From positions 1,364,001-1,428,000 of the forward strand of contig NZ_CP063845.1 of NCBI RefSeq assembly GCF_021018745.1: 64,000 nt of DNA. Direction: 5' to 3'. The notes beneath the pieces are model-generated. The model saw only the letters and a program-made list of their open reading frames with translations. It made no database searches and was not told where the DNA came from. The stretch is from Gloeobacter morelensis MG652769. Lineage in GTDB: Bacteria > Cyanobacteriota > Cyanobacteriia > Gloeobacterales > Gloeobacteraceae. The translations under genes were made by a program, and so were the position numbers. Numbering within the stretch: position 1 is the first letter of the stretch; the number at the start of each line of letters is the position of its first letter. This document shows, one piece after another, positions 1 through 64,000 of this stretch.

Positions 1-1094
1 CCATCTGGTTCTGGCAGGAGTTCAACTCCGACATCCAGGCCCATAAACCGGACGTATTTGTCTTTGGCGAGTGGATCTATTCGCACCCGCTGGGGGAGCG
101 GCCGGTTGAGTTTGCCAACTATTCGGGGATGACGATTCTTGATTTTGGGCTGTGCGTCGCTATCCGCCAGGCCCTCGGCCAGGGCGATCCGGCCGGCTTT
201 CACCTCATCGAGAACATCTTCAAAGTAGACTGGCGCTACCGAGGGGCCACCGAACTGGTCACTTTTGTCGACAACCACGACATGCCGCGCTTTCAGTCGC
301 TCGGGGCGGACGGTGAGGCGTTGCGTCTGGCGGTGGACTTGATTATGACCTGCCGGGGGATTCCTTGTTTGTACTACGGCACCGAGCAGTACCTGCACGA
401 CGACACCGACGGCGGCAACGACCCCTACAACCGGCCGATGATGGAGCGCTGGGACACCGACACGCCGATGTTTCAAGATATTCGGGTGCTCTCGGAGGTG
501 CGGCGGCGCAACCCGGCAGTCAAGTGGGGCGGCCAGTGGACGCGCTATATCACCCCGGAGGTCTTTGCTTACGTGCGCAAGTACCGCGACTCGCGCTGCT
601 TCGTGGCGATGAACCGCAGCTACGAACCGGTGCGGCTCGAAGCGGTGCTCACCGAGCTGCCCGACGGCGCGCACCGCTGCGTGCTGAGCGAGGCCAAGTT
701 CACGATCCAAGACGGCCGCCTCGAAAAACTGGAACTCGCTCCCCGGCAGGTAGTGGTCATCAGCTTCGTGGGCAGGCCTGTGCGCGGGCGCGAGATCGTC
801 CGCATCCAGGTCAACGGTTTTCGCACCCAGCCGGGGGAAGTGGTCGGGGTAATCGGCGACTGCCCGGAGCTGGGCGACTGGGACTTGAGCCGCGCCTTTC
901 GCCTGGAGTACATCAACGACAACACCTGGTTTGGAGAGATCCCCTTTAAAGAGAGCGCCAACCAGATCGTCGCCTACAAGTATGTGATCTTCCGCGAGAA
1001 CGGCCCGCCCATCAACGAAAACCGCACCAGCCGCCGCCGCTTCGTGCCGGACAAGAGCATCGCCAAGTGGCGCGACGTGTGGGAAGAAGGCTAG
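1..1094 (+). CDS. GH13 alpha-amylase family protein with C-terminal CBM20, 5' end outside window
   Basis: The frame is open from the first bases, so the N-terminal part lies outside the window. Visible are two GH13 signature regions: FGEW, whose Glu codon at 69-71 is the expected general acid, and FVDNHD, whose last Asp (279-281) is the expected transition-state stabiliser. From about base 795 to the stop there is a CBM20-like starch-binding domain (GDCPELGDWD). The family hydrolyses or transfers alpha-1,4-glucans, and GH13 plus CBM20 is typical of raw-starch amylases and cyclodextrin glucanotransferases. Which of these it is cannot be decided without the missing N-terminus. Secretion also cannot be judged. 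Confidence 0.88.
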   Translation, partial: IWFWQEFNSDIQAHKPDVFVFGEWIYSHPLGERPVEFANYSGMTILDFGLCVAIRQALGQGDPAGFHLIENIFKVDWRYRGATELVTFVDNHDMPRFQSLGADGEALRLAVDLIMTCRGIPCLYYGTEQYLHDDTDGGNDPYNRPMMERWDTDTPMFQDIRVLSEVRRRNPAVKWGGQWTRYITPEVFAYVRKYRDSRCFVAMNRSYEPVRLEAVLTELPDGAHRCVLSEAKFTIQDGRLEKLELAPRQVVVISFVGRPVRGREIVRIQVNGFRTQPGEVVGVIGDCPELGDWDLSRAFRLEYINDNTWFGEIPFKESANQIVAYKYVIFRENGPPINENRTSRRRFVPDKSIAKWRDVWEEG

Positions 1095-1154
1095 GGCGCC
1101 GATTGGGGCGCACTTGAGCCACAATGCTTCTTTAGAAGGCCCAGGAGAACTGTC

Positions 1155-2348
1155 ATGTCCGATACCCCGAGGCCGCGGCCCTCGATCGATGCGCTGCAGC
1201 CGCAGCTGGTGCAGTGGCGCCGCCACCTGCACCAATTTCCGGAACTGGGCTTCCAGGAGCAGGCCACCAGCCGCTTCATCGCCCAGAAGCTCACCAGTTG
1301 GGGTATTGATGTCCAGACCGGGGTGGCGAAGACCGGGGTGGTGGCTACTATCGCAGGCCGGGGCGACGGGCCGGTGGTGGCGGTGCGCGCCGACATGGAC
1401 GCGCTGCCGATTCTGGAGCGCAACCGGGTCGAGTACGCCTCCGAGAACACCGGCATCATGCACGCCTGCGGCCACGACGGCCATGTGGCCATCGCTTTGG
1501 GGACCGCCCGCTGGCTTGCCGAGCACCGCGACGCCCTTCCGGCAACTGTCAAAATTCTGTTTCAACCGGCCGAAGAAGGCCCCGGCGGCGCCAAGCCGAT
1601 GATCGAAGCGGGGGCGCTCGCCTCACCGGATGTCGCGGCGATCGTCGGGCTGCACCTGTGGAACAACATGCCCCTCGGCCAGGTAGGGGTCAAGGGCGGG
1701 CCTTCCTTTGCCAACGCCGCCAAATTCAAGGCAACCATCCTCGGCAGGGGCGGCCACGGGGCCATCCCCCAGCAGACGGTCGACGCGGTGGTGGTTGGCG
1801 CCCAGGTGGTCAATGCCCTGCAAACCATCGTGGCGCGCAATGTCGATCCGTTCGAGCCGGCGGTGGTGACGGTGGGCAAATTCCAGAGCGGCACCAACTT
1901 CAACGTCATCGCCCAGAGCGCCTACCTCGAAGGCACCGTCCGCTGCTTCAGCCCCGAACTGGAAACCAGGCTTCCCGAGCGCATCGAGCAGGTGATCGCA
2001 GGCATCTGCCAGGCCCACGGCGCCAGTTACGAATTCGAGTACGACCGCCACTACCCGGTGCTGATGAACGATCCGGCCATGGCCGAACTGGTGCGCTCGG
2101 TGGCGGAAGAATTTTTGGGCCGCGGGCGGGTGCGCCCGGAGACAACGCTGGGAGGCGAGGACATGGCCTTTTTCCTGCAAAAAGTGCCCGGCTGTTATTT
2201 CTTTTTGGGTTCGGCCAACTCGGAGCGCGGCCTCGATAAACCCCACCACCACCCCTGCTTCGACTTCGACGAGACGGCCCTGGGGTTGGGAGTGGAACTA
2301 TTCGTGCGCTGCCTGGAACGCTTCTGGGAGCGGTCCATGGCAGAGTGA
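1155..2348 (+). CDS. M20 family amidohydrolase (N-acyl-amino-acid / IAA-amino-acid hydrolase type)
   Basis: A 397-residue protein of the M20D/hippurate hydrolase type, the normal family length. Metal-site motifs are complete: RADMDALP (78-85), HACGHDGH (103-110), FQPAEEGPGG (about 137-146, with the catalytic Glu pair), GGEDMAFF near 333 and a late HHHPCFDFDE. Such enzymes use two divalent metals to cleave N-acyl or N-aroyl amino acids in the cytoplasm. The exact substrate cannot be read from sequence. It starts about 60 bp after the amylase gene, with AGGAG ahead of the ATG, so co-transcription is possible, though the functions are not obviously linked. Confidence 0.9.
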   Translation: MSDTPRPRPSIDALQPQLVQWRRHLHQFPELGFQEQATSRFIAQKLTSWGIDVQTGVAKTGVVATIAGRGDGPVVAVRADMDALPILERNRVEYASENTGIMHACGHDGHVAIALGTARWLAEHRDALPATVKILFQPAEEGPGGAKPMIEAGALASPDVAAIVGLHLWNNMPLGQVGVKGGPSFANAAKFKATILGRGGHGAIPQQTVDAVVVGAQVVNALQTIVARNVDPFEPAVVTVGKFQSGTNFNVIAQSAYLEGTVRCFSPELETRLPERIEQVIAGICQAHGASYEFEYDRHYPVLMNDPAMAELVRSVAEEFLGRGRVRPETTLGGEDMAFFLQKVPGCYFFLGSANSERGLDKPHHHPCFDFDETALGLGVELFVRCLERFWERSMAE

Positions 2349-2407
2349 AAGCTATCCGGCTCGGGCAGCGATGCTAAGATAGCCATCTCCATGGCTAGGA
2401 GCGTTTG

Positions 2408-2677
2408 ATGCCCGATGAATACTCGATTGCCGAGGCGCGCGATCATCTCTCCAGCATCGTTCGCACAGTGGAGAGCGGCAAGCCAGTCAGACTCACGCGC
2501 CGCGGAAAACCCGTGGTTGTCCTGTTGTCGGCAAAGGACTATGACCAGTTGTGCCATCGAGAACATCACTACTGGGATGCTCTGCAGACATTCTTAGAAG
2601 CCGAAAAACCGGACATTGAGCCCGAAATATTTGCCGGAACGCGCGACGAGACTGTCGGACGGCCCGTTGTGCTATGA
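2408..2677 (+). CDS. Phd/YefM family antitoxin
   Basis: About 90 residues with the Phd/YefM N-terminal fold (SIAEARDHLSSIVRTVESGKPVRLTRRGKPVVVLLSAKDY, quoted here in parts: SIAEARDHLS, RLTRRGKPVVVLLS). The ATG at 2408 is preferred over the TTG directly before it. Its TGA overlaps the ATG of the next gene (ATGA), as usual for translationally coupled toxin-antitoxin pairs. By family, the N-terminus binds the operon's own promoter and the C-terminus neutralises the PIN toxin. The operator has not been identified. Confidence 0.87.
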   Translation: MPDEYSIAEARDHLSSIVRTVESGKPVRLTRRGKPVVVLLSAKDYDQLCHREHHYWDALQTFLEAEKPDIEPEIFAGTRDETVGRPVVL

Positions 2678-3096
2678 CGCTGAAGTTCTTGTTGGATACC
2701 AATATCCTTTCAGAACCACTCGCTGCCATCCCAAATTCTCAAGTTCTAGGTAAGCTACAGCATCACCAACAAGAGATAGCCACTTGTTCTCCTGTCTGGC
2801 ATGAGATGGTTTTCGGTTGTGCCCGACTGCCGGAATCGAAAAAGCGGCGGACTATCGCTCGTTACCTGCAGGATGTTGTTGCTGCGACTTTGCCTATCCT
2901 TGCCTACGATGCAGCAGCTGCTCGATGGCACGGAGAAGAAAGAGCCCGCATGGCGAGTTCAGGACGGGTACCCCCGCATGTCGACGGCCAAATCATCGCT
3001 GTTGCCAGAACGAACCATCTCATCCTGGTAACAAGGAATATCGACGATTACCGTTACTTTCAGGGTGTCGAGGTGGAAAACTGGTTTGTGAGTTAG
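2674..3096 (+). CDS. vapC: PIN-domain ribonuclease toxin, VapC type
   Basis: A 140-residue PIN domain with the acidic residues expected for an Mg-dependent RNase: D8 in LLDTN, E44, D104 in DGQIIAVA and D124 in NIDDY. Family members cleave tRNA, rRNA or mRNA in the cytoplasm and are held inactive by the cognate antitoxin. The gene overlaps the upstream Phd-like antitoxin by 4 nt, so this is a Phd/PIN mixed-type pair rather than VapB/VapC. All catalytic positions are present, so the toxin looks intact. Confidence 0.87.
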   Translation: MTLKFLLDTNILSEPLAAIPNSQVLGKLQHHQQEIATCSPVWHEMVFGCARLPESKKRRTIARYLQDVVAATLPILAYDAAAARWHGEERARMASSGRVPPHVDGQIIAVARTNHLILVTRNIDDYRYFQGVEVENWFVS

Positions 3097-3199
3097 TGAA
3101 AGCCCAACCGACACAGTCCGGCAGACCATTCGGCCGGCGGGTATGCCACAGCAAGTGCCAAGCGCCTAAGATTCAATACAGTTTTTCCCAGCATCTTCC

Positions 3200-4948
3200 A
3201 TGCCCATCGGCTGTGCCATCGTCATCCTGCTCATCTGCCTGGGGGCGCTCCCCGCCCGCGCCGCCGAGGTGGCGGATCTGGTGCTCACCAACGGCCGCCT
3301 TTGGACGGGGGTGCCACAGCAGCCCTGGGTGGAGGCGGTGGCGGTCGCCAAAGGCCGTATTCTCAAAACCGGCAGCCGCGAAACTGTAGCGAAACTCACC
3401 GGCCGCAAGACCCAGATTGTCGATCTGGGTGGGCGCCTGGCCGCCCCCGGCTTCAACGACGCCCACATCCACTTTTTGGGGGGCTCGCTGGATCTGGCGA
3501 TTGTCGATCTCAACGGGACGAATTCCCTCGCTCAGATCCAGCAGCGGGTGGCCGAATATTCCCGTGCCCACCCCGAGCGGGCCTGGATCGAAGGGGTGGG
3601 CTGGCAGTATAGTTCGCTGCCGGGTGGACGGCTGCCGACGCGCGCCGACCTCGATGCGGTCGAATCGGTGCGGCCGGTGTTTTTGCGCTCCTACGACGGG
3701 CACACCGTCTGGGTCAACAGCCGCGCCCTGGAGGTGGCCAAAATCAGCCCCCAGACCCGGGTGGAAGGCTTCGGTGAAATCGTCCGCGATCCGGTGAGCG
3801 GCGAAGCGACGGGTGTGCTCAAAGAATCGGCCATCGGCCTGGTGCGCAAGCATATTCCTGATCCCACCCGCGAAGAACAACTTGACGCGCTGCGCGCCGG
3901 GATGAAACTGGCCGCTTCGCTGGGGATCACCAGCATCCAGAACGCCGGCGGCAGCGCCGCATCGTTTGCGCTCTACGAAGCGTTGCTCAGGCGTGGGGAG
4001 TTGACCGTGCGCACCGCCGTCGCCCTCTCGATGGGTCCGCAGACGACCGACGCCGAACTCACTGAATTTGGCCGGATCCGCGAGCGCTATAAAAACCACC
4101 CGATGCTCAGGGCCGCAGCGGCCAAACTGCTCATCGACGGGGTGATCGAGACCCACACCGCCGCCATGCTCACCCCCTACAGCGACAAACCCGGCACCCG
4201 CGGGGAACCCGCCTACAGCGCCGAGGTCTTTAACCAACTGGCCCTGCGCGCCCACAAAGCCGGATTGCAGCTCTACACCCACGCGATCGGCGATCGGGCT
4301 GTGCGCATGGTCCTCGACGGCTACGAGCACGTCAAGAAGATCGCCCAACCTGCTGATCCCCGCTTTCGCATTGAGCATATCGAAGTAGTCGCTCCCCAGG
4401 ACATTCCCCGCTTTGCCCGCCTGGGGGTAATCGCTTCGATGGAGCCCATCCACGCCGATCCCGGTACGGTCGAAGTCTGGTCGCGGGCCGTGGGGCCCGA
4501 GCGCACCGAGCGCGCCTTCGCCTGGGCGGAGCTGGCGGCCGGCGGTGCCCGGCTGGTCTTTAGCAGCGACTGGCCTGCCGCCGTCAGCCTCGATCCGCTG
4601 CGCGGGCTGCACAGCGCCGTCAACCGCCGTACCCTCGAAGGCACCCCGCCCGGCGGCTGGGTGGCCCGCCAGCGGGTGGATCTGCAGCGAGCCTTGCGCG
4701 CCTATACGGCTGAGGGCGCTTACGCTTCGTTTGAAGAGAATTTCAAAGGCCGTATCGCCCCTGGCATGGCGGCGGACCTCGTAGTGTTCTCCCAAGATCT
4801 GTTCACCATCGATCCGCTGCAGATTGGCCGCACGAAGGTGGTGCTCACGGTCTTTGACGGCAAAGTGATCTACCGCGACGCCGAGCGCTTTGCCGACAAA
4901 AAAGCAGACCCCCGCGATCCGAAGGGGCGCTTGCTACAATCCATGTGA
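3200..4948 (+). CDS. Exported amidohydrolase, family 3 (YtcJ-like)
   Basis: A 582-residue metal-dependent hydrolase. The first 21 residues look like a signal peptide (hydrophobic core, ALPARA before the mature start AEV), so it is probably periplasmic. The N-terminal beta-sandwich is followed by GFNDAHIHFLGG with H89 and H91, then YTHAIGDRAV, RIEHIEVV and SSDWP, the metal and active-site positions of amidohydrolase_3 enzymes. The substrate is unknown, because this family is annotated mostly by homology. The stop is only 3 nt before the histidine kinase gene, suggesting co-transcription. Confidence 0.87.
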   Translation: MPIGCAIVILLICLGALPARAAEVADLVLTNGRLWTGVPQQPWVEAVAVAKGRILKTGSRETVAKLTGRKTQIVDLGGRLAAPGFNDAHIHFLGGSLDLAIVDLNGTNSLAQIQQRVAEYSRAHPERAWIEGVGWQYSSLPGGRLPTRADLDAVESVRPVFLRSYDGHTVWVNSRALEVAKISPQTRVEGFGEIVRDPVSGEATGVLKESAIGLVRKHIPDPTREEQLDALRAGMKLAASLGITSIQNAGGSAASFALYEALLRRGELTVRTAVALSMGPQTTDAELTEFGRIRERYKNHPMLRAAAAKLLIDGVIETHTAAMLTPYSDKPGTRGEPAYSAEVFNQLALRAHKAGLQLYTHAIGDRAVRMVLDGYEHVKKIAQPADPRFRIEHIEVVAPQDIPRFARLGVIASMEPIHADPGTVEVWSRAVGPERTERAFAWAELAAGGARLVFSSDWPAAVSLDPLRGLHSAVNRRTLEGTPPGGWVARQRVDLQRALRAYTAEGAYASFEENFKGRIAPGMAADLVVFSQDLFTIDPLQIGRTKVVLTVFDGKVIYRDAERFADKKADPRDPKGRLLQSM

Positions 4949-4951
4949 GAC

Positions 4952-6697
4952 ATGGAGGGTTGCATGAGGCGACACGGACCCGACGGCCATTTCGTCCGCA
5001 ACTATGCCCAGCCCAAGCAGAGCCGCACGCTGCGTCTGACTGAGACCGCCTGGGCCGCGCTGGTCGAGTTGGCCCGGCAGCGGGGGATCAGCACTTCCGA
5101 GCTGATCGAGCAGTGGGCGCGTGGGCAATTCGCCTTTCCGAGCGGACCGATCGGGGACGATGGCGAGGCGAGGCCGGTGGGTGTCGGCACTGCCCTCGCC
5201 GTGCGACCCTGCGACGAGCAGGCCGAAGGGGAGCAGGTCTCGAAGATTTTGGAGAGCATCACCGATGCCTTTTTTGCCCTCGATGAGCACTGGTGCTTCA
5301 CCTATCTCAATCGGCAGGCGGAGCGGCTGCTTTCGCGCTCGCGCGAGGAGTTGATCGGCAAGAACATTTGGGTGGAGTTTCCGGAGGCGCTCGGCACGAC
5401 TTTTTACAGAGAGTACCACCGGGCGGTCGAGCGACAGGTGCGCGTCGGGTTCGAAGAGTTTTATGCTCCCCTCGATATCTGGCTGGCGGTGCGCGCCTAT
5501 CCGACCGCCAAGGGACTGGCGGTCTATTTTCTGGACATTGCCGAGCGCAAGCGCGCCGAACAGGCCCTGCTGGCCAGCGAGCAAAATTTTCGTTTCCTCG
5601 CCGATACGATTCCCCAGATGGTCTGGACCACCCGGCCGGATGGCTATCACGATTTTTTCAACCGACGCTGGTTCGAGTACACCGGCATGAACCTCGAACA
5701 GACCCAGGGATGGGGCTGGAGCCATCTGCTGCATCCGCACGATCTCGAAAAATGCCTGCACCTTTGGAAGTATTCCCTCGCCACCGGGGAGCCCTACGAC
5801 ATCGAGTACCGTTTTCGGCGCGCCGCAGACGGCGTCTACCGCTGGCAGCTTGGGCGGGCGTTGCCGCTGCGCGACCCCCAGGGAAACATCCTCAGGTGGT
5901 TCGGCACCTGCACCGACATCGACGATCAAAAGCGCGCCGAGCAGGAGCGCACCCACTTGCTCGAGCGCGAACGGCAGGCCCGGGCTGAAGCGGAGGCGGC
6001 CAACCGGGCCAAGGACGAATTTCTAGCGATGCTCAGCCACGAACTGCGCACCCCCCTCAACCCGATCATCGGCTGGACCCAGATGCTCAGGCGCGGCAAT
6101 CTCACCCCTGAGATGCAGGCGAAAGCCCTGGAGACCATCGAGCGCAACGGCAAGCTCCAGAACCAGCTCATCGAAGATCTGCTCGATATTTCCCGCATTA
6201 TCCGGGGCAAGTTCAGCATCTCCCCAAAGCCGATCGCATTGCCGCCGGTGGTGCATTCAGCGATAGAAGCAGTGCGTAACCTGGCCGATCTGAAGGAAGT
6301 GCGGCTGGACTGCCGGTGCGAGCCGTCGGCGTTAAGCCGACAAGTCTCCGCCGATCCGACCCGCCTGCAGCAGGTGATCTGGAATTTGCTCACCAACGCC
6401 ATCAAGTTCACCCCCAAAGGCGGCCGGGTGGAAGTGGATCTAGCCGGCGACAGCGCCAATCTCTACGTTGCCGTGCGCGACAACGGCATGGGAATTGCGC
6501 CCGAGTTTTTACCTTACATGTTCGAGCGCTTCCGCCAGGCGGACAGCCGCAGTACCCGCAAGGAGGGGGGACTGGGGCTGGGATTGTTCATCGTGCGCCA
6601 CATCGTCGAATTGCATGGGGGAATGGTCCAGGCCGAGAGCGCGGGCGAGGGCAAAGGGGCCACTTTTACCGTCGAGCTTCCGGCTCTGGGCGGATAA
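4952..6697 (+). CDS. Cytoplasmic PAS-PAS sensor histidine kinase with RHH-like N-terminus
   Basis: A 581-residue kinase with no membrane segment. Residues about 20-55 (RTLRLTETAWAALVELARQ) resemble a ribbon-helix-helix/CopG segment, an unusual N-terminal addition. Two PAS domains follow (about 90-210 and 215-335). The HisKA phosphoacceptor is H363 in MLSHELRTPLN. The HATPase_c domain has an N box (NLLTNAIKF), DNGMGI and a glycine-rich GLGLGLFIV. No receiver domain is attached and no response regulator lies next to it, so it is an orphan kinase. Start 4952 is the first ATG and a second is at 4964. The 3' end overlaps cobI on the other strand by 32 bp. Confidence 0.9.
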   Translation: MEGCMRRHGPDGHFVRNYAQPKQSRTLRLTETAWAALVELARQRGISTSELIEQWARGQFAFPSGPIGDDGEARPVGVGTALAVRPCDEQAEGEQVSKILESITDAFFALDEHWCFTYLNRQAERLLSRSREELIGKNIWVEFPEALGTTFYREYHRAVERQVRVGFEEFYAPLDIWLAVRAYPTAKGLAVYFLDIAERKRAEQALLASEQNFRFLADTIPQMVWTTRPDGYHDFFNRRWFEYTGMNLEQTQGWGWSHLLHPHDLEKCLHLWKYSLATGEPYDIEYRFRRAADGVYRWQLGRALPLRDPQGNILRWFGTCTDIDDQKRAEQERTHLLERERQARAEAEAANRAKDEFLAMLSHELRTPLNPIIGWTQMLRRGNLTPEMQAKALETIERNGKLQNQLIEDLLDISRIIRGKFSISPKPIALPPVVHSAIEAVRNLADLKEVRLDCRCEPSALSRQVSADPTRLQQVIWNLLTNAIKFTPKGGRVEVDLAGDSANLYVAVRDNGMGIAPEFLPYMFERFRQADSRSTRKEGGLGLGLFIVRHIVELHGGMVQAESAGEGKGATFTVELPALGG

Positions 6698-7385
6698 TCA
6701 GCAACGAAAAATAGGGCAGCCGTTCGGGCGCCACGGGCAGACGCCGGTAGATCCGCTCTTCCCTGGCGCTGACCCAGCAGAGCAGGTGGGCCTGATCCAG
6801 GCGGTCCCATGCCTTGAGCCATGTATAAACTTGCTCGTACACCGCAGCGACTTTGAGCAGCACGACGGTGCGACCGGGAGTGCAGGCGGCTTCCAACTCC
6901 TCGATGCGGTGCATGGCGGGCAGGATGGTCAGGGTTTCATCGCCGATCGCGAGGGGCAACTGCAAAGCGGCGGCGGCGGCCAGGGGTGAGGCGATACCGG
7001 GGATGATCCGGACGGCAACCTGGGCGTAGCGCTCCTGGAACTCCCGAAGGATGTAAGTGAAGGTGCTGAACAAACTGACATCGCCCTCGCTGATGAAGGC
7101 GACATCCAAGCCCAGCGCCAGATCGGCGTAGAGCGCATCGGCGGCGGCGCTCCAGGCTGCCGCGAGCACCGCCTCATCCGAAACGAAGGGCAGATAGAGC
7201 GGCGTGAGGCGCTGCTCGCGGCGCAGGTGGGGGGCTGCGATCCGGGCGGCCAGGCCGGGCCCGCCCGTGCGGTCCGCGGGACAGGCCACCACCGCCGCCG
7301 AGCGCAGCACCCGCAGGCCCTTGAGGGTGAGGAGTTCGGGATCGCCCGGGCCGACGCCGATGCCGTAGAGTGTGCCGACGTTCAC
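6666..7385 (-). CDS. cobI: Precorrin-2 C20-methyltransferase
   Basis: A 239-residue SAM-dependent tetrapyrrole methylase that makes precorrin-3A from precorrin-2 in cobalamin synthesis. The N-terminus GIGVGPGDPELLTLKG is the conserved SAM-binding start of this family, and SEGDVSLFSTF and GIASP motifs follow. I chose the GTG at 7385 because the family starts just before GTLYGIG and because it overlaps the cobL stop as GTGA. A longer in-frame extension would run back into cobL. Downstream of cobL in a two-gene operon. The last 32 bp overlap the convergent histidine kinase gene. Confidence 0.93.
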   Translation of the reverse strand: MNVGTLYGIGVGPGDPELLTLKGLRVLRSAAVVACPADRTGGPGLAARIAAPHLRREQRLTPLYLPFVSDEAVLAAAWSAAADALYADLALGLDVAFISEGDVSLFSTFTYILREFQERYAQVAVRIIPGIASPLAAAAALQLPLAIGDETLTILPAMHRIEELEAACTPGRTVVLLKVAAVYEQVYTWLKAWDRLDQAHLLCWVSAREERIYRRLPVAPERLPYFSLLIIRPEPEARR

Positions 7386-8611
7386 AGGGGCCGGGTGGAG
7401 CGCAGCAAAAAGACCGGATTGAGGGGCACCAGCCGCGAACCGCTCGCGAGGCTCGCCGAACGGGAAATTTGCAGTTGGGTGTACTGCACGGACCAACCCT
7501 GCTTGAGCAAGTAAGCCTGGGCGCTCACCAGTTGCTCAAGCCCGGCGAAACTGGCCACCAGGATCCCGCCCGGGCGCAGGCCGGCGGTGCAGGCTTCGAG
7601 GATGGCCACCAGTTGGCGGCCGCCGCCGCCCAAAAAGATCCGATCCGGGGCGGGCAGTTCGGCGAGCACCTCCGGGGCGCGGGCGCGGCGCACCCGCACG
7701 TTGCACACCCCGAGGCGGGCGCAGTTGGCCTCGATGAGCAGACAGCCCGCCTCGGTCTTTTCGATCGCGTAGACGCTGCCGCCGCCGATCAGACGGGCTA
7801 TTTCGATCGCCACCGAGCCGGTGCCGCTGCCGATATCCCAGCAGACCTGCCCGCGCTCCAGTTGCAGATAAGCAATTGCCAGCGCCCGCACTTCGTACTT
7901 GGTCATCAAGCCGGGTTTGTCCGAAAAAGTGACGAAGTGATCGTCGAAGATGCCCACGGCGGGCAGGCTGGCCGGGGTGCGGGCGGGGGCGCGCTCCAGC
8001 AGCACTACGTTCGGCTCGGGAAAATCCCGCTCGCAGGCTTGCTCGCAGCCCAGGCATTCGACCTGCTCATCCTCGGCGCCGAGCCGGGCACACACCCACA
8101 GCCGGTACGGGGTGGCCGGGGCGAGATCCAGCACGAAGCGGGCGAGGCGCGACGGGGTGTTGATCGAGTCGGTGAGTACCGCGACCAGTTCGGGAAGCGA
8201 CCGCAGGGCCTCGCCGAGCTTTTCGAGGGAGCGGCCGTGGGCGCTCACCACCACCGCCTCCTGCCAGGGGAGCTTCGCCCGGCTGCAGGCCAGTTGCACC
8301 GAGCTGAGGTGCGGCATAAAGCGCACCCGCTCGCGGCCGAACCGCTCGAGCACCAGCCGTCCGATTCCGAAGTAGAGCGGATCGCCAGTCGCCACCACCA
8401 CCGCCGGTGCCTCGGCAAGCGCCTGTTCCAGCTGTGCAAAAAAAGCGGCCAGATCGGCGCCCATTTCGATCCGCCCCCTGTGCCCCGGCCACCAGCGCAA
8501 CTGCTCGGCACTCCCGGCGATTATCGGGCTCTGGGCGATGAGGGCCTGGGTGTCCGCCGACAGTCCGCGGGGACCGTCCGCTCCGATGCCCACGATGGAA
8601 AGCAGGTGCAT
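7382..8611 (-). CDS. cobL: Precorrin-6Y C5,15-methyltransferase (decarboxylating), CbiE-CbiT fusion
   Basis: A 409-residue bifunctional enzyme. The N-terminal half (1 to about 200) is a CbiE-like methylase (LLSIVGIGADGPRGLS at the start). The C-terminal half is a CbiT-like Rossmann methyltransferase with DIGSGTGSVAIEIAR as SAM site. It methylates C5 and C15 of precorrin-6B and decarboxylates the acetate side chain. The gene precedes cobI and overlaps it by 4 nt, which points to coupled translation. Length and both domains are normal for the fused CobL form. Confidence 0.93.
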   Translation of the reverse strand: MHLLSIVGIGADGPRGLSADTQALIAQSPIIAGSAEQLRWWPGHRGRIEMGADLAAFFAQLEQALAEAPAVVVATGDPLYFGIGRLVLERFGRERVRFMPHLSSVQLACSRAKLPWQEAVVVSAHGRSLEKLGEALRSLPELVAVLTDSINTPSRLARFVLDLAPATPYRLWVCARLGAEDEQVECLGCEQACERDFPEPNVVLLERAPARTPASLPAVGIFDDHFVTFSDKPGLMTKYEVRALAIAYLQLERGQVCWDIGSGTGSVAIEIARLIGGGSVYAIEKTEAGCLLIEANCARLGVCNVRVRRARAPEVLAELPAPDRIFLGGGGRQLVAILEACTAGLRPGGILVASFAGLEQLVSAQAYLLKQGWSVQYTQLQISRSASLASGSRLVPLNPVFLLRSTRPL

Positions 8612-8665
8612 AAGCCGTGCCGAGCCTCCCGGAACGCGGCGAGTATAACACCGCCGTCCACCGAT

Positions 8666-9304
8666 CTACCGGTCCATCAACCCCTCCTGAATGGCCAGGA
8701 TGGCTGCCTGGGTGCGGTCGCGCGCTCCTAGCTTGCGCAAGATCGTGTGCACATGCACCTGGACCGTACCCACCGAAATAAACAACTGCCGGCCGATTTG
8801 CTGGTTGCTCAGGCCGTTGGCAAGTAACCCCAATACCTGCCGCTCGCGGGGAGTGAGCTGGTAGTCGCGCCGCTCAGGCTCAGGCCCTGAGCGCAGATAA
8901 GCGGCCACCCGGCCGTCCCACCAGGTGTGGCCTGAACGCACCTGGTGGATCGCCTGCAGCAGTTGCTCCGGTTCGATGCCCTTGACGCAGTACCCGTCGA
9001 TGCCCGCCTGCAACAATTGCTGCACCGACGGTCCGTCGGCGTGGGAGGTGAGCGCCAGAATCTTGATCCCCGGGTGGCGCTCCTTGAGGCTCGCCACGAT
9101 CTCCCGCGCCCCCATCGCCCCCGGTAGACCGAGATCGAGCAGCACCACATCCGGCTGCATTTGCCAACAGAGCGCCAGAGCGATTTCGCCTTCACCAGCC
9201 TCCCCAACCAGTTCGGCTACCCCGCTTTGCTCAAAAATGACCCGCAGGCCCACCCGGAACACCGGGTCGTCCTCGATGAGCAGTACCCGGGTTTTTCTAG
9301 TCAT
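8666..9304 (-). CDS. NarL/FixJ-type response regulator
   Basis: A 212-residue regulator. The receiver domain has acidic E11/D12/D13 and phosphoacceptor D57 (VVLLD), and the LuxR-type helix-turn-helix lies at about 145-205 (LTPRERQVLGLLANGLSNQQ). It overlaps the upstream kinase gene by 8 bp, so kinase and regulator form a translationally coupled pair. Targets are unknown. A 16-bp perfect palindrome upstream of the kinase is a candidate autoregulatory site. Confidence 0.92.
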   Translation of the reverse strand: MTRKTRVLLIEDDPVFRVGLRVIFEQSGVAELVGEAGEGEIALALCWQMQPDVVLLDLGLPGAMGAREIVASLKERHPGIKILALTSHADGPSVQQLLQAGIDGYCVKGIEPEQLLQAIHQVRSGHTWWDGRVAAYLRSGPEPERRDYQLTPRERQVLGLLANGLSNQQIGRQLFISVGTVQVHVHTILRKLGARDRTQAAILAIQEGLMDR

Positions 9305-10364
9305 GGCCTTGGTCGGTCTTAGGTAACGCCATCACAAAAGTGCAGCCTTCATCGCGGTTGTTGACCGCCCAGATGCGCCCGCTGTGGGCTTCGACGATCT
9401 GTCGGCTCAGATAGAGCCCCAGTCCCGTCCCCAGGCTCTGGCGCGTCAGGGGCGATTGGTAGAATTGCTCGAAGATCCGATCGAGATCCCCTTCGGGAAT
9501 GCCGGGGCCGCAGTCACTCACCTGAATTTGATATTCGGCAGTATGGCTTTCCAGGCGCACCTGCACGGTGGAAGCCAGGCGGGTGTAGCGCACGGCGTTG
9601 GCCACCAGATTGGTGATCGCCCGGCCGAGCTGCAGCGGGTCCGCCTCCACCTGCGCCCCTGCAAGCCCTTCGTACACCAGGGTCACCTGGCGTGCCCCCG
9701 CCGGGTCGATCCACTGGGTCACCACCTCCGCCGCGAGGGCATCGAGGTCGGCGCTGCGGCACCTCAGCCCCAGGGGCTCCCGCTCGTTGCGGTAGATAGT
9801 CAGCAGCGTATCGGTTAATTCCAAAAGCGTCCCGAGCGAGCGCTCGAAAAGCTGCACCACCTGACGCTGGGCGTCGGTGAGCCGGCCGAATTGCCCCTGG
9901 GCAAAAAAGCGCAGCGTCTGGGCCATGCCCTGTAGCGGTGTCTTGAGATCGTGGGTGAGGGCGGCGGTGAAATTTTCGTAGGCGCGCAGCAGTTGTTGCT
10001 GGCTTTGCACCCGAAAGCGCTGCTCCTGCGCCTCGCGCTGGGCCTGGCGGTAGCGAAGACTCAAAGTGCCCACCGTCCAGAGGGCCGAGCAGATAATCAA
10101 TCGGTTCACCAGGGTGAGGCTATTGAGTTCAAAGGTAGGAACAAACAGCCCCAAAATCGTCGAAACCAGGCTCAAAAATATAATCCATTGCGTCTGCCGC
10201 TCCGAAAAATGGTTGGCGGCAATCAATATGGGCACGGCGTAAAGATAGCTGAATATGTAACCGGTTGGAGCGATATACTCCACCGTCTCTATAAACAAGA
10301 TCAAGGCGACAATACCGTACAGCGCCCGCCGACGCGGCTCCTGCAGCTTCAATGCGGTGTCCAT
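9297..10364 (-). CDS. Membrane sensor histidine kinase
   Basis: A 355-residue kinase when read from the ATG at 10364, which has GGGAGGG upstream. An in-frame TTG at 10400 would add 12 residues. Three to four hydrophobic segments fill about residues 15-105 with no clear periplasmic domain, so the signal may be sensed in the membrane. A short coiled linker leads to HisKA with the phosphoacceptor His in ALTHDLKTPLQG. The HATPase domain has NLVANAVRY, DCGPGIP and GTGLGLYLS. It partners the NarL-type regulator encoded downstream with an 8-bp overlap. HisKA kinases with NarL regulators are less common than HisKA_3 pairs. Confidence 0.88.
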   Translation of the reverse strand: MDTALKLQEPRRRALYGIVALILFIETVEYIAPTGYIFSYLYAVPILIAANHFSERQTQWIIFLSLVSTILGLFVPTFELNSLTLVNRLIICSALWTVGTLSLRYRQAQREAQEQRFRVQSQQQLLRAYENFTAALTHDLKTPLQGMAQTLRFFAQGQFGRLTDAQRQVVQLFERSLGTLLELTDTLLTIYRNEREPLGLRCRSADLDALAAEVVTQWIDPAGARQVTLVYEGLAGAQVEADPLQLGRAITNLVANAVRYTRLASTVQVRLESHTAEYQIQVSDCGPGIPEGDLDRIFEQFYQSPLTRQSLGTGLGLYLSRQIVEAHSGRIWAVNNRDEGCTFVMALPKTDQGHD

Positions 10365-10403
10365 GGCCGGATCCTCGCCCTCCCTACTGTTGACCGTCAA
10401 GCC

Positions 10404-10419
10404 TATATGAATTCATATA
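10404..10419. promoter_or_regulatory. 16-bp perfect palindrome upstream of the two-component operon
   Basis: TATATGAATTCATATA reads the same on both strands. It lies 40 bp upstream of the ATG chosen for the kinase and overlaps the place expected for its promoter. A dimeric regulator such as the NarL-type partner could bind here. That is inference from position and symmetry only. Confidence 0.4.
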
Positions 10420-10663
10420 TATGCCGCCTCTAGAATTCCCCCATAAAGGATGACATGGTTAGCAACATCTAGCACAATCAGGACGATGACCTTCAAACCT
10501 TGGCGTTGTTTTTTCTGTGTACCGGGGCAGCAGCCTGGCTGCCAGGCTGGCGACGATTGTTTAGGACTGACCGGCGGAGGTATGCCCAGCGCAAATATAA
10601 CGACCTATTCTATTATTCGCCCCGAATATTTTTCGGGAGCATACCCTATTCGAAATTACAACC
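10420..10663. other. Divergent intergenic region with two further inverted repeats
   Basis: No gene seen between the kinase operon (minus) and the CBS-domain transporter gene (plus). It contains CAGCCTGGC-T-GCCAGGCTG at 10531-10549, a perfect 9-bp inverted repeat around one base. It also holds CCCGAA-TATTT-TTCGGG at 10621-10637, 27 bp before the transporter start. The second is placed like an operator or a 5'-leader hairpin. Neither matches a binding site I can name. Confidence 0.5.
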
Positions 10664-11983
10664 ATGCCTTCGGTAGTGTTTGAGATTTTGATTGTGCTGG
10701 TGCTGGTCGTGGCAAACGGTGTCTTTGCGATGTCGGAGTTGGCGGTGGTCTCCTCGCGCAAGGCTCGCCTGCAGCAGATGGCAAATGAGGGCAACGCCGG
10801 TGCGCAGGTGGCTGTGGAACTGGCCGACGCGCCCAACCGTTTTCTCTCGACGGTGCAAATTGGGATCACATTGATTGGTATTTTTGCCGGTGCTTACGGC
10901 GGGGCGACCATTGCCGACACGCTCGCTGCGCTGCTGGTGCAGGTAAGTTGGCTTGCTCCCTACAGCGAGCCTCTGGCTTTTGCCCTGGTCGTCGGCGTCA
11001 TCACCTACTTGTCGCTGGTCGTGGGCGAGCTGGTGCCCAAGCGCCTGGCTCTGGGCAATCCCGAGCGTATTGCTGCGGCAGTCGCCGCGCCGATGAGCTT
11101 GCTCTCGCGCGTCGCCGCGCCGCTGGTTAAACTGTTGAGTCTTTCGACCGAGCTGGGCCTCAAGGCGCTCGGGGTCCAACTCTCCGCCGCTCCCGCCGTC
11201 ACCGAGGAGGAAATCCGCCTGCTCATCGAGCAGGGCACCGAGACCGGCGCCATCGCCCACAGCGAACAGGACTTGCTCGAGCGCGTCTTCAGCTTCGGCG
11301 ACCGGCAGGTGGCGGCGCTGATGACGCCGCGACCGGATATCGTCTGGCTCGATCTCGAAGATTGCGAAGCGGAAAACCGGCGCAAACTTGCAGTGTTTCA
11401 CCACTCGCAGTTCCCGGTCTGCCTGGGAGCGCTCGACAAGTTCCTGGGGGTGGTCCGGGTAAAGGATCTGTTTGAGCGTCTGCTCGCCGGTCGGCCGCTC
11501 GCTCTGGAGGAAGCGTTGCTCCAACCGCTGGTGGTGCCCGAGACGGCACCCGCTCTGGTGGTGTTGGAGCAGTTCAAAAAGTCGGGGATCCACATGGCGC
11601 TGGTGGTGGATGAATTCGGGGGCGTCCAGGGTCTGGTCACCCTCACCGACATCCTCGAAGCGCTGGTGGGCGATTTGCCCGTGGGCGGCAGCGGCGACGA
11701 AGCGCAGGCCGTTCAACGCGAGGACGGCTCGTGGTTGGTGGACGGGTCGTTGAGCCTCGATGAACTGGAGCACCTGGTCGAACCGTTGCCCGAGCTGCCG
11801 CGCGTCGGCTATCGGACCGTCGGGGGCCTGGTCATGGCCCAGCTGGGCCGCATCCCGAAGGTGACCGACCATTTCGCGCTGGGACCGTGCCGCTTCGAAG
11901 TCGTCGACATGGACGGCAACCGCGTCGACCGGGTGCTCATCGCCCTGCGCGAGCCGGTGGCGGGGAGCGACTTGCCGCCGTAG
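10664..11983 (+). CDS. CNNM/CorC/HlyC family membrane protein (DUF21, CBS pair, CorC_HlyC)
   Basis: A 439-residue inner-membrane protein. The N-terminal DUF21 region (about 1-190) has three to four hydrophobic segments and the family's ANGVFAMSELAVVSSRK and VVGELVPKRLA motifs. A CBS pair (about 210-330, MTPRPDIVWLD and DEFGGVQGLVTLTDILE) and a small CorC_HlyC domain follow. Homologues are linked to magnesium or cobalt efflux and metal-stress resistance. The transported ion is not predictable. A metal-efflux RND pump gene follows 69 bp downstream, so a metal-related operon is plausible. Confidence 0.9.
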   Translation: MPSVVFEILIVLVLVVANGVFAMSELAVVSSRKARLQQMANEGNAGAQVAVELADAPNRFLSTVQIGITLIGIFAGAYGGATIADTLAALLVQVSWLAPYSEPLAFALVVGVITYLSLVVGELVPKRLALGNPERIAAAVAAPMSLLSRVAAPLVKLLSLSTELGLKALGVQLSAAPAVTEEEIRLLIEQGTETGAIAHSEQDLLERVFSFGDRQVAALMTPRPDIVWLDLEDCEAENRRKLAVFHHSQFPVCLGALDKFLGVVRVKDLFERLLAGRPLALEEALLQPLVVPETAPALVVLEQFKKSGIHMALVVDEFGGVQGLVTLTDILEALVGDLPVGGSGDEAQAVQREDGSWLVDGSLSLDELEHLVEPLPELPRVGYRTVGGLVMAQLGRIPKVTDHFALGPCRFEVVDMDGNRVDRVLIALREPVAGSDLPP

Positions 11984-12052
11984 CGGCCCATCGGACCGTC
12001 CAAAGCCGGCAACCAGGCGGGGCCACCGAGTCCATCCAAGTCAGGGGGAAAC

Positions 12053-15000
12053 ATGACAGTCGCCTTGAAACCCGAGGACGAAAAGACGCAGCCAAAGCCC
12101 GGACTGCTCAAGCAGTGGATTTACGGAGCGCTCAAGGCGCGGTTGCTCGCCGCCCTGCTGCTGGTGGCGGTGATCGGTCTTGGGATCAATTCGCTGACGC
12201 GCTTTCCCATCGACGGTCTGCCGGATATCTCCAACGTGCAGGTGCAGGTGATTACCGAAGCGCCCGCCCTGGGGCCGCAGGAGGTCGAGCAGCTGATTAC
12301 CTTTCCGCTGGAGATTGCCCTGACCGGCATGCCCCGTCTCACCCAGATGCGCTCGATCTCCAAGTACGGCCTCTCGCAGATCACGGTCGTCTTCGAGGAC
12401 GGTACGGACGTCTATTTCGCCCGCCAACTGGTCAACGAACGGCTCAAGGGTATCGAAGTGCTGCTGCCGCTCGGTTCTGAGTCCCCGGTACTGGGACCGG
12501 TGAGCACCGGCCTCGGGGAGATCTTTATCTTCGAGCTGCAGGGGCAGGGACGCACCCCGATGGAATTGCGCACGCTCATGGACTGGACGGTGATCCCCCG
12601 CCTGAAGTCGGTCCCCGGCGTGGCGGAAATCAATCCGATGGGCGGCTTCGTCAAGCAATATCAGGTCCGCCTCGATCCGCTCAGGCTATTGGGCTACGGG
12701 ATCACACCACAGCAGGTTTTTGACGCCCTTGCCACCAACAACGCCAACTCCGGGGGCGGTTACTTAAATAGCCAGCGCGGCGAGCAGACGATTATCCGCG
12801 GCGAAGGTCTGGTCGTCACCACCGACGATATCTCCCGGGTGATCGTCGATCGCTCCGGCGGTGCGCCCATTTACGTACGCGACATCGCCACGGTCGAAAT
12901 CGGCAACCAGCTTCGGCAGGGGGTAGTCACCCGCGACAGCACCGACGGGGCAGTGATCGCCACCGTGCTGATGCGCGCCGGCCAGAACGCCAACGCCGTG
13001 GTCAAAGACGTCAAAGCCCGCGTCGCTGAAATCCAAAAGGAGCTGCCTGAAGGGGTCCAAATCGTCCCCCACTACGACCGCACCCAGCTCATCACCGCCG
13101 CCATCAAGACCGTCGCCCTCAATCTCACCGAGGGCGCCCTGCTGGTGACGGCCATTTTGCTCATCATGCTGGGCAACATCCGTGCCTCGCTCATCACCGC
13201 CTTGATCATTCCGCTCTCGATGCTGCTGGCGATTACCGGCATGGTGATCGGCGGGGTGAGCGGCAACTTGATGAGCCTGGGGGCCATCGACTTTGGACTT
13301 CTAGTCGATGGGGCGGTCTTCATGGTCGAAAACATCATCCTCAGGCTCTCCGAGCAGCGCCCCGAGACCCCCAAGGAGCGCATGGCGGTGATCGGAGCGG
13401 CCTCGGCGGAGGTGGCCAAGCCGGTGGCCTTTGCGATCACGATTGTCACGGTGGTCTATATTCCGATCTTTGGTCTTTCGGGTGTGGAGGGCAAACTTTT
13501 CCAGCCGATGGCCTTCACGGTGATACTGGCCCTGGTGGCCTCGCTGGTGCTGACGCTGTCGCTGGTACCGCTGGCTTGCTACTTTGCGTTTGCTAATAAG
13601 CTCCCCGAGGAGCGCGAGACGCTGGTGGTCGGCTGGGTGCGTCCGCCCTACGAGTGGGTGCTCGGGCGGTTGATGGGCCGGTGGTTGCCGGTGTCGCTGG
13701 CCTCGTTTGCGATCTTCGCCGCCTCGCTGACGCTGGTGCCGCTATTGGGTTCAGAATTTGTCCCCAACCTGGCGGAAGGGTCGCTGGTGATCAACGTGCG
13801 CCGACCGCCGGCCGCCTCCCTGGATGAAGGTGCCCGCCAGACCAAAATTATCGAACGCATCATCGGTGAATATCCGGAGGTGTCGACGATTTTTTCTACC
13901 ACCGGCCACCCGGAACTGGCCACCGACACCAACAAATCCGAGAACTCCGACGTCTTCGTGATGCTCAAGCCCCAAAAGGAGTGGAAGACGGCCAAGACCC
14001 AGGAAGAGCTGGTGGCGAAGATGGAAAAGCGCCTGGAGGGGGTGATCCCGGGGATTACGATCGCCTACACCCAACCCATCCAGCAGCGCGTCAACGAACT
14101 GCTCTCCGGCGACCGCCTCGACGTCGCCCTGCGGATCTACGGCCCCGAACTCGACGTGCTCAACAACGCAGCCACCCAGGCGGCAAAGGCGATCGCTGCT
14201 GTGCCCGGGGCGGCGGATGTGCGCGCCGAGACCATCAAAGGTCTGCCGGTGCTCAACATCAAAGTCGACCGCGAACGCCTCGCCCAGTACGGCATCAACG
14301 TGCGCGAGGTGCTCGACACCATCGAAGCCACCCGTGCCGGCAAGGTGGTGGGCACCGTCTACGAGGGGCGGCAGCGCTACGCCCTGGCGGTCAAGTTCGA
14401 CGCGGGCGCCGTCGCCGACGTGGACGCGGTGCGCCGATTGCCGGTCTCCACCAAGGACGGCGGCATCGTACCCCTGGAGACAGTCGTTGATGTGACGGTG
14501 GGCGACGGTCTTGCCCAGGTCTCCCACCGCGAGGGCGAGCGGGTGATTACCGTCGGCATGAACGTGCGCGGACGCGACTTGGGATCCTTCGTCGCCGCTG
14601 CCCAGGCGGCGGTCGAGCAGACCGCGCAGTTGCCCAAGGGCTACCGGCTGGTCTGGGGCGGCCAGTTCGAGAACTACCAGTCAGCCCTCTCGCGGCTGCA
14701 GATCCTGGTACCGCTGGCCTTGGCACTGATTTTCGTGCTTCTGTACAGTTCCTTCGGTAACCTGCGGCCGGGAATCTTGATTTTCTTGAACGTCCCTTTT
14801 TCGCTGGTGGGCGGCCTGGTAGCCCTCTGGTGGCGGGGGTTTCCCCTCTCAGTCTCCGCCGGAGTGGGCTTTATCACGCTGTTTGGTGTGGCGGTGCTCA
14901 ACGGCATCGTGCTGGTCTCCACCATCCGCGACATCGAAGAAGCGGAGGGAATCGGACCGCAGGAAGCGGCGCTCAAAGGCGCCAAGGAGCGCCTGCGGCC

Positions 15001-15280
15001 AATTCTTTCAGCCGCCCTGCTTGCGTCGATCGGCTTCATCCCGATGGCGATTGCCTCCAGCGCCGGTGCCGAAGTGCAGCGCCCCCTGGCTACGGTGGTC
15101 ATCGGCGGACTGTTCACCTGCACGCACTTTACGCTGTTTGCCCTGCCGGTGCTCTACCCGGCCATCTGCGGCAAGTCCGGGGGCAGAGGCCAGGCCCTCC
15201 GGCAGCGCTGGCAAAAGTTGTTTTTCTGGAAGCCTGCCAGACAACCGGTTGCGCCCGACACCGGTCACTCGGTGTCCTGA
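12053..15280 (+). CDS. Heavy-metal efflux RND permease, CusA/CzcA family
   Basis: A 1075-residue RND pump, the usual size, with duplicated transmembrane blocks and two large periplasmic loops. HME-type signatures include FPIDGLPDISNVQV near the N-terminus and DFGLLVDGAVFMVENI in TM4, with the acidic residues of proton relay. By family it exports Cu(I)/Ag(I) or Zn/Co/Cd from periplasm or cytoplasm by proton antiport. The usual membrane-fusion (CusB) and outer-membrane (CusC) partners are not adjacent, so they must be supplied from elsewhere. SD-like GGGGGAA lies just before the ATG. Confidence 0.93.
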   Translation: MTVALKPEDEKTQPKPGLLKQWIYGALKARLLAALLLVAVIGLGINSLTRFPIDGLPDISNVQVQVITEAPALGPQEVEQLITFPLEIALTGMPRLTQMRSISKYGLSQITVVFEDGTDVYFARQLVNERLKGIEVLLPLGSESPVLGPVSTGLGEIFIFELQGQGRTPMELRTLMDWTVIPRLKSVPGVAEINPMGGFVKQYQVRLDPLRLLGYGITPQQVFDALATNNANSGGGYLNSQRGEQTIIRGEGLVVTTDDISRVIVDRSGGAPIYVRDIATVEIGNQLRQGVVTRDSTDGAVIATVLMRAGQNANAVVKDVKARVAEIQKELPEGVQIVPHYDRTQLITAAIKTVALNLTEGALLVTAILLIMLGNIRASLITALIIPLSMLLAITGMVIGGVSGNLMSLGAIDFGLLVDGAVFMVENIILRLSEQRPETPKERMAVIGAASAEVAKPVAFAITIVTVVYIPIFGLSGVEGKLFQPMAFTVILALVASLVLTLSLVPLACYFAFANKLPEERETLVVGWVRPPYEWVLGRLMGRWLPVSLASFAIFAASLTLVPLLGSEFVPNLAEGSLVINVRRPPAASLDEGARQTKIIERIIGEYPEVSTIFSTTGHPELATDTNKSENSDVFVMLKPQKEWKTAKTQEELVAKMEKRLEGVIPGITIAYTQPIQQRVNELLSGDRLDVALRIYGPELDVLNNAATQAAKAIAAVPGAADVRAETIKGLPVLNIKVDRERLAQYGINVREVLDTIEATRAGKVVGTVYEGRQRYALAVKFDAGAVADVDAVRRLPVSTKDGGIVPLETVVDVTVGDGLAQVSHREGERVITVGMNVRGRDLGSFVAAAQAAVEQTAQLPKGYRLVWGGQFENYQSALSRLQILVPLALALIFVLLYSSFGNLRPGILIFLNVPFSLVGGLVALWWRGFPLSVSAGVGFITLFGVAVLNGIVLVSTIRDIEEAEGIGPQEAALKGAKERLRPILSAALLASIGFIPMAIASSAGAEVQRPLATVVIGGLFTCTHFTLFALPVLYPAICGKSGGRGQALRQRWQKLFFWKPARQPVAPDTGHSVS

Positions 15281-15438
15281 ATAGCAGGCTCCTCCTGAAG
15301 TTCGTCTGGGGGATGCCTATTAGCGGCGGACAACGGAAGTTTAGCCTCCGAAAACGTGTCCGGCGAGGCACAATCTCTGCAATACCTTCGTCGGGCCCGT
15401 AGTCTACAGTAGAAGCGTTCCATCCGCCCGGTGCGACG

Positions 15439-16134
15439 ATGGTGACTCTCGTCGATGTCTTCTATCCTTCTGGCGACGGCGAACCTGTGGCCGAATCCTA
15501 CCTGCACTTTTATGTCCTGGCACTCACTTTTGTCGTTCTGCAGCAGTACCTGGCGGGTCAACGGGCGACGGTCCTTGCCAATCAGTTTCTTTACTACACC
15601 CAGGGCATCCGCGACGACCGGGTCGCGCCCGATGTGATGGTGATTTTCGACATTGAGCCCGGAGGACGCGACAGCTACAAACTCTGGGAGGAGAAGCAGG
15701 TACCTGCCGTCGTCTTCGAGATGACCTCCAAGCGTACCGAGAAGCAGGACCGCCAGTTCAAAAAAGACCTTTACGAACGCCTTGGGGTACAAGAATACTG
15801 GTTGTTTGACCCCAAGGGTGAGTGGATCGCCGGGCGGTTGCTGGGGTATCGATTGGGGTCGGACGCCGCCGCGGGCGGGCGGGCGGTCTACCATCCGATT
15901 GACGATGCTGTAAGCGAGCAGTTGGGTTTGCAATTGGTCGTGGAGGATAGCGCTCTGCGGTTTGTTCGACTGGATACCGGGGAGAAGCTGCCCATCCCGG
16001 TCGAGTTGCTGGAGCAGTTGGCCGAGGCGCGCCACCGAGCCGAGCAGGCCGAACGGCAGATGGAATGGGAAAGACAACGTGCCCAACGTCTGGCTGAGCG
16101 TCTGCGTGCTTTAGGCATCGACCCGGACGTCTGA
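15439..16134 (+). CDS. Uma2 family (DUF820) endonuclease-like protein with C-terminal coiled coil
   Basis: A 231-residue Uma2-fold protein, a PD-(D/E)XK nuclease-like family greatly expanded in cyanobacteria, whose biological role is unknown. Core motifs are VAPDVMVIF and VPAVVFEMTS, followed by KKDLYERLGVQEYWLFDP. Residues about 190-231 are a charged helix (RHRAEQAERQMEWERQRAQR) ending in LRALGIDPDV. The same architecture and the same kind of tail occur in the Uma2 gene at 40342. The 158 bp before it hold no other recognisable gene. Confidence 0.83.
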   Translation: MVTLVDVFYPSGDGEPVAESYLHFYVLALTFVVLQQYLAGQRATVLANQFLYYTQGIRDDRVAPDVMVIFDIEPGGRDSYKLWEEKQVPAVVFEMTSKRTEKQDRQFKKDLYERLGVQEYWLFDPKGEWIAGRLLGYRLGSDAAAGGRAVYHPIDDAVSEQLGLQLVVEDSALRFVRLDTGEKLPIPVELLEQLAEARHRAEQAERQMEWERQRAQRLAERLRALGIDPDV

Positions 16135-16236
16135 TGCAGGTGCCGCGCGACAAGGGGAAAACCCTACTGGCAATGGTTTTCAGCCGACTGGCTATGTGAA
16201 AGCCAGGGCAGGTTATCTAAAAAGGGCACAGCCCGA

Positions 16237-17124
16237 ATGTTACTATTCGACCACTGTGAAACTTTGGCCATGGACGAACTATTGAGAAGTCTCTGGACGG
16301 TCATGTTTTTCGTGGTCTGGCTCAGCGTGCCTGTGGGAATAGTCTGCGGGCTCATTTTCTGGTGGGTCCGACCGTTGCGCTTTTTGTGTCCTTATCTGGT
16401 TCTGGCACCGGTATCGGGTGTCGTGGCCGTGCTCTGTATGCATGGAGTACCGGATTTGCTTGCAGGCGTGCTTGCTTTCGGAATACCTGGTCAAAATGAC
16501 TTTTACCTCAGCTGGGATTCCCCGCTAAAGGTTTGCTGGTGTCTGTTTTGTTGGGTGCTCGGTATTTTTGGCGCGCTGATGTGGGGTAATTCAATCAACC
16601 GCAATAGCGGGCTGCAAACCCTTAATTTGAGACCCTTTAGAGAGATGGCAAGCTGGGCTTTTGCGATCGTAATTGGAATCACGACTGTCGGTTTGCTTCC
16701 GGCAGTACTCCAGAGTGTACCGTATCTGCTGGACGGCCCCAAAATATTGGAGCACAAAGCCAATGTCGCTGCTGAAGGCAAACCCTACTGCATTGTGGAT
16801 TATCGGGTGCAGCCGGTGGTGAATTTTGAGCGGTTGAATCTTTTGGATGCCGTCTATCAGGCGGTGGCCTGGAAGTTGGGATTGCCCAACGATGTCTTGG
16901 AGTCCGGGGGTTTTATGGATATCTACTCGCGCAGTATCCACTTTGGTATCGTAACGGAGAACGCCGCTTGCATTTGGAGTTTTGATCGGCAGGCGTTTGT
17001 TGCAAATAACGTTTACAGCAGCTTCGGGCCCAATACGCTCAAGCGGACTATAGACCGGTGTTTCCATCCTCAGGTTCCAGGGCCGTCCGCTGCTGGAACC
17101 AGCATCATTTTTGGCGACAATTAA
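16237..17124 (+). CDS. Unknown membrane protein
   Basis: Not recognised. It is 295 residues with four to five hydrophobic segments in the first 160 (for example VMFFVVWLSVPVGIVCGLIF and FAIVIGITTVGLLPAVL), then a soluble C-terminal part of about 130 residues rich in aromatic and polar residues. The ATG at 16237 is the first; a second at 16270 (MDELLRSLW) would trim 11 residues. Base composition is lower in GC than its neighbours, which may indicate acquisition from outside. It converges with the cation antiporter gene 25 bp downstream. Confidence 0.6.
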   Translation: MLLFDHCETLAMDELLRSLWTVMFFVVWLSVPVGIVCGLIFWWVRPLRFLCPYLVLAPVSGVVAVLCMHGVPDLLAGVLAFGIPGQNDFYLSWDSPLKVCWCLFCWVLGIFGALMWGNSINRNSGLQTLNLRPFREMASWAFAIVIGITTVGLLPAVLQSVPYLLDGPKILEHKANVAAEGKPYCIVDYRVQPVVNFERLNLLDAVYQAVAWKLGLPNDVLESGGFMDIYSRSIHFGIVTENAACIWSFDRQAFVANNVYSSFGPNTLKRTIDRCFHPQVPGPSAAGTSIIFGDN

Positions 17125-17149
17125 ACGCCGGGATTCGGATGGGTTGAAG

Positions 17150-19417
17150 CTACTCTTCCTGGGAACTCACCGTCGGCACCTGCTCAAGCAACCCGCGCAA
17201 CTGTTCGATCGCTTCGGCGCTGCCGCAGACCATCAGGCGATCCCCGGCCTGCACGACCGTATCGGCGTTGGGGAAGCGCACCATCTTGCCGGTGCGCTGG
17301 ACGGCCTGCACCAGCACGCCGTGGCGGCGACGCAGATCTACATCGGCGAGGGTCTGGCCGTCCAGAAACGAATTTTCGGGTACCTCCACCCAGCGCTCCG
17401 GGCGGCCGACGCTCGCTTCCGCCCGGCCTTCGAGCAGTTCTTCGAAGGCTCTGTCCTCCTCGCTATTGCCCACAGCCAGTACCCGGTCACCCGCCTTGAG
17501 CACCGTCTGCGGACCCGGATAGCGGTTGGTCTCGCTGCCGGTGCGAATAGCCATGACCGAGACGCCGGTGAGGCGGCGGATGTCGGCCTGGGCCAGCGTC
17601 AGACCCACCAGCGGCGAATTCGGTTTGACGGTGAACCAGTTGCCCTCCAGACCTTCGACGGCGGCTTCCAGTTCGTTGGCGACCACGAAGTCGGGTCTGG
17701 CAGGCAGAATCGAGCGGTAGCGGGTCTCGCGGCAGGCCACCACTTCCTGCTGCACCTCGCGCACGCCGCCCCCCAGAGTGATAAGCATGTGCGATCCCAT
17801 CGCCAGGGCCGACTCGAACTCGGGCTGGACCACTTCGCGCGCTCCCAACTGGTAGAGCGCGTCGATTTCGGAGTTGGCGTGGGCGCGCACGGTGACATCC
17901 AGTTCCGGCGCGATGCTCAGCACCCGCTTGAGGGTGAGGCGCGTCGCCATCGGGTCCGGCAGAGCGATGGCCATCGCCCGCGCCTGCTCCAGGTGCGCCT
18001 TTTCGAGCACCAGTTCGCTGGAGGAGTCGCCGAAAAGATAGGGAATTTGCTGTTTGCGCAGGCTCTCGGTGGTGGCCTCGTTGTTGTCGACGACCAGCAC
18101 GGTGTGCCCCTGGGAGCGCAGCATGCGTACCAGCGTCTCGCCCACCCGTCCGTAGCCTGCCACCACGATGTGATCGCGGATGCCTTCTTCGACGGCGATC
18201 ACCTTGGGAACCTCGCTCGCGCGCAACGCTTTGCCGATCACCGGCAGCGACTCCAGGGCGGTGAAGATCATCGGCGCGGATTTGAGCACAAACGGGGTGA
18301 CCACCAGCGTCACCGCCGTCGTACCGACCGTCAGGCCGTACAGTTCCGGCGAAAACAGCCCCAGTCCCTGGGCCACCCCGGCGAGCACAAAGGAAAATTC
18401 GCCAATCTGGTTGAGCCCCAGGCCGACGGTAAGCGCCGTCTTGAACGGATAGCCGAAGACCATCACAACGGGCGTGACGATGAGCGCCTTGCCCACCATG
18501 ACGACCGCCACCAGCCCGAGTAGCGTCGGGGCGTTGTTCCACAAAAAGACCGGATCGATCAGGCTGCCGATCGAGGCGAAAAAGACCGTCGCAAATATGT
18601 CGCGCATCGGCAGCACCCGGTCGAGGGCCTGATCGGCGTACTCGACTTCGGAGATCATCAATCCCGCCACAAAGGCACCCATCTCGATCCCCAGGCCGAT
18701 GGTCGAAGTGACCAGCGCCACCCCCAGGCAGAGGGCAAAGACCGTGAGCACGAACAGCTCCTGGGAGCCCGTGCGCGCTACCTGGCGCATCAGAGGCGGG
18801 ATGAGCCAGATACCGGATACCACCGCCCCGGCAATAAACAGCACCGATTTGAGCAGCGCCCACAGCAAGGCTCCACCGAGGGCTTCGGGCGGTTGGGTGA
18901 GGGCGGGCAGCACCGCGAGCATCAGGCCTAATCCCAGATCCTGCACGATGAGAATGGCGAGCATCGCCTGGCCGTGGGCGGTCTGCACCTCGTTGCGCTC
19001 GATGAGGATCTTGAGCACCACGGCGGTCGAAGACAGCGACAGCACCGCCCCCAGGAAGATTGCCTTCGGGATGGTGTCCACCCAGCCGGTGAGATAGGCG
19101 AGGCCGCCTCCCAAAAAGATCGTGAGCAACACCTGCAGGCTGCCTCCGCCCAAAGCGATGTTGCGGACCTTGTTGAGTTCTTTGATCGAAAATTCGACCC
19201 CCAGGGCAAACAGCAGCAGCGCCACCCCGACTTCGGCTAGAGCCTTGATGGCGCCTTCATCTCCCACCAGCGACAGCCCCGCCGGTCCTACCACCATGCC
19301 CCCGAGCAAGTAGCCCAGCAGCACCGGCTGGCGCAGACGGCTCGCCAGAAAGCCTCCAGCCGCCGCCGCCCCGAGCACGGTCACAATATCGACGATAAGT
19401 TGTAATTCCGATGCCAT
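17150..19417 (-). CDS. CPA2 monovalent cation:proton antiporter with TrkA-N and two TrkA-C domains (KefB-like)
   Basis: A 755-residue protein. About residues 1-390 form the Na+/H+ exchanger-type membrane domain with many hydrophobic segments. A TrkA-N (RCK) Rossmann domain follows (HIVVAGYGRVGETLVRML, around 420), then two TrkA-C domains (about 590-670 and 675-755). The layout fits ligand-gated K+ or Na+ efflux like KefB/KefC or cyanobacterial NapA relatives, with gating by NAD(H) or nucleotides at the RCK domain. I chose ATG 19417 because GAGG lies 8 nt upstream; a GTG at 19432 adds five residues. Confidence 0.9.
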   Translation of the reverse strand: MASELQLIVDIVTVLGAAAAGGFLASRLRQPVLLGYLLGGMVVGPAGLSLVGDEGAIKALAEVGVALLLFALGVEFSIKELNKVRNIALGGGSLQVLLTIFLGGGLAYLTGWVDTIPKAIFLGAVLSLSSTAVVLKILIERNEVQTAHGQAMLAILIVQDLGLGLMLAVLPALTQPPEALGGALLWALLKSVLFIAGAVVSGIWLIPPLMRQVARTGSQELFVLTVFALCLGVALVTSTIGLGIEMGAFVAGLMISEVEYADQALDRVLPMRDIFATVFFASIGSLIDPVFLWNNAPTLLGLVAVVMVGKALIVTPVVMVFGYPFKTALTVGLGLNQIGEFSFVLAGVAQGLGLFSPELYGLTVGTTAVTLVVTPFVLKSAPMIFTALESLPVIGKALRASEVPKVIAVEEGIRDHIVVAGYGRVGETLVRMLRSQGHTVLVVDNNEATTESLRKQQIPYLFGDSSSELVLEKAHLEQARAMAIALPDPMATRLTLKRVLSIAPELDVTVRAHANSEIDALYQLGAREVVQPEFESALAMGSHMLITLGGGVREVQQEVVACRETRYRSILPARPDFVVANELEAAVEGLEGNWFTVKPNSPLVGLTLAQADIRRLTGVSVMAIRTGSETNRYPGPQTVLKAGDRVLAVGNSEEDRAFEELLEGRAEASVGRPERWVEVPENSFLDGQTLADVDLRRRHGVLVQAVQRTGKMVRFPNADTVVQAGDRLMVCGSAEAIEQLRGLLEQVPTVSSQEE

Positions 19418-19534
19418 CTCTACCTCACCCACGCCTGGTCACTGACTAGAAGCACAAATAGGAAAACCGCTATTCATGCCACCAGCTTAATCAATGCCTC
19501 GTCGGTGCAACGGTAGCCAAAGCGCGGCTCTTCC

Positions 19535-20131
19535 TCAGGAAGCGGCGTTGCTCAGAGCCATCAAGGCGTTGACGATGGCTGCCGCCACCGGCGAGCCGCC
19601 TTTGCGCCCCTCCACCCGGATCTGGGGAATAGCCAGACTGGCGAGGGCTTTTTTGGCGGGGATCACCTGCACAAAACCCACCGGCACGCCCACCACCAGC
19701 GCCGGATGGGCTCGGCCTGCACAGATCGCCTCCACCAGCGCCAGCAGGGCCGTAGGAGCGTTACCGATGACGTAAATGGCTTCGGGATAGCGGACGGTAA
19801 GACCGAGCAAGCCTGCCTCCGTGCGCGTCTGACCCGCCTGCGGGACAATCCCCGCTTCCAGGGCGCACAGAAGCGGGTGATTCCCAAGGCTGCTTGCCAC
19901 GCCGGCTTTGACCATCTGCACATCGACGATCACCGGGGTCTGTGCCCGGATCGCGGCAAGGGCGGCGGGGATCGCTCCGTGCTCAAAGCGCAACAGGTGT
20001 TGGTACTCGAAGTCGGCCGTCGCGTGGATCACCCGCCGCACGATTTGGTATTCGGCAGGTGGGAAGGTGTGCTCGCCAATTTCAGCATCGATGATGGCGA
20101 AGCTTTCGGCCGTGATTGGGTGCAGATCCAT
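19535..20131 (-). CDS. cobH: Precorrin-8X methylmutase
   Basis: A 198-residue CobH/CbiC protein that moves the C11 methyl to C12, giving hydrogenobyrinate. The conserved region IVRRVIHATADFEY carries the expected catalytic His (H36), and DVQMVKAG and VVGVPVGFV follow. The frame is open far upstream, but the family start and the divergent cobO promoter region fix the ATG at 20131. It is divergent from cobO with a 64-bp gap, so the two cobalamin genes probably share a control region. Confidence 0.92.
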   Translation of the reverse strand: MDLHPITAESFAIIDAEIGEHTFPPAEYQIVRRVIHATADFEYQHLLRFEHGAIPAALAAIRAQTPVIVDVQMVKAGVASSLGNHPLLCALEAGIVPQAGQTRTEAGLLGLTVRYPEAIYVIGNAPTALLALVEAICAGRAHPALVVGVPVGFVQVIPAKKALASLAIPQIRVEGRKGGSPVAAAIVNALMALSNAAS

Positions 20132-20195
20132 GCCTTTCAGGATCCCACGACCGCCCGATCGGTGGCACGATGGCCTGGTAGCGCGAGGCCCGACC

Positions 20196-20801
20196 ATGAC
20201 CGATGCCGACACCGCCCACAAACTGAAAATGGAGCGCCGCAAGCAGGTGCAGGAGCAGCGCCTGGCCGAGCGCGACCGCAAAAAGGGACTGCTCATCGTC
20301 CACACCGGCGACGGCAAGGGCAAAAGTTCGGCGGCCTTCGGCATGGTCTTCCGGTCGCTGGGCCACGGCCTGCCGGTGGCGGTGATCCAATTTATCAAAG
20401 GTGCCTGGGAACCGGGAGAAGCCAAACTGCTCGGCCGCTTCCCGGAGCTGGTAGTCTTTCGAGCGATGGGCGAAGGGTTTACCTGGGAGACCCAGGACCG
20501 CGAGCGCGATATCGCCAAAGCAAGCGAAGCCTGGAAGGCAGGTCTGGAACTTATCCTGGCGGGCCGACACCACATCGTGCTGCTCGATGAAATCAATGTG
20601 GCGATGAAACTGGGATATCTTGATCCCAATCAAGTTCTGGCGGGCCTGGCGCGCAAACCTGAGATGGTGCACGTCGTGCTCACCGGCCGGGGAGCCCCGG
20701 AGGGCATCATCGAAGCCGCCGATCTAGTGACGGAGATGAAACTGGTCAAACACCCCTTCCGTAGCCAGGGGATCAAAGCGCAGCTGGGGATCGAGTACTA
20801 G
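20196..20801 (+). CDS. cobO: Cob(I)yrinic acid a,c-diamide adenosyltransferase (CobO/BtuR type)
   Basis: A 201-residue CobA/CobO/BtuR-family ATP-dependent adenosyltransferase. The unusual P-loop HTGDGKGKSSAAFG (36-49) and the later LLDEINVAMKLGYL and VLTGRGAP are diagnostic. It adds the 5'-deoxyadenosyl group to reduced cobalt in adenosylcobalamin synthesis. The N-terminal 30 residues (KMERRKQVQEQRLAERDRKK) are the usual basic lid helix. The ATG at 20196 is the start that gives the family length. Divergent from cobH. Confidence 0.94.
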   Translation: MTDADTAHKLKMERRKQVQEQRLAERDRKKGLLIVHTGDGKGKSSAAFGMVFRSLGHGLPVAVIQFIKGAWEPGEAKLLGRFPELVVFRAMGEGFTWETQDRERDIAKASEAWKAGLELILAGRHHIVLLDEINVAMKLGYLDPNQVLAGLARKPEMVHVVLTGRGAPEGIIEAADLVTEMKLVKHPFRSQGIKAQLGIEY

Positions 20802-21257
20802 AGAAGGTGTCAGGCATGAATCTGTTCGAGCGAGTTTCTAAGAGCAGTTGCTGTTGTTTGGGCAGCCTCAAATCGCTTTAGCGCGGTTTTTATTTACATA
20901 AACAATTGTGGGCCAACTGAAAACCCCAGTGGACAATCGCTTTCAAACCTGACACCTGGCAGTTGGTTTGGCACGACAGTCTGTGGGGCGAGAGGTGGAA
21001 CCCCCTTCGGGTTCCCCTCTCGCGCTCTCCTCCTCCCCGCGTCGAGGGGCTGCCAGCCCCCCGACACCCCCCGGACTTAAAGGCATGGTAGGCGGGAGAC
21101 TGTATGGGTGGGATGGGTTTATTCTTCAAGGGCCTGCACGACGCGTGTCGACTGCGGCGATGGGGCTGGCTTGCCGCTGGCTACAGAAGTATTGGGAAGT
21201 GAAGCAGTTCAAACGCCGTGCATAACCTGACAGGCAGTGGTTCTCCTCTGACACCTG
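20802..21257. other. Intergenic region without a convincing gene; rich in inverted repeats
   Basis: 456 bp between cobO and the convergent NHL-repeat gene. GGTGTCAGG appears near 20807 and CCTGACACC near 20949, an inverted pair 140 bp apart, and CTGACACCTGTC recurs at 21238-21249. A weak stem followed by TTTTT (20870-20892) could end cobO transcription. Short ORFs here (for example 20968-21225) are proline/serine-rich readings of the GC-rich hairpins and I do not regard them as genes. Confidence 0.6.
20988..21065. repeat. Two adjacent strong GC-rich hairpins
   Basis: Hairpin 1: left arm 20988-21003 (GCGAGAGGTGGAACCC), loop CCTTC, right arm 21009-21023 (GGGTTCCCCTCTCGC), with a single bulged T. 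Hairpin 2: GTCGAGGGGCTG at 21041-21052, loop C, CAGCCCCCCGAC at 21054-21065, one mismatch. Two long stems this close suggest a structured RNA or the folded core of a small palindromic repeat element. Confidence 0.65.
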
Positions 21258-22790
21258 TCATGCGCTATCTGGAAAGCAGAAACCGGGAGCGCACAGGCCG
21301 CGAACTTTGAGCGTCGAGACCCGGCGCGCACTCAAATCGATCACCCGGATGGCGTGATTGTTAGTGTCGGCGATATAGATCCGATCGCCGTGGCACCACA
21401 ATCCGGCAGGCTCCCAGAAGCGCGCTTCGGCTAATTCGCCGTCGAGATAGCCGCTGTCGACGTGGCCCGTGAGAGTCTCGCACCGTCTACTTTTGGGATC
21501 GATGCGCTTGATTTTGTGGTTGTAGGTGTCGGCCAGCCACAAAGTTTTGCCGTCCCAGTGCACCCCGAGCGGGTGCTGCAACAGCACGCCCTCCCCGACG
21601 CCGTCTTGATCCCCAAAGCCGAACAGATCGCCCGAGCCACACAGGAGTGCGGTGAGATCTTCTGCAATACCCACGGTGCGCACGGAACTGCTTTCGGAGT
21701 CGGCAACGAACAACCTGTGACCATCGGTAGTGATCCCACTCGGTTGGGCAAAAGCGGAGCTGTCGCGCGTACCGTTCAGGGTCGATTCGTGGCCGTTGCC
21801 GGCAAAGGTGCTGATTCGGCCGCTCCTTGGGTCGCACTTCCAGATCTGGTGGGAACCGGCCATCGCCACGTAGAGCAAGTCATCCACCATTACTGCGTCC
21901 CAGGGCGAACTGAGGGGAATCTCCAGACCCGGACCCTCGACCTGGCCGTAGCCCAGGCTCTGCTCGCCGGTACCGGCGAGGGTGCTCACCTGGCAGCTGA
22001 CCAGGTCGACTTTGCGCAGCAGATGATTTTCGGTGTCGCAGACGAACAGCGTGCGGCCGTCCCCTGCCAGGGCCAGCCCCTGGGGAGCCCAAAATTCGGC
22101 CTCCTCGAAGCTGCCGTCGCGCCAACCGGGGGTGCCGGAGCCGATAATCTCGTGGCTGGAGCCGTCGAGGCTGCTGGTCACGATGCGGTGGTGGCTGCTG
22201 TCGCTGACGAACAGGCGATTGCCGTCGGTGATCACTTTGCCGGGGAAAGCGAGGGGCGTCGGTGGGGCGGCAGCTTTTTCCAGACGGGTCAATAGTCCTG
22301 CCGGGATTGGGCGGCCCTGGGTGCGTTGGCTCGCCACCAGTTCGCCAATCAGCTGATCGAGCAGGTCGCGGTTGCCCTCGCCGGAGGCGTGACCCACGTA
22401 GTAACCGTCCGGGTCGATCAGTACCAGCGTCGGCCAGGCTCTGATCGCGTAGCTCTGCCAGATGGTGTGGCTCTCGTCGACGATCACCGGATGATCGATG
22501 TCGTGGCGCAAGATCGCCCGGCGGACATTGTCTAGAGCCTGTTCGTTGGCAAATTTGGCGGTGTGCACGCCGATTACCGTGAGGCTGTCGCGATACTTGT
22601 CCTCGAGATATTTGAGATCCGGCAGGACGTGCAGGCAGTTGATACAGCAGTAAGTCCAAAAATCGAGCAGCACGACCCGGCCGCGCAGTTCCTTCAGGCG
22701 TAGGGGCCTGTCGGTGTTGAGCCAGTGAAATTTTGGGGGCAGCTCGGGGGCGCGAACACGGGGGGTCTTGCTGGACACGGCGGTTCCCAT
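21258..22790 (-). CDS. Thioredoxin-like domain plus NHL-repeat beta-propeller protein
   Basis: About 510 residues from the ATG at 22790. An N-terminal TlpA/thioredoxin-like domain has the CxxC-type motif in FWTYCCINCLHVLPDLKYL. About six NHL repeats follow (FVCDTENHLLRKVDL, FVADSESSSVRTVG, WLADTYNHKIKRID, YIADTNNHAIRVID), forming a propeller. The domain order matches NHL-repeat/thioredoxin proteins such as animal NHLRC2. The function in bacteria is unknown; thiol redox work is inferred. The frame is open to 22904, but that would overlap the divergent phosphohexomutase promoter, so the shorter start is preferred. Confidence 0.85.
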   Translation of the reverse strand: MGTAVSSKTPRVRAPELPPKFHWLNTDRPLRLKELRGRVVLLDFWTYCCINCLHVLPDLKYLEDKYRDSLTVIGVHTAKFANEQALDNVRRAILRHDIDHPVIVDESHTIWQSYAIRAWPTLVLIDPDGYYVGHASGEGNRDLLDQLIGELVASQRTQGRPIPAGLLTRLEKAAAPPTPLAFPGKVITDGNRLFVSDSSHHRIVTSSLDGSSHEIIGSGTPGWRDGSFEEAEFWAPQGLALAGDGRTLFVCDTENHLLRKVDLVSCQVSTLAGTGEQSLGYGQVEGPGLEIPLSSPWDAVMVDDLLYVAMAGSHQIWKCDPRSGRISTFAGNGHESTLNGTRDSSAFAQPSGITTDGHRLFVADSESSSVRTVGIAEDLTALLCGSGDLFGFGDQDGVGEGVLLQHPLGVHWDGKTLWLADTYNHKIKRIDPKSRRCETLTGHVDSGYLDGELAEARFWEPAGLWCHGDRIYIADTNNHAIRVIDLSARRVSTLKVRGLCAPGFCFPDSA

Positions 22791-22906
22791 GGGCACACTT
22801 TCAGCATGGCTTACCGGTGGGGCGATTGTCCCGGGCTGCACGGGCGGAGTGCGAATGGCGGGTGGCCTATACTCGACAGTGCAAACGGCACACAGGAGAG
22901 CCACCG

Positions 22907-24322
22907 ATGGCAGGCACGGCCATTCGCTTCGGTACCGACGGCTGGCGGGCGATTATCGCGCGGGAATTCACCTTCGAGAATGTCACCCGCGTGGCGCGGG
23001 CTGCCGCTGAAATCCTGGCTGAAACTTTTGAAGGCGAGGGCGTCGTCATCGGCTACGACCGCCGTTTTCTGGCCGACGAATTTGCCCGCACCGCCGCCGA
23101 AGCGGTGCGCAGCCTGGGTCTATCGGTGCTCCTGGCCGACTGCCCCGCCCCCACCCCCGCCTTCAGCTGGGCGGTCAAAAAACGTGGCGCCAAGGGCGCT
23201 CTGGTGCTCACCGCGAGCCACAACCCTGCTTCCTACTGCGGCATCAAGATCAAAGGCGCCTTCGCAGGGTCGGTCTCGCCGGAATTCACCCGAGCGGTCG
23301 AAGAGCGGCTCGAAGGTCCGGTACCTGCGGATCGACCCCGGGGTAGCCTGGTGCTATTCGATCCATGGATGGACTATCTGGCCCAGTTGCGCACGCGGGT
23401 GGACGTGGCTGCCCTGCAGGAAGCGAACCTGGCTATCTTTATCGATGTCATGCACGGCGTCGGCGCGGGGGGATTGACCCACCTGCTCGGGCCGAACGTG
23501 GTAGAGGTGCGCGGGCGCCACGATCCGCTTTTTGGCGGTACCCCGCCCGAACCGATCGGCCGCTACCTGGCGCCTTTATTTGAGGCGGTGCGCGGCTACC
23601 GGGGGGACCGGCCGGTGGTGGGCCTGGCCCTGGATGGCGACGCCGATCGGATCGCCGCCGCCGATCGCCACGGCAATTTCTTGAGCTGCCAGGTGCTCAT
23701 TCCTCTGCTGGTGGACCACCTGGCCCGCCGCCGGGGACTCACCGGCAAAGTCGTCAAGACGATCAGCGGCTCGGATCTGATTGCAAAGGTGGCCCGCGCG
23801 CGGGGATTGCCGGTCGAGGAGACGGCCATCGGCTTTAAGTACATCGCCGATGTTATGCTGCGCGAGCCGGTGCTCGTGGGCGGCGAGGAATCGGGAGGCA
23901 TCGGTTATCTGGGGCACATGCCCGAGCGCGACGGGCTTCTGTGTGCGCTGTATCTAGTCGAGATCGTGGCGCAAACCGGCAAAGATCTGGGCGCACTGTT
24001 TGCCCAATTGCAGGGGGAGCTCGGTTTTCACTCCCACTACGACCGGCGGGATCTGCGCCTGGCGGACGAAGCGTTCAAGCAGCGGTTGCTGGGAGAACTG
24101 GGAAGCTCCCCCCCCAAAACGGTGGCCGACCAGGCAGTGATCGAACACAGCGCTATCGACGGCCACAAATTTCGCCTCGCCGACGGGCGCTGGTTGCTCA
24201 TCCGCTTCAGCGGCACCGAACCGCTGCTCCGGCTCTACTGCGAAGGCCCCGACCCCGTCCGGGTCACCGAGACATTGCAGTGGGCGGAGCGTTGGGCCAC
24301 CGGCCCTGGGGTGCTATGCTGA
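22907..24322 (+). CDS. Phosphoglucomutase/phosphomannomutase family protein
   Basis: A 471-residue alpha-D-phosphohexomutase. The phosphoserine loop is TASHNP with S104, the metal loop is DGDADR (about 243), the sugar-specificity loop is GGEESGGIG and the phosphate-binding loop RFSGTEP lies near the C-terminus. It interconverts hexose 1- and 6-phosphates for glycogen, cell wall or glycan precursors. Which sugar is preferred is not clear. The ATG at 22907 has AGGAG upstream. Longer upstream reading is ignored because the family starts with the IRFGTDGWR strand. Confidence 0.93.
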   Translation: MAGTAIRFGTDGWRAIIAREFTFENVTRVARAAAEILAETFEGEGVVIGYDRRFLADEFARTAAEAVRSLGLSVLLADCPAPTPAFSWAVKKRGAKGALVLTASHNPASYCGIKIKGAFAGSVSPEFTRAVEERLEGPVPADRPRGSLVLFDPWMDYLAQLRTRVDVAALQEANLAIFIDVMHGVGAGGLTHLLGPNVVEVRGRHDPLFGGTPPEPIGRYLAPLFEAVRGYRGDRPVVGLALDGDADRIAAADRHGNFLSCQVLIPLLVDHLARRRGLTGKVVKTISGSDLIAKVARARGLPVEETAIGFKYIADVMLREPVLVGGEESGGIGYLGHMPERDGLLCALYLVEIVAQTGKDLGALFAQLQGELGFHSHYDRRDLRLADEAFKQRLLGELGSSPPKTVADQAVIEHSAIDGHKFRLADGRWLLIRFSGTEPLLRLYCEGPDPVRVTETLQWAERWATGPGVLC

Positions 24323-24349
24323 GTAGCCGTGCCTGAAAGCGAAGTACCC

Positions 24350-24556
24350 ATGTCCTTCAAAAAAATCGAGCGGACCAAAGAAATCGATCGCCGCCGCCAC
24401 CGCAAAGCCAAACTCGCCAAACTGCGCGCCCGCTACCATGCCGCCAAGACCGAGGCGGAGCGCAAAGACATCTATAGCCGTGCCGCCCGCCTCTCGCCCT
24501 GGCTGAGCGTCGAAGAATTCGCCAACCCCTCCACCGCCGCCGTCACCGCGCAGTAG
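24350..24556 (+). CDS. Small basic protein, probably the DUF6800-type cyanobacterial family
   Basis: 68 residues, very rich in Arg and Lys in the first half (KEIDRRRHRKAKLAKLRARY) and predicted mostly helical. It resembles small cyanobacterial proteins with the RRRRHRxxKLxKLRxRY pattern, which I recall as DUF6800, with no known function. The basic helix may bind nucleic acid. The ATG at 24350 is preferred to the upstream GTG at 24329. It follows the phosphohexomutase gene by 27 bp. Confidence 0.62.
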   Translation: MSFKKIERTKEIDRRRHRKAKLAKLRARYHAAKTEAERKDIYSRAARLSPWLSVEEFANPSTAAVTAQ

Positions 24557-24679
24557 AGCCACCTACCCTGGGGTACATCCCGTCGATGGCGGCGGGGGGC
24601 GATGATGGCACTGGTCGCAGGTGGGTCACCCCGGGGTGGTCCGTCGATCGCAACTGTCTATTCAAGGAGTATTGCAGCG

Positions 24680-24865
24680 ATGTACCAGGCTATCGAGAGC
24701 TATCGCAATTTCTGGCTGCTCACCAGCGGCATCATCGACGGCGCCACCCGTGCCGTCGGCCTGCACCGCACGGTACCGCCTCTGTACAAAGGCGTCAAAA
24801 TCGCCGGGATCCTCAACATCGCCGCCGCCTCCGTGGTGATGGCGATGATCGAAGAATCCAAGTGA
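24680..24865 (+). CDS. Small protein of unknown function
   Basis: 61 residues starting MYQAIESYRNFWLL. AAGGAG lies 10 nt upstream of the ATG at 24680, a good reason to prefer it to the longer reading from 24602. It has a moderately hydrophobic C-terminal stretch (GILNIAAASVVMAMI) that could be one membrane segment. No family recognised. It converges with the S4-domain gene, 4 bp away. Confidence 0.55.
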   Translation: MYQAIESYRNFWLLTSGIIDGATRAVGLHRTVPPLYKGVKIAGILNIAAASVVMAMIEESK

Positions 24866-24869
24866 GACT

Positions 24870-25658
24870 TTACTGATAGCGGATCATCTGGACGCGGTAG
24901 CGTCCTTTTTTGGTCGTATCCACCGGTCCTACCTCCAGGCGGCCCCGCCCGCGCAGGGTGATGCGGTCGCCGGTCTGGACGTTCTTGCTGGGTTGGGTGA
25001 CGGTCTTCCAGTTGAGGGTCACCTCCCCCGACTCGATCGATTCGACCATTTTGTTGCGCGATAAACCAAACCCGGCCGAACCGATGGCGTCGATGCGCAG
25101 CGACGCTTCCACCGAGGTGATTTCCTTGGTCTGGGGCGGCCGGATGCGCAGTTCCTCAAAGCCAATCGGCACCACCTGCACCGGCACCGTGCGCACGCTG
25201 GTGAGGCTTGTCTGCAAAAATGGCACCAGTTCAGGGGCAACCAGAGCCTGGGCGCCGCGATCTCCCAGCACCAGAATGTCCCCCACCTTGCCGCGCACGA
25301 TGCCGGTGCCCAGGATGGCCCCCAGAAAATCGCGGTGGCTCGCGGCGTCGAACAAGAAGTTGCCGCGAATATCGACGGCAGCCAACGGAATGGCGGCGGT
25401 TTCGATGGCGATGTTATCGCGGGAAACCGCGATGCGCCGGCGTTCGGCCTGGGGATAGCCGCCCCAGGCGGTGGCGTGCACCTCCACCAGGCGCGAAAAG
25501 ACATCGAGACATTCGCCCACTTCGGGGGGCGAGTAAAAGTCGGAGGTGACCACCGACCAATCGCGCAGGGCCGTCTCGGCCAGATCGAGCACGCGCGCGA
25601 GCGCGTCGCGATGCTCGGCGCGCTTGAGCAATTCTTCGCGGGGCAGAGTGCTGGGCAT
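24870..25658 (-). CDS. Photosystem II S4 domain protein (YlmH-like RNA-binding protein)
   Basis: 262 residues with the YlmH architecture: an N-terminal globular region (about 1-90), a central domain (RGNFLFDAASHRDFLGAILGTG) and a C-terminal S4 RNA-binding domain (about 180-245, LRIDAIGSAGFGLSRNKMVESI). In cyanobacteria and plants this branch is annotated as photosystem II S4 domain protein; a role in PSII accumulation is known only loosely. The ATG at 25658 gives the family start. Upstream reading runs into the old yellow enzyme gene. Confidence 0.85.
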   Translation of the reverse strand: MPSTLPREELLKRAEHRDALARVLDLAETALRDWSVVTSDFYSPPEVGECLDVFSRLVEVHATAWGGYPQAERRRIAVSRDNIAIETAAIPLAAVDIRGNFLFDAASHRDFLGAILGTGIVRGKVGDILVLGDRGAQALVAPELVPFLQTSLTSVRTVPVQVVPIGFEELRIRPPQTKEITSVEASLRIDAIGSAGFGLSRNKMVESIESGEVTLNWKTVTQPSKNVQTGDRITLRGRGRLEVGPVDTTKKGRYRVQMIRYQ

Positions 25659-25677
25659 GCCCTCAATTTTACTTACA

Positions 25678-26742
25678 TTAAGGTTTGGCCTGCTGGTACT
25701 GTGCGGGCCAGGGACCGGGGGCGCGCAGTTCGATGGCCGCTTTGAGGGGCCAGTAGGGATCGCGCAGCAATTGTCTGCCGATGAGCACCAGATCCGCCTG
25801 ACCGGTGCGCACGATGTGGTCGGCCTGCTCCGCCGAGGTGATCTGCCCGACAGCGCCGGTGAGCATGTCCGCCTCAGCGCGGATGCGCTCGGCAAACCCG
25901 GTCTGGTAGCCCGGCCCCGCCGGGATGCGCACGCCAGGGATAACCCCCCCCGAGGAGCAATCGATCAGATCCACCCCGCTGCGGGCGAGTGCCTGGGCCA
26001 GCAGCACCGACTGCTCGACATCCCAGCCTCCCGCCGTCCAATCGGTAGCCGAGATGCGCACAAAAAGCGGTAGACGCTCGGGCCAGACGCCGCGCACCGC
26101 CTCCACCACCGCCATCAATAGCCGGATGCGGTTTTCAAATAGTCCCCCCCACTGGTCCGTGCGCCGGTTGCTCAGGGGCGAAAGAAACGAATGGAGCAGA
26201 TAGCCGTGGGCGGCATGGATTTCGAGCACCCGAAATCCGGCTTCCAGCGACCGCCTTGCCGCCGCCGCAAACGCCTGCACAGTCGCGGCGATGCCTGCTT
26301 CATCGAGCGCTTCGGGCAGCGGATGGCCTGCGTCGAAGGGGAGGGCACTCGGGGCGACGATGTCCGCCCAGCCGCCCTCGCCCTCGGTAAGCGGCCCGCC
26401 GCCTTCCCAGGGACGGGCCGTGCTCGCCTTGCGCCCGGCGTGGGCGATCTGAATCCCGGCCACTGACCCCTGGACATGGATAAAATCGTTGATCCGCCGC
26501 AAGGGCTCGATGTGCGCGTCGCTCCAGATGCCCAGATCCTGGGGGCTGATGCGGCCGCGCGCTTCGACCGCCGCCGCTTCGAAAATGACCAGGCCCGCCC
26601 CGCCCACCGCGCGGCTGCCCAGGTGGACAAAGTGCCAGTCGTTGGCCAGACCGTCGGTGCTCGAGTACTGGCACATCGGCGAGACGGCGATGCGGTTGCG
26701 CAGGGTGATGTCGCGCAGGGTCAGGGGTGCAAACAGGTGCAT
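25678..26742 (-). CDS. NADH:flavin oxidoreductase, old yellow enzyme (YqjM-like)
   Basis: A 354-residue FMN-dependent TIM-barrel enoate reductase of the thermophilic-like/YqjM class: C24 in SPMCQYS tunes the flavin, HAAHGYLLHSFLSPLSN lines the active site and the Tyr/Arg positions are present. These enzymes reduce activated C=C bonds of electrophiles such as quinones, maleimides and enals. The gene is 75 bp downstream of a YqhD-like aldehyde reductase and faces the same NemR-like regulator. E. coli NemR controls the old yellow enzyme NemA, so a shared electrophile response is likely. Confidence 0.92.
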   Translation of the reverse strand: MHLFAPLTLRDITLRNRIAVSPMCQYSSTDGLANDWHFVHLGSRAVGGAGLVIFEAAAVEARGRISPQDLGIWSDAHIEPLRRINDFIHVQGSVAGIQIAHAGRKASTARPWEGGGPLTEGEGGWADIVAPSALPFDAGHPLPEALDEAGIAATVQAFAAAARRSLEAGFRVLEIHAAHGYLLHSFLSPLSNRRTDQWGGLFENRIRLLMAVVEAVRGVWPERLPLFVRISATDWTAGGWDVEQSVLLAQALARSGVDLIDCSSGGVIPGVRIPAGPGYQTGFAERIRAEADMLTGAVGQITSAEQADHIVRTGQADLVLIGRQLLRDPYWPLKAAIELRAPGPWPAQYQQAKP

Positions 26743-26779
26743 GGTGAATCCTGAGAAGTGAGATTTAAGTGCCGGGTCT

Positions 26780-26810
26780 CAGGTGTCAGCGGCACAATCG
26801 CTGACACCTG
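26780..26810. repeat. Perfect 12-bp inverted repeat (hairpin) between yqhD-like and OYE genes
   Basis: CAGGTGTCAGCG, a 7-nt loop GCACAAT, then CGCTGACACCTG. In the 75-bp gap of a two-gene operon it could attenuate read-through or stabilise mRNA. The core GGTGTCAG/CTGACACC recurs around 20807, 20949 and 21238, so it may belong to a dispersed palindromic repeat family. Confidence 0.7.
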
Positions 26811-26817
26811 ACACGGA

Positions 26818-27972
26818 TCAAACGCTGAGGGCCAGGACTTTGCCGACCGCCGCCGGGTCGATGTCGCCGTGCTCGCCGAGGGCCACCGCACCGCGGTTTT
26901 CGAGGCGCTCGACGATGAGCGGGATCGTCTCGGTGGGCACACCGTAGTCGCCCAGGCGCGTGGGCACTCCCACCGATTCGAAGAAGGCGCGGGTGCGCCC
27001 GATCGCTGCGTCGATGCGCTCTGCTTCGGTACCGGCGGTGATCCCCCAGACCCGCTCGGCGTACTGCAACAACTTGGCGCGCTTGCTGTCGCGCTTGAGG
27101 GCGAGGACACTCGGCAGCACGATGGCGAGGGTGCGGCCGTGGTCGATACCGTGCAAAGCGGTCAGTTCGTGGCCGATGGTGTGGGTCGCCCAATCGTGGG
27201 GAACACCGGCACCAATCAGACCGTTGAGGGCCATGGTGGCGCACCACATAAAATTGGCCCGCGCCGCGTAGTCGGTGGGATCGGCCAGGGTCTTCGGTCC
27301 TTCCTCGATGAGCGTCTTGAGAATCGCCTCCGCCATGCGGTCCTGCAAAGGCGCCCCGACCGGATAGGTGAGGTACTGCTCGGCGACGTGGGTAAAAGCA
27401 TCGACGATGCCGTTGCCGATTTGCTTGGGCGGCAGCGAAAAGGTGGTCTCGGGATCGAGCACCGAGAAGACTGGCATCACCAGCGGGCTGCCGAAGTAGA
27501 GTTTCTCCTGGGTGGCGGCCCGGGTGACCACCGCTGTGCCGTTCATCTCGGAACCGGTGGCAGGCAGGGTGAGCACCGTTCCCAGGGGCACGGCGGCGGT
27601 AATCGGTGCCTGCTTGGCCAGGATGTCCCAGGGATCGCCTGCGAAGCGGGCGGCGGCGGCGATAAACTTGGTGCCGTCGGCCACCGAGCCGCCGCCCACC
27701 GCGAGCAAAAAGTCGATGTTCTCGGCGCGGACCACCGCGACTGCTTTGAGGAGCGTCTCCAGGTGCGGATTGGGCTCGATGCCGCCGAACTCGAAAACCG
27801 TGTGGCCGGCAAGGGCGGCTTTGACCTGGTCGTAGACGCCGTTGGCCTTGATGCTGCCGCCGCCGTAGGTGAGCAGGATGCGGGCTGTAACCGGAATCTC
27901 CGCAGCCAGACGGGCAATCTGACCTTTGCCGAAAAGAATCTTGACCGGATTGTAGAACGTGAAATTGTTCAT
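26818..27972 (-). CDS. Iron-containing alcohol dehydrogenase, YqhD-like NADPH aldehyde reductase
   Basis: 384 residues, closely following E. coli YqhD throughout: NNFxxxxPxxILFGKG at the start, LLAVGGGSVxDGTKFIAAAA, VLTLPATGSE, GLIGAGVPxDWATHxxGHELTAxHGxDH. The metal ligands (D and H in VDAFTHVAEQ, two His in GHELTALHGIDH) are present. It reduces short-chain and lipid-derived aldehydes such as acrolein and glyoxals with NADPH. The first operator copy lies 32 bp upstream of the ATG at 27972, so repression by the divergent TetR protein is expected. Confidence 0.93.
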   Translation of the reverse strand: MNNFTFYNPVKILFGKGQIARLAAEIPVTARILLTYGGGSIKANGVYDQVKAALAGHTVFEFGGIEPNPHLETLLKAVAVVRAENIDFLLAVGGGSVADGTKFIAAAARFAGDPWDILAKQAPITAAVPLGTVLTLPATGSEMNGTAVVTRAATQEKLYFGSPLVMPVFSVLDPETTFSLPPKQIGNGIVDAFTHVAEQYLTYPVGAPLQDRMAEAILKTLIEEGPKTLADPTDYAARANFMWCATMALNGLIGAGVPHDWATHTIGHELTALHGIDHGRTLAIVLPSVLALKRDSKRAKLLQYAERVWGITAGTEAERIDAAIGRTRAFFESVGVPTRLGDYGVPTETIPLIVERLENRGAVALGEHGDIDPAAVGKVLALSV

Positions 27973-28003
27973 GGGGCTGTGGCTTGCTCCAGAAGGTCTC
28001 GAA

Positions 28004-28048
28004 TAGACCAGTCGTCTCAACTGCCCTCAGATTAGACCAGTCGTCTCT
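28004..28048. promoter_or_regulatory. Two operator copies (AGAC-N5-GTCT) upstream of the yqhD-like gene
   Basis: TAGACCAGTCGTCTCA at 28004-28019 and TAGACCAGTCGTCTCT at 28033-28048 are direct repeats 29 bp apart, each an imperfect palindrome with AGAC and GTCT half sites. They lie just upstream of the yqhD-like gene, opposite a TetR gene, as expected for its operators. Confidence 0.75.
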
Positions 28049-28147
28049 GAAAAGTCAATCCCGGTGGCCAAGATTCGCGTCTGCCTGCTGCAGAGTACTG
28101 GCAGGAAGTTTTTGGGCGAGGGAGCGCGCTTGCAACCCTTGCAAAAA

Positions 28148-28163
28148 TGAGACGACCAGTCTA
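28148..28163. promoter_or_regulatory. Third operator copy upstream of the TetR gene
   Basis: TGAGACGACCAGTCTA carries the same AGAC-N5-GTCT half sites and the shared core GACCAGTC, in mirrored arrangement to the other two. It ends 23 nt before the TetR ATG, which suggests autorepression. Confidence 0.7.
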
Positions 28164-28186
28164 ATTTGGAGGGAGATTAGCGAGCG

Positions 28187-28834
28187 ATGGAGCAGCCCTA
28201 CCTGCAGCCCATGACCAGAAGCGTAGAGACCACCGGAACGGCAAAAATCAGGGAAACCACGCGGTTGACCCTGATTCGCACGGGGCTGGGCATCATCCGC
28301 GAAAAGGGTTTCAACAATTCCGGGCTTCAGGAGATTTTGCAGGCGAGCGGCGTGCCCAAGGGCTCGTTCTATCACTTTTTTGCCAGCAAAGAAGATTTTG
28401 GTCTGGCCATCATCGAATACGACGCGGGCGAGCACCAGCGGGAGATGGAGCGCTTTTTAGGCGACACTTCCTGCGGTGCCGTCGAGCGGTTGCGCCGGTA
28501 CTTTGAAGCCAAATGCCGCTATTTCGAGTCGCGCCGGCACCGCGAGGGTTGTCTGCTCGGCAATCTCGGCCAGGAGCTTGCCGATCAAAACGAGACCTTT
28601 CGGGTGCGCATCGAGCGGTTTTTTGCCGATTGGTGCGCGGCTCTGGCCGCTTGCCTCAAGGAGGCCCAGAAGGCGCGCGAGATCCCGACGCACCTGAGCC
28701 CCGACAGCCTGGCGGCCTTTCTGGTCAACAGTTGGGAAGGAGCGATCACCCAGATGAAGATCACCAAGAGCACCGAGCCGCTGCAGCTATTTATGGATTT
28801 CGTCTTCGGGGTGCTCCTCAAACCCTGTTCCTGA
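28187..28834 (+). CDS. TetR/AcrR family repressor, NemR-like
   Basis: 215 residues. The N-terminal TetR helix-turn-helix ends with VPKGSFYHFFASKEDFG (57-72), nearly the NemR/AcuR form. The ligand domain has GCLLGNLGQELAD, placing C122 where E. coli NemR has its redox-sensing Cys106 (GCLTVKLSAEV). It is divergent from the yqhD-like and old yellow enzyme genes with three AGAC-N5-GTCT sites between, so it probably derepresses them when reactive electrophiles or hypochlorite modify that cysteine. Further cysteines are C96, C110, C150 and C156. The start at 28187 has GGAGGGAG upstream. Confidence 0.9.
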   Translation: MEQPYLQPMTRSVETTGTAKIRETTRLTLIRTGLGIIREKGFNNSGLQEILQASGVPKGSFYHFFASKEDFGLAIIEYDAGEHQREMERFLGDTSCGAVERLRRYFEAKCRYFESRRHREGCLLGNLGQELADQNETFRVRIERFFADWCAALAACLKEAQKAREIPTHLSPDSLAAFLVNSWEGAITQMKITKSTEPLQLFMDFVFGVLLKPCS

Positions 28835-28862
28835 GCGCACCAGGGAGCGCAGGCCAACGGCA

Positions 28863-30503
28863 TTAGACCAGCCGGTGCACAAGGATGCTCTCGAAGTGAA
28901 AACCTTCAGCGTCGTCCGGAGCCGTTTTTTCGAGTAAGAAGTGACCCTCGCGCCGTTCGAAGGCAAGCGTCGCTATCTGATTGTCGAACCAGGGCTCGTG
29001 GTGGGTCAGCTGCCAGGCGACAGGTGGCGGGGCGACTCCGGCCGCGCGGGATAAGCGTTTGCCCACCGACTCCGCCCACCGCGACCAGGCGATCCGAAAA
29101 ACGGTGCGCTCCCGCACTTCGAGGGCGTTGCGCATGGGTGAGCAGACCGCCTGGTAGACGGCGCTCTGCACTGCGGAGTTTTTAAAGGCGGCCCGCGCCA
29201 GGTAGGCATGGTGCACATCGCCGGAGAGCACCACGATCGACGCCGGTGCCCGGCCGCGCTCACCGGCTGCCACCGAGCGCAACAGTCCGACCAGGCGATG
29301 AAAAGAGGTTTCGAAGGCGGGCCAGTGCTCCAGATCGACGGCACGGCGCAGTTTTTCGGAGAGTTTCGCCGCCGTCTTGCCCCAGGCGCCTGCGCATAGC
29401 GCTTCGTTCCAGGCTTCCAGGTGGTGGATTCCCGGCGCCATCAACAATGGCAGCGAGGTGGCAATCAGCAGATGTTCGCATGGTTCGCTGACCTGGCTTG
29501 CGAGCCATTGCCATTCCTGCTCGTCGAGCATTGAGCGCTTGGCGCCCTCCAGCATCCGTCCCGCCCGCGCGTCGGCCACCACCAACCGCACTCCCCCGAA
29601 GCTGCGGCAATAGCTCCAGCGCGTCCCCTGCACCTCCCGGTCGCTACGGAAAGCAAAGGTGCGCAGCAACGGCCCGGCGTCCGCCTCCGCGCGCACCCGC
29701 CCAAACAAGCCATCGGTCTCCAACTCGGCCGGTGCGAGATTGCCCAGGTGCTGATAGACCCAGTAGGACATGAACCCACCCACAATCCGCGCATCCCACC
29801 AGGGTTGGGCGCGCATCTCGGCCACCCACGACGCGGAGATGTTCCAATCGTCGTGCATGTCGTGGTCGTCAAAGATCATCAACGTCGAAACCGTCGAGAA
29901 CAGCCAGCGCAAGACCGGATCGCTCCAGGCGTCCCAGTACAGGTGGGTGTATTCTTCGAAATCGGCCACCTGTTCGCCCGGAGGCGTTTGGGGATCGCGC
30001 CGGGAGCGGATGAATTTGCGCGTCTCGGGGGAGACCTCGTCGGCATAGATCTGATCTCCTAGCAGCAGCAGCACCTGCGGCCAGGTATCGGGCGCTTCGC
30101 GGCACAGGCGAAAAGCGAGGGCGTACAGGGCGTCGATGCCGCGCCCGCGCCCGTCCGCGTCCTTGGCAAGGGTGTAGGGGGGCGTGTGGGGCAGCGTCAC
30201 CCGGCAGGAGCCGAAGACCAGCTTGAACGGACCGGCCGGATCGATCGTGCGGACGGCGCTTGCCGGAAAGGGCGAATCCGGCTCCGGCCAGACTTTGCGG
30301 CCGTCGAGACGCACTGCGTAAGGGTACGTCCGGCCGGGCTCCAGGCCGCTCACGCAGACCACCGCGTAGTGGTGACCCTCGACGTGAAAGGTGCGAGTGG
30401 CGTGGCCGAGCACTTCGACTGTGCAGGGGCCGTCCGTCTCGACCCACAAAGTCGCGTCGCTCTCGCCCACGTAGCGCAGCAGCGGCCCAAGCAGGAGTTT
30501 CAT
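28863..30503 (-). CDS. PhoD-like metallophosphatase
   Basis: 546 residues, PhoD/alkaline phosphatase D superfamily. An N-terminal fibronectin-like domain (1 to about 95) is followed by the metallophosphoesterase core: FGSCR, LLLGDQIYADE (about 148-158), FDDHDMHDDWN and VLSGDVHHAYLAR. No signal peptide or Tat motif is seen at the N-terminus, unlike classical secreted PhoD, so it may act in the cytoplasm. The substrate is a phosphate mono- or diester, not determined. No Pho box was recognised upstream. Confidence 0.88.
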   Translation of the reverse strand: MKLLLGPLLRYVGESDATLWVETDGPCTVEVLGHATRTFHVEGHHYAVVCVSGLEPGRTYPYAVRLDGRKVWPEPDSPFPASAVRTIDPAGPFKLVFGSCRVTLPHTPPYTLAKDADGRGRGIDALYALAFRLCREAPDTWPQVLLLLGDQIYADEVSPETRKFIRSRRDPQTPPGEQVADFEEYTHLYWDAWSDPVLRWLFSTVSTLMIFDDHDMHDDWNISASWVAEMRAQPWWDARIVGGFMSYWVYQHLGNLAPAELETDGLFGRVRAEADAGPLLRTFAFRSDREVQGTRWSYCRSFGGVRLVVADARAGRMLEGAKRSMLDEQEWQWLASQVSEPCEHLLIATSLPLLMAPGIHHLEAWNEALCAGAWGKTAAKLSEKLRRAVDLEHWPAFETSFHRLVGLLRSVAAGERGRAPASIVVLSGDVHHAYLARAAFKNSAVQSAVYQAVCSPMRNALEVRERTVFRIAWSRWAESVGKRLSRAAGVAPPPVAWQLTHHEPWFDNQIATLAFERREGHFLLEKTAPDDAEGFHFESILVHRLV

Positions 30504-30590
30504 GGCGGTTGGTCGATGGGTGGGTGCGCTCCTTCAAGATGCCATACCGGCCATGGGCTGCGTTTCCGCCCGTGGTTGGGGTGTGATTGA

Positions 30591-31409
30591 ATGCAAGACA
30601 GAGAAATGCTCAACCGCCCGATGCACACCGTCCGTTTTTGCCACCCGCAGCTTCCCGACCACCGGCCTGACTATGGCCTGATGCATCCCGCCGGAGCTGT
30701 CGAGCGGCTCGACGGACCGCCGTGGCTGGGAGGGCAACCCACCGGCAATCTTTTGGATGCTGTGCACGTGCAACTGCTGGCCCCCTGCCTGCCGAGCAAA
30801 ATTGTCTGCGTCGGCAAAAACTACCGCGATCACGCCGCCGAGATGGCCCAGTTGCGCGGCGACGCCGGGGTGCCTCCTGAACCGCTGCTCTTTCTCAAAC
30901 CCCCCTCGGCCCTCGCGGCCCCCGGCGAGCCCATCATTTACCCGCCCCAGTCGGAGCGCGTCGATTATGAAGGCGAACTGGCTCTGGTGATCGGCCGCCC
31001 CTGCCGCCGGGTGCCGGTGGAGCGTGCTCTGGATTATCTATTCGGCTACACCGCCGCCAACGACGTCACCGCCCGCGACCTGCAGAGCAAGGACAGGCAG
31101 TGGACCCGCGCCAAGGGTTTTGACAGCTTCTGTCCTTTGGGGCCTCTCATCGCCACGGAACTTGCTCCCGATGCCCACCTGAGCACCACCCTCAACGGCA
31201 AAACCGTCCAGTCGAGCAGCATCGACCGGATGGTCTTCCCGCCTGCGGTTTTGATCTCCTACATCAGCGCGGTGATGACCCTGCAGCCGGGGGATGTGAT
31301 CCTCACCGGCACCCCGGCGGGGATCGGTCCCCTGCAGCCCGGCGACGAGGTGGGCATCACCATAGACGGCGTCGGCACCCTCACCAACCCGGTCGTCCGT
31401 GGGCTGTGA
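30591..31409 (+). CDS. Fumarylacetoacetate hydrolase family protein
   Basis: 272 residues with an N-terminal extension of about 50 and a FAH domain: KIVCVGKNYRDHAAEM, LFLKPPSAL, the metal ligands in DYEGELALVIG, AANDVTARDLQ, KGFDSFCPLGP and ILTGTPAGIGPLQPGD. Homologues hydrolyse or decarboxylate beta-diketo acids, or act as oxaloacetate decarboxylases/isomerases. The exact activity cannot be assigned. No pathway neighbours for aromatic breakdown are visible. Confidence 0.9.
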   Translation: MQDREMLNRPMHTVRFCHPQLPDHRPDYGLMHPAGAVERLDGPPWLGGQPTGNLLDAVHVQLLAPCLPSKIVCVGKNYRDHAAEMAQLRGDAGVPPEPLLFLKPPSALAAPGEPIIYPPQSERVDYEGELALVIGRPCRRVPVERALDYLFGYTAANDVTARDLQSKDRQWTRAKGFDSFCPLGPLIATELAPDAHLSTTLNGKTVQSSSIDRMVFPPAVLISYISAVMTLQPGDVILTGTPAGIGPLQPGDEVGITIDGVGTLTNPVVRGL

Positions 31410-31493
31410 AGCAAAAACAAAACCAAAGACCCAGGCGGCCGGTTGCCCGCGGACGTTATCCTGTTTGAAAAAGCCGAAGTTATCGAACCCACC

Positions 31494-31613
31494 ATGGTCA
31501 AGCTCGTCATTTTGGTTATTGCCATCGCCTTTATTCCGCTGGCGCTGTTCTTTGCCACCCGCAACGGCTTCTACAACACCGATCGCTACCACGGCAACGG
31601 TTCCGCCCACTAG
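31494..31613 (+). CDS. 39-residue single-span membrane protein
   Basis: Too short for most gene finders. The ATG at 31494 reads MVKLVILVIAIAFIPLALFF, then ATRNGFYNTDRYHGNGSAH to the TAG at 31611-31613. One clear membrane helix (3-22) is followed by a short polar tail. The TAG overlaps the GTG of the dihydroorotase-like gene by one base, which supports a real, coupled ORF. It looks like a small subunit of a membrane complex such as a photosystem or NDH-1, but I cannot name the family. Confidence 0.65.
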   Translation: MVKLVILVIAIAFIPLALFFATRNGFYNTDRYHGNGSAH

Positions 31614-32836
31614 TGAGCCGCGTTCTCTTTCGGCAGGTCCGCAGACTCGATCCGGATACCGGGACCGACTCGATCGCCGATTGGCTCTGGGACAGTGCGA
31701 CAGGTCGGGCCGAGCGCGCGGGCGATCCCGCCGTCCGGGCCGACCGCGCGATCGATGGCGCCGGCCGCTTGATTCTTGCCCCGACCCTGTGCGATCTGTA
31801 CGTCCGCTCGGGCGAGCCGGGGCACGAGGAGCGCGAAGATCTCGCATCGCTCGCCGCGGCGGCGGCGGCCGGCGGCTACAGCCAGGTGGCGATTTTGCCC
31901 GACACCGAGCCGCCTGCCGACGACCCTGCCCAGGTCGATTTTCTGCGCAGGCATTTTCCTGCAGGACCGGTAGAAGCCCTGGTACTCGGGGCTGTCAGTC
32001 GCAATTGCGCAGGGGAAGCTCTGGCGGAAGTAAGCAGTTTGCTGGAGGCGGGTGTGGTCGGCTTTACCGACGCGAGGCCGCTTGCCAACTGGGCGCTGCT
32101 GAGGCGCTTTCTCGAGTACGCCGCGGTGCTGGAGCGGCCGGTGCTCGTCTGGCCCTGCTTTGCTCCACTGGCGACCGGGGTCGCCCTCGAAGGCGACTGG
32201 GCCATTCGCCTGGGGCTTGCGGGCCGTCCCGCCCAGGCTGAGAGCGTCGCCCTGGCCGGTGTGCTCGAACTGGTGCGCCTGACGGGCACAGCCGTGCACC
32301 TGATGCGCATCTCCACCGCCCGGTCCGTCGAGATGGTGGCACAGGCGAAGGCTGGCGGGCTGCCCGTCACCGCGAGTGCCACCGTTCATCATCTGGTCCA
32401 CGCGAGCCCCGATTTGGCCGAGTACGACCCGAACCTGCGCTTCGAGCCGCCCCTGGGCAACCCGGCGGACCGCGCGGCGCTGGTGGCCGCTCTGGAGGCG
32501 GGGATCATCGACGCGGTCGCCTCCGACCATACCCCCTGGACCTACGAAGAGAAGACGCTCCCCTTTTCCCAGGCTCCCCCCGGCGCCATCGCCCTCGAAC
32601 TGGTTCTACCGCTGGTGTGGAATCTGGTGCGCGAGGGCCAAATTACCCCTTTGCGCGCCTGGGAAGCCCTCAGCAGCGCACCGCGCCGCATCCTGGCGCT
32701 CGCACATCCCCTGGCGCTCGTGCTCTTCGACCCGGACAAGAGCTGGGTTCCCGGAACTGACACCCTCCACAGCCGCTCGCTGGCAACCGCCTGGCTGGGC
32801 CGCTCGGTGCAGGGCAGGGTGCTCGAAATCTTCTGA
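31613..32836 (+). CDS. Dihydroorotase-like protein lacking metal ligands
   Basis: 407 residues, class I dihydroorotase fold. Where active enzymes have DxHVHLREPG, this one reads DLYVRSGEPG, so both N-terminal metal-binding His and the substrate Arg are missing; MPNT is LPDT. Later parts (VTASATVHHLVH, VASDHTP) are better kept. It is thus probably inactive as a dihydroorotase and may serve as a structural partner, like pseudo-DHOases that support aspartate transcarbamoylase. GTG start at 31613, overlapping the 39-residue gene. Confidence 0.8.
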   Translation: MSRVLFRQVRRLDPDTGTDSIADWLWDSATGRAERAGDPAVRADRAIDGAGRLILAPTLCDLYVRSGEPGHEEREDLASLAAAAAAGGYSQVAILPDTEPPADDPAQVDFLRRHFPAGPVEALVLGAVSRNCAGEALAEVSSLLEAGVVGFTDARPLANWALLRRFLEYAAVLERPVLVWPCFAPLATGVALEGDWAIRLGLAGRPAQAESVALAGVLELVRLTGTAVHLMRISTARSVEMVAQAKAGGLPVTASATVHHLVHASPDLAEYDPNLRFEPPLGNPADRAALVAALEAGIIDAVASDHTPWTYEEKTLPFSQAPPGAIALELVLPLVWNLVREGQITPLRAWEALSSAPRRILALAHPLALVLFDPDKSWVPGTDTLHSRSLATAWLGRSVQGRVLEIF

Positions 32837-32871
32837 TTGCACCTGCGAATATCAATGCACGCAAACCCACC

Positions 32872-33357
32872 CTATTTCGGCCGAAAATTCAGTTTGATCT
32901 TGTGAGCGAATTGGTCTTTGGAACTTCCACCCACGATGATCTGGACTGCCGCTTCCTGGGTGATTTCGATACCGATATCGATACTGGCGCCATCCAGCTT
33001 GAACAGTGGTAAAGCCGCCCGCCGAGCCTGATCCATGGCAGCCGACAGCTCAAAGATTTTCTGCGCCAACTGCTCACTGGGCTCTTTGCCCAGTTCCAGA
33101 ATGCCCGCCGAGGGCACCAGGGTCAAAACAAACTCGTACACCCTGGCTCCTGTCCGCTCCATCGAAGCCTTGATCGGCATGAAGGCGACATCAAAGTCTC
33201 CTCCTGCCTTTGCTTTGATCTCTTCGACAAGCTTCAAATGCAGTTGCGCCGACTGCAGCACGATTCCCAACTCTTGATTGCTGCGCCTGCGCACGATCGC
33301 CAGGGCTTCTTGGATTTGTTCGATCAGTTGAACAACCTGTGCGTCCAGTTCCGCCAT
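32872..33357 (-). CDS. Trypco2 (trypsin-co-occurring)-like domain protein
   Basis: 161 residues. The first 70 form a helical region (LDAQVVQLIEQIQEALAIVR). The last 40 (IDIGIEITQEAAVQIIVGG, then KIKLNFRP) resemble the beta-strand Trypco2 domain found beside proteases in prokaryotic conflict systems. I chose ATG 33357 because GGAGGAG lies upstream; the TTG at 33390 is weaker. Third gene of a three-gene minus-strand operon behind a caspase-like protease, so it is probably the sensor, adaptor or substrate. The domain assignment is from pattern memory. Confidence 0.6.
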   Translation of the reverse strand: MAELDAQVVQLIEQIQEALAIVRRRSNQELGIVLQSAQLHLKLVEEIKAKAGGDFDVAFMPIKASMERTGARVYEFVLTLVPSAGILELGKEPSEQLAQKIFELSAAMDQARRAALPLFKLDGASIDIGIEITQEAAVQIIVGGSSKDQFAHKIKLNFRPK

Positions 33358-33415
33358 CGAATAACTTTTGCTCCTCCAGCACTTGGGCAAAGACCTTTAG
33401 GGGCACCCCATCCCA

Positions 33416-34036
33416 TCAAGGAACGTACCGAATTCTCTGTTTGTTGTTGTTTGCCACATAGGCCGCCTGGATGGCGTTTCTGCGGTATTTGAGTTTGCCC
33501 TGGCTAAAGGCGTTGCTCAACCTGTCCCACTCACCCGCTAGATTGTTGACAACCCTGACAGCAGGATCTCCTTGGACAAAGGCAGCTACAGAGTCAATGA
33601 CGACATCACGAAACGCGTTTTCATTGTCCTTCTCAAAACCAAAGGGTTGATCGTAGCCGATGTACTCGCCACAGTTAAATCGATTAGCGTAAGCCGCCCC
33701 CAAGCCGGTCACAGACCAGCAGCAGCAGGCGTAGATCTTGCGACCCCTCAAAATATGGACCGAAGCGCTGTCGACCAGCGGTATCGATGGGCGGTTACCT
33801 AGAGCCGGCAGCGCAATCCATTCATTCTGCAGACCATGTCCAAAGTAGACGACATAGTCGACGCACTCGACAGCATCCTGCAAAGACAAGCCTCCCCTAC
33901 ACAAGGCTGTTCCGTCGAGCAACAGACAAATATGGCCCAAGCCGATCAGATCCTCCTGCAACTTGGAAGCCCACGTACTGGTGGACTGGGAGCCGCAGTC
34001 GTAGTTTGTCGTCAGGACAAGCACACTCGCCGCCAT
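33416..34036 (-). CDS. Caspase/CHAT-like cysteine protease
   Basis: 206 residues with a Rossmann-like alternation of strands and helices. YVVYFGHGLQ holds the likely catalytic H67 and IYACCCWSVTGLG the likely nucleophile (one of C104-C106), the spacing and context of CHAT/caspase-like peptidases (GHG then ACxS). After the Cys come GLGAAYANRF and GEYIGYDQPF, as in the family. It is much smaller than most CHAT proteins and has no repeat or sensor domain attached. Its neighbours, 2 bp upstream and 25-58 bp downstream, make a compact operon. Confidence 0.68.
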   Translation of the reverse strand: MAASVLVLTTNYDCGSQSTSTWASKLQEDLIGLGHICLLLDGTALCRGGLSLQDAVECVDYVVYFGHGLQNEWIALPALGNRPSIPLVDSASVHILRGRKIYACCCWSVTGLGAAYANRFNCGEYIGYDQPFGFEKDNENAFRDVVIDSVAAFVQGDPAVRVVNNLAGEWDRLSNAFSQGKLKYRRNAIQAAYVANNNKQRIRYVP

Positions 34037-34038
34037 CC

Positions 34039-34320
34039 CTACCCGTTCGCCTTGATAGCGCGCGCGACCGCATCGACAGGCCGTTCCTCGGCTCGTCGCG
34101 CCTGTGCGAATAAAAATTGCAAAAAGCCCAGACCGAATTCGGTGCGCTTTTCGACTTCATAAAAAAACTCGACAGGTGTCAGTGTTCGTCCCATCTCGAT
34201 CAAAAAAGGCCGCTCCGACCTGGGATGGCCGTAAGCCCATTCACGCAGGTAACTGAGAACACCTTCAAGTTCGTCGGGATCAAATTGTGCCTCGTCGTAA
34301 CCAGGAAAATCGTAGGTCAT
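34039..34320 (-). CDS. Small protein leading the caspase-like operon
   Basis: 93 residues, family not recognised. Acidic N-terminus (YDFPGYDEAQFDPDELEGVL) and a helical C-terminal half (GLGFLQFLFAQARRAEERPV). The stop lies 2 bp before the protease gene, so the two are translated together. The position fits a regulator, inhibitor or target of the protease. No signal peptide. Confidence 0.6.
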   Translation of the reverse strand: MTYDFPGYDEAQFDPDELEGVLSYLREWAYGHPRSERPFLIEMGRTLTPVEFFYEVEKRTEFGLGFLQFLFAQARRAEERPVDAVARAIKANG

Positions 34321-34362
34321 GGTCTTCTATCGCTCCACAGCCGGCAGACCGTAGAACAAAGC

Positions 34363-34396
34363 TACCACAAGCGCCAAGATGCCCTTCTTTGTGGTA
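34363..34396. repeat. Inverted repeat between alr and the caspase-like operon
   Basis: TACCACAA and TTGTGGTA, 8-bp perfect arms separated by 18 bp, lie between the alr stop and the start of the small ORF. It could end alr transcription or act as an operator for the downstream operon. Confidence 0.4.
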
Positions 34397-34407
34397 ACTG
34401 GCGGTTG

Positions 34408-35553
34408 CTAAACGTTAAAGACCGGTGCTGTGGAGCGCACTACCCGCGGCAGGCGGTGCTTAAAGCCGCAGAGGATTTCATAAGCAATAGTACCCAGGGG
34501 GTCGGCCCAGTCGGCGGCGCCGATTGCTTCATTGCCGTCGTGGCCCAGCAGCGTCACCACATCGCCCTCATCTACCGCGCCCAGGTGGGTGCAGTCAATA
34601 ACGATCTGGTCCATGGTGATCGCCCCTACCTGGGGAGCCCGTCTCCCGTGCACCAGCACCTGCAGTTGGCCCGAGAGCCGCCGCGGCACCCCGTCGGCGT
34701 AGCCGATGGCGACGGTGGCCAGGCGGCTCGGGGCCGGGGTGCGCCAGAAGTGGCCATAGCTCACGCCGGTGTCCGCCGGCACTTCCCGCACCTGGGTGAC
34801 CCGCGCCCTGACCTGCATCACCGGCCGCAGTTCGGCGGCTCCATAAAATTCGGGGGCGGGGTAGAGGCCGTAGAGGGCCATACCCACGCGCACCAGGTCG
34901 TAGTGTAATCCGGGATCGCCCAGGGCGGCGGCGGAATTGGCCAGGTGCACACACTTGGGCCGCACCCCGGCGGCTTCCAGTTCGCCCAGCACCCGCTCGA
35001 AGCGGCGGTGTTGCTCGCCCAGGGCGGCGGAGTCCGGCTCATCGGCGGTGGCCAGGTGCGAGTAGACCGAGGCAATTTGCAATCGGGGTAGCCGGTAGGC
35101 CAGGCGCACAAATTCGACGGCCTCCTGCCAGGGTGCGCCCAGGCGGGTCATGCCCGTGTCGATTTTGAGGTGCACCGGATGGGGAGCACTCAGGTGTTCC
35201 GCGCAGACGAGCACCTGGCGCGGCGTGCACAAGGTCGGTTCCAACCGCCAGTGTTCGACGGCGGCAACTTCGGCGCCGGTGTGGATGGGTCCCAGAACGA
35301 CGATCGGGCAACCCAAACCGGCCGAGCGCAACTGCGCACCTTCTTCGAGGGTGGCCACCCCCAGGCAGGCGGCCCCCGCCTCCAGGGCGGCGCGGCTGGC
35401 ACTGAGGGCGCCGTGGCCGTAGGCGTCGGCTTTGACCACCGCCATCACCCGGCAATGGGGCTGCAATCTTTGTCCAATTTGTTGAACATTGTGCCTGAGG
35501 GCATCGAGATCGATTTCCACCCAGGCGCGCCGCGTCGCATCAAACCCGTCCAC
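34408..35553 (-). CDS. alr: Alanine racemase
   Basis: 381 residues, a PLP-dependent fold III racemase that makes D-alanine for peptidoglycan. The PLP-binding Lys is K41 in VVKADAYGHG. The second catalytic Tyr lies in GVSYGHFWRT, and AIGYADGVPR, MDQIVIDC and the C-terminal AYEILCGFKHRLPR are all typical. ATG at 35553; length is normal. The same strand carries the caspase-like operon downstream, but a 87-bp gap with an inverted repeat separates them. Confidence 0.95.
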   Translation of the reverse strand: MDGFDATRRAWVEIDLDALRHNVQQIGQRLQPHCRVMAVVKADAYGHGALSASRAALEAGAACLGVATLEEGAQLRSAGLGCPIVVLGPIHTGAEVAAVEHWRLEPTLCTPRQVLVCAEHLSAPHPVHLKIDTGMTRLGAPWQEAVEFVRLAYRLPRLQIASVYSHLATADEPDSAALGEQHRRFERVLGELEAAGVRPKCVHLANSAAALGDPGLHYDLVRVGMALYGLYPAPEFYGAAELRPVMQVRARVTQVREVPADTGVSYGHFWRTPAPSRLATVAIGYADGVPRRLSGQLQVLVHGRRAPQVGAITMDQIVIDCTHLGAVDEGDVVTLLGHDGNEAIGAADWADPLGTIAYEILCGFKHRLPRVVRSTAPVFNV

Positions 35554-35680
35554 TGCTCACTCACCCGCTCTGGCGCGACGGGCGAAACCCGTTTGTCGCG
35601 CAATCGTTGGATGTCAGTGTAACAGCAGGTCCATCAGGGTGATCTCCACAGGCATGGGGAAAGGGCCATTCCCCGGTTCC

Positions 35681-36718
35681 TCAAGCCAGACACGCCGACC
35701 AGCGGGCCTTGAGCGCCTCGCGGTCGAAATCCTTGCCGATAAAGACAGCCTGGTTTTTGCGCGCACCGTCCCAGGTTTCGCGGTCGATGCGGATGCGGCT
35801 GCCCACCAGATGAAAGATCACTTTTTCGGGCGACTCTGCCAGCCAGAGGATGCCCTTGCCCCGAAAGACGCCCTCGGGCAAATCTTTGAGAAACTGCTCG
35901 AATTGCTTGGCGGCAAGGGGCCGCTCGGAGACCAGCGAGATCGAGGTAAAGCCTTCCGCCTCGATGTGGTTGTGGTGGTGATGGTCGTGATCATGCTCGT
36001 GATGGTCGTGGCTATGCCCGTGGTCGTGCTCGTCGTGGTCGTGGCCGCAGTCGGGACCGTGGACGTGCCCGTGCTCCTCCGTCTCGGCTTCGGCGAATTG
36101 CTCTTCGAGTTTGAAGACGCCCACATCGAGGATCATGCGTAGATCCACGCGGCCGTATTCGGTGCGCAGGATAGGACCGTCCTCTTTGAGTTCGCGGATC
36201 TGCCCTTCGAGCCGTTCGAGCGCTTCGTGTTCGACGCAGTCGGTCTTGTTGAGCAAGATAATATCCGAGTAGGCGATCTGGTTGGCGGCGGTCTCGGAAT
36301 TGAATAACGTCGGGGCAAAATTTTCGGCGTCCACGACGCCGATGATGCCGTCGAGGCGGGTGACGTTGCGCAGTTCGGGACCCAAAAACGTCATCGCCAC
36401 CGGCAGCGGGTCGGCAAGGCCCGTGGTCTCGACCACCAGATAGTCGACTTTGTGATCGCGCTCCAGAATGCGCAGGGTGGCCTGCACCAGGTCGTCGCGG
36501 ACGGTGCAGCAGATACAGCCGTTCTCCAGTTCGACCATGTCTTCTTCGGTGGAGACGATCAGTTCGCTGTCGATGCCGATATCGCCGAACTCGTTGACGA
36601 TTACGGCCGTTTTGATGCCCTGGTTGTTGCGCAGGATGTGGTTGACCAGCGTCGTCTTGCCGCTGCCCAAAAATCCGGTGATTACCGTGACAGGTAGGCC
36701 ACGCTCTTGAATCTGCAT
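35681..36718 (-). CDS. CobW/ZNG-type G3E GTPase with His-rich metal loop
   Basis: 345 residues. Walker A is GFLGSGKTTL (15-24), the metal site GCICC spans 67-71, and the NKTDCVE guanine motif is present. A long His/Asp-rich loop (about 215-255, HDHDEHDHGHSHDHHEHDHD, 20 residues of it) should bind zinc or another metal. The C-terminal CobW_C domain follows. Such proteins are GTP-driven metal chaperones or insertases (zinc, sometimes cobalt). It sits away from the cob genes here, which favours the zinc role. No Zur site was identified. Confidence 0.9.
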   Translation of the reverse strand: MQIQERGLPVTVITGFLGSGKTTLVNHILRNNQGIKTAVIVNEFGDIGIDSELIVSTEEDMVELENGCICCTVRDDLVQATLRILERDHKVDYLVVETTGLADPLPVAMTFLGPELRNVTRLDGIIGVVDAENFAPTLFNSETAANQIAYSDIILLNKTDCVEHEALERLEGQIRELKEDGPILRTEYGRVDLRMILDVGVFKLEEQFAEAETEEHGHVHGPDCGHDHDEHDHGHSHDHHEHDHDHHHHNHIEAEGFTSISLVSERPLAAKQFEQFLKDLPEGVFRGKGILWLAESPEKVIFHLVGSRIRIDRETWDGARKNQAVFIGKDFDREALKARWSACLA

Positions 36719-36830
36719 GTGGGATTCCTCAGGGTGCTTCGCTTCGCCCTCTCTTTAGTATGCACCGGACCGCCTCCGCCTCGTAGACCGCCCCCGGCGG
36801 TTACCCTAAAAGGGTCGCGCGGCACCTTCG

Positions 36831-37889
36831 ATGCCCCTCAAGCTCTGCCTGTACAGCTCCGCCCACGGCTTCGGCCATACCACCCGGCTTCTGGCGGTGG
36901 CCAGCCGCCTGCGCGCGATCGAACCCCAGGCGCGCATCGTGCTGCATTCCCATGTGCCCGACTGGCTGGTCGCGGTGCACATGGACGCGGGCCTCGAGCG
37001 GCGCGGCACGCTCCTCGATGTCGGGCTGGTCCAATCCGACAGCTTCACCACCGACCGGGAGGCCACCCTCGATCGCATTCGAGCGCTCCAGGCGCGCTCG
37101 GAGGCGCTGGTGCGCGCCGAGCGCGAATGGCTGGCGCAAGAAAATTTTGATATCGTCCTGGCGGACATTCCGCCGCTAGCAGGCAGGCTTGCGGACGCAA
37201 AGCGGCCGGTGTGGGGCATGAGCAACTTCGGCTGGGACTTTATCTACCGCCATATCGAAGACGAACGCTTCGCGCCGCTGGCCGCCTGGTCCGCCCAACT
37301 CTACCGCGGGTACTCGGGATTATTCCGGTTGCCCTTTGCCGAGGCGATGGCTGCCTTTGCTGCCGTCGAGCCGGTGCCCCTGGTGGTCAACGAGGCGCGC
37401 TTCGGGCGCGACCACGTCCGCCACAGGCTCGGGATCGCCCCCGATCGGCCCACCGCCTTGCTGACCTTCGGCGGTTTGGGGATGACCGCTTTTCCGGCTG
37501 AGCGGGTGGCCGAGCACCCCGACTGGCAGTTCGTGGTCACCGCCGCCGCTCCTCCGGCCCCGAACCTCACGATGGTCGAACCGGGCGCCTGGCGGCTTAT
37601 CGAACTACTGACGGCGGTGGACCTGGCCATCATCAAACCCGGCTACAGCACCGTCGCCGAGTGCTGCGCCCTCGGTTTGCCGGTGGTCTGCCTCACCCGG
37701 CCGGGATTCGCCGAGGCGGACCTGCTCATCGACGGCATGTCGCGCCTGCTCGATTGCCGCGTGCTCACCACCGAAGCGTTCTTGGCGCAGAGGTGGGATT
37801 TTCTGGACGGCTCGCTCGCTTGTCGTCCGCCGGTCCTGGCCCAGGGCGCCCAACGGGTGGCCGAATGTCTGCTTGCCGTGGTGCGCTGA
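36831..37889 (+). CDS. MurG/UGT-like glycosyltransferase family protein
   Basis: 352 residues, GT-B fold. The N-terminal half starts with LKLCLYSSAHGFGHTTRLLAVA (shown as parts: LCLYSSAHGFGHTTR). The C-terminal half has ALLTFGGLGM and DLAIIKPGYSTVAECCALGLPVV, the donor-binding region of UGT/MurG-like enzymes. The donor and acceptor are unknown. A short palindrome (ACCCT-AAA-AGGGT, 36803-36815) lies just before the start. Confidence 0.82.
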   Translation: MPLKLCLYSSAHGFGHTTRLLAVASRLRAIEPQARIVLHSHVPDWLVAVHMDAGLERRGTLLDVGLVQSDSFTTDREATLDRIRALQARSEALVRAEREWLAQENFDIVLADIPPLAGRLADAKRPVWGMSNFGWDFIYRHIEDERFAPLAAWSAQLYRGYSGLFRLPFAEAMAAFAAVEPVPLVVNEARFGRDHVRHRLGIAPDRPTALLTFGGLGMTAFPAERVAEHPDWQFVVTAAAPPAPNLTMVEPGAWRLIELLTAVDLAIIKPGYSTVAECCALGLPVVCLTRPGFAEADLLIDGMSRLLDCRVLTTEAFLAQRWDFLDGSLACRPPVLAQGAQRVAECLLAVVR

Positions 37890-38031
37890 TGCGGATTCGG
37901 GGATGGTGCGCTCCCAATTGTGCGCAAGCGAGTAATATTGCGCATAGGGCAGAAACAATGGATCACCATTCCATCTGGGCTGGCCCGACCGCTGGATCCC
38001 ACACACTCACTGCTCACTGCACTGGATCGCT

Positions 38032-38469
38032 ATGGGTTTTGAAAGGCTGTTTGCTGCACAGTGGCGAAGTCTGGGCCTGTGTTGGCGCCCATTGCTGTTG
38101 CACATCGGCGTCTACGCCCTGTTGTGTGCAGTGTTGAACCTGGCCTTCAGCGGCAACGACGTCTGGCAGTACCTCGACCGGATGATCCTGGTGATTGGGG
38201 TCGCCTCGGCGATGATCCAGGCCGGCGGCTTTGTGGCCCGTTTGCTCTGGCTCGGGGTGGCCATCGGTGAGGCGGGCGGATTGGTATCGCGCTGCACGGC
38301 CCTGGTGTTGCCCCAGGTGCCGGCCGGTCTGGTCCAACTTGCTTACGCCGGTTTGCTGCTCATCTTGTTTTTGTTGCTGGCGCGCTCCTCCAGCGGCGAC
38401 GGCGGGCTTCCCACCCTCACCCCCGACGCGCCTTTGAGCCCCTCGCGCTCGCCCCTGCGGTTACGCTAG
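38032..38469 (+). CDS. Small membrane protein, unknown
   Basis: 145 residues with three hydrophobic stretches (PLLLHIGVYALLCAVLNLAF, MILVIGVASAMIQAGG, LVQLAYAGLLLILFLLLA) and a Ser/Pro-rich polar tail (LTPDAPLSPSRSPLRLR). Family not recognised. It is 24 bp upstream of the ferredoxin-like gene and may share its transcript. Confidence 0.6.
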   Translation: MGFERLFAAQWRSLGLCWRPLLLHIGVYALLCAVLNLAFSGNDVWQYLDRMILVIGVASAMIQAGGFVARLLWLGVAIGEAGGLVSRCTALVLPQVPAGLVQLAYAGLLLILFLLLARSSSGDGGLPTLTPDAPLSPSRSPLRLR

Positions 38470-38493
38470 AGCCAGTCGCAGGCACTTGCTGAA

Positions 38494-38868
38494 ATGGGCT
38501 CGAATTTGACCGAGGTGGCCAGCAATCTCTCCATCGGTTCCTACCGCTGGCATCTGTTTTTGTGCGCCGACCAGACCAAACCCGCCTGCTGCGACAAAGC
38601 GGCGAGCCTGGTGAGCTGGGACTATCTCAAGGGGCGGCTCAAAGCCCTGGGGCTCGACCGGGGCGAGGCGGCTGTCTTTCGCACCAAGGCCAACTGCCTG
38701 CGCGTCTGCCGCGATGGCCCGATTCTGCTGGTCTACCCGGGCGGCTTCTGGTACCACAGCGCCACCCCCGAGGTGCTCGAGCGCGTCATCCAGGAGCACC
38801 TAATAGGCGGGGTGCCGGTCGCGGAATTTTTGTTTGCTAGAAACCCTCTGCCAGAAGAAAGTCACTGA
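38494..38868 (+). CDS. Thioredoxin-like [2Fe-2S] ferredoxin
   Basis: 124 residues. Four cysteines fit the thioredoxin-like ferredoxin pattern: C24 (FLCADQ), C32 or C33 (ACCDK), C68 (ANCLRVC) and C72, with [11 protein letters not shown] typical of cyanobacterial members. It should carry electrons in the cytoplasm; the partner is unknown. Its stop overlaps the convergent Uma2 remnant by 7 bp. Confidence 0.87.
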
Positions 38869-39251
38869 CGATTTGAGCCGCCCCGGCGAACTTCGCGGAC
38901 CTGGTCGAAAATTTGTAGCGCACTCAGGTTCAGCCCAAGAGTCATCGGCTCAGCCATAGGCTTAGCATCCTGGTAAACCGTTTTCCGGGTCGGGCTGAAG
39001 TAGGTCAGACCTGGTACCGGCACCCAATCGACGCCGCGCCGCTTTAAAACGACGGCCCATTTCGGCCCCAGCCTGCCATGGTCCATAGCCCAGCCGTCCA
39101 GCAGTCGGAGCAGCACCTTTTGCAGCGAAGCGTGAAAAAACTTTGACGACACTTTGGCAACCGCCTGTCCGTCAACCAGCTCGAAGGCCGTCTCGCCCTC
39201 GGGCAGGGCAAAAAATTGCTCCAGTGTGAGATCGCTGCGCGTTGTCGCCAT
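38862..39251 (-). pseudogene. Uma2 family protein, internally deleted
   Basis: 129 residues against about 185 for full Uma2 proteins of this type (compare the genes at 49440 and 50023). The N-terminal half is complete (LTLEQFFALPEGETAFELVDGQAV, quoted as LTLEQFFALPEGE, to KRRGVDWVPVPGLTYFSP). It then jumps to a C-terminal-like end (GLNLSALQIFD), skipping the segment with the PEL-hydrophobic-E and tyrosine-rich nuclease core. An internal deletion is likely and the product is probably inactive. A short functional variant cannot be excluded. Confidence 0.6.
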
Positions 39252-39290
39252 GCTCCCATACTAGACGTGGAGACTTTATAGAGCTTTCCC

Positions 39291-40289
39291 ATGCCGATGC
39301 CTTCCGCGCGCCAGTTCGAGCGTTTGATGAGGATGGACGAGTGGATTCGTAGCGGCCAGGCGCGCAGCATCGGGCAACTCGCTCAAAAGCTCGAAGTCAG
39401 TCCGAGGACCATCAGCACCGACACCGATTTTTTGCGCGATCAGCTCAAAGCACCGCTGGAGTTTGAACGGGGAGGTCGAGGCTGGTATTACACAGATCCC
39501 CAGTGGAGACTGCCGCTGGTGCCCCTCAGCGAGGGGGAACTGTTTGCCCTCGTTTTGGGAAGCCGCATGCTCGAAGCGGCGGCGGGGGCAGCCTATTCCC
39601 AGGAGTTGCAGTCCGCTATCGATCGGTTGGTGCGGCGGATGCCCGATCAAACCTGGGCGGACTTGCAGACGATCGTCGAAGAGCGCATCCAGTTCGGCTC
39701 CGGGGGCCTTATCGATCTCAATCCCGAAGTCTGGCGCAAACTCACCGAGGCAAGCCAGGCCAATCGCGTGGTCGAGATGACCTACTTTACCGCCTCGCGC
39801 AACAGCCTCTCGACTCGCAAATTTAACCCATATTTGCTGTACGTCTACCGTGGTACCAACCCCTACGCCATCGGCTACTGCCACCAGAGAAAGGAAATCC
39901 GTTACTTCCGGGTCGATCGCATCCGCGGGCTGTACCTGAGCGAGGAGCGCTTCGAGCGAGAGCCCGGCTTCAGCGCTCGGGAGTACCTCAACCTGGTCTT
40001 TCAAGTTGAAGCGGGCGGGCAGCCGCAACCGGTCGCCGTGCGCTTCAACGCCAAAGTGGCACCGTACATTCGGGAGCGGCGCTGGCACCGGACCCAGCAG
40101 ATCGATGAGCACGGCGACGGTTCGCTGACTTTGCGCATGGAGGTGCCGGGTCTGGCGGAGGTGAAGCGCTGGGTGATGGGCTACGGCGGCGATGCCGTCA
40201 TCGAGGAACCGGCCGAACTGGTGGCGATGATCAGCCAGGAGATTGCCAAAATGGCGGCGCACTACCACCAGGTGCGCCCGTCGTTGTAA
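39291..40289 (+). CDS. WYL-domain transcriptional regulator
   Basis: 332 residues: an N-terminal winged helix of DeoR type (SIGQLAQKLEVSPRTISTD, about 26-44), a central linker and a WYL domain (RKFNPYLLYVYRGTNPYAIGY, in parts NPYLLYVYRG and NPYAIGYCH; then YFRVDRIRGL), and a C-terminal WCX-like extension. WYL regulators bind ligands or nucleic acids and often control CRISPR-Cas and phage-defence operons in cyanobacteria. It is the first gene of the defence island, about 2.8 kb upstream of cas6, so it may regulate it. Confidence 0.87.
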   Translation: MPMPSARQFERLMRMDEWIRSGQARSIGQLAQKLEVSPRTISTDTDFLRDQLKAPLEFERGGRGWYYTDPQWRLPLVPLSEGELFALVLGSRMLEAAAGAAYSQELQSAIDRLVRRMPDQTWADLQTIVEERIQFGSGGLIDLNPEVWRKLTEASQANRVVEMTYFTASRNSLSTRKFNPYLLYVYRGTNPYAIGYCHQRKEIRYFRVDRIRGLYLSEERFEREPGFSAREYLNLVFQVEAGGQPQPVAVRFNAKVAPYIRERRWHRTQQIDEHGDGSLTLRMEVPGLAEVKRWVMGYGGDAVIEEPAELVAMISQEIAKMAAHYHQVRPSL

Positions 40290-40341
40290 GTGAGGCCTAT
40301 CCGGTGGACAATTGCACTAAGGGTTTCTAACGGTACCGACG

Positions 40342-41130
40342 ATGACCACCCTTCTTGCACCCATCACCTATCCGAGTGGAGACGGACTGCCCGTGGCGGA
40401 GACTTTCGTGCACCTCTACGCCATACTCACCACCCTCGAAGTGCTCAAGCAATACCTCGAAGGACAACAAGCCACCGTCCTCGCCAACCAGTTTCTCTAC
40501 TACGCGCCGGGCGTGCCCACCGCCCGGGTGGCGCCCGACGTGATGGTCATCTTCGGCGTGGCACCGGGAGGCCGCGACAATTACAAAACCTGGGAAGAGG
40601 GGCAGGTACCTGCGATCATTTTCGAAGTCACCTCGGCAGCCACGCAAAAAAAAGACCAGGGAGACAAGAAGACCCTCTACGCTCTGCTGGGCGTTCGTGA
40701 ATACTGGCTGTTCGATCCCAGGGGTGAATGGATCCCGCAAAGACTCCAGGGCAATCGCTTGGAAAACTTCATCGAGGAGGGCGAACCGGTCAACCGCTAC
40801 GCTCCCATCCAGGACGGCATCAGTCAGCCCCTCGGCTTGCGGTTGCAGGTCGAAGACGACCTCATCGGTTTTTACCGGCTGGACAATGGCCAGAAGCTGC
40901 TCATCCCGGCAGAACTTGCCTCAGAACTGCGCTCCACCGCCGCCCGTTTGGAACTGGAACAACAGGCCAGAATGCAGGCCGAACAACAAGCCGCGCAAGA
41001 GCAACAAGCCAGAATACAGGCCGAACAACAGGCCGCGCAAGAACGACTGGCCAGAATACAGGCCGAACAGAGGGCTGCCACCCTGGCTGAGCGTCTGCGC
41101 GAGTTGGGAATCGACCCGGAGCAGTTTTAA
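40342..41130 (+). CDS. Uma2 family endonuclease-like protein with long coiled-coil tail
   Basis: 262 residues. The Uma2 core (VAPDVMVIFGV, VPAIIFEVTSAATQKKDQ, LLGVREYWLFDP) is followed by a helical repeat at about 205-250 in which EQQARMQAEQQAAQ-type units recur three times before ERLRELGIDPEQF. The closest relative in the window is the gene at 15439, with the same tail end. Nuclease activity is a fold-based inference. The first of three intact Uma2 genes directly upstream of the CRISPR locus. Confidence 0.82.
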   Translation: MTTLLAPITYPSGDGLPVAETFVHLYAILTTLEVLKQYLEGQQATVLANQFLYYAPGVPTARVAPDVMVIFGVAPGGRDNYKTWEEGQVPAIIFEVTSAATQKKDQGDKKTLYALLGVREYWLFDPRGEWIPQRLQGNRLENFIEEGEPVNRYAPIQDGISQPLGLRLQVEDDLIGFYRLDNGQKLLIPAELASELRSTAARLELEQQARMQAEQQAAQEQQARIQAEQQAAQERLARIQAEQRAATLAERLRELGIDPEQF

Positions 41131-41177
41131 GGGCACCAAACCAAGAGTTGGATTTTGCAGCGCCGGAGCATCCAAAG

Positions 41178-41756
41178 GTGATCGCCAACCCCCAATCCCA
41201 ACCGATAGCACCCCTTGACTACTTGGCCTGGGAACTGCAGCAGCCCGGCCGGCACGAATACATCGACGGCCGCGTCCTGGCGATGACCGGGGCTTCGGCA
41301 GCCCACAACACCGTCCTCACCAATCTGAGCCGGGAATTGAGCAACCATCTGCGGGCCACCCCCTGCCGGGTATTCACCGCGGACATGAAAGTTCAGATAA
41401 CGGCGGAGGGGCCATTTTTTTACCCGGATGCCGCGGTGACCTGCAGCGAGCAGGACGACGAGGCCACCTACACCCTCAGCGAACCCTGTCTGATTGTCGA
41501 GGTGCTTTCGCCATCTACCGAAGCGTTCGATCGAGGCGCCAAGTTTGCTCATTATCGCCGCCTGAGTTCGTTGCAGGAGTATGTTCTCATCGACAGCCAG
41601 AGCGCCGGTGTCGAGTGCTTTCGGTCTGGCCCCGACCGTGAGCGGACCTGGATTTTGCAGTTATATGCTCCCGACTCCGAGCTTTTCTTCGAAAGCATCG
41701 ATCTCAAGCTGTCCATTGCCGCCATCTACGAAAAGGTCCGATTCTCAACTGCCTAG
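41178..41756 (+). CDS. Uma2 family endonuclease-like protein
   Basis: 192 residues from the GTG at 41178, which has CGGAG upstream; a TTG at 41148 would add ten. Typical core: YLAWELQQPGRHEYIDGRVL, MTGASAAHN, FYPDAAVTC, PCLIVEVLSPSTEAFDRGAK and LQEYVLIDS. The Asp and Glu of DAAV and IVEVLSPST are the PD-(D/E)XK positions. 47 bp after the preceding Uma2 gene and 28 bp before the next. Confidence 0.84.
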   Translation: MIANPQSQPIAPLDYLAWELQQPGRHEYIDGRVLAMTGASAAHNTVLTNLSRELSNHLRATPCRVFTADMKVQITAEGPFFYPDAAVTCSEQDDEATYTLSEPCLIVEVLSPSTEAFDRGAKFAHYRRLSSLQEYVLIDSQSAGVECFRSGPDRERTWILQLYAPDSELFFESIDLKLSIAAIYEKVRFSTA

Positions 41757-41784
41757 AATGATGACAGCACAGGGAGTTCAGGCG

Positions 41785-42396
41785 ATGGGTCCGATTCTCG
41801 AACAAGCTCAAAGAACTTGCATACATCTTCAGCTGCCGCCTGCTCTGCACCTCAGCGATGACCAGCTGTTTGAGCTTTGCCGGATCAATCGGGAGCTGCG
41901 CATCGAACGAACGGCTCTGGGGAATCTCATCATTATGTCGCCGACAGGCAGCGAGACAGGTGCCCGCAACGCCAGCCTCACCGGTCAACTTTGGCTGTGG
42001 AACCGTAGTACGCAGATGGGACAAGTGTTCGATTCCTCGTCAGGTTTCACTCTGCCCAACGGTGCTATGCGCTCTCCTGACGCCGCCTGGATCCGCCAGG
42101 ATCGCTGGGCTGCTTTGCACCCTGAACAAAAGAAAAAATTCGCTCCCATCACACCGGACTTTGTTGCAGAACTCAAGTCGCCCACCGATGACCTCGCCGA
42201 TCTCAAGGCCAAGATGCAGGAATACATCGACAACGGCGTGCTGCTTGGCTGGCTTCTAGATCCTGAGCAGCGCCAGGTGTGGATATACAGACCCGGGCTT
42301 GAAGCAGAAATCTTAAATAACCCTGTGTACATTTCTGACGCGCGATTACATGACTTCAAGCTTAAAACAGCGAGTGTTTTCTCCCAAACCACTTGA
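41785..42396 (+). CDS. Uma2 family endonuclease-like protein
   Basis: 203 residues. The ATG at 41785 has AGGGAG 8 nt upstream; earlier in-frame ATGs at 41758 and 41761 are less likely. Motifs: LSDDQLFELCRINRELRIER, SPTGSETGARNASL, RSPDAAWIR, DFVAELKSPTDDLADLKAKM and GVLLGWLLDP. The D of SPDAAW and E..K of VAELKSP complete the nuclease core. Third of three tandem Uma2 genes; after it base composition drops sharply in the gap before cas6. Confidence 0.85.
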   Translation: MGPILEQAQRTCIHLQLPPALHLSDDQLFELCRINRELRIERTALGNLIIMSPTGSETGARNASLTGQLWLWNRSTQMGQVFDSSSGFTLPNGAMRSPDAAWIRQDRWAALHPEQKKKFAPITPDFVAELKSPTDDLADLKAKMQEYIDNGVLLGWLLDPEQRQVWIYRPGLEAEILNNPVYISDARLHDFKLKTASVFSQTT

Positions 42397-42430
42397 TCCT
42401 ACGTAAAGAAAAGCCCTTTCCAAGATTCTG

Positions 42431-42534
42431 TATAATATAACTTTAGCCACTTCGGCGTTGAGCATCTGAGTGCAGCACAGAAGCGTTCTTAGAAGACGCT
42501 AGTAAAATCGGTGACGCCGTCAGGCGATACGCAA
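42431..42534 (+). ncRNA. Candidate crRNA-like regulatory RNA: two degenerate CRISPR repeats around one spacer
   Basis: A TATAAT box (42431-42436) precedes degenerate repeat 1, which keeps the 3' end of the array repeat: GGCGTTGAGCAT (42454-42465) against GGAGTTGAGCAC. A 33-nt spacer-like stretch (42466-42498) follows. Then comes degenerate repeat 2 (42499-42534), which matches the array repeat at 21 of 36 positions, including AATC-GTGAC-CCG and AGG. Its stem CGCC/GGCG differs from the array's CTCC/GGAG by a compensating base-pair swap. Thus the first repeat keeps the 5' handle part and the second the hairpin part, as a processed crRNA needs. Transcription is inferred. Confidence 0.6.
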
Positions 42535-42598
42535 ACAGAGTCTGCATCTGAATAATTAAATTTACTTTTTTATTCTCCGGCAGGTCGACTAATGGATC

Positions 42599-42661
42599 TT
42601 GACGGTCCGATCCAAAAAGTATAAGATGCTGAGAGCAGCGCAGAAAAGCTCTAAAGTCAAA
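42599..42661 (+). promoter_or_regulatory. Promoter with a putative Cascade target site over its start
   Basis: TTGACG (42599-42604), 17 bp, then TAAGAT (42622-42627) form a plausible promoter. From 42629 the sequence CTGAGAGCAGCGCAGAA matches the first 17 nt of the upstream mini-CRISPR spacer (CTGAGTGCAGCACAGAA) except at positions 6 and 12, the positions type I Cascade does not read. The 3 nt before it, ATG, would be the PAM. Binding here would block transcription of the small ORF at 42681 and possibly of cas6. Confidence 0.55.
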
Positions 42662-42680
42662 AACGTGACGGAGATAAACA

Positions 42681-42884
42681 ATGAATAACGAAGACTTGAA
42701 TTTTCACTTCCGCTTCTTGCTTGCAATTTTGTCCTACGCCTTGGCTCTGGAAAGCGAGAATCAATTGCTAGACGAAGAGGTTCGCAACTGCCAGCTCGAA
42801 ATTGCGAAATTGAGGGCTGCAGCCGACCCATCCCTACTTAATGACCTCCCTTCTCAAGAACAACGTTATGAGGAAAACTCCTAG
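42681..42884 (+). CDS. Small protein of unknown function between mini-CRISPR and cas6
   Basis: 67 residues with GGAG 9 nt before the ATG. A hydrophobic or amphipathic N-terminal helix (FHFRFLLAILSYALALESEN) leads into a coiled-coil-like acidic helix (LLDEEVRNCQLEIAKLRAA). Not recognised. It is the first gene behind the promoter that carries the putative Cascade target, so it holds the position of the toxin in CreTA modules. That role is inference. GC content is clearly lower than in the flanking genes. The 247 bp after it, up to cas6, hold no convincing gene. Confidence 0.5.
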   Translation: MNNEDLNFHFRFLLAILSYALALESENQLLDEEVRNCQLEIAKLRAAADPSLLNDLPSQEQRYEENS

Positions 42885-43131
42885 GCCAATTTGCAAATAC
42901 AAAGTTTTTTAATTCTTGCTCTCAGTTATGGCTTGAAGATTTTACGAAGTATCGCAACTATACCAGAGCGCGACATTCATCATCTTGGCCGAGGTTTCGA
43001 ACGGCGACACATTGACTCTTCGCAACCTTCATCAGCAGCTGTCATTTCTGCAAAAAAGTTGCAGACTCACACTGAAGCTCCATTGCAGACTCCCAACCCC
43101 AGAATAAAAATATTAAAGGAAAAAACCACCC
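42885..43131. other. cas6 upstream region
   Basis: No gene seen. TTGCAGACTC occurs twice, at 43059-43068 and 43083-43092, a 24-bp-spaced direct repeat close to the cas operon start that could be an operator, for example for the WYL regulator. AAAGGA precedes the cas6 ATG. A good -35/-10 pair was not found here. Confidence 0.45.
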
Positions 43132-43770
43132 ATGACGGTCGTAGAACTCGATTTCGCCGCTGTAGGCCACTCCCTTCCAGCCGATCACGGCTATGCCCTT
43201 TTCAGCGCATTAAGTGAAGTTGTCCCCAGCATCCACGAAGCCACCTGGCTCGGCATCCACACCCTTCCCGGCACCCGTGACGGCAAAGGCAATCTCACGC
43301 TGCCTCCGAAACCCAAGCTCTCCTTGCGCCTGCCCATGGAGTGGATCCCGACGGTCTACCCCCTGGCGGGCAAGAAAATCGTTGTGGGTAACCATCCGCT
43401 GCGGCTAGGCATCCCCCAGATCCGTATGCTCACTCCGGCCGAAACTCTCAGAGCGCGGCTAGTGACACTCAAGCTCGCGGGCTCCGAGGGCAAGATGGCG
43501 GAACCGATTTCTTTTTTGGAGGGCGTTCAGCGTCAACTGGAGGCGTTGAGTATCGGCGGCAAAGCCAGCCTCGAACCCGCTACCGACAGCAAGGGCCTCG
43601 ATTCCTACGCACGGCGGGTTCTGCGCATCAAGGGCACGGTTATCACCGGTTACGGTGTTTTGGTTTCCGGTCTAAACGATGAAGACTCGCTGAAGCTGCA
43701 GGCCGCCGGTATCGGTGGACGCCGTCGGATGGGCTGCGGCATTTTCGTGCCGGTGCGGGGGGGAGCATGA
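43132..43770 (+). CDS. cas6: CRISPR pre-crRNA endonuclease Cas6 (Cmx6-like, subtype I-MYXAN)
   Basis: 212 residues, RAMP fold. The C-terminal glycine-rich loop GIGGRRRMGCGIFVP (193-207) is characteristic. The N-terminal region (VGHSLPADHGYALFSALSEV, HEATWLGIHTLPG) is like the Cmx6/MYXAN form, which is shorter than common Cas6. It should cut the repeat RNA at the 3' side of its small hairpin (ACTCC-GGAA-GGAGT), leaving a handle of about 8 nt. Its TGA overlaps the cas3 ATG (ATGA). Confidence 0.9.
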   Translation: MTVVELDFAAVGHSLPADHGYALFSALSEVVPSIHEATWLGIHTLPGTRDGKGNLTLPPKPKLSLRLPMEWIPTVYPLAGKKIVVGNHPLRLGIPQIRMLTPAETLRARLVTLKLAGSEGKMAEPISFLEGVQRQLEALSIGGKASLEPATDSKGLDSYARRVLRIKGTVITGYGVLVSGLNDEDSLKLQAAGIGGRRRMGCGIFVPVRGGA

Positions 43771-46115
43771 GCGCTAATGCTGTAATGAACCAGCCTGCCC
43801 AACTGCTGGCAAAAAGCCGCAGATCGGGGCGGGAGCCTCTCACGCTTGAGCAGCACCTGCTTGATACCGAACTTGCTGCCCTGAAAATCTTTCGTCTGGA
43901 TGGCCGCTGGGGCAAAAACTGGTGTCGATTCTTCAAGATTCAGGACAACGAACAGCAGCAGCGGTTCTTGCTGCATCTGCGTCTCGCCGCTTTGTGGCAT
44001 GACATTGGCAAGGCCAACGAGGATTTTCTGAAGGCGGTGAGCAGTTCTAGCTTCTACCCGCAACTTTTGCGCCACGAACATCTCAGCGCTTTTATCCTGC
44101 ACACTCCGGAAGTACGCCGTTGGATGGGAAGCAATTTGGCTCTCAATCTGGAGGTGATCACCGCGGCGGTGCTCTCCCACCATCTCAAAGCCGAGCAGAA
44201 GGACGGCGACTGGACCTGGGGAAAGTTGCAGCGGCAAGGCTCACCAGTGCTGCGCCTTCACATGGAACACCCTGAAGTTCAGCGCATTCTCGAAAGGATT
44301 GCCGAAATCGCCGACCTATCGGCTCCTCCCACGCTCAGCCGCGCCAGTTGGTCAAACGATGGGTACTGGCAGCAGATCTGGAGAGCGGGAAAAGATGCAG
44401 CTACCGAATTCAGGCGTCAATTGCGCAAAGATAGCGAGCTGCAGAGCCTGCTCCTTGCCACCAAGGCGGGCTTAATCGCAGCCGATGCGGTCGCGTCGGG
44501 AGTCGTGCGCGTGGGGTGCGGTACTATCGAAGACTGGGTCAATCAGGTCGTACACGCCCGAGCACTCCAGCCTGAGGACATTGTCCGCGACATCCTCCAT
44601 CCCCGGGGTGAGCAGATTGCCAGAAGCAAAGGCAAGTTCGAGCTTCATCCCTTTCAAAAGCTGGCGGCATTGCGCGGTTCGCGTCTGTTGCTGCTGGCTG
44701 GTTGTGGAGTCGGCAAAACTCTAGCCGCATGGAAATGGACCGAAGAGCAAGCGCGCCTCCACCAGATTGGCCGGGTGATCTTTTTGTACCCGACACGGGG
44801 CACCGCCACCGAAGGGTTCAAAGATTACGTCGGCTGGGCTCCTGAGGCCGACGGAACATTGCTCACAGGCACTTCCGAATACGAACTCGAACAGATGCTC
44901 ACCAACCCAAGCGACGCCACCAAGGGCAAGAAGTTTCTTCCGGACGAGACTCAAGAACGCCTGTTTGCCCTGGGTTTTTGGCCGAAGCGCTACTTTAGCG
45001 CCACGGTGGACCAATTTCTCAGTTTCTTGGAGCACAGCTACTCGGGGGTATGCCTGCTACCGGCTCTGGCCGATAGCGCCGTAATCATCGACGAAGTCCA
45101 CAGCTTCGACCGGCAGATGTTTCGCAACTTGGTAAGTTTCCTGCAGCACTTTGAAGTGCCGGTGCTCTGTATGACCGCCACGCTGTCGAAGTCTCGCCGG
45201 GAAGAACTGCGCAGCCTTGGGCTGCAGGTGTTCCCGGATGGGGAAGACCGCAAGGCTCTCGAAGACTTGAACCGCAAGGAGGAGCACCTTCGCTACCGCA
45301 TCGAGCGCCACACTGGCGAGCCAGTTGCCCTCCAGGAAGCCCAAGCTGCCTATCGTGCGGGGCAGCGCGTCCTATGGGTAGTCAACACGGTCGATCGTTG
45401 CCAGAGACTTGCAAAACAACTGTCGGACGATTTGGGGATCGATGTGCTCACCTACCACAGCCGCTTTACGCTGCAGGATCGCCAGAAACGTCATGCCGCA
45501 GTCGTCGGCGCATTCAAGCAGATAGAAGAGCGAGCAATCGCCGTCACCACGCAAGTGTGTGAAATGAGTCTCGACCTCGACGCCGACATGCTCATCAGTG
45601 AACTGGCCCCGATCCCCGCCCTGGTACAGCGCGCCGGGCGGGCAAACCGCCACCTGGCACGCGGTGATCATTTTCTGGCGCGCATTCTGGTGTACGCACC
45701 GGAAGGGCACCGACCTTACACGCACAAGGATCTCGAGGACACCCGCCGCTTCCTCAACGATTTGGGGACTGCTCCTGTGAGCCAGCTGCGCATGGCGGAA
45801 CTGCTGGAAAAATATGGTCCAGAGGAAGCGCAGGCCGATGGCAGTTCCCGCTTTGTGGAGAGTGGATACTACGCGGTGCCGGGTTCGTTCCGCGACGAGG
45901 ACGACTTCACACTGCCGTGTGTGTTGAGCACCGATCTCGACTGCGAAGCACTGCAATCTTCCCGAAAGCGAGTTGGTTATCTGCTCAACGTTCCGAAGAA
46001 ATTTGCCGTGCTAGACGGGCCGCGCCCGAACTGGCTGCCAAAGTACATCGGCATTGCCGACGGCGGCAGGTACAGTGCCCAGCGCGGATTTCGTACCGAT
46101 GACAGGAGCTCGTGA
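43767..46115 (+). CDS. cas3: CRISPR-associated nuclease/helicase Cas3 with HD domain
   Basis: 782 residues. The N-terminal HD nuclease has H30, ALWHDIGKAN (H78, D79), LRHEHLSAF and LSHHLKAEQ. The SF2 helicase has Walker A LLAGCGVGKTLAAW (P-loop about 311-318), DEVH box with D442 in VIIDEVHSFD, LCMTATLSK and the late QVCEMSLDLDADMLISE / LVQRAGRANRH. It degrades target DNA after recruitment by Cascade. All key residues are present, so interference looks intact. Overlaps cas6 by 4 nt; cas8 starts 3 nt after. Confidence 0.93.
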   Translation: MSANAVMNQPAQLLAKSRRSGREPLTLEQHLLDTELAALKIFRLDGRWGKNWCRFFKIQDNEQQQRFLLHLRLAALWHDIGKANEDFLKAVSSSSFYPQLLRHEHLSAFILHTPEVRRWMGSNLALNLEVITAAVLSHHLKAEQKDGDWTWGKLQRQGSPVLRLHMEHPEVQRILERIAEIADLSAPPTLSRASWSNDGYWQQIWRAGKDAATEFRRQLRKDSELQSLLLATKAGLIAADAVASGVVRVGCGTIEDWVNQVVHARALQPEDIVRDILHPRGEQIARSKGKFELHPFQKLAALRGSRLLLLAGCGVGKTLAAWKWTEEQARLHQIGRVIFLYPTRGTATEGFKDYVGWAPEADGTLLTGTSEYELEQMLTNPSDATKGKKFLPDETQERLFALGFWPKRYFSATVDQFLSFLEHSYSGVCLLPALADSAVIIDEVHSFDRQMFRNLVSFLQHFEVPVLCMTATLSKSRREELRSLGLQVFPDGEDRKALEDLNRKEEHLRYRIERHTGEPVALQEAQAAYRAGQRVLWVVNTVDRCQRLAKQLSDDLGIDVLTYHSRFTLQDRQKRHAAVVGAFKQIEERAIAVTTQVCEMSLDLDADMLISELAPIPALVQRAGRANRHLARGDHFLARILVYAPEGHRPYTHKDLEDTRRFLNDLGTAPVSQLRMAELLEKYGPEEAQADGSSRFVESGYYAVPGSFRDEDDFTLPCVLSTDLDCEALQSSRKRVGYLLNVPKKFAVLDGPRPNWLPKYIGIADGGRYSAQRGFRTDDRSS

Positions 46116-46118
46116 ACC

Positions 46119-47795
46119 ATGGCAAAGAAAAAAACGGCGCAGACCGTGGATGTGCTGCACCTCGATTACCGGTTGGTTGAGTTGCCTTCCTCCCAGCACC
46201 GGGCCGGTCTGGCGGGGTTGGTGCTGATGCTCAACTGGCTCAAGCAACAGGGCAAGATCCGGGGAGTGTGCGAACTGACGGCCCTTGACGAATATGGTGC
46301 GAGCGTCCGGCTCGATTGCCTTGGCCTCGAAGCGCTCTTGGACGAGGTGTACGGAGCGAGCCGGGAAATTCAGGAGCGGACCCAGCCATTCAAGAACAAA
46401 AACAAAGAGATCGTGCCGCCTCTAGAGGAACGGGAGGTGAGCGTGACCGATCCTAGTAACGGCAAGGCCAAGCTCAAAAAAGTCTACCTGTATCCGGTGG
46501 TGGTTCCGCGCGGGTCGTTTCTGGCCGAACTGGACCCAACCAGCGACGGCAACCAGGGCCTGTGGATCAAACTTTGGCGGGATATGATTTGGGCCATTTT
46601 GCGAGGTGTTCCGGCGACCAGGGCACCTTTTGAAGCCCGTGCCGAAGGAAAGCCCGCCGACGACGCCCGCAAACTCTGGGAGCAACTAGTACAACCGGCA
46701 GAATTTACCGTTGATTTGCCGAGCACCTACTTTCTGGGAGCACAGGCCGCCAATGCCGATAACGTGCCCTTCTTTGACCGGGCACGCCTTCAGTTTCTGT
46801 TGCATTTCTGGCCGTTTTCCGCGCAGGTTTATGTTCCAGCCATTCTGGACAACGAGGGCAAACGGCAATTTGTAGGGTACGCCCTGGCGATTCCCGACGT
46901 TTGCCGGCTTGAAACTTTTTGTGAGGAGTTACCCTCTCTGCTGCGCGAGCGAAAAGGCGAGAAGTCCGGATATCGGCCCCGCGAAGCGGTGGTCTGTGTC
47001 GCCGTCGAGAGCGCCCTGGATGTTTGCCGCCGCTTGCGCGAGCGTCTCACCCAGATCGAGGGAGGCGGTTCCACTCGCGATCTGGTGATGGGCATCGACG
47101 TGCTGCATTTGGAGAAACAAGGCAACAGCGTCCGTTTGCTGGGCAGCACCCGGCTGGAACCGGAGGCGCAGATGGTAGATACCTACGCCCAACTGCGCGA
47201 TGTCCTCTGGAACGATCTCTTTCGGCGCCAGCAATTGCTCAATCTCGTCCAGCACCAACCCCGGTTTGCCGGATTCGATGCGCTACTCTCAACACTACCC
47301 ATCGAACAAACCTTCGGATCCAACACCTTCCGCCACGACGCCCGCCAATCCTTCAAATACGAGACCGACATGAACGAAGATACGTTGACAGAAGCGATCG
47401 AAACCATCCCCATTGAAGAAAACACCGAAGCTGTAAAGCAGCCTCTGAGTGAAGAAGAGCTGCTCTACCGATTGGTGCAGAGTTACCTGCTTGGCAAGCT
47501 GCAGAGCAAGTACCGTATGAAGTGGGACAAAGACCGCAAGCTACCTGTTCAAGGCAGCAATCCCATTTCTTTGGACGAATACCGCAAGGCCAAGGAGAAG
47601 ATCGCAAAAGACGCCTTTCTTGCAATTCGTAGCCGCACCGATCGTGAAGCTTTTATCGAATACTTTGTTGCGACCCTGTGCTCGGTGCCGCAGCGCTTTG
47701 GCCAGCAGTATTTTGTTGGCCTGGCCCGCGCCCTGGACCAGGAAACAGACCGTATTCGCACGCTGACAATGCTCGCCCTTTCTGCCCAAAGCTAA
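46119..47795 (+). CDS. cas8: CRISPR-associated Cascade large subunit Cmx8 (Cas8, subtype I-MYXAN)
   Basis: 558 residues. The start VLHLDYRLVELPSSQHRAGLAGLVLML (in parts LVELPSSQHRAGLAG) is the typical Cmx8 opening. It should recognise the PAM and hold the non-target strand in Cascade. Around residues 418-445 an acidic linker separates a C-terminal helical part of about 140 residues, the size of a Cas11 small subunit. No separate cas11 gene exists in the locus. Gene order cas6-cas3-cas8-cas7-cas5 fits I-MYXAN (DevTRS-like). Confidence 0.85.
   Translation: MAKKKTAQTVDVLHLDYRLVELPSSQHRAGLAGLVLMLNWLKQQGKIRGVCELTALDEYGASVRLDCLGLEALLDEVYGASREIQERTQPFKNKNKEIVPPLEEREVSVTDPSNGKAKLKKVYLYPVVVPRGSFLAELDPTSDGNQGLWIKLWRDMIWAILRGVPATRAPFEARAEGKPADDARKLWEQLVQPAEFTVDLPSTYFLGAQAANADNVPFFDRARLQFLLHFWPFSAQVYVPAILDNEGKRQFVGYALAIPDVCRLETFCEELPSLLRERKGEKSGYRPREAVVCVAVESALDVCRRLRERLTQIEGGGSTRDLVMGIDVLHLEKQGNSVRLLGSTRLEPEAQMVDTYAQLRDVLWNDLFRRQQLLNLVQHQPRFAGFDALLSTLPIEQTFGSNTFRHDARQSFKYETDMNEDTLTEAIETIPIEENTEAVKQPLSEEELLYRLVQSYLLGKLQSKYRMKWDKDRKLPVQGSNPISLDEYRKAKEKIAKDAFLAIRSRTDREAFIEYFVATLCSVPQRFGQQYFVGLARALDQETDRIRTLTMLALSAQS
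47370..47795 (+). CDS. Possible internal translation product: Cas11 small subunit within cas8
   Basis: An in-frame ATG at 47370 (Met418 of Cas8) would give 141 residues, the right size for Cas11. The stretch before it is unstructured or acidic, and the rest is mostly helical (ELLYRLVQSYLLGKLQSKYR, DEYRKAKEKIAKDAFLAI). Several type I systems without a cas11 gene make it from such internal starts. The Shine-Dalgarno here is weak (GAG 8 nt upstream), so this is a hypothesis. Confidence 0.35.
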   Translation: MNEDTLTEAIETIPIEENTEAVKQPLSEEELLYRLVQSYLLGKLQSKYRMKWDKDRKLPVQGSNPISLDEYRKAKEKIAKDAFLAIRSRTDREAFIEYFVATLCSVPQRFGQQYFVGLARALDQETDRIRTLTMLALSAQS

Positions 47796-47820
47796 ATTAC
47801 CAACAAACCTGAGGAACATC

Positions 47821-48720
47821 ATGAAGAATCTGTTCGCCACCGTCCTGACCTATGCCGCTCCCAGTTCCAATTACCGCGGCGAGAGCGAGGAGAACCGCAC
47901 CGTTTTGCAAAAGATTGCCAAGCAGGGAAAAGAGTACACCGTCATCAGCCCGGAATCGATGCGCAATGCCCTGCGCGAGATGCTGGCTGCAGGCGGTCTG
48001 CCTTGCAACCGTCGCCGCCTGCATGATCAGGACCAGCTCGCTGTTGAGTTCCAAGAGTTTCCGAATGCAACTAAATTTGCTGATGACTTTCTTTTTGGTT
48101 TCATGGTCGCCGACAACGACGCCATCAAAAAGAACAAACTGCTTCCCGCCAAGCGCGACAGTGTGCTGCGGATGAATCTGGCGGTGGCACTAGTCCCCTA
48201 CCGCTTCGACGCCACCTTTCACCAGTCGCCGCTCAACGCCGGAAAGAGTCCCTGGAAGAACGCTTCGACCTCGGCCCTGCTGCACCGGGAAATTGCGCAC
48301 ACGGCCTACCAGTACCCATTTGCACTTTCGCATACTGACTGCAGCCAGGGTCAAGGTTCCGAGTGGACGCTGAAACTGCTGGAGGCTATCGGACAGTTGA
48401 ACGATGTGGCCGGCGGACACGCCCGCAGCTATTACGAGATGGCACCGCGCAGCATTGTCGTGCGCCTTACCAACAGTCTGGTGGCTGGGTACGATACTTA
48501 CGGTTTTGACGACAAAGGCGGGTTTGCGGAGTTGCAGCGCATTCATCCTGACGATCTGCCCGGTGGGGAATTCTGGCTTGGCGGGGAAATCGTCCGCAAT
48601 CTGGACACAGCGCAGCGCGAGCGACTTGTCGCTCAGGGCGTGCATCTGTACGAAAATCCGCAGCGGCTGTTGCGCGATGTGGGACATGCCTTTCTGGGCA
48701 CCGAGGTAGCAGTTCGATGA
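47821..48720 (+). CDS. cas7: CRISPR-associated backbone protein Cas7 (DevR-like)
   Basis: 299 residues, Cas7/DevR family of RAMP proteins. Signatures: NLFATVLTYAAPSSNYRGES at the N-terminus, KQGKEYTVISPESMRNALRE, FADDFLFGFMV and AGGHARSYYEMAPRSIVVRLT (quoted in part). Six or so copies should coat the crRNA in Cascade. ATG at 47821 has GAGGAA upstream. The TGA overlaps the cas5 ATG by 4 nt. Confidence 0.9.
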   Translation: MKNLFATVLTYAAPSSNYRGESEENRTVLQKIAKQGKEYTVISPESMRNALREMLAAGGLPCNRRRLHDQDQLAVEFQEFPNATKFADDFLFGFMVADNDAIKKNKLLPAKRDSVLRMNLAVALVPYRFDATFHQSPLNAGKSPWKNASTSALLHREIAHTAYQYPFALSHTDCSQGQGSEWTLKLLEAIGQLNDVAGGHARSYYEMAPRSIVVRLTNSLVAGYDTYGFDDKGGFAELQRIHPDDLPGGEFWLGGEIVRNLDTAQRERLVAQGVHLYENPQRLLRDVGHAFLGTEVAVR

Positions 48721-49424
48721 AGACACTCTGGTTGCATGTGCGTGCTCCTTTTGCTGCCTTTCGAGCTTTTCAAGCGGGTGTGTATCGCTCGACGGCTCCG
48801 ATTATTCCCCCTTCGGCCGCCTATGGTCTGATACTCAACCTGGCCGGCATCGAGATGCGCCTGCCCACGGCCGGCCCGACCACCCTTATCCGCTCCGGTT
48901 TGCCAGCGCTACGCCTTGCCATCGGTGCGCACACTTCCGGTGAAGTCTGCTCGCTCTATCAGCAGCTGCACGGATACCCGGTGGGGGCGTCGGGCAAAGA
49001 ACTGGCACTTCGCACCCGCGGAGCAAAGTACTGGATTGCACCGGTGCGCAGGGAGTTGCTGGTCGGGCTGGACGTAGTACTGGGTGTGCAGAGCCCGGAC
49101 AGCACACTGCTGGAGCGGGTGGGACGCGGCCTGCGGGGCGAGTTGGAAGAAGTTCGCTACGGCCTGCCATTTGCAGGAGACAACAATTTCCTGTTTGATC
49201 GCATCGACATCCTGGCTGAGCCACCGGCAGTTCATTGGTACACCCGGCTTGGTCGGGACGACCCACCGCGCCGCGGCTCGTGCCGGTTGAGTGTGGCCAT
49301 CGACCGGGCAGACAACAGCCGCACCGTCAATCTGTTGTATGCGCCCGCATCCGAACCGACCCGAGAACCACCTGATCAGGCATGGACGTGGGCTCCCGTC
49401 GTTCCTGCTAACTTTGAGAGATAA
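48717..49424 (+). CDS. cas5: CRISPR-associated protein Cas5 (DevS-like)
   Basis: 235 residues. The N-terminal RAMP segment WLHVRAPFAAFRAFQAGVYRS, quoted in part, with STAPIIPPSAAYGLILNLAG matches the Cas5/DevS signature; ELLVGLDVVLGVQS and YGLPFAGDNNFLFDRI follow. It caps the crRNA 5' handle and contacts Cas8. It is the last gene of the interference block, before two inserted Uma2 genes. Confidence 0.88.
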   Translation: MKTLWLHVRAPFAAFRAFQAGVYRSTAPIIPPSAAYGLILNLAGIEMRLPTAGPTTLIRSGLPALRLAIGAHTSGEVCSLYQQLHGYPVGASGKELALRTRGAKYWIAPVRRELLVGLDVVLGVQSPDSTLLERVGRGLRGELEEVRYGLPFAGDNNFLFDRIDILAEPPAVHWYTRLGRDDPPRRGSCRLSVAIDRADNSRTVNLLYAPASEPTREPPDQAWTWAPVVPANFER

Positions 49425-49439
49425 GCCCTGGAGCGTGCG

Positions 49440-50006
49440 ATGAACCGAATTTCAGACCAGCGGCTCACACTTGAAGCATTCTTCGAACTACCGGACGAGG
49501 GGGTATCCCTTGAACTGGTCAACGGCCGAGCGATCCCGAAGATGTCTCCGAAACTTTTCCATGCTGCATTGCAGGCCACTTTGCTAATGCTGCTGCGCGC
49601 GTGGGGAAGATCTCGGGGCCGGGCACTGCCCGAGTGGGCCGTCGTGCTCAGGCGTCACGATGAAGATTGGGTACCGGTTCCCGACCTACTCTACGTATCT
49701 TACGAGCGGCTGCCCCGGCAGTGGCGACGCAACGAGGCGTGTCCGGTGGCGCCTGAATTGGTGGTGGAAATCATCTCACCCGGTCAGACTTTCGGGCTGC
49801 TTACGGGCAAGGCTGGAGACTACCTGACCGCCGGGGTGCTGCGGGTGTGGGTGATCGATAGCGAAGCGCTGACGATCACGGTCTTCTATCCTGATCGTCC
49901 TCCCGCCACCTTCAGGGAGAACGACGAGATGATGGACGAACTGTTCGCGGGCTTTCGGCTTACTCCCGAACAACTATTCACCGAAGCCGATCTCATCGAG
50001 CAGTAG
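49440..50006 (+). CDS. Uma2 family endonuclease-like protein inside the cas operon
   Basis: 188 residues. LTLEAFFELPDEGVSLELVN, PVPDLLYVSYERLP, APELVVEIISPGQTFGLLTGK and VLRVWVIDSEA show a complete Uma2 core with the E of VVEIISP. It starts 15 bp after cas5 and is co-directional, so it is probably co-transcribed with the cas genes. It is a paralogue of the next gene and of the deleted copy at 38862. A CRISPR role is unproven. Confidence 0.83.
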   Translation: MNRISDQRLTLEAFFELPDEGVSLELVNGRAIPKMSPKLFHAALQATLLMLLRAWGRSRGRALPEWAVVLRRHDEDWVPVPDLLYVSYERLPRQWRRNEACPVAPELVVEIISPGQTFGLLTGKAGDYLTAGVLRVWVIDSEALTITVFYPDRPPATFRENDEMMDELFAGFRLTPEQLFTEADLIEQ

Positions 50007-50022
50007 CGAGGACAAGTGGACG

Positions 50023-50586
50023 ATGGTCAACACTTCAAAGCAACTGACGGTCACCGAATTCCTCGCTTTGCCGGAGGGAGACGAAAACTTTGAACTGGTA
50101 GACGGACAGGCGGTACCTAAGTTGGCTCCGAAATTTCTTCATTCGCGCACCCAGGTTGCTTTAGTGCTGGTTTTAGAAGAATGGAGCGGCGAGCGGGGTT
50201 GGGTTGGGCCGGAGTGGGCCATCCTACTCAAGCGGCGTGGTCGCGACTGGGTACCCCTGCCCGACATCACATTCGTTTCGCACGAGCGCCTCCCAGGGGC
50301 TTTGACCGAGGACGGTCCCTGTCCTGTGCCGCCGGAATTGGCGGTTGAGGTCATTTCGCCCGACCAAACCTTTGGCGAATTGACGGCAAAGGCCACCGAC
50401 TACCTGGCGGCCGGCATCGATCGCGTCTGGATTGTCGATCCGCGCGCACGCTCGATCACGATCTTCTTGCCCGATCGCGCCCCACTCACGCTCGCCGGTG
50501 AAGAAACGTTTGACGACCCGCTCTTGCCCGGTCTGGCGCTTTCGCCCGCCGCTCTTTTTGACCGGGCGCGGCTTCCGGGCCGCTGA
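50023..50586 (+). CDS. Uma2 family endonuclease-like protein inside the cas operon
   Basis: 187 residues, about the same layout as its neighbour: LTVTEFLALPEGDENFELVD, PLPDITFVSHERLPG, PPELAVEVISPDQTFGELTAK, IDRVWIVDPRA. It most resembles the deleted copy at 38862 in its first half. It starts 16 bp after the previous gene and stops about 100 bp before cas4-cas1, splitting the interference and adaptation blocks. Confidence 0.83.
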   Translation: MVNTSKQLTVTEFLALPEGDENFELVDGQAVPKLAPKFLHSRTQVALVLVLEEWSGERGWVGPEWAILLKRRGRDWVPLPDITFVSHERLPGALTEDGPCPVPPELAVEVISPDQTFGELTAKATDYLAAGIDRVWIVDPRARSITIFLPDRAPLTLAGEETFDDPLLPGLALSPAALFDRARLPGR

Positions 50587-50614
50587 AGTTTCGCACCTTG
50601 AAAACTGCATAAAG

Positions 50615-50650
50615 ACCACCAAGCCAGTGACGCCAGTCGGCGATCCGGGG
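50615..50650. repeat. Lone degenerate CRISPR-repeat-like sequence upstream of cas4-cas1
   Basis: CAGTGACGCC-AGTC-GGCGAT (50625-50644) matches CAGTGACTCC-GGAA-GGAGTT of the array repeat with the same compensating stem change seen in the mini-CRISPR upstream of cas6. 19 of 36 positions match. No partner repeat at spacer distance was found, so it may be a relic or a processing or regulatory site. Confidence 0.4.
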
Positions 50651-50690
50651 AATCCCCCCGGTGCCCCCCTTCCTACCAAGAGGTCTATTC

Positions 50691-52361
50691 ATGCTCGCAT
50701 CCGACTGGCTGCCCCCCGACCCCGAAGAAGACACCATCCGCGTCTCTTCGCTGCACGCCCTTTCCTACTGCCCCCGGCTCTACTACTTCGAGGAAGTCGA
50801 AGGTCTGCGCGTGGCCGACGAAGCCGTCTATGCCGGCCGTCGCCTGCACGTCGAGCTCGAAAAATCCGACGAGGGCAGTTGGGAGGAGCTTTGGCTTGAA
50901 AACGAAAGCCTGGGACTGCGCGGGCGGATGGACGCGCTGCGCACCCGCTCCGGACAGGTGATCCCCTACGAGCACAAGCGGGGGCGCTGCTTCCGCCGCG
51001 AGGACGGTACCCCCGATACCTGGCCCAGCGACCGGCTGCAGCTGTTGGCTTACGCTTCGCTCATCGAAGCGGAGCGGGGAATCACCGTCGTTGAGGGCCG
51101 CGTGCGCTATCACGAAGACAACGTGACGGTGCGCGTGCCCGTGGACGACCAGGGCCGTCAGCAAGTCCGCGATGCCATCCGGCAAGCGCGGCAATTGCGC
51201 CGCTCGGCCGAGCGGCCACCGGTGACCGATAACGAACGGCTGTGCGCCCGGTGCTCGCTCGCACCGGTGTGTCTACCAGAGGAAGCGCGGCTGGTGTCCA
51301 AGACCGCCTGGGAGCCGATTCGGCTGTTTCCACCCGACGATGAGCGGCGGATTTTGCATGTGCTCGAATCGGGTACGCGGGTGGGCAAGGCTGGGGAGCA
51401 AATCAAAATCACCCATCGCGACGGCCGTACCGAGGTGGTGCCTGTCCGCCAGGTGAGTCAGGTGGTGCTGCACGGTTTTGCTCAGATTTCGACCCAGGCG
51501 CTGCGCTTTTGCGCGGCGCACGAAGTCGGCCTGCACTACGTGAGTGGCGGCGGGCGCTATCTGGGCAGCCTTGCCGCCGGAAGCGGCCCGGTCCAGCGCC
51601 GCATTCGCCAGTACCGGGCCTTGGTCGACTCGGAATTTTGCTTGAAACTGGCCCGCAAGTTGGTGCTGTGCCGGGGTGATATGCAGCGGCAGATCCTCAT
51701 GCGCTACAGCCGCAAAGAGGGCACAGAGCACGACGCATTGAAGCAGGCCATCCAGCAGATGAAAGCACTGCTGGCGATCGTCGAGCGGGCGGACAACCCG
51801 GCAACGCTGCTGGGGTTGGAGGGTAACCTTGCCGCTTTGTACTTTCAGGCGTTGCCGCTGACCCTAGTGGAAGGGTTGCCGCCCGAACTGCGGTTTTGCG
51901 GACGCAACCGCCGTCCGCCACGCGATCGGGTCAATGCGCTGTTGAGCTTTGGCTACGCGCTATTGCTCAAAGACGTGATGAACGGCATCCTCACCGTCGG
52001 CCTGGAGCCTGCCTTCGGCTTCTACCATCAGCCGCGCTCCTCCGCGCCGCCCCTGGCCCTCGATTTGATGGAAATTTTTCGGTGCCTGCTGGTGGATCTG
52101 CCGATTCTCAATTCGCTCAATCGCCAGCAGTGGGATGTTGCCGCCGATTTCACCATCGCCGGTGAGCAGGTGTGGCTCAGCGACAGCGGCCGTGAAAAAC
52201 TCATCGCTCTATACGAGCGGCGCAAGACCGAGCAGTGGAAGCATCCAGCCATCGGCTATTCCCTTTCCTACGCGCGGATCATCGAACTGGAAGTCCGGCT
52301 TCTAGAGAAGGAATGGATGGAAGGTGAGGCAGGGCTGTTTGCAAAATTGCGTTTGAGGTAA
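50691..52361 (+). CDS. cas4-cas1: Cas4-Cas1 fusion (CRISPR adaptation)
   Basis: 556 residues. The Cas4 part (1 to about 200) has C27 (LSYCPRLYY), D81 and E94/K96 of the RecB-type nuclease (RGRMDAL, PYEHKRG), the QLLAYA motif and the Fe-S cysteines C185, C188, C194. The Cas1 part carries E377 (LGLEGNLAALYF), H446 (GFYHQPRSS) and the following acidic residues in LALDLMEIFR. It trims and integrates prespacers with Cas2; the fusion is typical of I-MYXAN. I chose ATG 50691 with AAGAGGT upstream rather than GTG 50661. Confidence 0.93.
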   Translation: MLASDWLPPDPEEDTIRVSSLHALSYCPRLYYFEEVEGLRVADEAVYAGRRLHVELEKSDEGSWEELWLENESLGLRGRMDALRTRSGQVIPYEHKRGRCFRREDGTPDTWPSDRLQLLAYASLIEAERGITVVEGRVRYHEDNVTVRVPVDDQGRQQVRDAIRQARQLRRSAERPPVTDNERLCARCSLAPVCLPEEARLVSKTAWEPIRLFPPDDERRILHVLESGTRVGKAGEQIKITHRDGRTEVVPVRQVSQVVLHGFAQISTQALRFCAAHEVGLHYVSGGGRYLGSLAAGSGPVQRRIRQYRALVDSEFCLKLARKLVLCRGDMQRQILMRYSRKEGTEHDALKQAIQQMKALLAIVERADNPATLLGLEGNLAALYFQALPLTLVEGLPPELRFCGRNRRPPRDRVNALLSFGYALLLKDVMNGILTVGLEPAFGFYHQPRSSAPPLALDLMEIFRCLLVDLPILNSLNRQQWDVAADFTIAGEQVWLSDSGREKLIALYERRKTEQWKHPAIGYSLSYARIIELEVRLLEKEWMEGEAGLFAKLRLR

Positions 52362-52365
52362 TTTC

Positions 52366-52659
52366 ATGGCCGAGAGAAAAAACTGGTGGCTTATCAGCTA
52401 CGACATCCGCAGCCCAGCCCGCTGGCGCAAAGCCTACAAGTTGCTCAAAGGCAACGGTGAGCGCCTGCAGTACTCTGTATTCCGTTGCCGGTTGAACACC
52501 CGGGAGCTAGAGCGTCTACGGTGGGAACTTGCCCGCATACTCACCGAAGAGGACGACTTGCTGATTATCGGTCTGTGCAACCGTTGCGTAGAGAGGATCG
52601 TCGCCCGCAACCGCGCGGAGGCGTGGCCGATCGATGAAGATCCATTCCTCCTATGCTGA
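52366..52659 (+). CDS. cas2: CRISPR-associated protein Cas2
   Basis: 97 residues, ferredoxin-like fold. WWLISYDIRSPARWRKAYKL carries the conserved Asp (D13) after strand 1. The rest (LLKGNGERLQYSVFRCRLN, LLIIGLCNRCVERI) is typical. It bridges two Cas1 dimers in the integration complex. It starts 5 bp after cas4-cas1 and is the last cas gene before the leader. Confidence 0.95.
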   Translation: MAERKNWWLISYDIRSPARWRKAYKLLKGNGERLQYSVFRCRLNTRELERLRWELARILTEEDDLLIIGLCNRCVERIVARNRAEAWPIDEDPFLLC

Positions 52660-53002
52660 GCGTCCTAAGAACGGCCATCAGCGGTTCACGGATCTGGGCA
52701 TGTTCGTAAATTTGAAGCCCCCATTGACATCAAGTCCAGTCAGGAAGCGGCTTTTGGGTATTTCCTGGCTTAGACTAATGCCTGAAAATCGCCAGGAACC
52801 GCCGGAGACCCTTCTTTCCTCAGTAATGATCTTTGATTTCGTGGATAATGTGTCCTGGAGCGTGAAAGAAGCCTCCAACAAGACTTTCAGGCTCTATTAC
52901 CATCGCCCCACAGTCAAAAAAGGAGGTAACCAGCAAAATGCAGAGCCAATACTTGAAACAATGCTCCAGTACCCTTAACTGGCAAGGTTTTCAAGCTCCG
53001 CT
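52660..53002 (+). promoter_or_regulatory. CRISPR leader
   Basis: 343 bp between cas2 and the first repeat, on the same strand. An ORF reading through it (52634-52978) overlaps the end of cas2, has no family resemblance and is rejected. It should hold the array promoter and the integration signal next to repeat 1 at 53003. No sharp promoter was identified by eye. Confidence 0.7.
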
Positions 53003-56000
53003 GCGATCGAATCAGTGACTCCGGAAGGAGTTGAGCACAATTGCCTGTACCGTCGGATCCCCCTCTTCGCAGCGCGATCGAATCAGTGACTCCGGAAGGA
53101 GTTGAGCACTAGAGAAAAAGAAACCAAGGAGAGAACAAGATGAACGCGATCGAATCAGTGACTCCGGAAGGAGTTGAGCACCACCCAATTTACCACAGCG
53201 TAAAAGGAACCTGTACCTGCGATCGAATCAGTGACTCCGGAAGGAGTTGAGCACATAGGGTCTACAGTCAGTGTTCTTATCTGCTTATCGAGCGATCGAA
53301 TCAGTGACTCCGGAAGGAGTTGAGCACCCGCTCTACCAGGTTCATTTTTGCTAGTTCTCTTGGCGATCGAATCAGTGACTCCGGAAGGAGTTGAGCACTT
53401 GATGGCCGTGCGGTCGAGCCCGGAGCGGTCGGAGCGATCGAATCAGTGACTCCGGAAGGAGTTGAGCACATGAAATTGAACTTGAGTGGCCACGAGAACA
53501 AAGGGGCGATCGAATCAGTGACTCCGGAAGGAGTTGAGCACCGCCTAGTCGCTCTAGGTAACGGCCACCTTGCTTGCGATCGAATCAGTGACTCCGGAAG
53601 GAGTTGAGCACAACTGCCGGATTGGCTTACCGCAGCCCGGGCAGTCGAGGCGATCGAATCAGTGACTCCGGAAGGAGTTGAGCACAGACGCAAGCCCCCG
53701 CCCACTGGCGCTGAAAAGCCTGCGATCGAATCAGTGACTCCGGAAGGAGTTGAGCACGTCCAATGCTCCGCAGACTCCGATTGTGAAGCCATATGCGATC
53801 GAATCAGTGACTCCGGAAGGAGTTGAGCACAGACGCAAGCCCCCGCCCACTGGCGCTGAAAAGCCGCGATCGAATCAGTGACTCCGGAAGGAGTTGAGCA
53901 CCCTGCCTGTGGGGCGCCACCCTCTCCGGGGCATAGCGGCGATCGAATCAGTGACTCCGGAAGGAGTTGAGCACTAGAGCAAGCAAGGAGAGCGAGATGA
54001 AAGACCTGAGTGCGATCGAATCAGTGACTCCGGAAGGAGTTGAGCACTCGATGGGCCATAGCAGTGAGTACGTTCCTTTGCGCGATCGAATCAGTGACTC
54101 CGGAAGGAGTTGAGCACTCGGTACGGAAATTGCTGTCACCGAGGCCCCGGTGGCGATCGAATCAGTGACTCCGGAAGGAGTTGAGCACTAGTGGTCGATC
54201 ACCGCTTGGACTGCCTGGGCGGTCCGCGATCGAATCAGTGACTCCGGAAGGAGTTGAGCACCCTGCCTGGTCGGGGCCAATCTGGCCGAAGCCGAGCGAT
54301 CGAATCAGTGACTCCGGAAGGAGTTGAGCACCCAACCTGGCTGGGGCCTGCCTGGCCGGGGCCAATCTGGCGATCGAATCAGTGACTCCGGAAGGAGTTG
54401 AGCACCGCCGTCTTTTGAGTCTTGCCCGGAGTCTCTTTCCTGGCGATCGAATCAGTGACTCCGGAAGGAGTTGAGCACCGGTTATTTTCTACCGTCCAAA
54501 GAAATCTAGGATGCGATCGAATCAGTGACTCCGGAAGGAGTTGAGCACTATACGTCATCGAAAGAGTCCTTTCTTTCGTCGCTTGCGATCGAATCAGTGA
54601 CTCCGGAAGGAGTTGAGCACCGACAGCAAACAATGCCGCCGCTATCACCAACACTAGCGATCGAATCAGTGACTCCGGAAGGAGTTGAGCACGAGTCTGG
54701 CACGACGCCTGGCTGAAGCCAGGATTGCGATCGAATCAGTGACTCCGGAAGGAGTTGAGCACATTCCTCTGCCGGTTCTCCTAGCTCCAGCAAGATGCGA
54801 TCGAATCAGTGACTCCGGAAGGAGTTGAGCACTCCTGCAGCGGAGATTTTGTTACGCCGGAATCCCCACGCGATCGAATCAGTGACTCCGGAAGGAGTTG
54901 AGCACAGAAGGCAAATTTCTGGCCAAGCTCGCCATCCTTCAGCGATCGAATCAGTGACTCCGGAAGGAGTTGAGCACGAAGGCGGCTATCGACATCAAAG
55001 AGCGCAATACGGGACGCGATCGAATCAGTGACTCCGGAAGGAGTTGAGCACCTATCGACAAACGCAACATCCGCACCAGCGCGACCACGCGATCGAATCA
55101 GTGACTCCGGAAGGAGTTGAGCACAGGCGCTCCTCGAAGTTATCCGGCACCAAGATACTGGGCGATCGAATCAGTGACTCCGGAAGGAGTTGAGCACTCT
55201 TATGAATCCTCCTCCATCCCTCCGGTAAGTATGCGATCGAATCAGTGACTCCGGAAGGAGTTGAGCACCCAATAATTGGCACGAACGTCAACTTATATTC
55301 AGTCAGCGATCGAATCAGTGACTCCGGAAGGAGTTGAGCACACCTCGTGCTCCCGGCGGGTGCCGAGAAACTCCCCGGCGATCGAATCAGTGACTCCGGA
55401 AGGAGTTGAGCACGCATCTGCGGAGCTCCTTGATCACTCGAACAACCATGCGATCGAATCAGTGACTCCGGAAGGAGTTGAGCACTATACGTCATCGAAA
55501 GAGTCCTTTCTTTCGTCGCTTGCGATCGAATCAGTGACTCCGGAAGGAGTTGAGCACCGACAGCAAACAATGCCGCCGCTATCACCAACACTAGCGATCG
55601 AATCAGTGACTCCGGAAGGAGTTGAGCACGAGTCTGGCACGACGCCTGGCTGAAGCCAGGATTGCGATCGAATCAGTGACTCCGGAAGGAGTTGAGCACA
55701 TTCCTCTGCCGGTTCTCCTAGCTCCAGCAAGATGCGATCGAATCAGTGACTCCGGAAGGAGTTGAGCACTCCTGCAGCGGAGATTTTGTTACGCCGGAAT
55801 CCCCACGCGATCGAATCAGTGACTCCGGAAGGAGTTGAGCACAGAAGGCAAATTTCTGGCCAAGCTCGCCATCCTTCAGCGATCGAATCAGTGACTCCGG
55901 AAGGAGTTGAGCACGAAGGCGGCTATCGACATCAAAGAGCGCAATACGGGACGCGATCGAATCAGTGACTCCGGAAGGAGTTGAGCACCTATCGACAAAC

Positions 56001-57647
56001 GCAACATCCGCACCAGCGCGACCACGCGATCGAATCAGTGACTCCGGAAGGAGTTGAGCACAGGCGCTCCTCGAAGTTATCCGGCACCAAGATACTGGGC
56101 GATCGAATCAGTGACTCCGGAAGGAGTTGAGCACTCTTATGAATCCTCCTCCATCCCTCCGGTAAGTATGCGATCGAATCAGTGACTCCGGAAGGAGTTG
56201 AGCACCCAATAATTGGCACGAACGTCAACTTATATTCAGTCAGCGATCGAATCAGTGACTCCGGAAGGAGTTGAGCACACCTCGTGCTCCCGGCGGGTGC
56301 CGAGAAACTCCCCGGCGATCGAATCAGTGACTCCGGAAGGAGTTGAGCACATCACGTTAAAAGAAAGAATCGAGCTTGTTGCCTTGGCGCGATCGAATCA
56401 GTGACTCCGGAAGGAGTTGAGCACTTGTCTTTTATTTTTCCTAGCCTGCCCTCTCCCCCGCGATCGAATCAGTGACTCCGGAAGGAGTTGAGCACATGAT
56501 TTGCATGTGCGGCTCCTGTATCAAAACACGGCGATCGAATCAGTGACTCCGGAAGGAGTTGAGCACGTGATCTGTTGCAGGCTCAAACTCACTGTAAGGC
56601 GGCGATCGAATCAGTGACTCCGGAAGGAGTTGAGCACGTGCTGCTGACGGTGTGCGTCGTTGCCCCTGCATTTGCGATCGAATCAGTGACTCCGGAAGGA
56701 GTTGAGCACTTCGAACAAGTACTTCTCTACCTTTAGGCGAAGTTGTGCGATCGAATCAGTGACTCCGGAAGGAGTTGAGCACACAATCAGAATGTGAACT
56801 GGGGCACCAGCAGTAATGCGATCGAATCAGTGACTCCGGAAGGAGTTGAGCACGAGCGACTGGTAAGCTACTACAGAGCAGCGGTATTTGCGATCGAATC
56901 AGTGACTCCGGAAGGAGTTGAGCACTAGGGTTGCTCATTGTTGATGCTCTTGGAGTGCCAGCGATCGAATCAGTGACTCCGGAAGGAGTTGAGCACGAGA
57001 CTGCTGTAGCCTACGACCAACCGGGTGAGCGGCGATCGAATCAGTGACTCCGGAAGGAGTTGAGCACACTACTTGGTCAAGCATGGTAAGGCGGCATTCG
57101 ACAAGCGATCGAATCAGTGACTCCGGAAGGAGTTGAGCACTGTACGTGGATGGGCGCACGGCCCAAAATTATCAGGGCGATCGAATCAGTGACTCCGGAA
57201 GGAGTTGAGCACTCCACGGAGCTATCCCCGGGAATGGCAAACACCGGCGATCGAATCAGTGACTCCGGAAGGAGTTGAGCACAGCCAGTCCAAGGGAGGA
57301 GATAATAACAGTTTCTTTTGTGCGATCGAATCAGTGACTCCGGAAGGAGTTGAGCACATTTTTTGCAATCGCTGCTCTGGCGCGGGTTTGACGATTGCGA
57401 TCGAATCAGTGACTCCGGAAGGAGTTGAGCACTGGGTGATTCGTATCCTTGTGCCTGATTACTGAGTGCGATCGAATCAGTGACTCCGGAAGGAGTTGAG
57501 CACATTACCTGCTCGCCAAAGCGATAACTCAGGCCGCTCAGCGATCGAATCAGTGACTCCGGAAGGAGTTGAGCACTACCGGACGAACGCTTCCTCCGCT
57601 TTGGCACTCAGGCGATCGAATCAGTGACTCCGGAAGGAGTTGAGCAC
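53003..57647 (+). CRISPR. CRISPR array, 65 repeats of 36 nt and 64 spacers
   Basis: The repeat is GCGATCGAATCAGTGACT followed by CCGGAAGGAGTTGAGCAC; all 65 copies look identical, including the last. The stem ACTCC-GGAA-GGAGT is followed by the likely 8-nt handle TTGAGCAC. Spacers are 33-38 nt. Spacers 22-33 are repeated exactly as spacers 35-46, offset 937 bp. Spacers 10 (53686) and 12 (53831) are the same apart from a terminal base. The array follows cas2 and a leader on the plus strand. Since the repeat is 36 nt, long ORFs run through parts of it on both strands; these are not genes. Confidence 0.98.
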
Positions 57648-57944
57648 ATCCTACTTAATTGCTCAGGGTAAGCGCGTCTAACTCTCTATTGATAAAATGC
57701 GTTTAGCGTGGGCTTCCCGCTGGAGCGAAGACACAGGCTGCCATTGATAGGCTCAATGAACGGCAGCCTACCGACTTGGGCTTGACAATTCACCTCCCAT
57801 CACCGTGCAAAAAGAAGCCAGGATGCCTGCTCGGCAGAAATTTCACGCTCTTTTCGTTTTGTCAAGCCTTGTTAAGATGCGCTTGCCCTGAGGTTAACAC
57901 AAACCCGCCAGGATCCTTGGCATCCCGGCATGTTCGCCACTGGA
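57648..57944. other. Region downstream of the array, no gene seen
   Basis: About 300 bp. It contains an imperfect hairpin at 57735-57769: AGGCTGCC and GGCAGCCT as outer arms, with ATTGA and TCAAT inside and TAGGC as the loop. It may terminate the array transcript or be a remnant of a mobile element. The ORF 57776-57988 has no recognisable content and runs into the nuclease gene on the other strand. Confidence 0.5.
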
Positions 57945-58838
57945 TTACTGCTCGCTTAGCCACTGACGCAGTGACTCCGGGCCGCTAAAATCCAGCAACG
58001 CTTCGCCCAGCTGCTCCAACTGATCAACCGACAACCCTTCAACTTGCTCGCGGAGAGGCGTTTCCAGCGGGCCGATCCGTCGCACCAGCTGACGGAGCAC
58101 AATATTGCGGGCCTCCTGCGCTCGGCCTTCCTCGCGGCCTTCCTCGCGGCCTTCCTCGCGGCCTTCCTCGCGACCGCGCTGTTCGCCCTCGCGCAAAATG
58201 CGTTGGTAAATCACAGACTCACGCATCAGTTCCTCCCGCAGCAGCGCATCGATGATTGCTTCCGAGAAGCGTAGACCCGCCAGAATCTTTGCATACCCCA
58301 GCGTATTCGCCCGCAACCCCGGTTCTTCACTACCGATGCGCTCTGCAACCCGCTCCAGAAGTGCTTCGGCTGAATCTGTCCGGGCAAGGGCGGCCAGCGG
58401 CAGCAACGCCGGGCGCTGCAATAGCGGCCCCGGATCTTCTTCCCACAGGCGCACCACCCGGTAGCGATGTACCATCCGACCGGTACGGTACTCCTGCTCG
58501 ATCGTCGTGTTCACTGGAGGTCGCTTCAAAAGAACGATAAACTGCTCGACCTCGCGCAACGGCTGCCGGTACAGCCGCATCAGGCGGATATAGTAGTCGG
58601 CCATGCGCAACGGCAGGGGCGGATCGGAGGTGTACTCGGTTTGAAACTCAATATGGACGACGGTGCCGGGTGTGTCCAGGAAAATGACCGAATCGGCGCG
58701 GATCGGGTCAAGGCCCAGTTCTGTGGGCAGGACAGTGGTCTGGCGGAGGGTACGGCCTAAAAGCCAGGAGGCAAAAGCGATCGGATCTTGCCGGGCAAGT
58801 TCTTTGCAGGCATCGTCGTAGGCCATGGTCTTAATCAT
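57945..58838 (-). CDS. Rpn/PD-(D/E)XK transposase-like nuclease family protein
   Basis: 297 residues from ATG 58838 (a second ATG at 58826 is equally possible). The N-terminal part (YDDACKELARQDPIAFASWLLG, in parts; ADSVIFLDTPGTVVHIEFQTEY) is the Rpn/COG5464-type nuclease core, with the D of DSVIF and the ExQ of HIEFQTEY. A coiled region holds GREEGREEGREEGREEGR, coded by four perfect 12-bp repeats at 58124-58171 that can expand or contract without breaking the frame. The tail resembles DUF4351. The role is unknown; such proteins are common in cyanobacterial accessory regions. Confidence 0.82.
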   Translation of the reverse strand: MIKTMAYDDACKELARQDPIAFASWLLGRTLRQTTVLPTELGLDPIRADSVIFLDTPGTVVHIEFQTEYTSDPPLPLRMADYYIRLMRLYRQPLREVEQFIVLLKRPPVNTTIEQEYRTGRMVHRYRVVRLWEEDPGPLLQRPALLPLAALARTDSAEALLERVAERIGSEEPGLRANTLGYAKILAGLRFSEAIIDALLREELMRESVIYQRILREGEQRGREEGREEGREEGREEGRAQEARNIVLRQLVRRIGPLETPLREQVEGLSVDQLEQLGEALLDFSGPESLRQWLSEQ

Positions 58839-58940
58839 GGGACACCCGGTGTCGGAACTGAAGCTATTGCTCCAATCGGGTGCAGGTAATCCCGTCGGAA
58901 GAACCAACGATTGGAACCGGTGCGGGTAGCTACAGGCAAG

Positions 58941-59285
58941 CTACATCCCGCGTTGCCGTTTTTGCTGTTCTCGTGCGATTTCTCCGGCAAGCGCACCGGT
59001 ACTCGGCTCCGGCATCACCTGCGCCCAGGGGCGTATGACGGTCGAGGCGAAAACCTGACCCGAAGCGGTATAAGGCTCCTTCGTAATAAAGCGCTCCGCC
59101 CCGAGCGCATCGGCCGCGTCGATCACCAGGATCATCACCTCGGGCTGGCCCTGGGCATCGATGGTCGGCCCGCCAAAGACAATCATTTCCCGGTGATCAC
59201 GGATGTACTCAAGGTGCCGCAACCGCAGCGCCATCCGGGCGGGATCGCTGTCTTTGCGCAGGGTGCAGAGGATTGCAAAGCGCAT
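58941..59285 (-). CDS. YciI-like protein
   Basis: 114 residues. MRFAILCTLRKDSDPARMAL, RLRHLEYIRDHREMIVFGGP and AERFITKEPYTASGQVF are typical of the YciI/YCII family (dimeric alpha-beta barrel). Function unknown; some members have lyase- or dehalogenase-like activity, with the His-Asp pair conserved. It lies 19 bp downstream of the DJ-1/propeller fusion gene and may be in its operon. Confidence 0.87.
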   Translation of the reverse strand: MRFAILCTLRKDSDPARMALRLRHLEYIRDHREMIVFGGPTIDAQGQPEVMILVIDAADALGAERFITKEPYTASGQVFASTVIRPWAQVMPEPSTGALAGEIAREQQKRQRGM

Positions 59286-59304
59286 TGATGTTCTCCCTGG
59301 CTAG

Positions 59305-60885
59305 TTATGGCCGCCGGTACCCTGCAATCCCAACATCGAGGCGCACAATGCGGCCCGGCTGGACGGCATCCGCACTCAAAAAGCTGACCCCGCCGTTGGT
59401 AGTCACGTAGAGCGATCGGTGATCTGCGGCTGTGCGTCCAAAAGCTACAGCCGTGCTGCCGGTGAGCCCCTGTTCTGCCTCGGCTACGACGCTCACCCGC
59501 CTGTCGGGGCTGATCCGCACCACGCTGCTGTAGATGTGGGTGGTGCCGAAGATATTGCCCTCGATATCGAAGGCAAAATCGTCGAGGTTGAGGTTGGTCA
59601 TAAACACCTCCAGCTCCCCCGGCGAATAGTCAACACCCAGCGGGACGCGCAGCAGCATCTGCTGCTGCGTACTGGACACGTAGAGAGTGTCGTCGTGAAT
59701 TTTGAGTCCGTTCGCCCCCGGAAACATCGGCACCGGATGGAAGGGATCTTTTGCGTGGGCCAACCGCTCGTGGCTAAGCCAGAGCGCCGCCGTCCGAGCC
59801 GCCAGATCCACCTCCCAAATGGCACTTTTGTAGGAATCGGCAATCAGATACCGCTCACCCACCAGATGGGTCAGTCCGTTCAGAAAGACCGCTTCTTGCA
59901 TCTCAATCCAGCACTCGACTGTGCCATCTAGACCGACCCGGTAGAGCATCTGGGTCTTACCCGCAGAACCGGCTACGAGCAAGCTGCCGTCCGCAGCAAA
60001 ACCGATGCCTGCGGCGTTGCCGTCCAACCGGGCAAGTTGCGCGATGCCTCCCTGCGGTGAGACCCGGAAGAGGCGGCCGTCATCGTAACTGGTCACGAAC
60101 AGATCCCCACCCTCGCCAATGGCAATGTTTTCCAAGAATGTGGGCACAGGGAAAGTAGCGATCTCCTGCGCTGCTGCTCTCTGGCGGGGCACCGCCGCAA
60201 ACGCGGGTTGCAGCGCTTTGTCGAGGGCGGCGACGATCGCCCGGGCGATGCTGGTGCTGGAATTGGGGTTCTGGCCGGTGATGAACTGTCCGTCGCGCTC
60301 GATGTGATCGGCTTTGTTTTCGCGGGCAATGAAATGCGCCCCCAACGCGCGCAACCGGTCTTCGAGGATGAAGGGCACTTGCTTGTCGAGTTCGGCCGCC
60401 ACTTCCTCAGAAGCGGTGTAAGAAGTCAAGGCCACTCCCGCGACCAGGGGCGTGCCGTCGGGACGTCTGGCACCCACCCACCCGGCCGGGCCGTGGCAGA
60501 TGGCGGCAATGATCTTGCCCGCCTGATAAAATTCGGTGAGCAGACGGGCGAGATCCGGGTTGTCGGGCAGGTCGAACATGGGACCATGCCCGCCCGGCAG
60601 GAAGATAGCGTCGAAATCCGCCGAGGCCATACCCGCCAGCGGCAGGGTCGCCCGCGAGGCTTCGATCGCCGCTTGCCACTGCTGTTGCTGCTCAGGAGTC
60701 GGATTGCTGCGCGGGTCGACGGGCATCGCTCCGCCCCTGGGGCTTGCCACCGTGATCCCGATTTTGCGGGCGAGCATTTCCATGTAGGGGACCGCGAACT
60801 CCTCAAGCCAGACCCCTGTCGGTCGGGGGTCCGGCCCTTCGAAGCGATCGTGGCTGCTGGTGACTATCAAGATGGTTTTCATCAT
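59305..60885 (-). CDS. DJ-1/PfpI domain fused to SMP-30/gluconolactonase-like beta-propeller
   Basis: 526 residues. Residues about 1-230 are a DJ-1/PfpI (Hsp31-like) domain with the nucleophile in AAICHGPAGW and FLPGGHGPMFDL. Residues about 240-526 form an SMP-30-like propeller (FLENIAIGEGGDLFVTSYDD, NGLTHLVGERYLIADSYKSA, ANGLKIHDDTLYVSST). DJ-1-type proteins act on reactive aldehydes or as chaperones, and SMP-30 propellers are metal-dependent lactonases, so a two-step detoxification is conceivable. ATG 60885 (or 60882) is chosen because the domain starts with KTILIVTSSHD; the longer frame overlaps the AraC gene. Confidence 0.85.
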   Translation of the reverse strand: MMKTILIVTSSHDRFEGPDPRPTGVWLEEFAVPYMEMLARKIGITVASPRGGAMPVDPRSNPTPEQQQQWQAAIEASRATLPLAGMASADFDAIFLPGGHGPMFDLPDNPDLARLLTEFYQAGKIIAAICHGPAGWVGARRPDGTPLVAGVALTSYTASEEVAAELDKQVPFILEDRLRALGAHFIARENKADHIERDGQFITGQNPNSSTSIARAIVAALDKALQPAFAAVPRQRAAAQEIATFPVPTFLENIAIGEGGDLFVTSYDDGRLFRVSPQGGIAQLARLDGNAAGIGFAADGSLLVAGSAGKTQMLYRVGLDGTVECWIEMQEAVFLNGLTHLVGERYLIADSYKSAIWEVDLAARTAALWLSHERLAHAKDPFHPVPMFPGANGLKIHDDTLYVSSTQQQMLLRVPLGVDYSPGELEVFMTNLNLDDFAFDIEGNIFGTTHIYSSVVRISPDRRVSVVAEAEQGLTGSTAVAFGRTAADHRSLYVTTNGGVSFLSADAVQPGRIVRLDVGIAGYRRP

Positions 60886-61066
60886 TTTTCGGTCTTTTTG
60901 TCGGCAATACCCGGCTATGGAGATAGAAACACGCCGGTGAGATCCACAGTATCCAGGGGGGGTTACCGCCGTCTTGCACGATCGTCCGCCTACAGCAGGT
61001 ACCGCGCTTTTTCTGCAAAGCTGGGGGGCGCTGTAGAATCGATGCGTCCCGGCAAGAATAGCATCG

Positions 61067-61948
61067 ATGGCTGCCCCCATACCTGGAGAATTCGAATACG
61101 ATACCAAGAGCGCTCCGGTCCTTACCTTCAAACGGGTACACGGATCCACCGGGATTGAGGTTGTCGAAGCGCTCTGTCCGGCGGGCGAATACCGCCACGG
61201 TGCAGCGGACGCTTTCGTCTTGCGGCTGGTCCGCCGGGGACATTCTCCCGCGCGCCTGGAACTGGGGGCGGGAGTGTTCGATGCCTACACCCGTTCTGGT
61301 GACTTGCTGTTCAATCCGGCTGGGACGGCAACCCGGTTCGCCATCGAATCACAGCGGCAGATGCTGATCGTTTCGCTGAGCGAGGCGCTCGTACTGCCGC
61401 TTCTCAATGAACATGGGGCCAATCCCGGGGATCTTGTCCCCTTGCTGGAAAGCCCGCTGCGCAGCGGATTGCTCGCCTCGCTGTGCCTTGCGCTGGGCGA
61501 GGAGGCCGACAACGGCGGGCTGCGGGGTGCGACGTTCGCAGAGGCGACCGTTACCGCTGCAGTGGCCGAGTTGTTGTTTCTGGCGAAGCAACCCGCCGGC
61601 ACCGCCGCGCCCACGGCCCCCGTTGCCTATCGGACAATCGCCCGCTGCCTGGAGCTTATCGAAGCGCGATTGGCCGAACCGTTGTTGCTATCGGAGTTGG
61701 CCCAGAGTGCGGGGATGGGGCGGAGTGCATTTTTGGGTGCCTTTCGAGCGGCTACCGGGCAGTCGCCCCACCAGTACATTCTTAGGCGGCGGGCGGAGCG
61801 GGCCGTAGCGCTGCTGCGCCCGGGAGACCTGCCCCTGGCCGAGGTGGCTCTGCTGGCCGGTTTTGCGCACCAGGCCCACATGACCAATGTCCTATCGCGC
61901 CTTTACGGCCTGACGCCCGCCCGCATCCGCAACCGGGAGGGCCGGTAA
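61067..61948 (+). CDS. AraC family transcriptional regulator
   Basis: 293 residues. The N-terminal AraC-binding-like sensory domain (about 20-130) is followed by two helix-turn-helix units in the last 100 residues (LLLSELAQSAGMGRSAFLGAF and LPLAEVALLAGFAHQAHMTNV in parts). It is divergent from the DJ-1/propeller fusion gene, 181 bp away, which is the likely target. The ligand is unknown. Confidence 0.9.
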   Translation: MAAPIPGEFEYDTKSAPVLTFKRVHGSTGIEVVEALCPAGEYRHGAADAFVLRLVRRGHSPARLELGAGVFDAYTRSGDLLFNPAGTATRFAIESQRQMLIVSLSEALVLPLLNEHGANPGDLVPLLESPLRSGLLASLCLALGEEADNGGLRGATFAEATVTAAVAELLFLAKQPAGTAAPTAPVAYRTIARCLELIEARLAEPLLLSELAQSAGMGRSAFLGAFRAATGQSPHQYILRRRAERAVALLRPGDLPLAEVALLAGFAHQAHMTNVLSRLYGLTPARIRNREGR

Positions 61949-62053
61949 GGCGCAGCTTCCCGCTCACTCAAAGACCCTGCTAAAAAGACTGGGGAAAGAG
62001 CGATGGCCCTCTCCCCCAGCCTTATCATTTCCCCAATGCTCGACCCACCGCAA

Positions 62054-62395
62054 TTAGCCGACACTCACCTGATTGGTCTCGACGGCAGCGGCGCCGTTGA
62101 CGGTCTTGGCCACTGCCACCATCTTCGTGAGGATCGCCTGGCTGGGCACTTTACCCTTGAGCACGACGGTGGTGCCCGTCTGGGCCACATAGAGCGTGTC
62201 GACGTCGTCAAGCTCAGGATCGTTGTCGAAGGCGAGCGCGACGCGCTTGGCCAGGCCGCTTTGATCGTACTCCCCGTTCAAACCGACGCGCTCCGGCGGC
62301 ACCGGCTCACCGGTGGGCGTCTGGGCCGGCTGCGCAGGCGCCTGGGCGGTCTGCTGCGGTTTTTCCAAGCCAAAAAGACGTTGAAGCCATCCCAT
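62054..62395 (-). CDS. BON domain protein
   Basis: 113 residues from ATG 62395. A proline/glutamine-rich linker (KPQQTAQAPAQPAQTPTGEP) is followed by a single BON domain (GLAKRVALAFDNDPELDD to VVLKGKVPSQAILTKMVAVA, TVNGAAAVETNQVSV). BON domains bind phospholipid or envelope components. No signal peptide, so it is probably cytoplasmic or membrane-associated. Confidence 0.82.
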   Translation of the reverse strand: MGWLQRLFGLEKPQQTAQAPAQPAQTPTGEPVPPERVGLNGEYDQSGLAKRVALAFDNDPELDDVDTLYVAQTGTTVVLKGKVPSQAILTKMVAVAKTVNGAAAVETNQVSVG

Positions 62396-62396
62396 A

Positions 62397-62813
62397 TTGC
62401 ACTTGTCCATGCGTAACTACCCAATCAGCATAGTAACCGTCCCCACCGGAAAAATGCCCCCCAGGACAGATATGAACATGTCGGGCATCTCGCGTGGATA
62501 CATATGCATATCTACCTGCCCGTGGGTCGTCCAACCCTCCCGGTGCTCGGAAGGGCGGCAAGCCGTCGCCGCGCCGCCACTGCGAGCGGGCGATTGGGAG
62601 GCGCTCATCCGGGCGCGTTATCCACTGCTGGGCAAACGCAACCCGGTGCATTTCACCCTCGATCCGCCCGGGGTGGCCGGGGTGGATCGTTTGGAAGTGC
62701 GCTTTGTCGTCGATTCCACCGGCGCGCTGCGGGTGACGGTGCGGGATCTGTCCATCGGTCGGCCGACTGAAATAAGTGCTCCTGCCGCTAGTCCAGGCCG
62801 TAATCCTCTTTGA
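62397..62813 (+). pseudogene. Possible remnant with Hsp70-like C-terminal segment
   Basis: The last 75 residues of this 138-codon frame (RNPVHFTLDPPGVAGVDRLE, VRFVVDSTGALRVTVRDLSI) look like the substrate-binding beta-domain edge of bacterial Hsp70-family proteins, while the first half has no sensible protein character. It overlaps the peroxidase gene on the other strand by 26 bp. A decayed gene fragment is the simplest reading; it may also be chance. Confidence 0.3.
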
Positions 62814-64000
62814 GCGAGCGCATAAAGGCCGCAAGCGCCGCCACATCGTCCTGCACCAGGGCGATGCGCCCGATTTCGGGATCGGCATTGCGCACTTGAG
62901 CGGCACGGGTCTTCTGCGAGAACGACCGGTAGAATTCGGCGACTGCTTCGAGCGTGCCTTTGCTGCCGTTGTGCAAATAGGGAGCCGAGTCCGCCAGATC
63001 CCTGAGGCCCGGAGTCTTGAAGCGGGCGAGGGACTGGGTGAGGGCGGCGTCTTTGCCGCTGTTGGGCACTTTAGCCAATCCCATCAGTGCTTCGAGCTTC
63101 TCGGGGGGCACCTTAAAGTCGGGATTAAGATACACGTTCCAGGCTCCGAGATCCGCCAGGGCCGGGTTGGCTGGGTCGGCGGGCTTGCGAAAGACACCCG
63201 AGGCGTTGGGGTGGAGGGAGGTCGGGGGCAAATAGGCGTCGTAGTTGGCGTTGCGTGCTTTTAGTGCAGGGATCGGCAGATTGGCGAAGGCCCCTTCGCC
63301 GTGGGCGGCGTCGTACTCCTGCTGGCTGGCCCCGGTGTTGTGCAGGCTGAAGTCGGTGAATTTGGGCGCTACGTGGCAGACCATGCAGTTGCCCACCTTT
63401 CCCTGTTGCAGCTCCGTGGCATCGACCGCGCGGCCCTGCGGTTCGGCCAGAAAGATCTGCAAGCCGACCAGTTCCTGCGCCCCAAAGGCAAAGGGTTGAT
63501 CGCTCAGCTCAAAAGCGCCGTCTGCGGGTGTTACAAAGCGCGGTTGCTTGAGGTCGGCGAGGAGCCTCCGCAGGCGGCGGCTGTAGGCGAGGTCCGATTC
63601 GCCGGAGGCGGGCTGGCGCGGTAAGCCGTTCTTTTGCAAGAACACGTCGTAGGGCGAACCTGCGAAGGCCCCTGCTTCGTCGCGGGCAAAGAACAGCGAG
63701 TCCATGTAGGCCGCCATCAACCGGCCGACCGCGTAGAGAATCTGCTCGTCGGTCGCTTTTGCGACATCGAGGCGATAGGACTCCGGCAGCACGAAGCGCG
63801 GATCGGGGCTCTTGCCGGCCAAGACCAGCGCGTAGGCCCCGCCGTTTTGCTGGGCGAGTTCGCCCTGGCCGTTGTCGTTGCGGACGATCGAAGCGACGTG
63901 GCGGATGGCGGCCGGGCGCTCGGTGAGTTTCCAGCCAAAGTTGCGGTCCGTCAGGGTATCGGCCACCAGTTTCTCCAGATTCGGAAACTGGCCGTCTAAG
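62788..64000 (-). CDS. Cytochrome c peroxidase/MauG-like protein, 5' end outside window
   Basis: The frame stays open to the window edge (LDGQFPNLEKLV before the first in-frame GTG), so the N-terminus is missing. The visible 404 residues hold one haem site, GNCMVCHVAPKFTDFSLHN, followed by RDLADSAPYLHNGSKGTLEA and EVAxFYR-type family motifs. Family members have a second N-terminal CxxCH, expected beyond the edge. These are periplasmic di-haem peroxidases or related oxidases. An export signal cannot be checked. Confidence 0.88.
   Translation of the reverse strand, partial: LDGQFPNLEKLVADTLTDRNFGWKLTERPAAIRHVASIVRNDNGQGELAQQNGGAYALVLAGKSPDPRFVLPESYRLDVAKATDEQILYAVGRLMAAYMDSLFFARDEAGAFAGSPYDVFLQKNGLPRQPASGESDLAYSRRLRRLLADLKQPRFVTPADGAFELSDQPFAFGAQELVGLQIFLAEPQGRAVDATELQQGKVGNCMVCHVAPKFTDFSLHNTGASQQEYDAAHGEGAFANLPIPALKARNANYDAYLPPTSLHPNASGVFRKPADPANPALADLGAWNVYLNPDFKVPPEKLEALMGLAKVPNSGKDAALTQSLARFKTPGLRDLADSAPYLHNGSKGTLEAVAEFYRSFSQKTRAAQVRNADPEIGRIALVQDDVAALAAFMRSLKEDYGLD

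Follow-up and report, generated by a model that had tools for sequence, protein, structure and literature searches.

Trypco domains are known from conflict systems, where they are named for occurring next to peptidases (PMC7159879). The same paper describes VMAP ternary systems whose Trypco2 + trypsin modules place a Trypco2 protein beside a peptidase gene, and it gives Trypco1 and Trypco2 as mutually exclusive neighbours. It also describes, as System 4, a minimal pair of a small protein, EACC1, and a caspase, in which the gene for the small protein lies 5' of that for the protease. EACC1 contains a transmembrane helix, and the caspase of the pair bears fused effectors. A locus with Trypco2 and CHAT-TIR is likewise in print (PMC10907252). 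Three genes also make up the caspase operon of the caspase-nuclease system Canu (CanABC), which includes a pro-nuclease and a paracaspase having an Ig-like fold, and in which a partner protein is bound to the caspase (PMC12799240). Cyanobacterial metacaspases and orthocaspases have been surveyed too, and that survey lists four G. violaceus members, all WD40-fused, with no 206-aa protein resembling the one described below among them (PMC2853523).

The locus described here, a trio of genes A, B and C in Gloeobacter morelensis MG652769, resembles several of these systems in part. As in the VMAP modules, a Trypco2 protein (C) lies beside a candidate peptidase gene (B), but the scanned neighbours of the trio include no trypsin-like, MoxR or vWA gene, and C carries two Trypco-like halves. 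As in System 4, a small gene (A) lies 5' of the putative protease, although A lacks such a helix and B has no fused effector. Canu shares the three-gene organization, whereas no nuclease family was found in the trio, and with the orthocaspases B would have in common a candidate His-Cys protease.

Gene order and surroundings

We analyzed a stretch of 64,000 nucleotides (contig NZ_CP063845.1, positions 1,364,001 to 1,428,000; hereafter the window) from a genome of 5.10 Mb in 3 contigs (G000). The features of the locus, in window coordinates, are as follows.

31613..32836, plus strand: gene that we take to be dihydroorotase-like, downstream of and convergent with the trio; no Pfam hit at E 0.01
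32837..34407, no strand: additional segment, made up of the cassette and its flanks, that separates alr from the dihydroorotase-like gene; genome G195 (locus L025) has about 80 bp instead
32872..33357, minus strand: gene C, Trypco2-family by the PF19631 profile, with a second, weaker Trypco1/Trypco2-like half
33416..34036, minus strand: gene B, 206 aa, candidate caspase/CHAT-like cysteine protease of putative fold; open reading frame with an 88% identical orthologue (L007 6887-7507)
33719..33721, minus strand: codon of Cys106 of B, candidate catalytic Cys in C-W-S, with Cys104 as the alternative; in some alignments it is matched to the Cys in the NAC-W-G of CHAT domains
33836..33838, minus strand: codon of His67 of B, candidate catalytic His in YFGHG, counted from the ATG at 34036
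34039..34320, minus strand: gene A, small protein of no assigned family; open reading frame with a 95% identical orthologue (L007 6603-6890)
34408..35553, minus strand: alr (alanine racemase), upstream neighbour; Pfam PF01168 and PF00842

The list of open reading frames has A (93 aa), B (206 aa) and C (161 aa) in a tight minus-strand array, with 2 bp between A and B and 58 bp between B and C. The latter distance is counted with the ATG start of C; an in-frame TTG at 33390 would instead give a protein of 172 aa. These lengths and gaps bear out the compact three-gene packing reported in an initial annotation of this DNA, and the two motifs that it had read in B are indeed present, YFGHG at residues 64-68 and ACCCWS at residues 103-108. 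No promoter-like match, Rfam match or repeat at the cassette ends was found; short repeats occur inside the genes only. Protein A matches none of the families of Pfam, NCBIfam, PADLOC or PHROGs above their cut-offs. Its maximum Kyte-Doolittle hydropathy over 19 residues is 0.50, so it has no membrane helix, and the conserved transmembrane helix of EACC1-type proteins is missing from it.

The immediate neighbours of the trio are housekeeping genes. When six flanking proteins between 28.9 and 37.9 kb were searched with Pfam, PhoD-like, FAA hydrolase, alr and cobW families were recovered and two proteins had no match; VMAP-type genes (MoxR AAA ATPase, vWA, VMAP) were absent from these six. The trypsin family was found neither in the trio proteins at E 5 nor in the flanking proteins scanned. 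The initial annotation had stated that no large sensor gene accompanies the trio, which holds for the flanking proteins scanned by Pfam. Two conserved genes of the window (31613-32836 and 36831-37889) appear by eye to be dihydroorotase-like and glycosyltransferase-like, respectively, with no Pfam match at E 0.01.

Some 9 kb from the trio there is a type I CRISPR-Cas locus, which places further defence genes in its vicinity. Positions 39291-49421 of the window hold a WYL-like regulator followed by the Type I-MYXAN/I-B genes cas6, cas3, cmx8/cas8b, cas7 and cas5, and a CRISPR array of about 66 repeats follows the cas genes (about 52996-57700). Within this array a 300-nt stretch, 54511-54810, is identical to 55448-55747, a duplication of several spacers. 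A short tandem array with the 12-nt unit CGGCCTTCCTCG occupies positions 58123-58182.

Gene C and Trypco2 proteins in other genomes

Gene C scores 30.5 bits against the Pfam Trypco2 profile (PF19631; cut-off 24.2), and its orthologue in a second genome of the genus, G194, scores 37.3 bits. The score of C is the sum of two stretches, residues 1-82 alone giving 22.2 bits. The remainder of the protein reaches 17 bits with Trypco1, 13.8 with Trypco2 and 13.9 with Pepco, each under the cut-off; scored as a C-terminal half, it gives 15.9-17.6 bits with Trypco1 (PF19493) and 13.9-16.9 with Pepco (PF24393), missing the cut-offs of 24.6 and 27. A profile of our own, made from eight Trypco2 domains taken from other genomes, detected C (E 9e-6) and its orthologue (E 1.4e-6) among the open reading frames of 1.1 Mb. 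The protein is nevertheless near the margin of the family, since G000 fell short of E 0.001 in a genome-wide Trypco2 search. At the level of profile matches, C is thus confirmed as a Trypco2-family protein in both genomes: its earlier description as Trypco2-like stands, but the likeness to Trypco1 stays below the cut-off.

Trypco2 was detected in 4 of 146 genomes of the phylum and in 5 of 36 other genomes. Judged by eye, the readable Trypco2 loci mostly precede trypsin-like proteins (L008/L013, L009, L147, L149, L151 and L153). One locus (L010/L014, 5291-5970) has a 96-residue coiled-coil-like protein between the Trypco2 gene and the trypsin-like gene. A different arrangement is found in G042 (L012 6709-12007), where Trypco2 immediately precedes a CHAT-SIR2 gene that is followed by an nSTAND-WD40 gene, and in G572 (L211 12-6327), which has the same Trypco2 / CHAT-SIR2 / nSTAND order with domains judged by similarity. 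These two are the only cases among 30 CHAT loci with a Trypco2 gene in the available flanks. They show that the pairing of Trypco2 with CHAT is real in cyanobacteria, which supports the assignment of B indirectly, and the Trypco2 / CHAT-SIR2 / nSTAND locus is likely to be a conflict system in its own right. The trio has in common with it a Trypco2 protein beside a gene with a GHG...C motif pair, but the arrangements differ: in G042 and G572 the order begins with Trypco2, CHAT forms a fusion with SIR2 and nSTAND ends the locus, whereas in the window the Trypco2 gene is the last of the three, B stands alone as a 206-aa protein, there is no STAND partner and A is added. The link of the trio to conflict systems, which the initial annotation had drawn, is plausible.

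Apparent acquisition and constraint

Comparison within the genus indicates that the trio is kept as a unit. G194 has it between the same flanking genes, with 95% (A), 88% (B) and 96% (C) identity and all frames open; there A and B overlap by 4 nt. The trio is wholly absent from G195, in which the dihydroorotase-like gene and alr (95% and 88% identical to those of the window) are about 80 bp apart. Three further genomes, G196, G197 and G198, are uninformative about the ancestral state because alr was not found in the stretch beside their dihydroorotase-like gene. The GC content of A, B and C is 53-54% against 60-69% in six neighbours, and third-position GC is 54-65% against 78-84%. The trio therefore behaves as one acquired cassette, and it is apparently a discrete segment gained by horizontal transfer, judging from composition and the empty site. 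On account of its GC content, gain in the common ancestor of G000 and G194 is preferred over loss in G195, and is the simpler reading.

Outside these two genomes the trio was not recovered. B was searched in overlapping sets of 194, 39, 386 and 388 genomes, and true matches came only from G000 and G194; among the three other genomes of the genus in one of these searches, G194 alone had it. Single-sequence searches with A and C, in 188 genomes each, matched G000 only, in draws that did not list G194. Except for the trio's own gene, the loci that were fetched contained no relative of A, tblastn with A, B and C gave no match in plasmids, and peptide scans of genome contigs and of viral contigs confirmed 0 of 18 stretches in each. 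A motif scan found nothing in viral contigs and 75 stretches in genome contigs, including a large in-frame group whose translation reads as ketol-acid reductoisomerase; tblastn gave no relative among the 75. Weak matches to B were read individually, those in L034, L035, L037 and L038 excepted. We rejected L002/L029 as a multi-haem cytochrome-like protein, L144, L145 and L032 for their resemblance to periplasmic binding proteins, and L004, L030, L031, L033 and L036 because no common motif was seen in the sequence listed. Whether homologues are ever found together, the point on which the initial annotation would fall, thus has a divided answer: within the genus they are together in two genomes and jointly absent from one empty site, but outside it homologues of A and B were not found at all.

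Ratios of nonsynonymous to synonymous substitution between G000 and G194 (A 0.19, B 0.18 and C 0.31 by NG86; A 0.46, B 0.28 and C 0.36 by YN00) argue that all three are real genes under constraint. The silent divergence of B (33416-34036 against L007 6887-7507) stands far above that of neighbouring genes and of C, as if B alone had been exchanged. Its dS is 0.36 against 0.13-0.18 in neighbours (NG86, window against G194), 20 of its 87 fourfold sites have changed, compared with 122 of 1,292 across six neighbours (Fisher p 3e-4), and identity between the window and G194 drops to 0.87-0.90 over a block that coincides with B. We therefore regard B as a likely exchanged or fast-evolving allele.

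Two readings other than a conflict module bear on these data. Purifying selection on A, B and C and the housekeeping nature of the adjacent genes would suit an operon with a proteolytic role in Gloeobacter housekeeping or stress signalling and none in conflict; against this stand the patchy presence inside the genus, the low GC and the membership of C in Trypco2, and we consider such an operon very improbable. The cassette could otherwise be toxin-antitoxin-like or selfish, with B as a toxin and A and/or C as its neutraliser, kept for its own sake and not for defence. It is small, compact, apparently acquired, restricted to some genomes and lower in GC, A and B overlap in the orthologue, and the silent-site divergence of B is what exchange would produce, all of which would fit. 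We still give this explanation a small probability: no toxin or antitoxin family was found in Pfam, NCBIfam, PADLOC or PHROGs, and the family of C is tied to conflict systems, not to toxin-antitoxin pairs.

Gene B as a candidate protease

The case for B begins with its motifs. A His in GHG and a Cys in C-x-[SG], each after a hydrophobic strand, are present at the motif level. GHG and CCCWS are kept in G194, in which the preceding segment reads YCGHG instead of YFGHG (an F65/C difference), and the spacing from GHG to C-x-S is 39 residues against 40 in cyanobacterial ACWG-type CHATs. A strict form of the motif pair, its pattern written after B had been seen, arose in 2 of 200,000 shuffles and a loose form in 113. 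Six CHATs are encoded elsewhere in G000, and B is not among them.

Alignments give a mixed picture. An unconstrained MAFFT alignment of B with 20 CHAT domains has G66, H67 and C106 invariant in 22 of 22 rows, and H67 and C106 align with 26 L012-type CHATs in three MAFFT modes. With L172-type CHAT sets, Cys106 did not align with the CHAT Cys; alignments A5 and A9 of B with CHAT domains show no variation at G66, His67 or Cys106, while Cys106 is unaligned with the CHAT Cys in A6, A7 and A8, and it was misaligned in 5 of 15 trials of one series and 3 of 27 of another. Profile comparisons used CHAT sets of 26 of 30 loci and, for the non-TPR set, 20 of 21 sequences (L170 dropped). With hhalign, B against the non-TPR set peaks exactly at GHG and its score of 20.6 exceeds that of 60 of 60 shuffles, yet the probability is 2%; against TPR-CHAT, 49 of 60 shuffles score equally high. 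One CHAT profile placed B 52nd among the 623 scores reported for 1,144 scored sequences, at the level of shuffles, and with the other set (26 of 30 loci) B ranked 83rd/119th of 705, again among shuffles. Searches with B gave nothing significant among Pfam, NCBIfam, PADLOC, PHROG or PDB models, and at E 5 Pfam gives no CHAT (PF12770), caspase C14 or flavodoxin family. An hmmsearch of PDB sequences with alignment A4 returned two mitochondrial carriers at E 0.7, which we judged to be chance.

AlphaFold models of B are of low confidence, with pLDDT 34 from a two-sequence alignment and pLDDT 48 and pTM 0.47 from A9. As A9 was picked from trials for aligning His67 and Cys106, the model based on it leans to the caspase idea by construction. 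Its elements (E4-9, H19-32, E36-41, H52-57, E61-66 before H67, E100-105 before C106, H109-120 and H136-154) come in the order that a caspase core needs, and a fit to that core is plausible, if weakly supported. Searches with this weak model gave flavodoxins first: the best Foldseek matches are flavodoxins (E 9e-4), with caspase-11 at rank 30, and VIA-align also places flavodoxins first (Z 12.7), with no caspase in the best 50. Flavodoxin and caspase cores have a similar strand order, so at pLDDT 48 the flavodoxin match is itself weak.

These fold matches, with CHAT profile scores at shuffle level and no caspase or CHAT family match, are the argument that B is some other Rossmann-like protein, flavodoxin-like or nucleotide-binding for example, in which GHG and CCCWS coincide by chance; the cassette would still be acquired and Trypco-linked, with another effector or sensor. 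We consider this unlikely, since the matches come from a poor model whose strand order is also that of caspase cores, no flavodoxin family is matched in Pfam either, and the strict motif pair is rare in shuffles, even granting a post hoc pattern. B is therefore best described as a candidate caspase/CHAT-like cysteine protease, plausible but unproven. Of the initial proposal, the two motifs stand, and their spacing is right; significant profile matches and a good structure model do not accompany them.

A possible conflict module

We put at nearly even the prospect that the trio is a horizontally acquired, co-transcribed three-gene conflict module with B as protease, C as adaptor or regulator and A as sensor or inhibitor. 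Because a protease-like protein is paired with a Trypco-type partner of known conflict systems, the trio may serve defence or cell suicide in a pared-down form, and the minimal module proposed in the initial annotation is a fair inference. B would be a small caspase/CHAT-type cysteine protease with a dyad of His67 and Cys106 (or Cys104), and C, with its Trypco2 domain and Trypco-like second half, a non-enzymatic adaptor or regulator that holds or recruits B. A, whose translation would go along with that of B, would act as a small sensor or inhibitor. A signal of infection or stress might be sensed via A and/or C, upon which B would be released or clustered; active B would then cleave host or phage proteins, and growth would stop.

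A more specific proposal, which we hold tentatively and think somewhat unlikely, is an undescribed minimal abortive-infection module, in which a lone 206-residue protease B, of a new and diverged caspase-like family, would be gated directly by a tandem-Trypco C together with a new partner of 93 residues. Such a module would do without an NTPase, sensor repeats or a fused effector, and it has so far been seen only in Gloeobacter. A literature search of titles and opening abstracts returned no description of an A-B-C trio. According to published descriptions, Trypco conflict systems are large, driven by NTPases and found mostly in multicellular bacteria, and Gloeobacter is an early-branching, unicellular cyanobacterium. 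As the Trypco domain is defined by neighbourhood alone, a system of three genes and about 1.4 kb would offer the simplest setting in which to study how such a domain acts on its protease, with the Trypco2 / CHAT-SIR2 / nSTAND loci as a comparison set.

What the first reader, a model, noticed from the sequence alone, without database searches (positions are those of the whole stretch)
42431..42661. Mini-CRISPR upstream of cas6 whose spacer matches a nearby promoter with mismatches only at positions 6 and 12
Seen directly: two degenerate copies of the array repeat flank a 33-nt spacer (42466-42498), the same size as the real spacers. The first copy keeps the 3' handle end (GTTGAGCA), the second keeps the 5' half and the hairpin with a compensating base-pair change. 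The spacer start CTGAGTGCAGCACAGAA matches 42629-42645, CTGAGAGCAGCGCAGAA, at 15 of 17 positions. The two mismatches fall on every sixth base, which Cascade does not read. By hand estimate such a match would arise by chance in this gap about once in ten thousand. The target covers the start region of a TTGACG-17-TAAGAT promoter. Known CreA/CreR RNAs repress a toxin gene or the cas operon in this way; this would be a new instance in a I-MYXAN-like system.
Basis: partly seen in the sequence, partly recalled or inferred. Interest (0 to 1): 0.93.

Follow-up and report, generated by a model that had tools for sequence, protein, structure and literature searches.

The report
CRISPR guide repressing its neighbour promoter
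Next to a cyanobacterial CRISPR immune system sits a worn-out two-repeat mini-CRISPR whose guide is built to seat the system's DNA-binding complex on a nearby promoter rather than on a virus, and the same arrangement recurs beside the same kind of system in about twenty other genomes, so it is real and not a chance match.

Summary
Two degenerate repeats (psiR1 42430-42465, psiR2 42499-42534) flank a 33-nt spacer. Its first 17 nt match 42629-42645 at all 15 positions that Cascade reads. It is the only seed-plus-PAM site in the genome.
A search of 95 other loci with related cas6 genes found the same design upstream of cas6 in 22: handle, spacer, nearby target, always with ATG. Hits drop from 21 to 2-5 if another position than every sixth is exempted. 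Two related loci show three compensated seed changes.
This is therefore a CreA/CreR-type RNA-guided repressor. Here and in most loci of its class, the targeted promoter sits before a small ORF (67 aa, predicted helical, no homologue), then cas6. In one pair of 95-97% identical loci the ~700-bp cassette is present in one and absent in the other. Whether the ORF is a toxin (CreTA/CrePA-like) or a leader gene of an autorepressed cas operon (CreR-like) is open. RNA, binding and repression are inferred, not shown.

The parts
42313..43047 (.). Segment carrying mini-CRISPR, target promoter and small ORF; not homologous to the 256 bp at the same place in the closest relative (G002, flanks 92% and 79% identical)
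   Evidence: blastn of the gap against G002 and G003; G+C about 41-47% against about 55-60% in the flanks
42431..42436 (+). TATAAT, possible -10 of a promoter for the mini-CRISPR (weak: no good -35 found)
   Evidence: read from sequence; not called by the promoter scan
42430..42465 (+). psiR1: degenerate repeat; keeps short hairpin GCC(ACTTC)GGC and the 8-nt 5' handle TTGAGCAT (42458-42465)
   Evidence: GGCGTTGAGCA is identical to the repeats of most other cyanobacterial loci of this family
42466..42498 (+). psiS: 33-nt spacer of the mini-CRISPR (guide)
42499..42534 (+). psiR2: degenerate repeat with hairpin CGCC(GTCA)GGCG; last 8 nt (handle) mostly lost
   Evidence: Rfam CRISPR-DR33 at 42498-42534, sub-threshold
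42599..42627 (+). sigma-70-like promoter TTGACG-17-TAAGAT in front of the small ORF
42626..42628 (+). PAM ATG, overlapping the end of the -10 hexamer
   Evidence: PMC11096372: 5'-AYG-3'
42629..42661 (+). Protospacer; seed 42629-42645 matches spacer positions 1-17 except 6 and 12; positions 18-33 poorly matched
42681..42884 (+). Small ORF, 67 aa, ATG, with GGAG at 42670-42673; predicted helical; orphan
   Evidence: (codon-position G+C periodicity p 0.004)
43048..43131 (+). cas6 leader conserved in the relatives that lack the cassette, with inverted repeat CTGCAAAAAAGTTGCAG at 43048-43064
43132..43770 (+). cas6 (type I-MYXAN, TIGR02807)
43767..46115 (+). cas3 helicase-nuclease
46119..47795 (+). 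cas8b/cmx8 large subunit (TIGR04413)
47821..48720 (+). cas7 (DevR family)
48717..49424 (+). cas5 (DevS/Cmx5)
50661..52361 (+). cas4-cas1 fusion (Cas1 MYXAN)
53003..57647 (+). Main CRISPR array, 65 identical 36-nt repeats, 64 spacers of 34-39 nt
39291..40289 (+). WYL-domain transcription regulator of the kind that precedes cas6 in many related loci

Best explanation
The mini-CRISPR is transcribed, and Cas6 cuts it in psiR1 and psiR2 to give a crRNA-like RNA with the 5' handle UUGAGCAU and this spacer. The RNA loads into the I-B/MYXAN Cascade (Cas8b-Cas7-Cas5-Cas6) and takes it to the ATG-flanked protospacer at 42629. There it pairs through the first 17 nt only, except every sixth base. That is enough to bind but probably not enough to license Cas3. 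The bound complex covers the end of the -10 and the start region of the promoter at 42599-42627 and represses it, so the 67-aa small ORF (and perhaps cas6 onward by read-through) is silent while Cascade is intact and free, and is switched on when Cascade is inhibited, lost or titrated by other crRNAs. Shown by sequence: repeats, spacer, seed, PAM, promoter, recurrence in other genomes, compensated changes. Inferred: transcription, processing, binding, repression and the purpose.
For: Seed and PAM. Unique site in the genome. Effector identity. Recurrence: 22 loci besides this one among 96, all ATG, against 0-4 for each of 14 control trinucleotides; every self-match of 12 or more preceded by a perfect handle has ATG (19 of 19). 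Sixth-base rule: 21 hits with positions 6, 12, 18 exempt against 2-5 with other masks. A second hairpin repeat at class-specific spacing in all 22 loci tested. Compensated seed changes at positions 4, 7 and 10 between L099 and L103. Cassette presence/absence: L093 and L097 are 95-97% identical on both sides but 712 bp holding guide, target and ORF are replaced by 14 bp; the window shows a similar difference from G002. Small ORFs behind the target in nine of the ten loci of the window's type, with codon periodicity in four of the five tested. Known precedents with the same anatomy: PMC8501985 and PMC9458426.
Against: No transcript, processing or repression data. The -35 of the mini-CRISPR's own promoter is poor, and the TATAAT lies inside psiR1. 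The small ORF has no homologue and could be a chance ORF, though its periodicity argues against that. The closest relatives lack the segment, so conservation cannot be tested on this locus itself. The PAM is measured for a homologue, not for this organism. The detector required seed matches, so the counts of matched positions are partly by construction (the mask and PAM controls are not).
Confidence: 0.85

Rival explanations
1. CreR reading (a sub-reading of the best explanation): the targeted promoter is an upstream promoter of the cas operon. Cascade represses its own genes, the small ORF is a leader gene of that transcript, and repression lifts when crRNAs or anti-CRISPR proteins take up Cascade.
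For: No terminator-like element between the ORF and cas6 here or in seven comparable loci by simple scans. In the other class of loci the target sits 27-330 bp before cas6, mostly on a TTGACA-type promoter with no ORF between. CreR is known in type I-B (PMC13131331).
Against: cas6 keeps a separate conserved leader in relatives without the cassette. The cassette comes and goes between near-identical cas loci. Nearly every locus of this class carries a small ORF right behind the target.
Confidence: 0.42
2. CreTA/CrePA reading (a sub-reading of the best explanation): the 67-aa small protein is a toxin or abortive-infection effector held silent by Cascade, so that loss or inhibition of Cascade hurts the cell.
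For: Order guide - target promoter - small ORF just before cas, comparable with H. hubeiense creTA upstream of its cas operon (PMC8501985). The cassette behaves as a unit and the ORFs are highly diverse, as expected of toxins. One of the ORFs (L105) resembles the cell-division protein ZapB below the cut-off.
Against: No known toxin domain and no run of rare codons in the ORF. Toxicity cannot be tested here. L104 has the guide and target without such an ORF.
Confidence: 0.42
3. Chance or a decayed local duplication: the repeat-like stretches and the 17-nt match are accidents of an AT-rich gap.
For: The unselected full-length repeat score is only modest; the ORF is an orphan.
Against: Homology starts exactly at spacer position 1 and fades after 17, mismatches up to there fall only on 6 and 12, and the PAM is right. 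The same design recurs in 22 other loci with low controls.
Confidence: 0.03
4. A self-targeting spacer acquired by ordinary adaptation, left in a dying array remnant without a regulatory role.
For: ATG is also the PAM that acquisition would be expected to use.
Against: Repeats are strongly degenerate while handle, hairpin and seed are kept; only 21/33 of the spacer matches; compensated changes occur in relatives; the target sits at promoter-like sites again and again.
Confidence: 0.06

Closest known systems
CreTA (creT-creA) of Halobacterium hubeiense / Haloarcula hispanica, type I-B (PMC8501985, PMC9458426)
   Same: Two divergent degenerate repeats, psiR1 keeping the 8-nt handle and psiR2 losing it; psiR1 more diverged; seed 1-5 and 7-11 with PAM upstream of the neighbouring gene; H. 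[quoted passage not shown]
   Different: Bacterial, ATG not TTC PAM, longer seed (17 nt); the gene behind the promoter is a 67-codon ORF, not a minimal ORF with rare codons
CreR cas-regulating RNAs of types I-B, I-E and V-A (reviewed in PMC12737573 and PMC13131331)
   Same: crRNA-like RNA with partial complementarity to a promoter next to cas; the other cyanobacterial class found here fits CreR closely
   Different: In the window the target is 503 bp before cas6 with an ORF between; autorepression of cas is not shown
CrePA (CRISPR-repressed protein toxin, KilA-N; PMC12737573)
   Same: A guide RNA and Cascade hold a protein-coding gene silent
   Different: No KilA-N or other known domain; small helical orphan protein, toxicity unknown
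Synechocystis PCC 6714 type I-B (MYXAN) Cascade, PDB 8h67/8ip0 (PMC11096372)
   Same: Same effector family; PAM 5'-AYG-3' used here to test the target
   Different: Studied for interference and editing; no regulatory guide is mentioned in the parts read

Membership tests
Type I-B (I-MYXAN) CRISPR-Cas | Cmx8/Cas8b, Cas6/Cmx6, Cas5/DevS and Cas1 MYXAN models above their curated cut-offs | tested here: met
   Cas8b by PADLOC
CreA/CreR-type guide RNA | Spacer between degenerate copies of the local repeat, with the Cas5-binding handle kept in psiR1 | tested here: met
CreA/CreR-type guide RNA | Partial complementarity (seed) to a nearby promoter with a correct PAM | tested here: met
CreA/CreR-type guide RNA | Cas6-dependent mature RNA and Cascade-dependent repression | not testable with these tools
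   needs RNA and reporter experiments
CreR (cas autorepression) | Target is the promoter of the cas operon | tested here: inconclusive
   target 503 bp before cas6 with an ORF between; no terminator seen
CreTA (RNA toxin) | Target gene is a small RNA with a minimal ORF of rare codons that sequesters a tRNA | tested here: not met
   67-codon ORF with no AGA or ATA codon (sequence); toxicity untested
CrePA (protein toxin) | KilA-N domain toxin | tested here: not met
   no Pfam, PHROGs or PADLOC match

The most novel reading that the evidence does not exclude
A widespread, exchangeable cassette of cyanobacterial I-B systems, made of a mini-CRISPR guide, its target promoter and a highly variable small helical protein, forms a new class of Cascade-repressed toxin-antitoxin or anti-CRISPR alarm whose protein partners belong to no known toxin family.
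Probability: 0.35. Interest if true: 0.86.

Novelty: new variant of a known kind. Interest (0 to 1): 0.74.

Why it matters
It extends RNA-guided gene control by type I Cascade to a large group of cyanobacterial (and at least one planctomycete) I-B systems. The loci divide into two main classes: long-spacer mini-CRISPRs aimed mostly at cas promoters, and normal-spacer mini-CRISPRs aimed at promoters of small-protein genes. The second class offers a set of unstudied small proteins predicted to be switched on when CRISPR fails, which makes 'what guards CRISPR in cyanobacteria?' directly testable. The recurrence gives many natural guide/target pairs, with PAM and sixth-base rules visible in the sequences, that show how little pairing may suffice for repression without cleavage.

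Tried and rejected
Homologues of the 67-aa ORF: none in 291 genomes of the class, phages, plasmids, genome contigs, Pfam or PHROGs. The idea that the 67-aa ORFs of the window and of L060 are homologous: rejected, no BLASTP alignment. DNA search of the gap in 59 relatives: only the window itself. Rfam: only a sub-threshold CRISPR repeat hit and a chance CAESAR hit. A link of the mini-CRISPR with the second Cas6 on contig C2: no array or mini-CRISPR found beside it. Counting co-variation over eight related loci: rejected as evidence, because the detector demands matching seeds; only the aligned pair L099/L103 is used. First labelling of the long-spacer class as one-repeat: corrected, a second repeat lies further on, at a spacing of 61-76 nt. 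Structure comparison of the ORF: not run, the single-sequence model is essentially one long helix.

Full report
Setting. The window is part of a 4.92-Mb contig of a cyanobacterial genome (three relatives of the same genus are held; size and gene content suggest Gloeobacter, from my own knowledge). The locus is a type I-B system of the MYXAN branch: cas6, cas3, cmx8/cas8b, cas7, cas5, two Uma2-like genes (named from memory), cas4-cas1, then an array of 65 identical 36-nt repeats with spacers of 34-39 nt. Cas8 and Cas7 match the solved Synechocystis PCC 6714 I-B Cascade, 8h67/8ip0 (E 1e-114 and 4e-121).

The observation. Between the upstream gene (ends 42396) and cas6 (starts 43132) lie psiR1, a 33-nt spacer and psiR2. 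psiR1 ends GGCGTTGAGCAT; psiR2 is GGTGACGCCGTCAGGCG-like. The array repeat of this genome has the stem CTCC/GGAG, but most other cyanobacterial loci with this Cas6 use repeats like GATGCCGTAAGGCGTTGAGCAC. Both degenerate copies resemble that family hairpin: psiR1 has GGCGTTGAGCA exactly, psiR2 has GACGCCGTCAGGCG. Scored with the family core, which comes from other genomes, the pair reaches 33, against a maximum of 29 in 400 kb of the same genome on both strands and eight spacings. With the own repeat's functional parts it is 28 against 24. The full-length unselected score is modest, about 0.1 expected in the gap, so the repeat evidence rests on the functional parts.

The target. The spacer start CTGAGTGCAGCACAGAA matches CTGAGAGCAGCGCAGAA at 42629-42645; only positions 6 and 12 differ, and after 17 the match fades (21/33 overall). 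None of 20,000 shuffled spacers does as well in the gap, and no array spacer comes near. The match begins exactly at spacer position 1. The three bases before the target are ATG. The measured PAM of the homologous Cascade is 5'-AYG-3' (PMC11096372). Two other places in the genome share the seed core but lack an AYG PAM. The target lies at the end of the -10 and over the start region of TTGACG-17-TAAGAT. A Shine-Dalgarno-like GGAG and a 67-aa ORF follow.

Is it a family? A detector (perfect or near-perfect handle, seed with every sixth base free, PAM, within a set distance) was first run on the relatives' loci and found a second case in L060, with a 17-nt perfect seed, ATG and a promoter TTGACA-17-TATCAT directly beside the target. 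A scan of the genome collection with a Cas6 profile gave 80 more loci. In all, 23 of 96 loci, including this one, have such a guide and target, all with ATG; 14 control trinucleotides give 0-4 each. Shuffled handles mostly give 0-3 hits, with two outliers of 28 and 9. Among 3,616 internal self-matches in the upstream regions, those preceded by a perfect handle have ATG in 19 of 19 cases. Exempting positions 6, 12, 18 gives 21 hits; other masks that leave position 6 counted give 2-5. So the sixth-base tolerance is visible in the family, not only here. In the homologous pair L099 and L103, seed positions 4, 7 and 10 have changed in both spacer and target.

Two main classes. All 22 plus-strand cases have a second hairpin repeat. 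In one class (12 loci) it lies further off (spacing 61-76), the target is 27-330 bp before cas6 (one locus has a second site at 407), mostly on a TTGACA-type promoter, the effector genes are of another branch, and no WYL regulator is found upstream; in the Cas6 tree this class is one side of a well-supported branch. In the other class (10 loci), to which the window belongs, the spacer is 33-37 nt (20-23 in two loci), the effector is of the cmx8 type in 8 of 10, a WYL regulator gene lies upstream in 9 of 10, and a small ORF follows the target in nine of ten: 67 aa here, 67 in L060, 60 in L133, 55 in L105, 53 in L086, about 110-122 in L080, L077 and L100 (the last two look related by eye), 91 in L093, which has a relative in L117. 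Four of five tested show codon-position periodicity in G+C. None matches a known family above its cut-off.

A cassette. L093 and L097 are 95-97% identical on both sides of a 712-bp stretch that holds guide, target and ORF and that is replaced by 14 bp in L097. In the window the segment 42313-43047 differs in a similar way from G002, whose cas6 is 96% identical. Between WYL gene and cas6 the gap is often under 250 bp, with no guide in it (in L080 the cassette lies before the WYL gene), or is 361-1090 bp, often with a guide; the Gloeobacter-type loci and L060 are larger still.

Mechanism. From the anatomy and the precedents (PMC8501985, PMC9458426), the most likely course is: transcription, Cas6 cutting, loading into Cascade, binding through the 17-nt seed next to ATG, repression of the promoter without Cas3 cleavage because of the poor distal match. 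Every step after the sequence is inferred. Two readings of the purpose remain about equally likely. If the transcript stops before cas6, the small protein is the controlled product and the cassette is CreTA/CrePA-like; presence/absence as a unit, ORF diversity and the separately conserved cas6 leader favour this. If it runs on, this is autorepression of cas as in CreR; the lack of a terminator-like element in eight loci and the sister class favour this. Both could be true at once.

Novelty. Guides of this kind are known in I-B (PMC13131331). What I did not find described in the library is their presence across cyanobacterial I-B loci and the exchangeable cassette with small helical ORFs. The library lacks most subscription journals, so absence there is not proof; hence 'new variant of a known kind'.

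Limits. One detector, tuned on this repeat family, will miss diverged handles (L117 is a likely missed case with an 8-nt seed). The PAM is borrowed from a homologue, although the 23 ATG cases support it. The loci are not independent; the tree shows one clade for the long-spacer class.

Noticed in passing
54549-56279: Part of the main array is tandemly duplicated: about a dozen spacers from 54549 to 55342 recur 937 bp further on.
   Followed up: no
43048-43064: Inverted repeat CTGCAAAAAAGTTGCAG just before cas6, conserved (nearly) in the two same-genus relatives that lack the cassette; possibly an operator, perhaps of the WYL regulator at 39291-40289.
   Followed up: partly
43132-49424, compared with L023/L075 (G002): G002 has a 96% identical Cas6 but a quite different effector module behind it (Cas3 30%, no Cmx8 match): the effector genes appear swapped behind the same cas6.
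   Followed up: partly
L025 8075-8692 (own genome, contig C2): A second, 172-kb contig of the same genome encodes another Cas6 relative (43%) with no array or mini-CRISPR found beside it.
   Followed up: partly
L060 about 9580-9605 (minus strand): A further degenerate repeat GATGCCTTCGGGCGTTGAGCAA lies in the cas6 leader, in addition to the mini-CRISPR; no target was found for it.
   Followed up: no
L138 802-869: A planctomycete locus has a guide/target pair with ATG PAM and 18-nt seed in the opposite orientation next to cas6.
   Followed up: no
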